The translations under genes and the position numbers were made by a program. A stretch of 43,254 nucleotides of DNA from Bacteroidales bacterium (GTDB lineage: Bacteria > Bacteroidota > Bacteroidia > Bacteroidales > UBA932): NCBI GenBank assembly GCA_021443515.1, contig JABUTT010000243.1, positions 1 through 43,254 of the forward strand. Reading direction: 5' to 3'. This document shows, one piece after another, positions 1 to 43,254 of this stretch (positions are counted from its first letter, which is position 1; every line of letters starts with the position of its first letter). The notes below the pieces were generated by a model. The model was not told the origin of the DNA, ran no database searches, and was given only the letters and a program-made list of their open reading frames with translations.

Positions 1-74
1 TGTAGCCCCGAGCAGAATCGAACTGCTATCTAAAGTTTAGGAAACTTCCATTCTATCCGTTGAACTACAGGGCC
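1..74 (-). tRNA. tRNA-Arg (CCT anticodon)
   Basis: Reverse complement GGCCCTGTAGTTCAACGGATAGAATGGAAGTTTCCTAAACTTTAGATAGCAGTTCGATTCTGCTCGGGGCT folds as a cloverleaf: acceptor GGCCCTG/CGGGGCT with G-U pairs, T-loop GTTCGATTC, anticodon loop TTCCTAA. Confidence 0.9.
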
Positions 75-94
75 AAAGATGAAAAAAGCAGCAA

Positions 95-277
95 TTAGTT
101 AGCTGCTTTCTCGATGATCTGACGACCTCTGTAGTAGCCACACTCTGGACAAACGTGGTGGTATCTTATTGTTGCACCGCAGTTTGAACAAGTAGCCAGT
201 GTTGGGAGAGCGACTGTATCATGTGTCCTTCTTTTATCTCTTCTTGCTTTCGAGATTTTGTGTTTAGGATGTGCCAT
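95..277 (-). CDS. rpmF: 50S ribosomal protein L32 (bL32)
   Basis: 60 aa, starts MAHPKHKISKARRDKRRTHD, with Zn-ribbon CSNCG...CPECGYYRGR. Confidence 0.97.
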   Translation of the reverse strand: MAHPKHKISKARRDKRRTHDTVALPTLATCSNCGATIRYHHVCPECGYYRGRQIIEKAAN

Positions 278-290
278 GGTTGTATATTAT

Positions 291-815
291 TTAATTGTTA
301 CTATTTTTTATCAAATCCGCCAATGCGGCAAATGGTTTGTTGTCCTGTTCCTTCGAGGCCTTCCTGCTTTCAGACAGGGTTTCAAGGGCCTTTGCGGAAC
401 ATTGTCCCTTTTGATGACAACATTTCAGAGGGAGAGCGAGGATGGCAAAGTCATACACTTCCTGACTTAAATTCAGGGCTCTTGCCCCTTCCTCCAACTG
501 GATGATTTCCCTTCCGTCTTTCTCAAAAATATCTTCTTCGCAGTGCAGGGCAACGAGGTCAGCCTTGTTCTTGCAGGCTATCTCCACGCTTTCGCCACAC
601 CTATCGCAAGGCACTGTAAGTGTCCCGCTGAGAGCGAGATCCACGAGAAAGGAACCATCTTCCACTTTGCTGACCTTGACTTTCGCCCTAATGTCGGCAT
701 CGAGGATGTTGTCGTTTTCAAAGGACTGGAAAAACTCAAGCCCGACTGTCCAGTTGTATTCCTTCCAGCCGCTCGTTATTTCATTTAAAGATATTGACAA
801 ATCTTCAGCAGTCAT
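291..815 (-). CDS. YceD/DUF177-family protein
   Basis: Position directly upstream of rpmF is canonical; contains VPCDRCGE motif typical of YceD. Confidence 0.85.
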   Translation of the reverse strand: MTAEDLSISLNEITSGWKEYNWTVGLEFFQSFENDNILDADIRAKVKVSKVEDGSFLVDLALSGTLTVPCDRCGESVEIACKNKADLVALHCEEDIFEKDGREIIQLEEGARALNLSQEVYDFAILALPLKCCHQKGQCSAKALETLSESRKASKEQDNKPFAALADLIKNSNN

Positions 816-875
816 AACTTATAATGGCTTTGAGCCTGCAAAGATAAGAAATTCTTTTATAAATCCCAAAACAAT

Positions 876-2690
876 CTAATCGTCTTCAGAGTTGTCAGGG
901 TTGTGGCGTTTGCGTTCTATCATATCGAGGATGGTCTTGCGCAGACGTATGGACTTTGGAGTTACCTCCACCATTTCGTCCTCTGCAATATATTCCAGCG
1001 CCTCTTCAAGAGAGAACACAATAGGCGGCGGGAGCATAACTTTGTCGTCCGAACCGCTTGCGCGCATATTCGTGAGTTTCTTTGTCTTGCAGATGTTTAT
1101 GTTGAGGTCTCTTTCGTGAACGTGCTCGCCGACTACCTGACCTGCGTAAATCTCGACGCCTGGCTCAAGGAAGAAGCGGCCGCGATCCTGGAGTTTATCC
1201 ATTGAATATGCCACTGAAAGACCTGTTTCGCGGGATACGAGAGAACCGTTCGTACGGCGCTCTATGTCACCCTTGTATGGCTCATAGTCTTTGAAACGAT
1301 GGGCAACCACAGCTTCTCCCTGTGTAGCGGTGAGGAGGTTGCTTCTAAGTCCCATAAGACCACGGGCAGGAATGTCGAACTCGAGGTGGGTGCGGTCTCC
1401 GCGGTTTTCCATACGTATGAGGGCGCCCTTGCGACGTGTTGATATGTCGATTGCCTTGCCCACGAACTCTTCAGGAAGGTCAATGGTAAGATCCTCGATA
1501 GGCTCGCATCTTACGCCGTTGATTGTCTTGTCGAGAACCTTCGGCTGGCCCACCTGGAGCTCAAATCCTTCACGGCGCATAGTTTCGATAAGCACTGAAA
1601 GGTGGAGCACTCCACGTCCATAGACGATGAACGAATCTGCATTAGGACCCGGTTTCACTCTGAGAGCAAGGTTCTTCTCAAGTTCTTTCTCAAGGCGCTC
1701 CTTGAGGTGACGTGAGGTGACGAACTTGCCTTCGCGTCCGAAGAATGGAGAATTGTTGATGCAGAAGAGCATACTCATTGTCGGCTCATCCACGCTGATA
1801 GGAGGGAGAGCTTCGGGATTCTCAAAATCTGCTATTGTGTCTCCGATTTCAAACCCCTCGATACCGACCACTGCGCAAATGTCTCCGCACTGAACTTCGC
1901 TGACCTTGGTCTTTCCGAGGCCGTCGAATATCATAAGTTCCTTTATGCGCTGTTTTTGAATTATGTCGTAACGCTTGCAGAGCGATATGTTTGAAGGCGC
2001 TGTAAGCGTTCCTCTTGTGATACGGCCCACTGCGATACGGCCTACGTAAGGCGAGTATTCGAGAGACGAAATAAGCATCTGGGCAGTGCCTTCCTTTGCT
2101 TCAGGCTCAGGAATCACTTCGAGTATTGTATCGAGAAGAGGGGTTATGTCGGATGAAGGGACATCAAGGTCTCGGGTCATCCAGCCTTGCTTTGCACTTC
2201 CGAAAACTGTCTGGAAATCGAGTTGGTCTTCACTTGCTCCGAGTGAGAACATAAGGTCGAAAACCTCTTCCTGCACCTCGAGAGGACGGCAATTAGGCTT
2301 GTCAACCTTGTTCACCACAACGATAGGTTTCTTGCCCATTTTGATTGCCTTTTCAAGCACGAAACGTGTCTGCGGCATGCAGCCCTCAAATGCATCCACG
2401 AGAAGAAGCACTCCGTCCGCCATATTGAGCACACGTTCCACCTCACCGCCGAAGTCGCTGTGGCCCGGAGTGTCGATGACATTGATTTTTACCCCCTTGT
2501 AGTTGACTGACACGTTCTTGGCAAGGATGGTGATGCCCCTTTCCCTTTCAAGGTCGTTGTTGTCAAGGATGAGTTCGCCGAGTTTTTCCTGCTCGCGGGC
2601 CTGTTTTGCCTGATAGATCATGCGATCGACAAGGGTAGTCTTGCCGTGGTCCACGTGGGCGATGATTGCGATGTTTCTAATGTTTGCCAT
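876..2690 (-). CDS. typA: Ribosome-associated translational GTPase BipA/TypA
   Basis: NIAIIAHVDHGKTTLVDRM, DTPGHSDFGGEVERVL, NKVDKP; full-length about 604 aa with BipA C-terminal domain. Confidence 0.96.
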   Translation of the reverse strand: MANIRNIAIIAHVDHGKTTLVDRMIYQAKQAREQEKLGELILDNNDLERERGITILAKNVSVNYKGVKINVIDTPGHSDFGGEVERVLNMADGVLLLVDAFEGCMPQTRFVLEKAIKMGKKPIVVVNKVDKPNCRPLEVQEEVFDLMFSLGASEDQLDFQTVFGSAKQGWMTRDLDVPSSDITPLLDTILEVIPEPEAKEGTAQMLISSLEYSPYVGRIAVGRITRGTLTAPSNISLCKRYDIIQKQRIKELMIFDGLGKTKVSEVQCGDICAVVGIEGFEIGDTIADFENPEALPPISVDEPTMSMLFCINNSPFFGREGKFVTSRHLKERLEKELEKNLALRVKPGPNADSFIVYGRGVLHLSVLIETMRREGFELQVGQPKVLDKTINGVRCEPIEDLTIDLPEEFVGKAIDISTRRKGALIRMENRGDRTHLEFDIPARGLMGLRSNLLTATQGEAVVAHRFKDYEPYKGDIERRTNGSLVSRETGLSVAYSMDKLQDRGRFFLEPGVEIYAGQVVGEHVHERDLNINICKTKKLTNMRASGSDDKVMLPPPIVFSLEEALEYIAEDEMVEVTPKSIRLRKTILDMIERKRHNPDNSEDD

Positions 2691-2717
2691 TTAGATTAAG
2701 TAAGAATGATTTTCCTC

Positions 2718-4238
2718 TTATATTAAAGCCTTTCCTGTCATTGCCTCAGGCTGAGCTATGCCCATGAGTTTGAGGATTGTTGGAGCAACGTCAGCGAGAC
2801 ATCCGTCTTGAACAGTCTTAATCTGCTCTGGGGCGTTGATTACTATGAACTGCACTTCGTTGAGAGAGTGTGCCGTGTTAGGGGAACCGTCCTCGTTCAC
2901 AGCATAGTCTGCATTTCCGTGGTCTGCCGTGAGAAGCACTGCATAATCCTGCTCGATGGCAGCCGTAACCACTTTCTCGACACACTCATCAACAGCCTTC
3001 ACTGCCTTGCATATTGCAGGGAAAACACCTGTGTGGCCCACCATATCGCCGTTTGCAAAGTTGAGTATGATGAGGTCGTGCTTTGCGGTTTTAATGTCTG
3101 CAACAAGTTTCTCGGTCACCTCTGGAGCACTCATTTCAGGCTGAAGGTCGTAGGTTGCAACCTTTGGCGAGTTCACAAGTATTCTATCCTCATTTTCAAA
3201 CTCTGCCTCGCGTCCTCCGTTGAAGAAGAAGGTTACGTGGGCATATTTCTCAGTTTCTGCAATGCGGAGTTGTTTCTTTCCCGCCTTTGCAACCACCTCT
3301 CCGAGAGTCTCCTGAACATTTTCCTTGTCGAAGAGGATGTGGAGGCCTGTGAATGACGCATCGTAAGGAGTGAGACAGCAGTAGTAGAGAGGCATAGTGT
3401 GCATTCCCTGCTCCGGCATATCGTTCTGAGTGAGGACTGCTGTGATTTCACGAGCTCTGTCGTTGCGGAAGTTGAAGAAGATGACCACATCGTCAGGCTT
3501 GATAGTGGCTACGCTCTGTCCGTTCTCGGTGATGCTGACAGGTTTGATAAATTCATCGGTCACGCCTGCATCGTATGAAGCCTGAATAGCCTCTGTCGCC
3601 GATTCGAACTTGTCGCCTTTGCCTTCTGTGAGAAGGTCGTATGCAAGTTTAACCCTTTCCCAACGCTTGTCGCGGTCCATTGCATAGAATCGTCCGCATA
3701 CAGATGCCACCTTGCCAGTGGTCTTTGCCATCTGCTCCTCAAGATCCTTCACGAAACCAAGTCCCGATTTCGGATCGGTGTCGCGACCGTCCATGAAGCA
3801 GTGAACATAAACCTTGTCGAGATTGTATTGTTTTGCAACAGCCAGAAACTCGTAGAGATGGTTGAGCGAACTGTGGACTCCGCCCATAGAGCAAAGGCCC
3901 ATAAGATGGATTGAGGCGCCATTTGAAGCGGCGTAGTCGTATGCAGCCTTGATTTCCTTATTCTCGAGGAAGGTGTGGCTCTTGCAGGCACGGTTGATTT
4001 TCACGAGGTCCTGATAGACAACTCTTCCGGCACCGAGATTTAGGTGACCGACTTCACTGTTGCCCATTTGTCCGTCAGGCAGACCCACATATTCCCCGCA
4101 AGCCTGAAGATGTCCCATCGGATATTTTGCTCTGAGAGAGTCGATGAAAGGCGCTCCCTGGGTGAAGATGGCATTTGATGAATCCTTGCGGCCTTCACCC
4201 CAGCCGTCAAGAATCATAAGCAGTACTTTCTTATTCAT
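2718..4238 (-). CDS. gpmI: 2,3-bisphosphoglycerate-independent phosphoglycerate mutase
   Basis: [45 protein letters not shown]. Confidence 0.96.
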
Positions 4239-5364
4239 TTATCTTAAAATCTATATTTTCTTCGATATACTCGGTCGCAACTCTGTCTTCCTCAGTTTCA
4301 GGAACGTATGCCTCGATGAGAGTGGACTCTTTTTCCATAGGCACAATCACAAAGTTCTCAATCTCTGCAGGGATGAGGATGACCTGGCCTTTTTCAAGGA
4401 TGTAGTTGTCGGTAGTGGTCTCTCCTTTGGAGTTAACCTCAGGAACCTGAATTGAAACCTTGCCCTCAAGACACATATAGACGATGAAACTGTCGTAGTC
4501 TTCAGGACGGACACGGATAGGAGAGGTAATATCCAACTTGGAAACCTTGAAATGAGGGCAATCCACGAGGGTTTTTGCAACCTTGGTCTTGTCGGCAAAT
4601 TCTTCAGCCTTGTGGTAATTTTCCCACTTGTAAGGTTCGTAGTCGATGAAATCCATCGCTTCCTCAAGGTGCATCTTGCGTGCGGTCTTAGGGTCGAACT
4701 CCCTGCCCCAGTCATAGAGACGGAAGGTAAGGTCGCTGCTCTCCTGTATTTCAGCCACGAGGATGTGACCATTTGCGGCGTGAACCGTGCCTGGCTTGAT
4801 AAAGATGACATCGCCTTTCTTCGGATGTACGGTGTTTACATCTTCGAGAATAGTTCCTTTGTGGCATTTGTCGTAGAGTATGCCTCCGTCAATAGCCTTG
4901 TTGAAGCCCATATAGAGAGTCGCCTTATCGTCCGCATCGACAATGTACCACATCTCGGTCTTGCCGAGGGAATCATACCTTGTCGCGCCGATTTCATCGT
5001 CAGGATGAACCTGGAATGAAAGGCGGTCGCAGATGTCGAGGTATTTTATCAGGAGAGGGAACTGGCTTCCGAAACGGTTATAGACATGCTCTCCGACAAG
5101 GCGATCGAAATACACACCCATAAGGTCTTCGATGGTGTTGCCTTTAAGGTAGCCGTTCTCAACCACGGATTCTGCAAGCGCGCCCATATCGGCAATCTCC
5201 CAACTTTCGGCGATTTTGTCCTTGGTTGTGAGTTTTCTCTCGCTACCGTCTTCAGCCTTTTCTACGAAAGACTTTCCGAGCTCGTTGATAAGTGAATTGC
5301 CTCCCCATACTCTCACTGAAGGGGTAGGGATGAAGCGAAGAGGATAAAGTTTTTTCTCAATCAT
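4231..5364 (-). CDS. manA: Mannose-6-phosphate isomerase, class I-type cupin
   Basis: [30 protein letters not shown] and [30 protein letters not shown]. The ORF track starts at 5394, but [13 protein letters not shown] at about 5364 is the more likely start. Confidence 0.85.
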
Positions 5365-5411
5365 ATCTGGTCTTTTTCCCGTGTACACGCGCACACAGCC
5401 CTTAGGGCTGC

Positions 5412-5441
5412 AAAGATAGCAATTTTTTTCTTATCTTTGTG
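5412..5441. promoter_or_regulatory. Two divergent Bacteroidetes-type -7 elements (TATCTTTG on - at 5412-5419; TATCTTTG on + at 5434-5441)
   Basis: Both match TAnnTTTG exactly and sit in the intergenic gap between the divergent genes manA and the TPR protein. Confidence 0.55.
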
Positions 5442-5463
5442 GATAAAAGAAGGTATTGTGATA

Positions 5464-6657
5464 ATGAAAAAGGTTATTGTTTTTTTGATTTTCTTGTCAG
5501 TTGTCTCATTTAATCTTTATGCTCAGAAAGCCGATTCTGTGGCTGTTAGAAATAACACCATAGCGACTGCTCGATATTTGAAGAGTATATTTAGAATTGA
5601 CGAGGCAATAGATACCCTTTCAAGCCTTATCGGCAATAATTTCGATGAGGAGGTGCTCGCTGAACTTGCAGATTGCCATTATCAATGTGGCAAATATGAA
5701 GATGCCGCAGGCACATATTTCATGCTTTCTTGCAAATGTCCTTCAAATATTCTCTATAAGGTCAGACAGATTAGCGTGTTCTATAAATTGAAGGCGTGGC
5801 CGGATGTGGTGGATGCCGGGAAACAGTTATTGGCTTTGGATTCAATTCCCACCATTTCTGAGATGGTTGGGGATGCATATAATCAAATGAAGCAGACGGA
5901 TTCGGCTCTTGTGTTTTATAACCAAGCCCTTGCCGCAAAGCCAAATAATGACAATGTAGTCAGTAAAGCGGCAAAAATATATCTTGACCGCAAGGATTAT
6001 GAATCGGCGATAAGTTTGTCGGATGCATTCCTGGCCAATGACCCGAACAATTTCACTGTCGCTCCAATTAAGGGTCTTGCATTGTACCAAAATGGATCTT
6101 ATCCTCCTGCAATCGAGATATTTGAGAACCAAATCCGCCTTGGCAATGACAATTATGGAATTCACTTTAATTTGGGCCAATGCTATTGGCGTACCGATAG
6201 TCTTGTCAAAGCACAGGAAGAGTTTGAAAAGGCATGGCAAATAGATTCGAGTGACGTAAACCTCGCGTTTTCTATAGCCGGTGTAAAATCTGCTTTGTGT
6301 TTTCCATTTGATCGGGATGTGAAACCTTGGTTGGACAAAGCCCTTGAAATGCTGGAACCCGATCATAGTATTCTATCATTGATTCATCAGCAGTATGGAT
6401 TAGGATATTATAAAAAGCAAAATGCTTGGGATGATGCCATATTGCATTATAAAAAAGCGTATGAATATAATCCGAAATTCATTTCTGCTTTGTCCACCAT
6501 CGCCTATTGCTATGAACAGAAAAAAGAATACAAAGCAGCGCTTCAGTGGTATGAACGGTATCTGAAGGTTGCCCAGCCGGACACAAAAGGTTATCAATTC
6601 GCCCAAAAGAGTGTGGAATTTCTGAATGGAGAACTTTTTATGCAAGGAGAAAAATAA
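5464..6657 (+). CDS. Exported tetratricopeptide-repeat protein
   Basis: Signal peptide MKKVIVFLIFLSVVSFNLYAQ and repeated TPR-like helical pairs. Start at 5464 chosen because 5437 overlaps the putative -7 box. Confidence 0.85.
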   Translation: MKKVIVFLIFLSVVSFNLYAQKADSVAVRNNTIATARYLKSIFRIDEAIDTLSSLIGNNFDEEVLAELADCHYQCGKYEDAAGTYFMLSCKCPSNILYKVRQISVFYKLKAWPDVVDAGKQLLALDSIPTISEMVGDAYNQMKQTDSALVFYNQALAAKPNNDNVVSKAAKIYLDRKDYESAISLSDAFLANDPNNFTVAPIKGLALYQNGSYPPAIEIFENQIRLGNDNYGIHFNLGQCYWRTDSLVKAQEEFEKAWQIDSSDVNLAFSIAGVKSALCFPFDRDVKPWLDKALEMLEPDHSILSLIHQQYGLGYYKKQNAWDDAILHYKKAYEYNPKFISALSTIAYCYEQKKEYKAALQWYERYLKVAQPDTKGYQFAQKSVEFLNGELFMQGEK

Positions 6658-6667
6658 ATTTTGATTT

Positions 6668-7420
6668 ATGAAGGTATTTAGGAAGATAATAGGGTTCTTT
6701 TATTATTCCGCACTGCTCATCAGTTGCAGGAATATACCCGAAACAATATGCCATATCGAACTCAACGGCCTTGACTTTCTATATTCGGTCAGAGGTCCCG
6801 AGGACGGTAAACCGGTGGTGCTCATGCACGGAAACGGAGGCTCACATCGCAGTATGGCCACCCAGCAAATCCAGCTTGCAAAGGCAGGTTACAGGGTCTA
6901 TTGTCTGACTTCGAGAGGACAGGGGGAAAACGAGCCTCTCGAGGAATATCACTATGCAGATATGGCAGAAGACTGCTACTGCTTCATCAAAGCACTCGGT
7001 CTTGAAAAGCCTGTTGTGGGAGGCTGGAGCGATGGCGGAATAAACTCACTTCTTTTGGAAATAGCCCATCCCGGTACGAGTTCTATGATAGTTGCAGCGG
7101 GAGCAAACCTCACGCCTGATTGTGGAGACGATTTTGAGAGTTTCAAGGAGTGGATTCTCTCTCAGGGCACGCCTCTGCTGATGATGATGCTCAACGAACC
7201 GAACATCACCCCTGAACAACTTGCAAGCATTCAGGTTCCCGCCCTTGTAATCGCGGGCAGCAAAGACTTGATTTCAGTGGAGCACACAACCCTGATTGCC
7301 GATTCGATTCCGGACTCGGAACTTGTCATCGTGGAGGGCGCAGACCACGGCAGTTACATCAAGAAAAACCCTCGTCTGGGCAATTATATGCTCGATTTCA
7401 TGCACAGAAGAGGATATTAG
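6668..7420 (+). CDS. Alpha/beta hydrolase
   Basis: VVLMHGNGGSHRSM oxyanion region, nucleophile elbow GGWSDGGINS, C-terminal acid/His GSKDLIS...GADHGSY. Confidence 0.88.
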   Translation: MKVFRKIIGFFYYSALLISCRNIPETICHIELNGLDFLYSVRGPEDGKPVVLMHGNGGSHRSMATQQIQLAKAGYRVYCLTSRGQGENEPLEEYHYADMAEDCYCFIKALGLEKPVVGGWSDGGINSLLLEIAHPGTSSMIVAAGANLTPDCGDDFESFKEWILSQGTPLLMMMLNEPNITPEQLASIQVPALVIAGSKDLISVEHTTLIADSIPDSELVIVEGADHGSYIKKNPRLGNYMLDFMHRRGY

Positions 7421-7478
7421 GTATCATTCCTCTGAAGGACGATTTTCTTATGCAGAAGGCGTGTTTCAGGTATCGCCT

Positions 7479-8696
7479 CTAATACTCCAGGAAATCGAAG
7501 ACTACATCCATATCTCCGAAGTGTATGGTTTCTCCCGCGTAGGCTTCGAGGAACTGGCGGCTCAGGGAACCTCTCCAGATAATGTCGTCACGTGAGTTGA
7601 CAGGTATAGAAATCACGATACCATAACTTTTTGAACTCACTTTTACGGTACATTCAGCCTTCCAGTTGGTTACTGTTCCTCCGTCATCTTCCACAATGAG
7701 GAAGGCGCAACTTTCCAACTGGTCTGTCCACTCGCTCACAAGCACGACATTGCAGTCTTGGATTGTGCCCATCTGCTTTCGTTTTACGACTATCATAAAG
7801 TCGGTGATGAAGGGACTGTAGAGTTGCAATTCTGTCTCGGAAGATGCGCTGAAATGGTCTATGGCTCCGATTTTTATAAAATACTCGGAGGCTCCGGCAA
7901 ACCAGCAGTCGTGGTGTCTGAGGGGCATAACCGATTTCAGCATAAGAGTCTTGAACCCTTCGCTTTTCGCTTTTGTGTCATTGCTCTGCACCGCCTCAGA
8001 ACCATTTTTCTGCACCATTAGGGTGCCCAATCTCAGAGCCTTGCTGCCTCCCAACTGCCTGAAAATTTCATTTGAAATGTAGTTTTCGTCAGAGTTGCTG
8101 TTCACCACCCAGACAGGCCTCTTTTTAGCCGTTTCTTCATCCACAATAACCTCTTCTCCGCTGCCGAGAATAAAGCCTGTGTTCGCGCTTTGCTCCACTC
8201 CGGGGTCAAATGTTATGACAGGGGGAGTGACGCCGTCCCAATTCTCGTGATAAGGCCAGTAAATCTGCATTCCCGACTTCTCCAACGCCTCAAGATAGGA
8301 CTCTGCATCCACTACTTCTTCGCCTGCCTTAGTTTGTCGGCAAGTCGAGTTATAATAGTCTGAAATGAGGTTTCGCAGAGGGTTTTCATAATTTTTTGGA
8401 GCCTCAGCCTTCGATGGGGTTATGTATTTGTCGCCCACGCCGTAACCGGGGGTTCCGAATACCAGGCTCATCGGGTATTCTTCATCATAACCATTTTTGT
8501 CGGAAGCCCCCACAGCATCTTTTACCTCCTTGAAAGTGCCCTCATTCATAGGTAGGTTGCTGAGGACCTTGGCAAACTCCTCCCTGGTGATTTCCGGCAG
8601 GGGAGTGTTCTTTTTCTCAAAATCTTTGTTTGTGATTTTTTCGCACCCTGAGAAAATGGCTGCGAGGGCGCAGAGCAGCAATGTGAACCTTTTCAT
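7479..8696 (-). CDS. Hypothetical lipoprotein
   Basis: 405 aa ORF with lipoprotein signal MKRFTLLLCALAAIFSGC; no family recognised. Confidence 0.7.
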   Translation of the reverse strand: MKRFTLLLCALAAIFSGCEKITNKDFEKKNTPLPEITREEFAKVLSNLPMNEGTFKEVKDAVGASDKNGYDEEYPMSLVFGTPGYGVGDKYITPSKAEAPKNYENPLRNLISDYYNSTCRQTKAGEEVVDAESYLEALEKSGMQIYWPYHENWDGVTPPVITFDPGVEQSANTGFILGSGEEVIVDEETAKKRPVWVVNSNSDENYISNEIFRQLGGSKALRLGTLMVQKNGSEAVQSNDTKAKSEGFKTLMLKSVMPLRHHDCWFAGASEYFIKIGAIDHFSASSETELQLYSPFITDFMIVVKRKQMGTIQDCNVVLVSEWTDQLESCAFLIVEDDGGTVTNWKAECTVKVSSKSYGIVISIPVNSRDDIIWRGSLSRQFLEAYAGETIHFGDMDVVFDFLEY

Positions 8697-8817
8697 ATTT
8701 TGACTTTTTTATTGCAAAAAGACAAAGAAAAGGCGAGGCTGCCAAATTTTAAACGTTTAATTTTCGTGAAACGGATAATCGGCCACAGAGATGCGTAGAA
8801 TGCCGTTTTTGAAACTT

Positions 8818-9891
8818 TTATGAAACGTTTCCACCGATAAAAACGAATCTGTCGCGTCCCGCAAGGTCCTTCTTTATGCCTGTTTTAAGGGATATTGCAT
8901 CAGCCGTTCTGTCTTTGCCGTTGTCGAAAGCATTTTTGAGCCCTCCTTCATACGCTTTTACGAGTGCTTCAAGAGACTCCTTGCCGAGTTTTTCGTTGAT
9001 TTCCACCATAAGCAGTCCTCCTTCTACGAGAAGGGCTGAGGCGATAAGGCCTATTGCAGTGTTGAATTTTTGTACATCGTCATCGGGAACGAAGAGTGCA
9101 AGGGCAGGGTCATGGTCCTTTACTATGCTGTCCATATCCTGCTTTTCACTCTCGAGCACGTATGGAGGATTTGAAAGTATGATGTCGTATTTTCCGCCCT
9201 CAACGGCAGCCTGAAGCATTGGAATAACCGATTCGGTATCAAGCACATCCGCCTTTATGAATTTTGGTTTTACAATTACTCTGTCGCCTGTCTCGCTTGC
9301 TCTTTCTGCGTCCCCTGTCATGCTTCCTCCGTTTTCCGACGATATGAATTTTCCTTGCGCTTTGGCGACGTCGAGAGCCTTCTCGCTTATATCCACAGCC
9401 ACGACTTCCGCTCCGGTTTCAAGTGAGAGAGTCCACGCAATGCAGCCGCTTCCTGTGCAGAGATCAAGGACTCTTGGTCTTACGCCTTGAGCGCCATCAT
9501 CGCCGCCTTGAGCGCCTGCCTCCTGCGCCTTGCCAAGCCAGCCTTCCGCCTTATCTTGCAGACTCTTGCAATGCTTTATTGCTTCAAGACACATTTCTTC
9601 GGTTTCCCAGCGTGGAATCAATACATCCGGACTCACCTTGAACCGTCTTCCATAAAATACCTTGTAGCCGACAATGTGTGCCACCGGTTCTCCTTTGCAA
9701 AGCCTTTCTACCGCAGTGGAAAACCACCTCTGCATCTCCTCCGAAACAGGCTGTTCTCCCTCTATTATATAATAATAGGAAGGTAGGCCTTGCGCATCCA
9801 TAAGAATATCGAAAACGGCAGAGGCCTCTTCGGGACTGTATATGCCTCCGAGAGCCTCTAAAACCTGTTTTCTATAATCCTTGAATTTCAA
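8818..9891 (-). CDS. prmC: Peptide chain release factor N5-glutamine methyltransferase
   Basis: VLIPRWETEEMC, VLDLCTGSGCIAWTL, ILSNPPYV. Confidence 0.92.
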   Translation of the reverse strand: MKFKDYRKQVLEALGGIYSPEEASAVFDILMDAQGLPSYYYIIEGEQPVSEEMQRWFSTAVERLCKGEPVAHIVGYKVFYGRRFKVSPDVLIPRWETEEMCLEAIKHCKSLQDKAEGWLGKAQEAGAQGGDDGAQGVRPRVLDLCTGSGCIAWTLSLETGAEVVAVDISEKALDVAKAQGKFISSENGGSMTGDAERASETGDRVIVKPKFIKADVLDTESVIPMLQAAVEGGKYDIILSNPPYVLESEKQDMDSIVKDHDPALALFVPDDDVQKFNTAIGLIASALLVEGGLLMVEINEKLGKESLEALVKAYEGGLKNAFDNGKDRTADAISLKTGIKKDLAGRDRFVFIGGNVS

Positions 9892-9902
9892 GAGAAATTG
9901 TT

Positions 9903-12248
9903 CTAAAAGAAGAAGCCGTCGTCGCCACCTTCTGAAGTGCTGATGGCAGAATCCGAAATGTCTCCGTCGCCTCCGCTGCAGTCAAGGTTGAATTTCGCTC
10001 CGGCTACAACGGGGAACTTGTCTTCCTCGCTTATGCCGAGAGTGCCGTCTTTAATAACCTTTGACATAAATATACCCCAGATAGGGCAGGCCATATTTCC
10101 TCCCGAACCGTTGGCGAGGGTTGCAAAGTGTATCTGACGGTCTTCTCCGCCGACCCAGATGCCTGCGGTAAGTTTTGGAGTGTAGCCGATGAACCAGCCG
10201 TCGGACTGGTCGTTCGTTGTGCCTGTCTTTCCCGCAATTTCACCCATGAGTTTGTATTGCGTTCTAAGACGGTAGCCTGTACCATTTCTCACGACACCCA
10301 TCATAAGGTTTTGCATAAGAGAGGCAGTTTCTTCCGACATGGCTTCCCTTCCGTGAGTTGTGAATTCTCCTATGACATTGCCTAAATTATCTTCGATACG
10401 GGTGACGAAGAGAGGGGCGATATAAAGTCCCTGTGAAGGGTAGGTGTTGTAGGCGGCAACCATCTCGCAGAGGGAAATGTCGGCAGGGCCTACGCAGAGA
10501 GAAGGCACGGCATCGATGTGTGAAGAAATACCCATCTGTTTCATCTTCTTTGCCATGGCCTCAGGTCCGAATACCTTCATAAGATATGCGGATATGTTGT
10601 TGGAACTCTTTGTAAGTCCCCATTTGAGGGTAACAGTCTTGCCTATCATTTCAGGTTTGTCGGTAGAGTGAGGTGTCCACGCTTCTCCGTTCACGATGAA
10701 ACTCTGAGGCACGTTGGTAACCCTGTCGCAAGGCGTCATTCCCTGCTCCATTGCAAGTGTGTAGAGGAAAGGCTTGATTACCGAGCCTACCTGACGTTTG
10801 CCGAGAGTCACATTGTCATATTTGAAGTAGCGGTAGTTGTTGCCACCCACGTATGCCTTCACGTGGCCAGTGAAAGGCTCTATTGCTATGAAGGAAGCAC
10901 GAAGGAACGACTTATAGTAGCGAATAGAATCGTTAGGCGTCATCGTGGTATCGACATAGCCGTTTTTGTTGTATGCGAAAACCCTCATCTTCACCGGCTC
11001 ATCGAAACTCTTTAGGATTTCCTGCTCGCTTAAGCCTGCGTTCTTGGCTGTGATGTAGCGGTCGCTCCAGCGACGTGCCTGCATCATAAGGGTTTTTACC
11101 ATTTCCTGGTCGACATCCCTTGCGAAAGGTCTGTTCGAATTCCACTTCAGCTCATTGAAGAAGGTTTTCTGGAGGCCGCTTCTGAGGTGCTGGTCAACAG
11201 CCTCTTCGGCATATTTCTGCATCTTGTAGTTAATGGTGGTGTAGATGCGGAGTCCGTCTTTGTCGAGGTTGTATTTGCTTCCGTCTGCCTTGCGTGTCTT
11301 CTCGAGGAAGCCGTAAAGTCCGTCATTCTTCCACCTGAGAGAGTCTGCCTGATAGTCCTCAATGTTTCTGTAGGAGGATTTCTTAGGCTTCTTTGCGTTC
11401 ATCGTGCGGCGAAGCATATCGCGGAAATAGGGGGCGATGCCTGAATTGTGGTCTTGAACCTGATATGAAAGCGTAATCGGAATAAGGCAGATGGAGTCTC
11501 TTTGTGCCTTTGAGATATATTTCGCCTTCTCCATCTGGGAAATAACGAAGTTGCGCCTGTCAAGACTCTTGTCGGGATTGAGGGCCGGGTTGTAGCGAGT
11601 TGGCTTGTTGACCATACCCACGAGAGTCGCAGCCTCTTCAATCGTTACATCCTTAGGCTCTTTTGCAAAGAAGGTATTCGTGGCCGCTTTGATTCCGTAC
11701 GCATTGCTGCCGAAGAACACCGAATTCATATACATGGTAATGATTTCGTTCTTGGTGTAGTTGCGCTCTATCTTTACGGCGGTTATCCACTCTTTGATTT
11801 TTATCCATACCATTTTAATAATGCCTTTGTCGTCCTCGCGCGGATAGAGTGTCTTTGCAAGTTGCTGGGTGAGGGTGCTACCTCCTCCCTGGGACGAGTT
11901 CCTGAGAAGAATGGTCTTGAAGGCAACCCTGCAGAGAGCACGGAAGTCGATTCCGCTGTGCTTGTAGAAACGCACGTCCTCCGTGGCCACGGCAGCCTGA
12001 ACGAGATAGGGACTGAGTTCATCGTAGGAGATGTAGGAACGATTCTCTATGTGGAAAGTGGTGAGTATCTGTCCGTCTTCACTTATCACCTGAGTGGCAA
12101 GCTTGTTCTCCGGATTTTCAAGTTCTTCAAACGAAGGAATGTCGGCAAAAGCCCATACGAGGCAGATGAATATGGTGGCGCACAGGAGTCCTCCTCCAAA
12201 AATGCCCCAGATCCATACTGCAATTTTTTTTCTGTTTTTATATTTCAT
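9903..12248 (-). CDS. Penicillin-binding protein 1A-type transglycosylase/transpeptidase
   Basis: GT51 motifs EDVRFYKHSGID and QGGGSTLTQQLAKTLY; transpeptidase SSNN and KTGTTNDQSDGWFIGY. Likely start MKYKNRKKIAVW at 12248. Confidence 0.93.
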   Translation of the reverse strand: MKYKNRKKIAVWIWGIFGGGLLCATIFICLVWAFADIPSFEELENPENKLATQVISEDGQILTTFHIENRSYISYDELSPYLVQAAVATEDVRFYKHSGIDFRALCRVAFKTILLRNSSQGGGSTLTQQLAKTLYPREDDKGIIKMVWIKIKEWITAVKIERNYTKNEIITMYMNSVFFGSNAYGIKAATNTFFAKEPKDVTIEEAATLVGMVNKPTRYNPALNPDKSLDRRNFVISQMEKAKYISKAQRDSICLIPITLSYQVQDHNSGIAPYFRDMLRRTMNAKKPKKSSYRNIEDYQADSLRWKNDGLYGFLEKTRKADGSKYNLDKDGLRIYTTINYKMQKYAEEAVDQHLRSGLQKTFFNELKWNSNRPFARDVDQEMVKTLMMQARRWSDRYITAKNAGLSEQEILKSFDEPVKMRVFAYNKNGYVDTTMTPNDSIRYYKSFLRASFIAIEPFTGHVKAYVGGNNYRYFKYDNVTLGKRQVGSVIKPFLYTLAMEQGMTPCDRVTNVPQSFIVNGEAWTPHSTDKPEMIGKTVTLKWGLTKSSNNISAYLMKVFGPEAMAKKMKQMGISSHIDAVPSLCVGPADISLCEMVAAYNTYPSQGLYIAPLFVTRIEDNLGNVIGEFTTHGREAMSEETASLMQNLMMGVVRNGTGYRLRTQYKLMGEIAGKTGTTNDQSDGWFIGYTPKLTAGIWVGGEDRQIHFATLANGSGGNMACPIWGIFMSKVIKDGTLGISEEDKFPVVAGAKFNLDCSGGDGDISDSAISTSEGGDDGFFF

Positions 12249-12325
12249 ATAATAAATTTCAGCCGGCAAAATTAGCAATAAAAATTTTCATAATTCAAGA
12301 AATTGTGTGTTACTTTGCACCCGAA

Positions 12326-14581
12326 ATGAAAAATTTAGTAATTGTTGAATCGCCGGGCAAGATTGGAAAAATCCAGAATTATCTTGGCTCAGACTATAAA
12401 GTTCTTGCAAGTTATGGCCATATCAGAGACCTTGACGACAAGAAATTGAGCATTGATATCGAACATGGTTTTGCCCCGCAGTACATAATACCACAAGATA
12501 AAAGCAGAGTCATTGCAAATCTCAAAGCGGCGGCGGCGCAGGCTGAGACAGTCTATCTCGCATCCGATGAAGACCGCGAGGGAGAGGCTATTTCATGGCA
12601 TCTTTTCGAAACTCTCGGTCTGAAGAAAGAGAACACAAAGAGAATCGTTTTCCACGAAATTACGAAGGATGCGATTCTTGAAGCAGTCAAGCACCCGCGT
12701 GACATAAATATGAAACTGGTAGATGCGCAGCAGGCAAGAAGGGTTCTCGACCGCCTTGTGGGTTTTGAACTTTCTCCTGTGCTTTGGAGAAAGGTGCAAC
12801 CTAAACTTTCAGCCGGAAGGGTGCAAAGTGTGGCTCTCCGTCTTGTTGTTGACCGTGAAAGGGAGATTCTTTCTTCCGCAAACAAGATGTTCTACCGTGT
12901 TGAGGGCGAATTTTCCTCAGGCATAAAGGCTTATATCCAAAAGAAGTTCCTTGACATGGAAGCCGGACGTGAAGTTCTCGAGTCCCTCATAGGCGCAGAA
13001 TATAAAATAGGTGACATAGTAAAGAGCGAGGGTTTCCGCTATCCGGCTCCTCCTTTTACCACCTCCACTCTCCAGCAGGAGGCTTCGCGTAAACTCCGTA
13101 TGTCTGTGAAAAGGACTATGGATGTGGCTCAGTCCCTCTATGAGAAAGGTCTCATAACCTATATGAGAACCGACTCTACCACGCTTTCATCCCTTGCGCT
13201 TTCCGTTGCCAAACAGTATATAAAAGACACTTTTGGCGAGGAATACTACCATTATCATCAGTATAAGACAACGTCCAAGAGCGCTCAGGAGGCACATGAG
13301 GCAATCCGTCCAACCTATCTGAGCAATCCCGAGATAACAGGAACGGCAGAGGAAAAGGCGCTTTATGACCTCATCTTCAAGAGAACCATAGCAAGTCAGA
13401 TGGCTCCGGCAAAGGTTGAGAACACCGAAATCAAGATAGTGAACAATCTCAACGATCACGTCTTTGTTTCAAATGGTCAGATCATCCTCTTCGACGGTTT
13501 TCGCAAGGTCTATATGGAGGGAAGGGACGATGAGGACCAGTCTTACCAGCCGGGAGAGGTGATTCTTCCTTCTCTTGCAGTCGGGCAGTCCCTTTCGGCA
13601 AAACAGATTTCTGCAAACGCATCTTTCGATACCCCTGTCTATCGTTACAGCGAGGCTACTCTCGTGAAGAAACTTGAAGAACTCGGAATAGGTCGTCCAT
13701 CTACATACGCCCCTACAATTACGACACTTACAAAGGGTAGGGGATATATAGTCAAGGGCAATAAGGAGGGTGAGAAACTCACCGTTACCAACCTTGTTCT
13801 CTCCGGCACTTCCATTAAGGAAAAGACCAAAAACATGGTTCTTGGCGCCGAGAAGGGAAAACTTCTTCCTCAGGAAATAGGCATCATCGTCACCGACTAT
13901 CTCGTGGCGAATTTCACTGATGTACTCGACTATAACTTCACTGCCGCTGTCGAGAATGATTTCGACAAGGTGGCAGAGGGTCAGATTGCATGGACAAGCC
14001 TCATCGAAAATTTCTACGGACCTTTCCACGGCAATGTCACTTCCCAGATGGAAAATGGCGAATACCAAAGGGTCAGCCGCAGTCTCGGAATAGACCCTAA
14101 GAGCGGCAAGGAGGTTTCTGTAAAGTTCGGTAAATACGGACCTTACGTACAGATTGGAGATGCTGATGACAAGATTTTTGCATCCCTTGAAAAGGGCCAG
14201 ATTATAGAATCGCTGACTCTTGAAGACGCTCTCAAACTCTTCGCTTTCCCTCGCGTTCTCGGTCAGAGGGACGGGGCGGATGTGACTGTGAACAAGGGCC
14301 GTTACGGAGCATACGTGAAGTGCGGAAACGTGAATGCCTCCCTTCCGAAAGGCAAGGATCCTCTGAACATAAGTCTTGAGGAGGCGCTGGAGCTTCTCAC
14401 GAAAAAGAATGTGGAATCCATAAGCGAGTTCGGTCCGATTAAGGTCATCGACGGACGCTATGGCCCATATATCAGTTATGACGGCAAAAACTACAAGATA
14501 CCACCTAAGACAGATCCAAAGAAACTCTCGGAGGAGGACTGTCGTAAAATAATCAATAACTCTAAGAACAAGTCCAAGTAA
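12326..14581 (+). CDS. topA: DNA topoisomerase I
   Basis: MKNLVIVESPGKIGKIQNYLG, SDEDREGEAISWHL, LITYMRTDST; C-terminal GRYGxY repeats. The MCYFAPE extension at 12305 is probably not translated. Confidence 0.95.
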   Translation: MKNLVIVESPGKIGKIQNYLGSDYKVLASYGHIRDLDDKKLSIDIEHGFAPQYIIPQDKSRVIANLKAAAAQAETVYLASDEDREGEAISWHLFETLGLKKENTKRIVFHEITKDAILEAVKHPRDINMKLVDAQQARRVLDRLVGFELSPVLWRKVQPKLSAGRVQSVALRLVVDREREILSSANKMFYRVEGEFSSGIKAYIQKKFLDMEAGREVLESLIGAEYKIGDIVKSEGFRYPAPPFTTSTLQQEASRKLRMSVKRTMDVAQSLYEKGLITYMRTDSTTLSSLALSVAKQYIKDTFGEEYYHYHQYKTTSKSAQEAHEAIRPTYLSNPEITGTAEEKALYDLIFKRTIASQMAPAKVENTEIKIVNNLNDHVFVSNGQIILFDGFRKVYMEGRDDEDQSYQPGEVILPSLAVGQSLSAKQISANASFDTPVYRYSEATLVKKLEELGIGRPSTYAPTITTLTKGRGYIVKGNKEGEKLTVTNLVLSGTSIKEKTKNMVLGAEKGKLLPQEIGIIVTDYLVANFTDVLDYNFTAAVENDFDKVAEGQIAWTSLIENFYGPFHGNVTSQMENGEYQRVSRSLGIDPKSGKEVSVKFGKYGPYVQIGDADDKIFASLEKGQIIESLTLEDALKLFAFPRVLGQRDGADVTVNKGRYGAYVKCGNVNASLPKGKDPLNISLEEALELLTKKNVESISEFGPIKVIDGRYGPYISYDGKNYKIPPKTDPKKLSEEDCRKIINNSKNKSK

Positions 14582-14582
14582 C

Positions 14583-15044
14583 ATGTACCAAATTGACGCA
14601 ATAGACCGCAAAATTTTGTCGATGCTGGTCAAAAATGCCCGTATGCCTTTTCTTGAAATAGCAAGAGAGTGCGGAGTGAGCGGCGCTGCCATTCACCAGA
14701 GGGTGAAAAAACTTGAAACTACAGGTATAATCACAGGCTCACGCATTCTCGTGAAGCCTCAGGCCATAAATCTTAACATTTGTGCCTTTATGTTCGTGTC
14801 TCTCGCCGAGGCAAACAAGTATAAGGATGTCGTCGATTGTCTGAAGCGCATTCCTGAAATCGTGGAGTGTCACTTTGTTACGGGCCGTTACGCTCTTTTG
14901 TTGAAAATGTACTGTCAAAATCACGACCATCTTATGAATGTCCTGATTAATACTATCCAGAACATTCCTTTTATTTCATCAACCGAAACCCTGATGTCTC
15001 TCGAACAGGCAATCGAGCGCCAGGTATGGGTAAACCACGAATAA
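14583..15044 (+). CDS. Lrp/AsnC family transcriptional regulator
   Basis: Short HTH plus RAM domain: IDAIDRKILSMLVKNARMPFLEIARECGVSGAAIHQRVKKLETTGIITG. Confidence 0.9.
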   Translation: MYQIDAIDRKILSMLVKNARMPFLEIARECGVSGAAIHQRVKKLETTGIITGSRILVKPQAINLNICAFMFVSLAEANKYKDVVDCLKRIPEIVECHFVTGRYALLLKMYCQNHDHLMNVLINTIQNIPFISSTETLMSLEQAIERQVWVNHE

Positions 15045-15085
15045 CAGGCGTCGAAGATCTCTCTCAAAGTAGAAATATAACCTCG

Positions 15086-15135
15086 AAAAACAGGATATTC
15101 TTACCGAAAAGTTGGGATATCCGTTTTTTTTTTTT
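15086..15135 (+). terminator. Intrinsic terminator downstream of the Lrp/AsnC gene
   Basis: AAAAC(A)GGATAT ... ATATCCGTTTT stem with a bulged A, followed by an uninterrupted T12 run (15124-15135). Confidence 0.75.
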
Positions 15136-15191
15136 AACTTTACAAACCATAACAACAATAATAACGCTATAATAACACAATTCTAATCTTT

Positions 15192-16226
15192 ATGATAAAA
15201 GCTTGTCTGAAAATTACTGCAGTCGCAGCAATTGCGGCAGTGGTATTGGGCTCTTGCAACAAAGGCAAAATCATCATGAATGATAAAATTGAGGTGTATG
15301 AGGTTGAACCTTTGGATCCTAAGGCAGAGGTCGCCCCCATTACCTTGGTTGAGCTCAACATTCTTGGAGGAAAGTCCAGGCTCGTAGTCAAGACCAATCT
15401 TGACTATACTGTGGAATTCCAGAAAGCGCTCACCGACACGGTAAACTGGTTCTCATTCGAAGAACTTGGTTATGATGCCGCTCTCGGTGGAAATGTCATA
15501 GAATACTCGTATATTCCAATGACAACTACACTTTCCCGTCGTTCCGGCGTACTCTCATTCTCTTGCCCAGGTAAGTCTGTGGGAACATTCGTGACTATCC
15601 GCCAGGGATTCTCTGCTCGTCACAGCAACACCTGGAGTTGGCTCAAGTATGGCAACGAAGACCCGACTGTCGAGGGCGGAACCCGTCTTATCAGTCAGTG
15701 GAACGCCACTCAGAAGGAATATGGCTACACTTCGACTGTGATTGAAGGTCAGGAAGAGGCTTACTGCTATGGACGCAACCATCTTGTGCAACTCGGCAGC
15801 TCTGACGGCTATGGTGCAGACCTCATTTCTCCATACGTCGAGTCCATTGCCTCAGATTCCCTCGTAGTCGTAGCATTCAAGGCCTTTGCCTACACTGATG
15901 CTTCTGGCGTTACTGACAATGGCAAGGTTACTCTTGAAATTCTTGGTGGCGCTGTATTCAATGACATTCAGGGCAGCACGGTAACCTTCAATGTGGGTAC
16001 CTACAGCAGCACAAATGCCGTTGAGGACATTGAAAAAGCAAAAACCTACTACTACTTCGTCAAGACTCCGAGCGGCAAGTATATGCCTTCAGGTACGAAG
16101 TTCAGGATTGTCGCAGGTGATATGGGCAAGATGGCAAAGCCTAACCGTATCATCATTGATAATTTCTACATTTACCAGGTTCATGCTTCTTACTATCCTT
16201 ATTTCTTGAAAACGGATGCAGAGTAG
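15192..16226 (+). CDS. BACON-like surface lipoprotein, first gene of the SusCD-type locus
   Basis: Lipoprotein signal MIKACLKITAVAAIAAVVLGSCN; N-terminal beta-rich repeat ending in FVTIRQGF, like BACON domains. Confidence 0.65.
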   Translation: MIKACLKITAVAAIAAVVLGSCNKGKIIMNDKIEVYEVEPLDPKAEVAPITLVELNILGGKSRLVVKTNLDYTVEFQKALTDTVNWFSFEELGYDAALGGNVIEYSYIPMTTTLSRRSGVLSFSCPGKSVGTFVTIRQGFSARHSNTWSWLKYGNEDPTVEGGTRLISQWNATQKEYGYTSTVIEGQEEAYCYGRNHLVQLGSSDGYGADLISPYVESIASDSLVVVAFKAFAYTDASGVTDNGKVTLEILGGAVFNDIQGSTVTFNVGTYSSTNAVEDIEKAKTYYYFVKTPSGKYMPSGTKFRIVAGDMGKMAKPNRIIIDNFYIYQVHASYYPYFLKTDAE

Positions 16227-16267
16227 TTTGAACAAGTAAGTAAAAAAGAAAATAACCAACGAATCTT

Positions 16268-19200
16268 ATGAGACAAAAACTAATTTCATTTCTCCTAATG
16301 CTTTGTGCAGTTGTTCCTGCATTCGGACAGAGCAAGGCAAAGGTGAGCGGAGTCGTTACGGATGAAACCGGCGAACCGCTTCCGGGCGTTGTTGTGGTTG
16401 TCGAAGGAACAAAGGACGCGGCTATGACAGATATGAGCGGTAAATACACCATCAACTGTTTGCCTTCAGCATCGTTGAAATTCTCTTTCCTCGGATATGC
16501 CGATGAGACTGTCCAGGTAGGAAAGCGTGCAGTGGTAAATGTACAGATGAGGGTTGACGCATCGCAGATTGATGAGGCGGTGGTCATCGGTTACGGTTCC
16601 GTAAGGAAGGCCGACCTCACAGGTTCAGTTACCAACGTAAAAATGGCTGATATCAAGAACGTTCCGGTCACGAGCGTTGACCAGGCCCTTCAGGGACGTA
16701 TCGCAGGTGCCGACATTATGTCAACTACCGGTGAACCTGGAGCCACCACATCTATCCGTATCCGTGGTACACGTTCAATTTCGGCATCAAACGAACCTCT
16801 TATTGTCGTTGACGGTGTGATGGATGCCATCCACGACCTTAACGACCTCAACTCAGCCGACATCGAGAGCATTACAGTCCTCAAGGACGCATCTTCAACT
16901 GCGATTTATGGTTCAAGAGGTAGTAATGGTGTCATCATCATAACCACCAAGTCCGGTGGATCTGACAGTGCGACCAAGCCAAACATCACTTTCAAGGCTG
17001 ACGCAGGTTTCTCTCAACTTCCACGCCGTCTCGACATTATGAACGCAACCGAGTTCGCCCTTTATCGAAACGACTATGCCCAGTTCGCATCCAGCGACAA
17101 TATGGGTGAAATCGGAACAACAACTCCTATATCAGAGTCCATCTACAAGGATCCGTTCTCTCTCGGCAAGGGTACTGACTGGATTGAGGAAATCACCCGT
17201 ACTGCTCCTTATCAGAACTACAATCTTTCATTCTCGGGAGCTAATAAGAAGACTCGCTACTATGCTTCAGTGGGTTACAACAATACCCAGGGTATCATCA
17301 AGAAGAGTGGTATGGAGCGTATTCAGACCGCCTTCAACATCGACCACCAGTTCTTCAAATGGCTCAAGTTGGGTTACAACGTAAGATATACCTACCGTCA
17401 CAATGACGAGAATCTTACCCAGATTGGAGGTACAGGCTGGTACAACTCGGCACAGTATCTTTCTCCACTCATGAAGCCACAGGATATCATCAACCCTCTC
17501 TACTATTCGGGTCAGAGAATCAACACTCCTACTGCGCTTCTCAACAACAATACCCACTATGTCAACCGTCACACTTTGAACCAGGTTGCCAATGTGGAGA
17601 TTACCCCTATCCCTACACTCAAGATTCGCAGCCAGTTCTCATACTACCTCTATGAGCGTAACACGAACCGCTACTATCCTTCGACTCTTCCTATAAAGAC
17701 TGAAGGCGAGGGCGGTGACGCTTACAGAAGTGATGCTGAAGATTATTCTCTTTCTTCAGAGACTACGGTTACCTACGACAGGGACTTCCTCGGTGGTCAT
17801 CACCTTGACGCAATGGCAGGTTTCACCGCCTACAAGTCTGCAAGCAAGACATTCTCGCTGAGCGGTTCGGGCTATATGGTGGACGACAACCTTTGGAACA
17901 ATATGAACGCCGTCATCGACAAGGAGACATATTCCGCTTCATCTTCATATTCGGAGATTTCGAAGATGTCAGTCCTCGCCCGTATCAACTATAACTACAA
18001 ACAGCGTTATTACATTACCCTTACAGGTCGTGCCGATGGCGCATCCAACTTTGCGGCTAACAGAAAGTGGGGTTTCTTCCCTTCAGGAGCGCTCAAGTGG
18101 AACATCTCCAACGAGCCTTGGATGAAGAATGCGAATGTGGTAGATGACCTCTCCCTCCGCTTCAGTGCCGGTCGTACGGGTAACGATGCTATTGGAGCCT
18201 ATCGTTCACTTGCGGCTATGAGCACCACAACCTCAGGTTACCTCTTCGGCGGTAGCCAGCCGGTTGCCTACTATCCTTCACGTCTTGCTTCTCCAAACCT
18301 TACTTGGGAGAAGACAGACCTCTATAACATCGCGCTTGATGCAGGTTTCTTCGGCAACAGGCTGACCTTCACTTTTGAGGCCTACCTTGCCAAGACGACC
18401 GACCTTCTCCTTACGGTGCAGACAGCAACCCAGTCAGGTTATTCTTCACGTTTTGCCAACATCGGTTCAACCACCAACAAGGGTCTCGAGCTTTCAATCG
18501 AGGGCAAGCCTATAGTGAAGAAGAACTTCTCATGGACCGCATCATTCACCATCTCCCACAACACTCAGATGGTTAACGACATCGGTACAGAGGACTTCGT
18601 TGTGGCTTACTCATCTCCGGGTAACAACCCTTATATGATGTATGGTTATGTCAAGGGTTATCCTCTCAATGCTCTCTGGGGCTTTGTCTATGGAGGTGTA
18701 TGGCACAATCAGGATGAAATCGACCGTAACCAGTACACAAAGACATACGCATCGTCTTCCGTATCGCTTGCAAAGACACTCGGTGCTCCTAAGTATGTCG
18801 ATGTAAACCACGACGGTAACCTCAACCAGCAGGACCTCTGCTACCTCGGTAATGCAGACCCTGTCATCTATGGTGGTCTCCAGAATACCTTCCGTTACAA
18901 AGGTCTTTCTCTCGGATTCTACTTCATGTACTCTCTCGGAGGTAAAATTTACAACTTCTCGGAGTTCTACATGGCAGGCTCAACATTCACAAACCAGTAT
19001 CGCTACATGCTCGATTCTTGGCACCCGACGAGAAATCCTGAATCAAATCTGCCAAGAGCAGGTGTTGAAGGACCACTTCTTCCAAGTTCATTGCTGGTTC
19101 ACGACGCTTCATTCCTGAGATTGAAGAACATAACCCTCAGTTACACCTTCAATTTCAAGAAAGAATTCTTCCTCAAGGACCTCACAATCTCCGCTTCTGG

Positions 19201-19345
19201 CGAGAACATCTACCTTTGGAAGTACTACAACGGATTTGATCCGGATGTCTCTACCAACAGCGATTCCTCAACAATTCGCCGTATGGACCTTGGTGCATAT
19301 CCGAAACCAAGGACATTTATGTTCAGTTTACAGGTTAGATACTAA
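16268..19345 (+). CDS. SusC/RagA-family TonB-dependent outer-membrane transporter
   Basis: Carboxypeptidase-like domain VSGVVTDETGEPLPGVVVVVEGT, plug IRIRGTRSISASNEPLIVVDGV, LKDASSTAIYGSRGSNGVIIITTK, terminal FSLQVRY. Confidence 0.96.
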   Translation: MRQKLISFLLMLCAVVPAFGQSKAKVSGVVTDETGEPLPGVVVVVEGTKDAAMTDMSGKYTINCLPSASLKFSFLGYADETVQVGKRAVVNVQMRVDASQIDEAVVIGYGSVRKADLTGSVTNVKMADIKNVPVTSVDQALQGRIAGADIMSTTGEPGATTSIRIRGTRSISASNEPLIVVDGVMDAIHDLNDLNSADIESITVLKDASSTAIYGSRGSNGVIIITTKSGGSDSATKPNITFKADAGFSQLPRRLDIMNATEFALYRNDYAQFASSDNMGEIGTTTPISESIYKDPFSLGKGTDWIEEITRTAPYQNYNLSFSGANKKTRYYASVGYNNTQGIIKKSGMERIQTAFNIDHQFFKWLKLGYNVRYTYRHNDENLTQIGGTGWYNSAQYLSPLMKPQDIINPLYYSGQRINTPTALLNNNTHYVNRHTLNQVANVEITPIPTLKIRSQFSYYLYERNTNRYYPSTLPIKTEGEGGDAYRSDAEDYSLSSETTVTYDRDFLGGHHLDAMAGFTAYKSASKTFSLSGSGYMVDDNLWNNMNAVIDKETYSASSSYSEISKMSVLARINYNYKQRYYITLTGRADGASNFAANRKWGFFPSGALKWNISNEPWMKNANVVDDLSLRFSAGRTGNDAIGAYRSLAAMSTTTSGYLFGGSQPVAYYPSRLASPNLTWEKTDLYNIALDAGFFGNRLTFTFEAYLAKTTDLLLTVQTATQSGYSSRFANIGSTTNKGLELSIEGKPIVKKNFSWTASFTISHNTQMVNDIGTEDFVVAYSSPGNNPYMMYGYVKGYPLNALWGFVYGGVWHNQDEIDRNQYTKTYASSSVSLAKTLGAPKYVDVNHDGNLNQQDLCYLGNADPVIYGGLQNTFRYKGLSLGFYFMYSLGGKIYNFSEFYMAGSTFTNQYRYMLDSWHPTRNPESNLPRAGVEGPLLPSSLLVHDASFLRLKNITLSYTFNFKKEFFLKDLTISASGENIYLWKYYNGFDPDVSTNSDSSTIRRMDLGAYPKPRTFMFSLQVRY

Positions 19346-19362
19346 TGAAGGAGGAACTGAAA

Positions 19363-20856
19363 ATGAAAAAGATAATTTACAACATCATAGCAATTGCAGC
19401 GCTTGCAGCCTCAGTCTGCGCCTGCGATCTTAATGAGAAGAAACAGGGCTTCGTAAGTACCGAAGACTTCTTCAAGACTACAGAGCAGTGCTATGCCAGC
19501 CTTAACAGCTGCTACATTCCTCTCAAGTCAATCTACACCTACACATTCTTCATCGCGACTGAATGTGTGACCGACCTTGCATACATCGCATCCGGAACTT
19601 TGGATGCCCAACTTGATATTTCTCCTGCGAAACCTCGTTTCGGCTCGACTGTATGGACTCAGTGCTACACAGGTATCAGAAACTCAAATGCTGCGATTGC
19701 AGGTATAGAGAAGGCAGATTTTGAAGATGCCGACAAGGTGACTCTTCTCGGAGAAGGCAAAATTATGAGGGCAATGTATTACTACCTCCTTACTTGTTTC
19801 TTCGGAGACGTGCCTTTCTACACAATGGAAGTAAACACCGTCGAGAAACTTCAGGAAGTTGCCAGATATCCTCGTATGGATGCCGTGACTACCCGCAAGG
19901 AACTCATCAAAGACCTTCTCTCAGTTGTTCCTAACATGGAGCAGATTCGTTCTTCAGAAGTCAAGAACAACAGGGCAGGTGCTGCAGTGGGTTGGATGCT
20001 CATCGCCAAGATGGCAATGTGGAACAAGGATTGGGATCAGGCCATCGAGGCTTGCCAGGCTCTCGAGAAGATTTATGGCGAAATCGACCAATACCCTCTC
20101 GAGGATATTATGTTCCGCAACAAGAACACTCCTGAGTCTATTCTCGAAATCCAGCATACTTACACCGCGGGCGGTCTTCAGTATGTGAGCAATGTGGCTT
20201 GTGTCTGCACTCCGACCCACCAGGGAACAACCTACATTTATGACGGTGTGGAAATTCCTGAACTCGGCAACACCGCAACAACCTGGTCTGCTGCTCGTCC
20301 TAACGCATTCTTCCACACAGGTCTGATGCCTAAGAGTTCGGTCGATCTTCGCAAGAACATCTACCTTGCTTGGGACTATAACGGTCAGACATTCAAGAGC
20401 GTTTCCGCACGTCCTTGGACAGGCCCTAAGTTCTGGTGTCCTAACATGGCTGCTCAGGCTGATGGCAACAACTACAAGGTATTCCGTTACGCCGACGTGC
20501 TTCTCATGCTTTCAGAGTGCTATTGCGAAAAGCAGGACGAGGTCAAATCTATCGAATATCTCAACAAGATTAAGAACCGCGCAGGCATCAAGCCTTTCAC
20601 CACATTCAAGACCTACATCCGCCTTATGGAAGAAATCCGCAAGGAGAGGGGTCGCGAACTCTTCGGTGAATTCCAGCGCAAGTTTGACCTTGTAAGATGG
20701 GGTGTTTGGTACACCGATACCTATGCTTACACAGACTACACTACCCTCAAGAACAATATGCAGCCTTTCCACCGCTTCTATCCAATTCCGGACAAGGAGG
20801 TCGTTTATTCAGGCTATGCTCTTGACAATAAGGAATATGAACAAGGAATTGAATAA
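19363..20856 (+). CDS. SusD/RagB-family nutrient-binding lipoprotein
   Basis: Directly downstream of SusC; LAASVCACDLNEKKQGFVSTEDFFKTTEQCYASLNSCY; C-terminal ERGRELFGEFQRKFDLVRWG is SusD hallmark. Start at 19363 (MKKIIYN) preferred over 19345. Confidence 0.94.
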   Translation: MKKIIYNIIAIAALAASVCACDLNEKKQGFVSTEDFFKTTEQCYASLNSCYIPLKSIYTYTFFIATECVTDLAYIASGTLDAQLDISPAKPRFGSTVWTQCYTGIRNSNAAIAGIEKADFEDADKVTLLGEGKIMRAMYYYLLTCFFGDVPFYTMEVNTVEKLQEVARYPRMDAVTTRKELIKDLLSVVPNMEQIRSSEVKNNRAGAAVGWMLIAKMAMWNKDWDQAIEACQALEKIYGEIDQYPLEDIMFRNKNTPESILEIQHTYTAGGLQYVSNVACVCTPTHQGTTYIYDGVEIPELGNTATTWSAARPNAFFHTGLMPKSSVDLRKNIYLAWDYNGQTFKSVSARPWTGPKFWCPNMAAQADGNNYKVFRYADVLLMLSECYCEKQDEVKSIEYLNKIKNRAGIKPFTTFKTYIRLMEEIRKERGRELFGEFQRKFDLVRWGVWYTDTYAYTDYTTLKNNMQPFHRFYPIPDKEVVYSGYALDNKEYEQGIE

Positions 20857-23282
20857 TGGAGGAACTAATCATGAAAAATATACTTAAAACAATAGCTCTT
20901 TCATTTGTACTTGCCGCAGCAATATCGTCTTGCGACAAGCCTTACGAAATCGATAAACCTCTCGCGCTCACCCAAAAACTTGTAGAACTCAAGGCGACCG
21001 TAGGTGAGACTCCTGTAGCCGTTTATTCAAATGGTTCCTGGACTGCGTCTCTTACGAAGCCTGTCAACTGGGCTGGTATAGACCGCGTGGAAGGTTACGG
21101 ACTTGGAGAAGTCAGATTCACCTACGCAGCCAATTATGGTCTTTCAAGGTCAGTCGGCATTATAATCAAAACTGAAGAGAAGGTTGATACTATTATGATG
21201 GTTCAGGCTGCAGGTCAGACCAATCCTGAATTCCACTTCAACAACCCAAGTTACACCTTTGCAAAGACTCCGGACAGGGCTGCCCTTCCGTTTACCTCTA
21301 ACATACCTTATAACTTGTATGAGGCAGAATGGACAGTGAACTATCCTGAAGGAACTGAAGAGGAAGACTACTGGATTAGTGAAGTTGAAATCAAGAATGA
21401 TTCTGTAGTATTCAATGTTGCCCAGAACTTCGAATCAGCCGACAGGTCTGCTGTTCTCAAGGTTTCGCACACTGATGCTGCAGGCAAGACTCTGACATCT
21501 CAGGTTGAACTCATTCAGGGCAAACTTGACCCATATCTTTCATTCGATGCAAGTATCACAGGCGGTGAGGTCAACTTCTCAAGTACCTCCGTTCTCGTTC
21601 CGGTCGAGTCAAACCTCATTCCTTACCTCTTCAAGATTGTGAAGACTGCCCAGATTTCATACGTGGGAACAGAAAAGGATTGGGTGACAAAGGTTGTGGC
21701 AGATCCTTCTAACGGAGGCGTCCTCGTTTATCTTAAGCCAAACGCTTCGACTGAGCCAAGGAAGGTCACTATCACAATGACCTACGTGGACGGCAACGGA
21801 TCTGCGCCTAAGATCTTCAAACTCAACCTTACCCAGAGTCGTTATGTGAAGTCTTGGACATTCGAGGAAATCAAGAACCTCATTCCTGGCTCTACAGGCG
21901 AATACACATTCACAGACCATGCAATGATTGATGGTGTGGTCATCGGTGACAAGGACAGCAAAAACATGGAATACAATCCTATGGATCCGTCTTCATACAG
22001 CGGTCTTCGTGGTATGATTATGGACTATCAGGACAAGTTTACCTACATTCAGGCTGAAGACGGCTCTCACGGATTCAGGGTACAGTTCGACAAGAAGCAG
22101 AGCAACACTCTCTCACGTTACTCGAAGGTTAAAATCAACCTCAAGGGTGTGAAGGTTGTCAAGGAGGCTGATCCTGCACGCTACACTCTTGAAGGCGTAA
22201 CTATCGATTGTATCGTATCAGTTGCTCCGGGTATTGCGGCAAAGAGAAAGGTTAGGGAACTTAAAGACCTTACTGACAACGATGTCTTTACATACACCAC
22301 TATTCAGGATATGGAAATAACCTTCAAGAGAGGTTGCTACACAAACCTTACTGATGGTTATACCTACAAGACAGACCTCAACCCTATGGGTAACAGCTCG
22401 TCATTCGTGGATGCCTATCCTCTCAACCTCAGGGACCGCAATGGCAATGTCATCTATATGGTAACAAACAGCCAGACTCCTTGGAGAAGAACAGGTAACG
22501 GCGTCCCTCAGGGATCGGGCAATATCTCGGGTATTATCATCGGAGGTACCAATCCTATGATGGAACGTTATGTAACAAAAGGAAATCTCGGAAAATATGC
22601 CATCCGTGTGCTTGAGGAAAGCGATATCGATTTCTATCAGTCTCGCTTTACCAATGTGCTTGTAGAGTGGGATTGGAACGTGAATACGGTTGCTTCTACC
22701 ATACTCGAGCCTACGACGGGCGAAGGAAAACTCTTCTGTAACATCTCGACTGCAACCGGTCTTACTGGCGACTACAACGACCTCGTTTCTACCGGAAGCG
22801 GCAAGGGTGTAATCAATGGAGCCTGCCGTTGGAGTTCGTCTTATTGGTGGGGTGCAACAGATGCTGATGCTCCTTACTTCCAGATTGAATTCTCAACCAA
22901 GGATGTGACAGGTTCAACCCTCGTCTATAACTGGGCTGTCGCTCAAGGCAATGGAAGCAAAACAACCATATTTGCTCCTGTTTACTGGCATCTCGAGTAC
23001 TCTACAGACGGAACAACCTTCACAAAACTCGACAAGGAATATGCAGTGCGTCCTATCGTATGGTGGGACAATGCAATGAGCCTTACGGCAATTCCTGGTC
23101 TTACAGAGTACACTGCGGTTCTTCCTTCAAGCCTCTTCGGTCAGGATAAGGTTTACCTCCGCTTCATCGCTTCAAGCAAGGAAGCTGCAACTCTCACCAC
23201 TCCGGACGGAGGCACTGTACAGGATACAGGCTCAACTGCCGCCTACATCCGCTTCGGCGAAATGTCGGTTCTTTACAACTAA
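20856..23282 (+). CDS. Surface lipoprotein with BACON-like N-terminus and DUF5689-like domain
   Basis: Real start probably MKNILKTIALSFVLAAAISSC (about 20871). Two BACON-like repeats, then TFTDHAMIDGVVIGDKDS...YIQAEDGSHGFRVQF...RYSKVKINLKGVKV resembling DUF5689; C-terminal beta-rich module with SSSYWWG. Confidence 0.7.
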   Translation: MEELIMKNILKTIALSFVLAAAISSCDKPYEIDKPLALTQKLVELKATVGETPVAVYSNGSWTASLTKPVNWAGIDRVEGYGLGEVRFTYAANYGLSRSVGIIIKTEEKVDTIMMVQAAGQTNPEFHFNNPSYTFAKTPDRAALPFTSNIPYNLYEAEWTVNYPEGTEEEDYWISEVEIKNDSVVFNVAQNFESADRSAVLKVSHTDAAGKTLTSQVELIQGKLDPYLSFDASITGGEVNFSSTSVLVPVESNLIPYLFKIVKTAQISYVGTEKDWVTKVVADPSNGGVLVYLKPNASTEPRKVTITMTYVDGNGSAPKIFKLNLTQSRYVKSWTFEEIKNLIPGSTGEYTFTDHAMIDGVVIGDKDSKNMEYNPMDPSSYSGLRGMIMDYQDKFTYIQAEDGSHGFRVQFDKKQSNTLSRYSKVKINLKGVKVVKEADPARYTLEGVTIDCIVSVAPGIAAKRKVRELKDLTDNDVFTYTTIQDMEITFKRGCYTNLTDGYTYKTDLNPMGNSSSFVDAYPLNLRDRNGNVIYMVTNSQTPWRRTGNGVPQGSGNISGIIIGGTNPMMERYVTKGNLGKYAIRVLEESDIDFYQSRFTNVLVEWDWNVNTVASTILEPTTGEGKLFCNISTATGLTGDYNDLVSTGSGKGVINGACRWSSSYWWGATDADAPYFQIEFSTKDVTGSTLVYNWAVAQGNGSKTTIFAPVYWHLEYSTDGTTFTKLDKEYAVRPIVWWDNAMSLTAIPGLTEYTAVLPSSLFGQDKVYLRFIASSKEAATLTTPDGGTVQDTGSTAAYIRFGEMSVLYN

Positions 23283-23296
23283 AATGAGAAAAGAAT

Positions 23297-25582
23297 ATGA
23301 AAAAGATGAATAAAACAGTTTTAGTTTCATTTCTCCTCGCCCTCCCTTTCGCATCATCCTGCAACTATGATGATGCGAAGATGGCTCGTCCGGAAGAACT
23401 TGGAGCAAAGGTAAAAGAGTATGTGGTTGATGAACAACCGGGTACTATCGACATCGATTACCTTTCCAATCTTTCGGGTACAATCACTTTCACCGAAAAG
23501 GTCGATTGGGCTGCTCTCAGCAGCAATAAGTTCAATGGCGATGGAAAAGTTACCGTGGTATATGATGCCAACGAAGGCTTCCCGAGAATGGCTCAGATTG
23601 AACTCATAAGTTCGGGAAATGAGCGCCGTGACACCATACAGCTTCAGCAGAAGGGTGTCATTATGCCTATTCTCAATCTTCCTGCAACAAATGCCCTTGC
23701 CTACAACAAGCAGGACACCAAGGTTGCCATTGAGACCAATGTTCCAAGCATCGACGAGTTTGACATTAAAATCAAATATGTAGGCTCGGATGAGGAGTGG
23801 ATAGAAGACATCACAATGTCGAACGGTTTCCTCAACATAAAGACAAAAGACAATACTACCGCCGATATTCGCAATGCGGTAATCACCTTCAAGTATGTCG
23901 ATGGCTGGAAAAAGGTTCATACCGTGACACTTTCCCTCACCCAGGCGAATAATAAGAATGAATTCGGTGTGGAACGCTCCTTCCCTGAGATTCGTGAAAT
24001 AGTAGAAGAGGCGGGTGGCGTTGCAACCATCACAGGTGACTATCTTCTCAATGGTTATGTAGTAAGCGACAAGTCTTCTCTCAATTCAGGTGAAAATCCG
24101 AGGACAACAACTGCGTCTATCGACTATACAATGAGCCAGCGCACGGTTTATTTCGAGTCACTCGATGGCAAGTATGGCTTTATGCTTGAATTTGCAGACG
24201 AAGAGAATAATACTCTTGAGCGCTACACCAAGGTTCAGATTCTCATAAAGGGGGCAAAGGTAACTCAATACATTGACCCTAAGAGATTTGTGATTTCAGG
24301 TCTTCTCGCTTCTCAGGTAATGAAGGCAGAAAAGGTTTCGGAAAGCGAAATCCCTGCAAAACAACTTCATTACAAGGATATCACTGATGACGATATCTAC
24401 ACTCAGGTACAACTTATGGATATCGAGCTTCCTGTACGTCAGGGACCTCTCTTCCCTTGCAACGAAGGTTATACTCTCGCAACAGGTGCAGACCGTATTA
24501 CCAAATATCCTAAACTTCTTATGGATAATGAGGGCAATATGTTCTACCTTCTCACAAACAGCAATTGCGTCTATCGTAACAATGGTCAGAAACTCCCTTA
24601 CGGAAAGGGAAGCATGAAACTCGTGGTTGTTCACGAAAAATGTCGTCAGTATGTGGATGAGGATAATGAAGATGAAGACGAGTGCGGTTACATCGGCCGT
24701 TATCAGTTCCGTCATGTAGCCCTCAACGACCTCTACGACAATATGACCGACGGTATTCTCGACGATGTTTGCGGCAACGGCTTCCTCACTGAGTACCGCT
24801 ATATGAAGTCCAATGGTGATGGTACCTGGGCTCCGACCTATGGCAAGAACGGCTGGTTCACCCACTCTTACAAGGGTTATAAGACCTCGAGGGGAGATTA
24901 TGGCCACGGTACTCAGACATTCAAGTATCTCGGTCCTATCGGTAACCTTGCAACCCGTCCTTTCGGACTCCACAGGGGTAACGAGAATGGACTTGGTATC
25001 TTCCTCGAGGATGGTACCGAATATGGTAATGCCGCAATGGGTGGTTACTTCGAACTTATCAATGATGATGCTAATGGTACAAACTATGGCAAGGGTTGGG
25101 TTCCGGCTGACTGTTATTGTGCGTGGGCAAACGCCTACTGGTGGGATGACGAGAGAGAACAGCCTTACTACTGGCTCATCAACTTCTCTACAAAGGATAT
25201 CGAAACCGATTATCTCACTTTGCAGATGACAGTTATGAACAACGCATACGAAGGCGGCCCTCGTTACTGGAAGGCAGAATGGACTACAGACCCGTCTGAC
25301 GACGATTGGGATTCTTCAGCCTGGAAACTCATTGACAACTATGTTGTTTCAGATGTTGCAAACTGGAACAATACACTCTACTATCAGTTCTCTGCATTCA
25401 AGGAAGTGGGACTCACCCTCCCTCTTGAAATGCTTGACAAGGAAAGTGTCTATATCCGTCTCATGCCTTCTGCTGACATCGCAGGCGATCAGGTAACCTA
25501 TCAGGGCGGTACAATCGCAAAGAGCGGCAAGACAGCAAACAGTGCAATCGATTATTTTGCAATCAGATACAGTAAAAAATAA
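23297..25582 (+). CDS. Surface lipoprotein paralogous to the preceding gene (BACON/DUF5689-like)
   Basis: YLLNGYVVSDKSSLN...YFESLDGKYGFMLEFADEENNTLERYTKVQILIKGAKV matches the 20856 ORF architecture; C-terminal ANAYWWDD...FSTKD parallels SSSYWWG...FSTKD. Confidence 0.7.
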   Translation: MKKMNKTVLVSFLLALPFASSCNYDDAKMARPEELGAKVKEYVVDEQPGTIDIDYLSNLSGTITFTEKVDWAALSSNKFNGDGKVTVVYDANEGFPRMAQIELISSGNERRDTIQLQQKGVIMPILNLPATNALAYNKQDTKVAIETNVPSIDEFDIKIKYVGSDEEWIEDITMSNGFLNIKTKDNTTADIRNAVITFKYVDGWKKVHTVTLSLTQANNKNEFGVERSFPEIREIVEEAGGVATITGDYLLNGYVVSDKSSLNSGENPRTTTASIDYTMSQRTVYFESLDGKYGFMLEFADEENNTLERYTKVQILIKGAKVTQYIDPKRFVISGLLASQVMKAEKVSESEIPAKQLHYKDITDDDIYTQVQLMDIELPVRQGPLFPCNEGYTLATGADRITKYPKLLMDNEGNMFYLLTNSNCVYRNNGQKLPYGKGSMKLVVVHEKCRQYVDEDNEDEDECGYIGRYQFRHVALNDLYDNMTDGILDDVCGNGFLTEYRYMKSNGDGTWAPTYGKNGWFTHSYKGYKTSRGDYGHGTQTFKYLGPIGNLATRPFGLHRGNENGLGIFLEDGTEYGNAAMGGYFELINDDANGTNYGKGWVPADCYCAWANAYWWDDEREQPYYWLINFSTKDIETDYLTLQMTVMNNAYEGGPRYWKAEWTTDPSDDDWDSSAWKLIDNYVVSDVANWNNTLYYQFSAFKEVGLTLPLEMLDKESVYIRLMPSADIAGDQVTYQGGTIAKSGKTANSAIDYFAIRYSKK

Positions 25583-25600
25583 CCAAATAATTATTAACAC

Positions 25601-28600
25601 ATGAAGAAGATTTTATCTATCCTCTTTGCGGGACTGCTCGTTTTGGCAGCCTGCACAAAGCAAGAACCGAAGAAGACTCTCGAGTCTTTCTCGATTAAGC
25701 CTGCTACAGTTGCTGTGACAGAAGGTGAAAGTTTCAAAATCACAGTTACGGCAAAGCCTGTTTATGAAGATATGGAAGTCGCTTTCAAATCTTCAGATGA
25801 AAAAGTGGTCAAGGTTAATGAAAAAGGTCAGGTAACTGCCATCGGCGAAGGTAAGGCAACCATTACCGTTTCAAACAGCATTGACTCCAAGACTGCAGAA
25901 TGTTCTGTGACTGTTGCCAAGAAGGTTGTTCTTGAGAGCATTACAGTCGAGCCTTCCGAGACAAAACTTGTCATCGGCAAGACTCTCAAGATTGAAATGA
26001 CTCCTAATCCTTACATTCCAGATCTCGAATTCACTTGGGCTTCAAGCAACTCGGATGTTGTGACTGTTGACCAGGAAGGCAATATCACAGGTGTTTCAGA
26101 AGGTGAGGCTACAGTTACCGTCACAAACGCACTTTACGACAAGAGCGCTTCAGTGAAGGTTACAGTTACCATCAACCTCTTCAGCGGTGGTAGCGGTTCG
26201 GCCTCAGATCCTTATCAAATTGCCAATATCGATGACCTTAAACTCTTCGCTGACTACAGCCGTGGTGGCGAGTCAATCTCCAAGTATGGTTTCGAGTCAG
26301 CTCACTACATCGTCACAAAAAACATCGAGATGAACTGTTTTGGTGAGGCTGGCGACACTGTCGATTTCCTCAGCCCTGCTTATGCTACAGTCGAGAAACC
26401 ATTCAAGGGTACTTTCAACGGCAACAACAAGGTCATCTATAAAATTTTCCTCGGCGACCGCTTCGACGAGAGCATTCCAAGCAAGACCGATACAGTAAAT
26501 GTTATTGAAAAAGGTATCGGCCTCATCGGTGTTCTTAACGGTGGTACAGTTCAGAATGTGATTCTCGAAAATCCTCACATTGAAAGTAACTCTGTCTGCA
26601 TCGGTGGTATCGTTGGATATGCCGAGAATGGCCAGATTACCGGTTGCAAGGTTATCGGTGGCGTTCCTTCATCCGTAATAGATGGCGACGATTACAAGGA
26701 TAATGCAAGCGTTACTTCAAACGACGGCGCATATATCTATGGTAAAGGTTATTATGCACAAGCGGGAGCAGTGACTCCACCTCCGTTCGGTGAAGATGGA
26801 TATAAATCCCAGTATGCTCTTGTCGGCGGCATCGTGGGTTATGCAGTTGGTTCTACTGTTATTTCAGGCTGCGAGGTTAATGCCTACGTGCGTGCAACCA
26901 ATCGTGGCGTTGGAGGTATTGCAGGTGCTCTCAACGGCTCCGCATCCATCTCAAATTGTACTCAGAATGGTCTTGTCTGGGGTAGTATGACGGGCAATGG
27001 AGGTATTACAGGTATCATCGTTAGCAACACTGTTTCCGACTGTACAGTCAATGGTTGCGTTTATGGCAAGTATTCGTATGTAGGTGGCGTTGTTGCTGTT
27101 ACTGCAGGTACTGCAAAGATTCAGAATTGCAAGATTGAAAATGGCGTTGTTCACACAGGTTTCAAAAACACAAGCGGTGGAACAAGAATCGGAGGTATTA
27201 TCGGCGGCTCTTGGGTTGCTGCTCCTGAAGTTACGGGATGTAAGGCAATCAACTCCAAAATACTTTCAAATGCTACAATCTGCGCTGCCATTGTTGGTGT
27301 TGCAAACAATGGTATCGTAATCAAGGACTGCGAAGTTACAGATTGTTTTGTTGACGATACCAATGAACCAGAAAACTCCGCAGCTAAACACGAGGTTGCC
27401 GGTATTCTCGGCTGGGGTAAAGTTTCGGTTGATGTTTCCGGCTGTACAGTTAAGAATTCTACAATGGTTGGTAACGCTTATTGCAGTATGATTGTGGGCT
27501 ATGCAGATGCCCCTCTTACGAAGATTACAAATTGTACTGCGGACAATTGTGAATTGAGAGCTGGTCAGTCTCTTGGTGGTATCCTTGGAGCAGCAACAAA
27601 ACACGCTGAAATCAGTGGTTGCGAGGTAACTAACTGTACAATCGCAGGAACAGGTGCTTATATTGCAGGTATTCACGGAGAGGCTCAGGCAGGTACAGAG
27701 ATTTCTAACTGCAAGGTTGAAAATACATCCCTCAGTCAGCCTGCAGCCAAGAACTTCATAGGTGGTATCAACGCATATTCAAAAGTCGGCGAACTCAAGG
27801 TTACTGACTGTAAGGTTATCGATATCGACATCTTTGGCGGTGGTCAGGGCAATGGTTGTGTAATAGGCCGTTCTGACTTCGCCACTATAGTAAAGAACTG
27901 CTATGTAAGTGGTAAGATTGAAACTGCTACTGCAGGCTACAATGTTGGCGGTATCATCGGACATATCAACTCTGGAGCAAATGCAGTGGACCTCATCATC
28001 GACAACTGCGCTGTTGAGGCTGACATCACAGGTGGTTACCAGGTTGGAGGTATCTGCGGTCTTTCAGCAGGAACAGGCACAACTCCTATCATTATCTCTA
28101 ATGTAAGTTATGTCGGAAAACTCTCTGCTTTGTCGGCTCCTGCCAATTATCCTAATGCAAATATCGCAGGTATTGTAGGTTACGCCAACAATGCTTCGCA
28201 GAACAAGCCTTTGTATGTGGTCAACGCATACGCAAGACCTTCTCAAATTGATATTACAAGCAAGGTTACAGGTGGCAGCGGAGCTATCGGAGGTCTCTTC
28301 GGTTATGCTCAGTGGAATGTGTCTGCATTCATCGGCTATTCTGACCTTGTAAGAGGCAAGATTTATAAGGATGGAGTTCAGATTGACGGAACTCAGGCTC
28401 GCGTCGGAGGTATTGCGGGTGTGACTTGCTACACAGCTTCAGCATCTTATGGTACACTCCTCTACAAGAACCTCTACTATGATTCATCTATCGGCTTCGG
28501 TCCTACAAATGATGGTCAGGGTGCTCCGGATGAGGTTGACTGCGAGGGTATAACTGAGGCTAAGTTTACAGATGGAACACTTCTTTCTAACCTCAACGCA

Positions 28601-28705
28601 GCTGTGACCGCTTACAATGCTTCCGAGTCAAAGGTTGCTACAGCCAAGGCTTGGGTTGCTGGCGCAGACGGTTATCCTGTAATCTCAGGTTTACCAACCA
28701 AGTGA
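25601..28705 (+). CDS. Big2-domain and GLUG-repeat surface lipoprotein
   Basis: Lipobox LVLAAC; two Big2-like repeats (VTAIGEGKATITV; ITGVSEGEATVTV); many repeats of the form GGIVGYA..xISGCxVxx, characteristic of GLUG motifs. Confidence 0.8.
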   Translation: MKKILSILFAGLLVLAACTKQEPKKTLESFSIKPATVAVTEGESFKITVTAKPVYEDMEVAFKSSDEKVVKVNEKGQVTAIGEGKATITVSNSIDSKTAECSVTVAKKVVLESITVEPSETKLVIGKTLKIEMTPNPYIPDLEFTWASSNSDVVTVDQEGNITGVSEGEATVTVTNALYDKSASVKVTVTINLFSGGSGSASDPYQIANIDDLKLFADYSRGGESISKYGFESAHYIVTKNIEMNCFGEAGDTVDFLSPAYATVEKPFKGTFNGNNKVIYKIFLGDRFDESIPSKTDTVNVIEKGIGLIGVLNGGTVQNVILENPHIESNSVCIGGIVGYAENGQITGCKVIGGVPSSVIDGDDYKDNASVTSNDGAYIYGKGYYAQAGAVTPPPFGEDGYKSQYALVGGIVGYAVGSTVISGCEVNAYVRATNRGVGGIAGALNGSASISNCTQNGLVWGSMTGNGGITGIIVSNTVSDCTVNGCVYGKYSYVGGVVAVTAGTAKIQNCKIENGVVHTGFKNTSGGTRIGGIIGGSWVAAPEVTGCKAINSKILSNATICAAIVGVANNGIVIKDCEVTDCFVDDTNEPENSAAKHEVAGILGWGKVSVDVSGCTVKNSTMVGNAYCSMIVGYADAPLTKITNCTADNCELRAGQSLGGILGAATKHAEISGCEVTNCTIAGTGAYIAGIHGEAQAGTEISNCKVENTSLSQPAAKNFIGGINAYSKVGELKVTDCKVIDIDIFGGGQGNGCVIGRSDFATIVKNCYVSGKIETATAGYNVGGIIGHINSGANAVDLIIDNCAVEADITGGYQVGGICGLSAGTGTTPIIISNVSYVGKLSALSAPANYPNANIAGIVGYANNASQNKPLYVVNAYARPSQIDITSKVTGGSGAIGGLFGYAQWNVSAFIGYSDLVRGKIYKDGVQIDGTQARVGGIAGVTCYTASASYGTLLYKNLYYDSSIGFGPTNDGQGAPDEVDCEGITEAKFTDGTLLSNLNAAVTAYNASESKVATAKAWVAGADGYPVISGLPTK

Positions 28706-28753
28706 AGGTTTTAATCCAATTCAAACAACTTCTAAGAAGTTGAATTCTAAATA

Positions 28754-28791
28754 AAAAGAGGGGCGGCCGAGCGGTCGTCTCTTTTTTTTTG
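28754..28791 (+). terminator. Intrinsic terminator after the SusCD/GLUG unit
   Basis: AAAAAGAGGGGCGGCCGAGCGGTCGTCTCTTTTTTTT: extended stem, GAGC loop, T-run. Confidence 0.85.
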
Positions 28792-28825
28792 CTATATTTG
28801 TAGGTATAATGATAAATCCGTTTTT

Positions 28826-30100
28826 ATGAAGAAGATAGCACTATTTATTCTCTCGATTTTATTGTTTGCCGCGTGCAACAAAAACCCTGATACCCCGGGT
28901 CAGAACTTTGGTTTTGTGATTACAGAACAGGAAATTGACTACGGTGCAACTGAGGTCGAAATCAAGTTCTACAGCGCTAAGGAATGGACTGCAAAGAGCA
29001 ATGGCAAATGGGCCGCTCTCAAGGTTACTTCAGGCTCCGGCTCCAAGACCGAGCAGAGTCTCAAGGTCGTGGTTGCCGAGAACGATGGAGACGAAAAACG
29101 CAAGGCGGTCATCATTCTTACCGATGGAGATGAAAGTTCGATGTTTAACCTTTATCAGCGTCCTAAGAATCCTACAAAGGTGACCTTGCTCTACTGGAAC
29201 ATCCAGGACGGTATGTGGGCAGACCAGGCGAACAATTACAGCAAATTCATAGAATGGGTTAAGAAATACGACCCGGATATCTGTGTTTGGAACGAAGCCG
29301 CTTCTCTCTACAAGACAGGCACTTACACAGGTATGTCTTGGCGTACCGGTCAGTTCCCTGACGGATGGCTTCCAATCGCGAATAAATATGGCCACAACTG
29401 CGTGGGTATAAGTTATATTACTCCTCCTAACAAGAATGTGGGTTATGACCACTTCCCTCAGGTAATTACCACAAGGAATACCCCTGTTGTGAAGGTTGAG
29501 GATTTCATTGGCTCTACCGCTGCAAAGACCGACACTGTCATCACTCGTCGCGGTGCTTGGCAGACAGTGGAGATAGCGGGCCATACCGTAAACTTCATCA
29601 CTCTCCACCTCTGGCCGTTCAACTACCATCCAAACGAAGGCTCGACTTCGACCTCTAACCTTACTATCGGCAGTAATTATCGCCGTGCAGAACTTATGTA
29701 CATGTTCCAGCGCAGTATTCTCACTCATCCGAACGCCAAGGACGAGTATTGGATTTGCCTCGGCGATTTCAACTCCCGCAGCCGTATGGACCAGTGGTAC
29801 TACAACTACTCGGGTGATAACCTTAACTGGTTTATTCCTCACGATTACATTGCTGAAGCAACGCCTCTCATCGATGTAGTCGGCACTTTCAACGAAGGCA
29901 AGTTCTGCTCGAGCACTGCCGGCAGCACACGAATCGACTTCGTTTATGCAACTCCTCGTCTTATGAAGGCTGTCACTGCGGCATACGTGCCTATTGACGA
30001 CTTCGCTGTACAGACTCCAAAGAAGTGTACTTTCGACAATGGTACTCTCTACGACCCTTCAGATCACCGACCAATCCTTGTAACATTTGAAATAAGATAG
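28826..30100 (+). CDS. Lipoprotein with BACON-like N-terminus and endonuclease/exonuclease/phosphatase (EEP) fold
   Basis: Lipobox LLFAAC; EEP motifs in order: YWNIQDG, DICVWNEA, FITLHLWP, CLGDFNSRS, RIDFVYA, DPSDHRPILV. Confidence 0.85.
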   Translation: MKKIALFILSILLFAACNKNPDTPGQNFGFVITEQEIDYGATEVEIKFYSAKEWTAKSNGKWAALKVTSGSGSKTEQSLKVVVAENDGDEKRKAVIILTDGDESSMFNLYQRPKNPTKVTLLYWNIQDGMWADQANNYSKFIEWVKKYDPDICVWNEAASLYKTGTYTGMSWRTGQFPDGWLPIANKYGHNCVGISYITPPNKNVGYDHFPQVITTRNTPVVKVEDFIGSTAAKTDTVITRRGAWQTVEIAGHTVNFITLHLWPFNYHPNEGSTSTSNLTIGSNYRRAELMYMFQRSILTHPNAKDEYWICLGDFNSRSRMDQWYYNYSGDNLNWFIPHDYIAEATPLIDVVGTFNEGKFCSSTAGSTRIDFVYATPRLMKAVTAAYVPIDDFAVQTPKKCTFDNGTLYDPSDHRPILVTFEIR

Positions 30101-30104
30101 ATTT

Positions 30105-33100
30105 ATGAAACGCCTTGCCCTTGTCCTTGCGGCGATGACAACCGTTATGTTCGCCTGCAAACAGGAAATTCCCGAAAAACCTGAAGAAAAAACTCTTGAC
30201 GTCTTCAAGCCTGTGCAAAATGAATTTGTGCTGGTGAAAGGCGAAACTGCACAAGTCGAGTTAGAGTCCTCCATAGCTCTTAAAGAACTCGAAATTGACT
30301 GGTTATCCTCAGATACAAAAGTAGTGAGTGTGAGCGACGGCGGCCTTATCACAGCAAAAAGTGAGGGCGAAGCCGAGGTTACAGCCATAGTGAACAAATA
30401 TGGAAACGAGGCTGTGGTCAAGGTGACTGTGGCTGCTGTAAAGGTCGAAATTTCGCCTGCATCCGACACTTTGGCAATTGCCGACAAACTCAAGTTTACC
30501 ACCCTCGTTGAGCCTAAGGACCTCCCTCTCGTTTGGACTTCTTCCGCTCTTTCTGTAGCGATGGTCAATCAGGAAGGCGAACTTACAGCCGTAGGCGCGG
30601 GTATAGCGAACATCAAGGCTGAGAACGAGGCAAGCAAGGCTGCAGGAGCCTCAAAAATCCTTGTGGCCGATATGAAACTCACCACTAAGGTCGCATCTCT
30701 CGTGGAACTCTCAACTTCCACATTCAAGGTTACAACCTATCCTCCGGTTTATGATCCTGAGATTATCTGGGAGTCTTCCGACCCTGCGGTAGCGACAGTT
30801 TCCCCTGAGGGCGTGGTTACGGCAGTAAAGGCCGGTAAAACCACGATTTCCGCTACAACTGCCTGCAAACCTGCAATCAAGGTCTCAAGCGACCTGACGG
30901 TATCTATATATCAGTATTTTTCCTCAGGCGAGGGCACGGAGGCTTCTCCATTCGTAATCAAGACGGCTGCAGAACTCAAAAAATGGTCTGACATAGCGAA
31001 TGGTACTGCACCGAATCCTAAGGAAATAGACTTCACGAAGGCATATTTTGAACTCGGTGCCGATATCGATATGAAATCGACCTCTTTCGCTGCAATTCCT
31101 ACATTCTCGGGTAGTTTCGACGGCAAGAGCCACGTTATACGCAATCTCACAATATCTGAGGCAACGGCAAATCCTTTGGGCTTCTTCAGGGAAATCAGCG
31201 ATGCAAGAATCAAAGACCTCTCGCTGAGCGAAATAAATATAACAAGCACGAGCACAACCCAGCTTTATGTAGGCTCGCTTGCGGGCAAGGCTGAAAACTC
31301 CACAATAACCAATGTCGATGTGACAGGCGTTGTTGTCTCAGCAGGCAAGGGAACCATTCCTCTTGGAGGCAGCGTGGTCGTATCGGGCGGCGTTGTGGGC
31401 CAGAGCACGGGCTGCACGATAGATGGTTCAGACCTTCGTCTTTATATCAGTTCGCAAGGCCAGTATATTGGCGGCGTGGCAGGACTTTGCTACGGCAAGA
31501 CTGTAATCAAGAACTGCAAACTGGGCAAAGGTTCGGAACTTATGTGTCTTATGAACAATGCCGGAGGTATTGCCGGGGCAATACTGGAAGAAACAGAGGT
31601 TTCCGACTGCGAGTGCCACGGAGCGGTAAAAGGCAAATATGCAATGGTCGGCGGTATCGTGGGCCAGGTGTTCTGCGGATCGGTCAAGAATTGCCTTGTA
31701 AGCAGCAGCGCATCCGTCCTTGGCGATGTAGGCAACGCAACGGCGGCTGATTCATACGCGGGAGTCGGCGGAGTCGTGGGTAAAATCAATGTAACTTCTA
31801 CAAGCAAGAAGGCAGTTATCGAGAACTGCTCGGTATATTGCGATGTGACCGCTAACGACACCATAGGCGGTATAGTAGGTTTCACGGCAAGCGCAATCGA
31901 TGTTCCAACAGCCATAGTGAACTGCCTCTATTCCGGCAAGCTTACTGCCCTTTACAAGAATAATTACGCTTATTCTCTTGCCGGAGGTATCGTCGGTTGG
32001 GCGGGCAATCCTGCAAATGCCGTGCTTTACATTGCAAACTGCGCTTGTATAGTAAAAGGCATAGTCACCAACATCGTCGCTGCTACAAGTGGTTGTGTGG
32101 GCGGACTCTTCGGATATTCCCAGAACAAGAACGACATCACTTCCTGCTATTCGACAATTACGGCAGACCAGATTGTGACAACCGACGGAGCTCAGATAGC
32201 CACGACTTCAATGGCAAACTACGGAGGCCTTGCAGGTCGCTCTGCTGGCAATGCTTCAGGAAATGAGTATAATCAGTGCTACTATTCATCTGCTGTCAAG
32301 GCTGTCGGTATGGGTGCATCCTCTCAGACTCTCGATAATGCTTACGCAGTAGAATCTCTCAAAGAGGCAAGTGTAAAGACTGGTCTTGAGAGCGGAAGTT
32401 CAGCCTTCAATGCCCGCAGTCTCGGCTTCACTGCAAGTTCATGGACTACAAATACAGACGGTTATTTCGTGCCTTCGACAGTAAAACCGGACACCAATCC
32501 GGGCGGAGGAACTCCACTCAAGGTGAGCCTTATCGGAGACTCTATTTCTACATTCAATGGCTATCTGCCAACGGGCTACAATACATTCTATCCTACCGGC
32601 GATGTGGTTTCGGCATCCCAAACCTATTGGTATCGTCTCATCTACAACAATATGCAGAATGCGGTTCTTGAGAAGAACATTGCCTGGACAGGAACTCTTG
32701 TAACCCGTTCACTCAACACTGCTATGGCGAGCCAGCATTGGTATGGCCACGATTTCAATGCCCGTTTCATCAAGGACGGTATGGGAAATCCTGATGTTAT
32801 CCTCGTTCACGGCGGTACGAACGATGTAAGTAGCCGCGGCTACAACGAGGCGCAGGTGAAACTCTACAAGAGTCTTGCGACAAATGGTTCTGCCTATCCT
32901 TCAGACGCAGAATTTGCTGAGGTATTTGCAGTTGTGGATGCAGCCGCAACCCGCGTTCAGCTTGAGGCTTTGCCTGACACAACCTTCGTTGAGGCCTATA
33001 CCAAACTCATAGCCCTCATCCATCAGCAGTATCCATCAGCAAAGGTGGTTATGCTCATCGGAGACTATCTCCCTGAGGGAGCGCGTCAGTCAGTTCTTAA

Positions 33101-33278
33101 AATAGCCGCCCACTACAACAGCCTCTATGGCTACAGGGTTGTGGACTTCGTGGCAAGCAACGGCTTCCAAAGCAGCAAATATATCACTAAGGCCACAGGT
33201 TGCCACCCTGATTCCAATGGTTTCAAATGGATGGCAGACCAGATTTACAAAGAAGTTGGATCTTATATCGAACAATAA
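30105..33278 (+). CDS. Multidomain lipoprotein: Big2-like repeats, GLUG-like repeats, C-terminal SGNH/GDSL hydrolase
   Basis: MKRLALVLAAMTTVMFAC; Big2-like VTAVKAGKTTISA; GLUG-like GGVVGQSTGCTIDGSDL, GGIVGQVFCGSVKNCLV; C-terminal VSLIGDSISTFNGY, VILVHGGTNDVSS, ATGCHPDSNGFKWMAD. Confidence 0.82.
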   Translation: MKRLALVLAAMTTVMFACKQEIPEKPEEKTLDVFKPVQNEFVLVKGETAQVELESSIALKELEIDWLSSDTKVVSVSDGGLITAKSEGEAEVTAIVNKYGNEAVVKVTVAAVKVEISPASDTLAIADKLKFTTLVEPKDLPLVWTSSALSVAMVNQEGELTAVGAGIANIKAENEASKAAGASKILVADMKLTTKVASLVELSTSTFKVTTYPPVYDPEIIWESSDPAVATVSPEGVVTAVKAGKTTISATTACKPAIKVSSDLTVSIYQYFSSGEGTEASPFVIKTAAELKKWSDIANGTAPNPKEIDFTKAYFELGADIDMKSTSFAAIPTFSGSFDGKSHVIRNLTISEATANPLGFFREISDARIKDLSLSEINITSTSTTQLYVGSLAGKAENSTITNVDVTGVVVSAGKGTIPLGGSVVVSGGVVGQSTGCTIDGSDLRLYISSQGQYIGGVAGLCYGKTVIKNCKLGKGSELMCLMNNAGGIAGAILEETEVSDCECHGAVKGKYAMVGGIVGQVFCGSVKNCLVSSSASVLGDVGNATAADSYAGVGGVVGKINVTSTSKKAVIENCSVYCDVTANDTIGGIVGFTASAIDVPTAIVNCLYSGKLTALYKNNYAYSLAGGIVGWAGNPANAVLYIANCACIVKGIVTNIVAATSGCVGGLFGYSQNKNDITSCYSTITADQIVTTDGAQIATTSMANYGGLAGRSAGNASGNEYNQCYYSSAVKAVGMGASSQTLDNAYAVESLKEASVKTGLESGSSAFNARSLGFTASSWTTNTDGYFVPSTVKPDTNPGGGTPLKVSLIGDSISTFNGYLPTGYNTFYPTGDVVSASQTYWYRLIYNNMQNAVLEKNIAWTGTLVTRSLNTAMASQHWYGHDFNARFIKDGMGNPDVILVHGGTNDVSSRGYNEAQVKLYKSLATNGSAYPSDAEFAEVFAVVDAAATRVQLEALPDTTFVEAYTKLIALIHQQYPSAKVVMLIGDYLPEGARQSVLKIAAHYNSLYGYRVVDFVASNGFQSSKYITKATGCHPDSNGFKWMADQIYKEVGSYIEQ

Positions 33279-33305
33279 TCCCCAGAAAAAATCAATTCTT
33301 AACTC

Positions 33306-33956
33306 ATGAAAATCGATAAATTTCTTCAGTTGTTTGTGGTGAAGGAGAAACGCTTCTTCCCACTCTTCACAGAGTCTGCCGAGAACATCCTTAAGGCAGC
33401 AAATCTTCTTCTCGAACAGACCAAGGAGGAGGATGCTCTCAAACGTCGCACCTACGCTCACCTCATCAAAGAGTGTGAAACAAAGGGTGACAGGATAACC
33501 GATACAATAGTCGGAGAAATCCTTGCGGCCTTCGTGACTCCTTTTGACCGTGACGATATCCACCAGCTTGCAGAGGGAATGGACACCTTCCTCGACTGCT
33601 TGAGAGACTGCTCGAAGAAGATAGCAATTTATCAGCCCAAGGCTTGTTCAAAGAAACTGATAGAAATTGCGGAATATCTCGTGAAGGATGCTGAAACCAT
33701 TGTGGAAATCACAAAACATTTCGACTCTATGCGTGATGACGTGAAGATTCTCAATGGACTTTGCGATACTCTGAAGGAGAATGAGCATATAGTTGACGAC
33801 ATCTTCGAAAGTTATATGTCCAATCTCTTTGAGATGGAGAAAGATGCTGTGGAACTTGTCAAGAAGAAGAATATCGTGGAAATTCTCGAAGATTCGACCG
33901 ATACGGCAAAAACCCTTTCCAACACTATCCGCAGCATAGTTGTCAAGATGAGTTAA
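33306..33956 (+). CDS. DUF47 / PhoU-like phosphate transport accessory protein
   Basis: About 216 aa helical protein directly upstream of PiT; FAAFVTPFDRDDIHQLAEGMDTFLDCL is a DUF47 hallmark. Confidence 0.92.
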   Translation: MKIDKFLQLFVVKEKRFFPLFTESAENILKAANLLLEQTKEEDALKRRTYAHLIKECETKGDRITDTIVGEILAAFVTPFDRDDIHQLAEGMDTFLDCLRDCSKKIAIYQPKACSKKLIEIAEYLVKDAETIVEITKHFDSMRDDVKILNGLCDTLKENEHIVDDIFESYMSNLFEMEKDAVELVKKKNIVEILEDSTDTAKTLSNTIRSIVVKMS

Positions 33957-33957
33957 G

Positions 33958-35058
33958 ATGGTAGCGATAGTCCTCATAACGGCGCTCATTGCGCTCATTT
34001 TCAGTTTTACAAATGGAATGAACGATGCTGCAAACTGCATCGCTTCGGTCGTTGCCACAAAGGCTCTGTCTCCAAAGGTGGCGGTTGCCTGGGCTGCAAT
34101 CTGGATATTCTCCGCCCTTTTCGTCTTTGATATGACGGTTGCTTCGACTATGGGCAAGGGTATTGTTTCGGAAAACTGCATAGATGTATATGTCATCCTT
34201 TCGGCCCTTCTTGGCTCAGTTTTCTGGATTTTCACCTGCACCAAACTCGGGCTTCCAATTTCGGCTTCACACGCTCTCATAGGCGGTCTCATCGGTCCGG
34301 TATGGTTTGTTTACGGCAGCCAGTACCTCGTCACAAGCGGCATTTTCCTCATCATTGCCTTCATCGTGATTTCCCCTCTTTTGGGTATCATTCTCGGCTT
34401 CTTCTTAAATTGCCTCTTTATGGCGATATTCAAAAAACGTAATGCCAAGAAGGTGGATAAGGGCTTCCGAACAATGCAGCTGGTTTCAAGCGCGGCCTTT
34501 TCCCTTGGCTTCGGAGGAAATGACGGTCAGAAGACTATGGGTATAATAGCCATTCTCTTCGCCTCTGCTTTCGCTTCCAATCCCGACAATGCCGTGATGC
34601 AGTTCCTCTATGGCAACGGAGCTGTTCACGCAGGAGCCTATCTTGCTGATGGAACGGCAGTTGAAGGCGCTGCGTTCTTCGTTCCGACCTGGCTGAAACT
34701 CGTATGCTACGGCCTAATTTCCCTTGGCACCGTAACAGGCGGTTGGAAGGTTATACGCACCCTCGGAGACGGACTTAGCAAACTTTATCCGGTGTCAGGC
34801 TTCTGCGCCGAGACTTCGGGAGCAATCACCCTCATTCTCACAGCAGTCGTAGGTATCCCAGTAAGCACCACCCACACCATCACAGGCTCCATAATCGGAA
34901 CAGGTCTTACTCGCGGCTTCAAGTCAGTGAAATGGATGACGGCAAAGAACATCGTATGGGCATGGGTTCTCACCATCCCTGCAGTAATCGTCGTTTCCGG
35001 TCTCATCTACCTTGCAATGGTCCACTGGTTCGGTGCCCCAGTAAAAGTCTTACCGTAA
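33958..35058 (+). CDS. Inorganic phosphate transporter, PiT family
   Basis: FSFTNGMNDAANCIASVVATKAL, LPISASHALIGGLIG, GFGGNDGQKTMG, GIPVSTTHTITGSIIGTG. Confidence 0.95.
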   Translation: MVAIVLITALIALIFSFTNGMNDAANCIASVVATKALSPKVAVAWAAIWIFSALFVFDMTVASTMGKGIVSENCIDVYVILSALLGSVFWIFTCTKLGLPISASHALIGGLIGPVWFVYGSQYLVTSGIFLIIAFIVISPLLGIILGFFLNCLFMAIFKKRNAKKVDKGFRTMQLVSSAAFSLGFGGNDGQKTMGIIAILFASAFASNPDNAVMQFLYGNGAVHAGAYLADGTAVEGAAFFVPTWLKLVCYGLISLGTVTGGWKVIRTLGDGLSKLYPVSGFCAETSGAITLILTAVVGIPVSTTHTITGSIIGTGLTRGFKSVKWMTAKNIVWAWVLTIPAVIVVSGLIYLAMVHWFGAPVKVLP

Positions 35059-35062
35059 TAGT

Positions 35063-36349
35063 ATGAAAATACTGATAATAAACGGCAGTCCGAAGGGTAA
35101 GTATTCAACTACACTTCATTCCTGCCTTTTTCTTGAAAAGAAGTATCCGGAACATTCGTTTTCATATTTGAATGCCGGAGTGAAAATCAAATCGTTGGAG
35201 AAGGACTTTTCTCCTGCTCTTGAAGCGATTTCCTCGGCAGACTTGATAGTGTTCAGTTACCCTGTATACACTTTCCTTGCCCCGAGCCAACTCCACCGCT
35301 TCATTGAACTTATGAAGGAGTCAGGAGTCGATTTTTCCTCCAAGATTGCCACGCAGATTACCACTTCTAAGCATTTTTACGACATAACCGCTCATCGTTT
35401 CGTCACCGACAACTGCGCAGATATGGGAATCAGGACCTTGGAGGGATTTTCTGCAGACATGGACGATATTCTTACTGAGAAAGGCCGGAAACAGGTATGC
35501 GACTGGTTTGAAATGACTCAGTGGAGAATCTCTCCTGCTGGCGTTACGGCCAAAGACAAGTCCGCTTTCAAGGCAGTCATCGTAGCCGATTTCGGTCCGG
35601 ATGGTCAGTATAAGCAACTGAAGGCTATGGTGGACTCTTTCGTGAGCATTTTCCCGTTTGAGTGCGATGTAATTGACATTCAGGATTTTCCTTTTCAGGG
35701 AGGCTGCATCAGCTGTTTTAACTGCGCGTCAACCGGAAAGTGCTTCTACAAGGACGGCTTCGATGATTATCTCCGCAATGTGATTCATAAACACGATGCG
35801 ATTCTATATGCCTTCAAAATCAAGGATCATTCAATGGGAACCCGATTCAAGATTTATGACGACAGGCAGTTCTGCAACGGCCACAGAACCGTGACTATGG
35901 GAACGCCATTCGGCTACATCGTGGACGGCGACTACTCGAAGGAAGAAAATCTCAGGATGTTGCTTGAGGCACGCGCCCAGGTTGGTGGCAATTTCCTTGC
36001 AGGTGTAGCGACGACTGAGGCCGGCTCAATCTCCCTCACCGAACTGTCAAACACGGTTTGCTATGCTTTGGAGCACAAAATTGCTCCTCCACAGAATTTC
36101 CTTGGAGTCGGCGGTATGAAGATATTCCGTGACCTGATATACCAAATGAGGGGAATGATGCGTGCCGACCATAAATTCTTCAAGAGCCACGGCCAATACG
36201 ACTTCCCTCAGAAAAAGTGGAAAACCTCCCTTTTGATGTATCTCGTCGGCTGGATGATGGGCAACCGCTCCCTCAAAGCAAAAATGGGCAACAAACTCAA
36301 CGAAGGCATGATCTCCGCCTACAAAAAAGTCGTCGACGAGGTGGAGTAA
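35063..36349 (+). CDS. Double flavodoxin-like NAD(P)H/FMN-dependent oxidoreductase family protein
   Basis: N-terminal MKILIINGSPKGKYSTT...LIVFSYPVYTFLAPSQL; second half KAVIVADFGPDGQYKQLKAMV...FPFQGGCISCFNCASTGKCFYKDGFDDYL resembles NADPH-FMN reductase-like proteins. Confidence 0.75.
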   Translation: MKILIINGSPKGKYSTTLHSCLFLEKKYPEHSFSYLNAGVKIKSLEKDFSPALEAISSADLIVFSYPVYTFLAPSQLHRFIELMKESGVDFSSKIATQITTSKHFYDITAHRFVTDNCADMGIRTLEGFSADMDDILTEKGRKQVCDWFEMTQWRISPAGVTAKDKSAFKAVIVADFGPDGQYKQLKAMVDSFVSIFPFECDVIDIQDFPFQGGCISCFNCASTGKCFYKDGFDDYLRNVIHKHDAILYAFKIKDHSMGTRFKIYDDRQFCNGHRTVTMGTPFGYIVDGDYSKEENLRMLLEARAQVGGNFLAGVATTEAGSISLTELSNTVCYALEHKIAPPQNFLGVGGMKIFRDLIYQMRGMMRADHKFFKSHGQYDFPQKKWKTSLLMYLVGWMMGNRSLKAKMGNKLNEGMISAYKKVVDEVE

Positions 36350-36358
36350 CAGAATCTT

Positions 36359-36406
36359 CTTCGTAGTTTTCTTCGTAGTTTTCTTCGTAGTTTTCTTCGT
36401 AGTTTT
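36359..36406. repeat. Perfect 12-bp tandem repeat, 4 copies (CTTCGTAGTTTT; EENY on minus strand)
   Basis: CTTCGTAGTTTT x4 with partial CTTCT on the right; one minus frame reads EENYEENYEENYEENYEE. Confidence 0.95.
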
Positions 36407-36583
36407 CTTCTCTATAAACCGTAGGAACAATAATTCTGGCTTGTCCCGCGGAAACCAATTTGGTTATCGAATTCAAAATATTCGAGACAATAGCGATATA
36501 ATGAATCATATCAGAGAAAATTCAGGTTATTATAAATTTCTGTTAGAGATATTAGATGAATATGACAAGGTCTAGCTATATGG

Positions 36584-36645
36584 CTAAATTTTTGCGATTA
36601 AGGGGCTGAAATTGTTAAATTTCTGCGATTAAGCCAAGAATTTTG
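36584..36645. repeat. Direct repeat, two imperfect 31-bp units
   Basis: CTAAATTTTTGCGATTAAG (36584) and TTAAATTTCTGCGATTAAG (36615) are 17/19 identical, offset by 31 bp. Confidence 0.85.
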
Positions 36646-36672
36646 CAGAAAAGAATAATGTTCTTATCTTTG
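36642..36672 (+). promoter_or_regulatory. Consensus Bacteroidetes primary-sigma promoter
   Basis: TTTG (36642-36645), 19-bp spacer, TATCTTTG (36665-36672), matching TTTG-N19-TAnnTTTG. Confidence 0.65.
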
Positions 36673-36673
36673 C

Positions 36674-36693
36674 AGTGACGTTATAACGTCACT
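36674..36693. repeat. Perfect 20-bp palindrome AGTGACGTTATAACGTCACT
   Basis: Self-reverse-complementary; overlaps the thiD stop codon (36689-36691). Confidence 0.95.
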
Positions 36694-37507
36694 TCCAGAA
36701 TTCCCAGAAGTGTTTGACAGGGCCGTGACCGTGGCCTATGCTGTAGGTTGAGCCTTCTTCAATAGCATTGGAAATATAGTGTTTTGCCTCTATTGCGGCA
36801 TTGTGGAGCGAATAGCCTTTTGCAAGACCGGCTGCGATGGCAGAGGAGAGGGTGCAACCTGTGCCGTGGGTGTTGGGAGTGTAGATGCGCTTGGAGTTGA
36901 GAAGATAAATTTCATCATCCTCAGCATTGTAGAACACATCTTGAAGATTGTCGTCTGTGAGGTGTCCTGCCTTGAGAAAGACTGAAACCTTGTTTGCCCC
37001 ACCAAGTTTTGAAAGTTTGCGGGCAAAAGCAGGGAGTTCTTCTTGCGATGTTATCTTTTCCCCGAGGAGGATTTCTGCCTCCGGGATGTTTGGAGTGATG
37101 ATTCTTGCTCTTGGAATAAGTATCTTTGTCAGGGATTCAATAGCCTCGTCCTCAATGAGTTTATGGCCCGAAGTTGACACCATAACAGGGTCGAGAACAA
37201 TGTTCGGAGCATTGAACTTGTCGAGCATATCTCTTGTTGCGCGCACTACTTCCGAAGAATGCAGCATACCGATCTTTACGGCATCGGTGCCTATGTCGCT
37301 CAGAACGGAAGCAATCTGGCCCTTCAATATCTCGATAGGAACGGCGTGTACGGCCTCAACCCCGAGCGTATTCTGGACAGTTACCGCCGTGATGGCACAG
37401 GAAGCATAGCATCCGAGCGCCGAAATTGTCTTTATGTCTGCCTGGATTCCTGCTCCTCCGCCAGAATCGCTGCCTGCAATGGTAAGTACTTTGTTATATT
37501 CTTTCAT
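36689..37507 (-). CDS. thiD: Hydroxymethylpyrimidine / phosphomethylpyrimidine kinase
   Basis: VLTIAGSDSGGGAGIQADIKTISALG, VLDPVMVSTSGHKL, NTHGTGCTLSSAIAAGLAKG. Confidence 0.95.
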   Translation of the reverse strand: MKEYNKVLTIAGSDSGGGAGIQADIKTISALGCYASCAITAVTVQNTLGVEAVHAVPIEILKGQIASVLSDIGTDAVKIGMLHSSEVVRATRDMLDKFNAPNIVLDPVMVSTSGHKLIEDEAIESLTKILIPRARIITPNIPEAEILLGEKITSQEELPAFARKLSKLGGANKVSVFLKAGHLTDDNLQDVFYNAEDDEIYLLNSKRIYTPNTHGTGCTLSSAIAAGLAKGYSLHNAAIEAKHYISNAIEEGSTYSIGHGHGPVKHFWEFWK

Positions 37508-37521
37508 TGTATTAGTTTTGC

Positions 37522-38589
37522 TTAAAAATGTGTAAAACCTTTTATATTTAGATCAATCTCCCGGCCTTCCTTGAGGTAGGTGATGTGTGGCGTGCCTTTG
37601 ATGATTCTGCCAACAGGGGTTATTGGCGTGCCGGGTATTGCCTTTGTGATTTCGGTCGGGATTTCGGGGCTGCAAGTAAAAAGAAGTTCATAGTCTTCGC
37701 CTGACTTCAGCGCTAAAATTTCGGGATTCCAGTCTTTGCTTGTCGCAGCCACATCGCTGTTCCCCCTTGGGGCCGCCTTCTCGTTCTCCAAAGCCTTGAA
37801 CTCCTCGCATACGCTCTTCAACTCTTGAGATAGGGGCAGACGGTCAATGTCGATTTGTGCCGCCACTCTTGATGCCTTGAGTATATGACCAAGGTCTGAT
37901 GCAAGCCCGTCTGAAATATCCATCATTGCGTGAACTTCGCTCAGCCCTTGAAGCATGAGACCTTCATGAATGCGTGGCGTAGGCTCATAGTGGCGGCGGC
38001 GAAGATAATCCTGCTCCGGATTGCTGCCTTTGATACCTTTAAGCACGAGATTCAGTCCTGCTCCGGAGTCGCCGAGAGTGCCTGTGACGCAAATTATATC
38101 GCCCTCTTTGGCGGTGCTGCGCAGTTTTGCCGCTCCGTGGGGAATGGTTCCAAGTACGGCGAGATTTATTGCAATCGGTCCTTTGGAAGAAGTCGTGTCG
38201 CCTCCGAGAAGAGGGACTCGGTATTCTTCGCTGATTTTTTTGTAGCCTTCGACGAAGCTTTCAATCCATGAGGTATCGAGAGAAGAGGGGAGGGCAATCG
38301 AAAGGAAGGTCCCGACGGGCTTGCCTCCCATTGCTGCTATGTCGCTAAGATTCACTGCAACGCTTTTCCATCCAATCTGCCACGCCTCAGCATCTGAACG
38401 CAGGAAATGCACGTCCTCAACGAGCAAATCAGTGGTCACGAGAATGTCGTTTTCCCCCTGCGGAATCACTGCGCAATCGTCTCCAATGCCGAGAACATCT
38501 CCTCCTCCGCCAAGCCCGCTGTTTAGGAACTTGTCGCGAATAAGTTCAATGAGACCGAACTCTCCCAAAGATGAAATTTTATTCTCCAT
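37522..38589 (-). CDS. thiL: Thiamine-monophosphate kinase
   Basis: GIGDDCAVIPQ, TTDLLVEDVHF, VNLSDIAAMGGKPV, MDISDGLASDLGHI. Likely start MENKISSLGEF at 38589, overlapping the upstream stop by 11 bp (ATGGAGAATAA). Confidence 0.93.
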   Translation of the reverse strand: MENKISSLGEFGLIELIRDKFLNSGLGGGGDVLGIGDDCAVIPQGENDILVTTDLLVEDVHFLRSDAEAWQIGWKSVAVNLSDIAAMGGKPVGTFLSIALPSSLDTSWIESFVEGYKKISEEYRVPLLGGDTTSSKGPIAINLAVLGTIPHGAAKLRSTAKEGDIICVTGTLGDSGAGLNLVLKGIKGSNPEQDYLRRRHYEPTPRIHEGLMLQGLSEVHAMMDISDGLASDLGHILKASRVAAQIDIDRLPLSQELKSVCEEFKALENEKAAPRGNSDVAATSKDWNPEILALKSGEDYELLFTCSPEIPTEITKAIPGTPITPVGRIIKGTPHITYLKEGREIDLNIKGFTHF

Positions 38590-39865
38590 AGTAGCCATAA
38601 TCCCAGAATGCCCACTCATAGAAGGCTGCCTTGTGGAAGGCCTCGGTCATCTCTGCACGAATTTCATCGCTTGCCTTGTCTGCAAGTTCATCGCACATAT
38701 CGAGGACTGCCTTCACGCCATCGGTGAATTCTTCTGATGAATAGGCTTCAACCCATTCTGTGTAAGGATTTTGGGTTTTGTTGCGATTATTGTAAATATA
38801 CAGCCCGACTTCGTTGTATATCCACATACAAGGCAGCATTGAGGCCAGCGCAACTTCAAGAACCCCGCTTTCAATGCATTTCCCCGTATGGTCGTTATAG
38901 GCTTTTGTGACGTGAGAACCTTCTACTTTTAGGTCGATGTTGAAACGCTCAATCAGTAGTTCGTGCATCGCGTGTTCCATTTCCATTCCGCTCTTTGCGA
39001 ACTCATAGAACATCGCTTTCATGTCCCCTTCCGGCAACATATCGGCGAGTTTGTACATGTGATCTCCGTATGCCTTGAGATATACCTCATCCTGGGCGAT
39101 GTAACGCATAAACTTCTCCTGCGCAAGTGTGCCCGAAGCAAGTTCGGTTATGAATGGATGAGCGCAAATGTCTTCATAGATTTTTTCGGAGCCACGCCAT
39201 GCCTCGGCAGTCCATTTGCCTTTCGACGGCTGTGGCTTGTTCTCCCTTATGACGCTAAGGAGTTCGGCTGCTGCTACCTTTGGAGAAGCCGCACTGCAAA
39301 TTGCCGAAACTACTGCTATGGAATCCACTCCGGTCGCTGTCACTGCGGGTATGGTCTCTTTGTTGAGGCCTCCTATGGCACAGGTAGGGATGATGGCGGT
39401 TTCAACGGCCCTGGCAGTTCCTTCAAGTCCGAATGGTTTTGATGTGTCGGTCTTTGTAGGGGTGGCATAGACAGGGGAAATTGCGACATAATCGGCATCT
39501 GTGAGATTTGCCTTGCGTATATCGTCTATGTTTTCGGCAGATACGCCTATGATTTTGTCCCGTCCGAGAAGTTTTCGGGCAATTTCGTATGGCATATCGC
39601 TTTGCCCTATGTGTACTCCGTCTGCGTCCACTGCAAGAGCGACATCGATTCTGTCGTTGATGAGCAGAGGTACTTTATAGGGTTTGAGAATGGTTTTAAG
39701 CCTTTGCGCCAACTTGATGAATTCGGCTGTAGAGCAGTCTTTTTCGCGAAGTTGAACTATGGTTACTCCTCCTTTTACGGCTTCTTCAACAACGCTCTCG
39801 AGGTCCCTGCCCAGACACAGATTTCGGTCTGTGACAAGGTATAATTCCAATTGTTTTTTGTCCAT
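38579..39865 (-). CDS. Fused thiamin-phosphate synthase (ThiE) - TenA-family aminopyrimidine aminohydrolase
   Basis: N-terminal ThiE: LYLVTDRNL, GGVTIVQLREKD, LLINDRIDVALAVDADGVHIGQSDMP, AIGGLN. C-terminal TenA: HPFITELASGTLAQEKFMRYIAQDEVYLKAY, MLPCMWIYNEVG. Confidence 0.92.
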   Translation of the reverse strand: MDKKQLELYLVTDRNLCLGRDLESVVEEAVKGGVTIVQLREKDCSTAEFIKLAQRLKTILKPYKVPLLINDRIDVALAVDADGVHIGQSDMPYEIARKLLGRDKIIGVSAENIDDIRKANLTDADYVAISPVYATPTKTDTSKPFGLEGTARAVETAIIPTCAIGGLNKETIPAVTATGVDSIAVVSAICSAASPKVAAAELLSVIRENKPQPSKGKWTAEAWRGSEKIYEDICAHPFITELASGTLAQEKFMRYIAQDEVYLKAYGDHMYKLADMLPEGDMKAMFYEFAKSGMEMEHAMHELLIERFNIDLKVEGSHVTKAYNDHTGKCIESGVLEVALASMLPCMWIYNEVGLYIYNNRNKTQNPYTEWVEAYSSEEFTDGVKAVLDMCDELADKASDEIRAEMTEAFHKAAFYEWAFWDYGYYGE

Positions 39866-40659
39866 TACGCTCTTGCCTCCTCCGCTAAAATCTCAGGGGT
39901 AATCTGATAAAGTTCATCGAGTATGTTCACTTGGAGGCTGCCCGGACCTTTTGAGATTTTTGCAGCCCTTTCGCCTGCGAGACCAATGAGCGCCATAGCC
40001 GCCGTGCAAGCCACGATTTTGTCCGTAACCACGGCTGCAAATGCTCCTACAATGGATGTGGAAGAGCAACCGAGAGCCGTAACAGCAGGCATCATGGGGT
40101 GGCCGTTGGTTATGGTTTCAACCCTCTTGCCGTCTGTTATGTAGTCGGTCTGTCCGCTTATGACCACAACCGCGCCCGTTCTTTCGGCAAGGATTTTTGC
40201 ATACGAAAGAGCATCGCAAGATGAAGCGCTCGAATCCACGCCCTTGCTCTTTACATCTGCATTTATAAGCGCCATAATTTCAGATCCGTTGCCTCTTATT
40301 ATATCTGGATGACATTCATTTATGACCTTCCAGCAGAAGTTGGTTCGGAGAGAGGTTGCACCTGCTCCCACAGGGTCGAGTACAATTGGTTTGTTGTGTC
40401 GGCGGGCACATCGGCCTGCTTCAAGAATACATTCCATCCAGTACTCGTCCAAAGTACCGATGTTCAGAACGAGGCAACCAGCAATTGAGGTCATCTCGTC
40501 CATTTCAGATTTCTCATGAGCCATAACGGGGGACGCCCCAATTGCAAGTAGGGCATTCGCGCTATTGTTCATTGCTACATAGTTGGTGATGTTTTGCACC
40601 AGCGGAGAACCCGCTTTCACTGCCTTGAACGCATCAAGGAATTGTTGTTTCGTCAACAT
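39865..40659 (-). CDS. thiM: Hydroxyethylthiazole kinase
   Basis: SPLVQNITNYVAMNNSANALLAIGASPVMAH, VLDPVGAGATSLR, IIRGNGSEIMAL. Confidence 0.95.
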   Translation of the reverse strand: MLTKQQFLDAFKAVKAGSPLVQNITNYVAMNNSANALLAIGASPVMAHEKSEMDEMTSIAGCLVLNIGTLDEYWMECILEAGRCARRHNKPIVLDPVGAGATSLRTNFCWKVINECHPDIIRGNGSEIMALINADVKSKGVDSSASSCDALSYAKILAERTGAVVVISGQTDYITDGKRVETITNGHPMMPAVTALGCSSTSIVGAFAAVVTDKIVACTAAMALIGLAGERAAKISKGPGSLQVNILDELYQITPEILAEEARA

Positions 40660-40662
40660 TTT

Positions 40663-40732
40663 CGTTTCCCTTCGTTGTCATTAAACATATCAGGTTAAAG
40701 GGTATGATCTCAGCCTTTCGGCACCCCTAACG
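40663..40732 (-). promoter_or_regulatory. TPP riboswitch (THI element) upstream of thiM
   Basis: Minus strand CGTTAGGGGTGCCGAAAGGCTGAGATCATACCCTTTAACCTGATATGTTTAATGACAACGAAGGGAAACG: conserved GGGGTGCC, CTGAGA, ATACCC, ACCTGAT, CGAAGGGA; P1 CGTT/AACG. Confidence 0.93.
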
Positions 40733-40740
40733 TTTCTGTG

Positions 40741-40748
40741 CAAAGATA
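40741..40748 (-). promoter_or_regulatory. Putative -7 element for the thi operon (TATCTTTG on minus)
   Basis: CAAAGATA on plus strand, just upstream of the riboswitch 5' end, at a distance expected for a TSS near 40735. Confidence 0.6.
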
Positions 40749-40851
40749 AGGAAAATATGGTTATTTTTGCATAAGATATTTGAGTTATTCTCATTCGGTG
40801 TGTGGTATTAAATAAAGAATTATTAAATTTGTTGCATTAGATATTATTGTT

Positions 40852-41421
40852 ATGGAATTTGTAATTGAAACTTCTGCACGTCACGTGCATGTCACCAGGG
40901 AAACCCTGGATATCCTTTTTGGTAAAGGCTTCGAACTTGAAGTTAAGAAAGACCTTTCTCAGCCGGGTCAGTATGTATCAAATCAGAAAGTGGATGTGGT
41001 TGGCCCAAGGTCTTTTACAAAATGTTCGATTCTTGGTCCTGTAAGACCTGTCAATCAGGTTGAATTGACTTTTACAGAGGCAAGAGCATTGGGAATAGTC
41101 GCTCCTGTAAGAGAAAGTGGAGACGTAGCAGGCTCTGCTCCGTGCAAAATTGTCGGTCCTTGCGGTGAGGTTGAGATTTCTGAAGGCGTCATTATCGCAA
41201 AGAGACACGTTCACATGACTCCGGCAGATGCAGAGGCTTTCGGCGTAACCAATGGTCAGATTGTATCGGTAGAAGTTCAGCAGGAAACAGGACGTAAAAT
41301 CGTCTTTGGCGACACTGTGGTTCGCGTTTCTCCAAAAGCGGGTCTCGCGATGCACATCGACACTGACGAATCCAATGCAGGTTGCTGCTCAGGTGTCATC
41401 ACCGGCAAAATTGTAAAATAA
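40852..41421 (+). CDS. pduL: Phosphate propanoyltransferase (PduL-type phosphotransacylase)
   Basis: Paired Zn-binding-type motifs SARHVHVT and AKRHVHMT; two-domain PduL layout of about 189 aa. Confidence 0.9.
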   Translation: MEFVIETSARHVHVTRETLDILFGKGFELEVKKDLSQPGQYVSNQKVDVVGPRSFTKCSILGPVRPVNQVELTFTEARALGIVAPVRESGDVAGSAPCKIVGPCGEVEISEGVIIAKRHVHMTPADAEAFGVTNGQIVSVEVQQETGRKIVFGDTVVRVSPKAGLAMHIDTDESNAGCCSGVITGKIVK

Positions 41422-41476
41422 GATTTCGAGCAGACTTTCAACTTTGTCTACAACAATAACACAAACTATCCAAGAG

Positions 41477-42850
41477 ATGAAAAGGTTATTTATTCTAATT
41501 CCGATTGCTTGTATAGCGTTCTTTGCTTGCAATAAGACTCCTAAGGAAGAGTCGATTGCAAAGATTGAAGTCAAGGCTTCTGCAGCAACAGAAATTACCT
41601 TAACTGAAGCCACAATTAGCGGCTCTTACGTAATCGAGCCATCGAGCATTAAAGCCGAAGAAGTAGGCTTCTTCTATGGCACAGATGCAACACTAAAAGA
41701 ATGCGAAAAAGTAATTTCTGAAGATCAAGGTGGAAAATTTAACTCAGAAATTGGCGATTTGACATCGGAAACGAAATACTATTTCCAGGCATACATAACA
41801 GTACGCAACGAGATAAAATTTTCAAGTATATTGTCTTTTACTACAAAAGGAGAGGCCGTTATTACCACTGATGAAGTTACAAATATCACAACAACTTCGG
41901 CAACTTGTGGAGGTAATATCACATCAGATGGAGGTTTGGCCATTACAGAGCGAGGAATATGTTATTCAACGAGTCAAAACCCAACGACAGCAGATAGTAA
42001 GGTCGCTGCCACCTCTGCAGGAACAGGTGCATATAGTTGTGATATATCCGGACTTACGAAGAATACGACGTATTATGTTCGCGCGTATGCGGTGAATAGT
42101 GTTGGAACTTATTATGGCGCTCAGCAGTCATTTAAGACGAAAGTAGATCCTGTAGTAGATCCTATAGATTATATAGAAAACGGTATAAACCTTGGTAAAT
42201 CAATCCTAGTAAAAGGCAAATGGGATGGTACAAATGAAACTTATCTTCATTGGGCTCCAGTGAATTGCGGTTATGAAGAAAAGGGTACAGTTAACTCAAA
42301 TAGCGACCACAGGTTAGGTTTGCTATATCAGTGGGGATATGGAGATCCAACATTAATGTATTATTCTAAAGCAGTTGCAATCTATTACGATACAGCAACA
42401 CCAAGCCCTTGGTATGATTATAACACAATTACTGGTACTACTTCAGACAAATGGAATAATAATCAAGGGCCTTGCCCAGCGGGCTGGAGGCTTCCAAGCA
42501 GTGCCGAATTTAACGTATTGTGCGCAGGCAAGAATGGCTTATACGGTTGGGTTTCTTCGGGAACGTATTCTGGAAATACTGGTTATAAAGGAGCAGAGTT
42601 CTTCGGCGCAAACACGCCGACTACAGAAGGAACCGGCGTCTTCTTCCCTGCGGCGGGGACGCGGTACCCCAGCAGTGGTACGGCAGCCTCGAGAGGTGCT
42701 CTCGGGTTTTATTGGTCTTCTTCTCTTGATCCATCTAATAGTGAGATCAAAGGTTGTTACTTGTACAGCACTTCGACTATACTCTCTGTGTATAGCTATA
42801 ATTACCGGGCGGCCGCTAACTCAGTTCGTTGTGTCGCCGACCCGGAATAG
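41477..42850 (+). CDS. Lipoprotein with fibronectin-like repeats and Fib_succ_major-like (TIGR02145-type) C-terminal domain
   Basis: MKRLFILIPIACIAFFAC lipobox; repeats ITLTEATISGSY...EVGFFYG and TTSATCGGNITSDGGLAITERGICYS; C-term CPAGWRLPSSAEFNVLC...GFYWSSS...NSVRCVADPE. Confidence 0.8.
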   Translation: MKRLFILIPIACIAFFACNKTPKEESIAKIEVKASAATEITLTEATISGSYVIEPSSIKAEEVGFFYGTDATLKECEKVISEDQGGKFNSEIGDLTSETKYYFQAYITVRNEIKFSSILSFTTKGEAVITTDEVTNITTTSATCGGNITSDGGLAITERGICYSTSQNPTTADSKVAATSAGTGAYSCDISGLTKNTTYYVRAYAVNSVGTYYGAQQSFKTKVDPVVDPIDYIENGINLGKSILVKGKWDGTNETYLHWAPVNCGYEEKGTVNSNSDHRLGLLYQWGYGDPTLMYYSKAVAIYYDTATPSPWYDYNTITGTTSDKWNNNQGPCPAGWRLPSSAEFNVLCAGKNGLYGWVSSGTYSGNTGYKGAEFFGANTPTTEGTGVFFPAAGTRYPSSGTAASRGALGFYWSSSLDPSNSEIKGCYLYSTSTILSVYSYNYRAAANSVRCVADPE

Positions 42851-42888
42851 TCTAAGCACATCCATTGTGTACACTTCCATCTGTAAGT

Positions 42889-42897
42889 GGGGGGGGG
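42889..42897. repeat. G9 homopolymer tract
   Basis: GTAAGTGGGGGGGGGTAA, 9 consecutive G. Confidence 0.9.
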
Positions 42898-42915
42898 TAA
42901 TAAGTAGTTACAGGT

Positions 42916-42972
42916 CAAGCAATTACAGATATTCGGGCGATGCTACGCTCTGTGCGGTGTCGCCTTTTTGCG
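42916..42972 (+). pseudogene. Degenerate copy of the 3' end of a Fib_succ_major-type gene
   Basis: AGCAATTACAGATATTCGGGCGATGCTACGCTCTGTGCGGTGTCGCC resembles AGCTATAATTACCGGGCGGCCGCTAACTCAGTTCGTTGTGTCGCC from the 3' end of the 41477 CDS. One frame reads RAMLRSVRCR versus RAAANSVRCV, with indels. Confidence 0.5.
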
Positions 42973-43000
42973 TTACGGAAATTTCTAACATCACAATAAT

Positions 43001-43254
43001 ATGAAAAAGCTCATTAGTATTCTCGCAGTTGTAAGCACAGTGCTTATTTCTTGTGTTAAGGCTCCTCAAGAAGAGGCTGTTTCAAAGATTAAGGTCAATG
43101 TTCCCGAGGCAACAAACATTACCTTGACGGAGGCTACGATTTCAGGTTCTTATCAGATTGAACCTTCAAGCATTAAAGCCGATGAAGTCGGTTTCTACTA
43201 TGGCACCGATTCCAAACTGATGGATAGCAAAAGCGTTGTTGCAGAGGATAAGGA
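43001..43254 (+). CDS. Partial lipoprotein, paralogue of the 41477 gene (truncated by window end)
   Basis: MKKLISILAVVSTVLISCVKAPQEEAVSKIKVNVPEATNITLTEATISGSYQIEPSSIKADEVGFYYGTDSK parallels ITLTEATISGSYVIEPSSIKAEEVGFFYGTDATL. Confidence 0.85.
   Translation, partial: MKKLISILAVVSTVLISCVKAPQEEAVSKIKVNVPEATNITLTEATISGSYQIEPSSIKADEVGFYYGTDSKLMDSKSVVAEDK

Follow-up and report, generated by a model that had tools for sequence, protein, structure and literature searches.

A SusC/SusD–DUF5689 locus with a nuclease-type lipoprotein abutting a DUF47–PiT phosphate transporter pair in a Bacteroidales genome

SusC/SusD pairs are best known for glycans, and the cargo of many others is an open question. 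The Pus loci of Flavobacterium johnsoniae are SusCD-like, carry periplasmic phosphodiesterases together with a PhoA-type phosphatase, and are Pi-inducible (PMC8115612). Secreted nucleases for DNA use are common in Bacteroidota (PMC8289736, PMC11495043); SusC or SusD is mentioned in neither of these reports. DNA transformation in Riemerella requires a DUF5689 protein and a neighbouring carboxypeptidase-regulatory outer-membrane protein (PMC8459023). A literature search that left out preprints and many journals returned a single paper on DUF5689 and no prior description of a SusCD-DUF5689-nuclease locus. Pairing of PitR with the transporter PitA has been described across bacteria (PMC13170248); that PitR corresponds to the DUF47 family is our own reading, the name DUF47 not being used in that paper.

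Layout of the window

The window is the whole stretch of DNA analyzed here, 43,254 nucleotides of contig JABUTT010000243.1 (assembly GCA_021443515.1) from an uncultured Bacteroidales bacterium of the gut. The original prediction concerned four of its genes, encoding an endonuclease/exonuclease/phosphatase (EEP) lipoprotein, an SGNH lipoprotein, DUF47, and a PiT transporter, which were taken to form a phosphate-scavenging operon. Their coordinates, their common strand, and the intergenic gaps of 4, 27, and 1 bp were exact. Absent from that description were the SusC/SusD/DUF5689 block directly upstream of the EEP gene (15192-28705) and a flavodoxin-like gene, the fifth on the same strand, located 4 bp past PiT. 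The features are as follows.

15192..16226, + strand: LP1 lipoprotein, first gene of the SusCD-DUF5689 locus; no Pfam match; its homologue precedes SusC in relatives
16268..19345, + strand: SusC-like TonB-dependent outer-membrane transporter (TIGR04056, 855 bits)
19345..20856, + strand: SusD-like surface lipoprotein (PF07980, PF14322)
20856..23282, + strand: LP2, BACON-DUF5689 lipoprotein (PF18942, E 1e-10; BACON)
23297..25582, + strand: LP3, BACON-DUF5689 lipoprotein (BACON; DUF5689 at E 1.4e-5 and 25.6 bits, below the cut-off of 28.6)
25601..28705, + strand: LP4, Big_2/GLUG-repeat lipoprotein (Big_2, GLUG); L137 has a homologue upstream of its EEP gene
28753..28788, + strand: strong intrinsic terminator closing the SusCD block (-22.2 kcal/mol, z -4.0, 3' side rich in U)
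28793..28800, + strand: TATATTTG, resembling a Bacteroidales -7 box (read from the sequence)
28826..30100, + strand: EEP lipoprotein, BACON plus endonuclease/exonuclease/phosphatase domain, catalytic residues complete (Pfam, alignment, motifs)
30105..33278, + strand: Big_2/GLUG/SGNH lipoprotein (three Big_2, GLUG, Lipase_GDSL_2)
33306..33956, + strand: DUF47 (PhoU_div), PitR-type accessory protein (PF01865, E 3.7e-18)
33958..35058, + strand: PiT (PHO4) inorganic phosphate transporter (PF01384, E 2.1e-78)
35063..36349, + strand: flavodoxin-like/FMN reductase gene (PF03358, PF02525)

The SusC and SusD genes are adjacent, and no glycosidase was found in the run. DUF5689, which falls below the cut-off in LP3 itself, was detected in 11 of 11 aligned LP3 homologues. 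The idea that DUF5689 is an OB-fold nucleic-acid binder was tried and set aside: the AlphaFold model of LP3 is weak, at a pLDDT of 66.5, and most of its fold matches were Ig-like and cadherin repeats. A profile comparison with PDB sequences gave no match.

The consensus of the Bacteroidales -7 box is TAnnTTTG; a -33 box matching the element at 28793..28800 was not seen. Between the SGNH and DUF47 genes, where a terminator had been reported lacking, we likewise found no terminator-like fold (33255-33315, z -0.09). The flavodoxin-like gene is possibly co-transcribed with PiT; in G048 and G004, relatives having both genes, the two lie on different contigs. Just 3' of it the 12-bp unit TTCTTCGTAGTT is repeated perfectly in tandem, 4.5 times (window 36357-36410), and a TPP riboswitch is found further on (window 40650-40738, - strand), ahead of probable minus-strand thiamine genes.

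The EEP and SGNH lipoproteins and their loci in relatives

The EEP gene matches BACON (E 1.7e-8) and Exo_endo_phos (PF03372, E 3.3e-6), the latter just above its cut-off (27.5 versus 24.5 bits) and spanning positions 2-225 of the 225 in the profile. Catalytic motifs were located at residues 123-414 (YWNIQ, WNEA, LHLW, LGDFNS, RIDF, and PSDH), among them all those named in the original prediction, and across 20 aligned homologues the catalytic N, E, H, D-x-N, D, and D-H do not vary. Both the EEP and the SGNH protein have a lipobox, and from the lipoboxes alone the EEP lipoprotein would be expected to be exposed at the surface. Its predicted model (pLDDT 84) matches APE1, Tdp2, LINE-1 endonuclease, and Mth0212, with fold matches down to E 7e-13 and an identity of just 12-18% in the best structural matches. 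These matches suit a nuclease but are no proof of one, because the fold is common to phosphatases; the EEP superfamily also includes sphingomyelinases and inositol phosphatases. No solved relative was retrieved by phmmer, and a profile search gave LINE-1-type endonucleases only. The EEP lipoprotein probably acts on phosphodiesters. It is divergent, with an identity of at most 43%, and its branch falls outside the main groups of SusCD-linked EEPs, without firm grouping with them.

The match of the SGNH gene to Lipase_GDSL_2 is also just above the cut-off (33.1 versus 32.9 bits). The domain keeps the serine of the GDS motif, the asparagine of GGTND, and the C-terminal histidine. The aspartate that a catalytic triad usually has three residues ahead of that histidine is missing, and 14 homologues show no conserved one either; the enzyme may use a Ser-His dyad or an aspartate from elsewhere.

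Named records with related loci bear the labels uncultured Bacteroidales, Alistipes, or Candidatus Cryptobacteroides; loci are cited here by L numbers and genomes by G numbers. The EEP set comprised 80 loci from named GTDB genomes, each taken with flanks of up to 10 kb. Elsewhere in the genus, and in a single genome from another family, EEP genes are likewise part of a SusC-SusD-DUF5689-DUF5689 locus. This arrangement is present at 16 of the 80 EEP loci, including that of the cultivated Alistipes montrealensis (L196), and its usual order is EEP-LP1-SusC-SusD-LP2-LP3. Loci of four other genomes (L126/L088, L211, L212, and L246) resemble the window in having an EEP downstream of SusC-SusD-LP2-LP3. 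Counting against the SusCD reading, 56 of the 80 EEP homologues are not near any SusC. The terminator at 28753-28788 separates the SusCD block from EEP in the window, and several relatives have EEP directly ahead of LP1-SusC. Judged by gene order in these relatives, the EEP gene is part of the SusC/SusD/DUF5689 locus.

The association also appears when SusC is taken as the starting point. SusC homologues were ranked by identity, and those 43% or more identical to the window SusC were taken as its family. Of 30 family loci, 22 have an EEP or S1/P1 nuclease gene within 10 kb, versus 0 of 36 generic SusC loci (Fisher, 3e-11). This comparison has limits: the control loci were hand-picked among the lower-identity matches listed, the family loci are not phylogenetically independent, several of those lacking a nuclease are cut by contig ends, and Pfam matches were listed down to about E 2e-9, so that weak EEPs near control loci could escape. 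Four loci of the family carry an S1/P1 nuclease (PF02265) and no window-type EEP (L118:1210-2082, L120:17519-18361, L123:870-1739, and L125:10873-11736), and three further ones carry EEP genes of other subfamilies. In L137 (G009), a GLUG lipoprotein, a DUF4886-like lipoprotein, EEP, an S1/P1 nuclease (L137:11993-12793), and a GLUG-SGNH protein follow one another, the same kinds of gene as LP4-EEP-SGNH in the window, with the nuclease added and without PiT.

Other neighbours of EEP were recorded as well. At 8 of the 80 EEP loci (L185, L218, L219, L228, L229, L230, L235, and L237), EEP is immediately followed by a type I phosphodiesterase/nucleotide pyrophosphatase gene. A histidine phosphatase gene adjoins the EEP homologue in L073, leaving inositol phosphates as a possible substrate. 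Several EEP paralogues, at some of the Alistipes-type loci among L176, L180, L193, L199, and L221, seem to adjoin purine-biosynthesis genes (AIRS_C, GATase_5, SAICAR synthetase); this is possibly a hint of nucleotide metabolism, or possibly a position fixed by descent.

The DUF47-PiT pair

The DUF47-PiT pair is genuine, as originally predicted, and is a constant feature of the genus wherever PiT occurs. PiT is present in 33 of 400 genus genomes, the window's genome included, and in the 399 further genomes DUF47 accompanies it at 32 of 32 loci, directly adjacent in 30 and with one predicted gene between in 2. The commonest context is formed by GlnRS-like, Wzi-like, aminotransferase, and decarboxylase genes before the pair and an ABC transporter after it (labels assigned by eye). 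In relatives too, no more than some 20 bp usually part the start of DUF47 from the gene before it, so that DUF47 seems to rely on upstream promoters. The Na/Pi cotransporter (PF02690) was found in 2 of 9 genomes with PiT versus 21 of 21 without it (n = 30; Fisher, 2e-5), and the window's genome is one of the two in the 30 with both. No PstB-type match at E below 1e-60 was obtained in the window's genome. In this genus PiT appears to be a general importer of phosphate, taking the place of the Na/Pi cotransporter in most genomes that carry it.

The original prediction had named a lack of conservation of the EEP-PiT linkage in relatives as evidence against itself, and no such linkage was found: EEP, SGNH, SusC, and LP3 occur at 0 of the 32 other DUF47-PiT loci of the genus, and DUF47 and PiT are absent within 10 kb of all 80 independent EEP loci. 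These neighbourhoods rule out a conserved EEP-PiT operon. DUF47-PiT is an ordinary, self-contained cassette located behind different genes in different species, and behind EEP-SGNH in the window's species only; its coupling to EEP is probably fortuitous.

In genome G018, a 5'-nucleotidase gene (Metallophos plus 5_nucleotid_C, L068:4787-6526) lies 1 bp upstream of DUF47-PiT. An enrichment of phosphoesterases upstream of the pair was considered and rejected, as L068 is the only direct case, with one farther away in L163 and a PAP2-like gene in L149 (by eye), which is too few and post hoc. A plasmid search for SGNH-DUF47 gave no match.

Proposed function and relation to known systems

The explanation that we favour, and consider somewhat better than evenly supported, is that two modules abut in the window, a surface locus for degradation and uptake of nucleic acid (phosphodiester) and a PitR-PitA importer. 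The first would extend over 15192-33278 and comprise the SusC/SusD pump, the BACON-DUF5689 and Big/GLUG lipoproteins, the EEP hydrolase, and the SGNH acylhydrolase. The EEP lipoprotein would cut an extracellular phosphodiester polymer at the cell surface, for which nucleic acid is the prime candidate. The fragments would then be captured by SusD together with the BACON-DUF5689 lipoproteins, and SusC would import them with TonB energy. Carbon, nitrogen, nucleobases, and phosphorus could be gained together. With phosphorus as one of several nutrients, the original phosphate idea may hold in part. The second module (33306-35058), of PitR-PitA type, would move inorganic phosphate across the inner membrane, and transcripts from the EEP promoter may run on into DUF47-PiT. 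The sequences themselves establish the gene content, the intact EEP active site, the conserved company of SusCD-DUF5689 with a nuclease, and the lack of a conserved EEP-PiT association; the surface location, the nucleic-acid substrate, import by SusCD, and co-transcription are inferences. The main argument for nucleic acid is the exchange of EEP for an S1/P1 nuclease; the second is the need for a DUF5689 protein and its neighbouring outer-membrane protein in Riemerella transformation (PMC8459023). The uninterrupted same-strand run from EEP to PiT, with its tiny gaps, counts against a division into two modules. In a broader form, which we put forward tentatively and would not rate at even chances, the locus would be a conserved one of Bacteroidales, in which a dedicated SusC/SusD pair and nucleic-acid-capturing DUF5689 proteins import oligonucleotides produced at the surface by a nuclease that can be either EEP or S1/P1; there would be a relationship to the DUF5689/TonB-type DNA-uptake proteins of Flavobacteriia.

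The gaps and the terminator-free junction speak for the original idea of a phosphate-scavenging operon, in which surface EEP and SGNH release phosphate and co-transcribed DUF47-PiT imports it, a lineage-specific analogue of Flavobacterium Pus. The Na/Pi cotransporter that the window's genome also keeps fits this idea, as PiT may then be an extra, dedicated importer, and so do the 5'-nucleotidase of G018 and the Pus loci, where SusCD is coupled with phosphoesterases under Pi induction (PMC8115612). Against this stand the failure of the link at all 32 other DUF47-PiT loci and all 80 EEP loci, the lack of any recognised phosphomonoesterase in the run, and the consideration that a lone EEP nuclease yields oligonucleotides and not free phosphate. 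We therefore regard the operon as unlikely; a catalytically complete EEP, the DUF47-PiT pair, and a layout permitting EEP-to-PiT co-transcription stand, whereas a functional EEP-PiT link is not supported. More plausible, if still short of an even chance, is plain adjacency, with DUF47-PiT having its own promoter and sharing neither transcript nor function with EEP-SGNH. It agrees with the variety of unrelated genes that precede the pair in relatives, those of Wzi-like, aminotransferase, and decarboxylase type being frequent among them, and with the ABC transporter after it, but less well with the 27 bp between SGNH and DUF47 or with the similarly close upstream genes in relatives. As it concerns transcription only, it is compatible with the two-module explanation.

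The substrate and the junction itself admit other readings. The SusCD-EEP locus could target phospholipid or inositol-phosphate headgroups in place of nucleic acid, the SGNH enzyme removing acyl groups. The sphingomyelinases and inositol phosphatases of the EEP superfamily, the histidine phosphatase neighbour in L073, and the SGNH partner of EEP in the window would agree with this, but in five loci an S1/P1 nuclease takes the place of EEP or accompanies it, and the closest structural neighbours are nucleases, which makes such a target improbable. A misassembly joining two contigs between SGNH and DUF47 is conceivable in a draft genome (1.63 Mb, 251 contigs) with a junction seen in no relative; neither GC nor GC3 shifts at that point, and we consider this explanation very improbable indeed.

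Since PiT is a general importer and its position here is peculiar to one species, the phosphate-operon finding is of little weight. A conserved SusCD-DUF5689-nuclease locus, present also in cultivated Alistipes, would make feeding on nucleic acids or phosphodiesters by gut Bacteroidales testable and would offer a lead on DUF5689.

Compared with known systems, the DUF47-PiT pair resembles the PitR-PitA modules, which likewise consist of adjacent PhoU-like accessory and PiT genes (PMC13170248), and no difference in the pair was seen. With Riemerella RA0C_RS04915/RS04920 the locus shares a DUF5689 protein adjoining an outer-membrane protein of the carboxypeptidase-regulatory type; that system serves DNA uptake in transformation, and the available text describes no SusD or nuclease alongside (PMC8459023). 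Like Pus, the window locus has SusC/SusD-type genes beside phosphoesterase and not glycosidase genes; it differs in having DUF5689 lipoproteins together with EEP (S1/P1 nuclease in relatives), and its EEP is a candidate phosphodiesterase without a recognised phosphomonoesterase in the run. SusCD polysaccharide utilisation loci likewise combine SusC, SusD, surface lipoproteins, and a surface hydrolase, whereas the hydrolase in the window is a nuclease-type enzyme. The SusCD-DUF5689-nuclease locus is thus a variant of the SusCD utilisation loci, and a more interesting object than the coupling of EEP to PiT.
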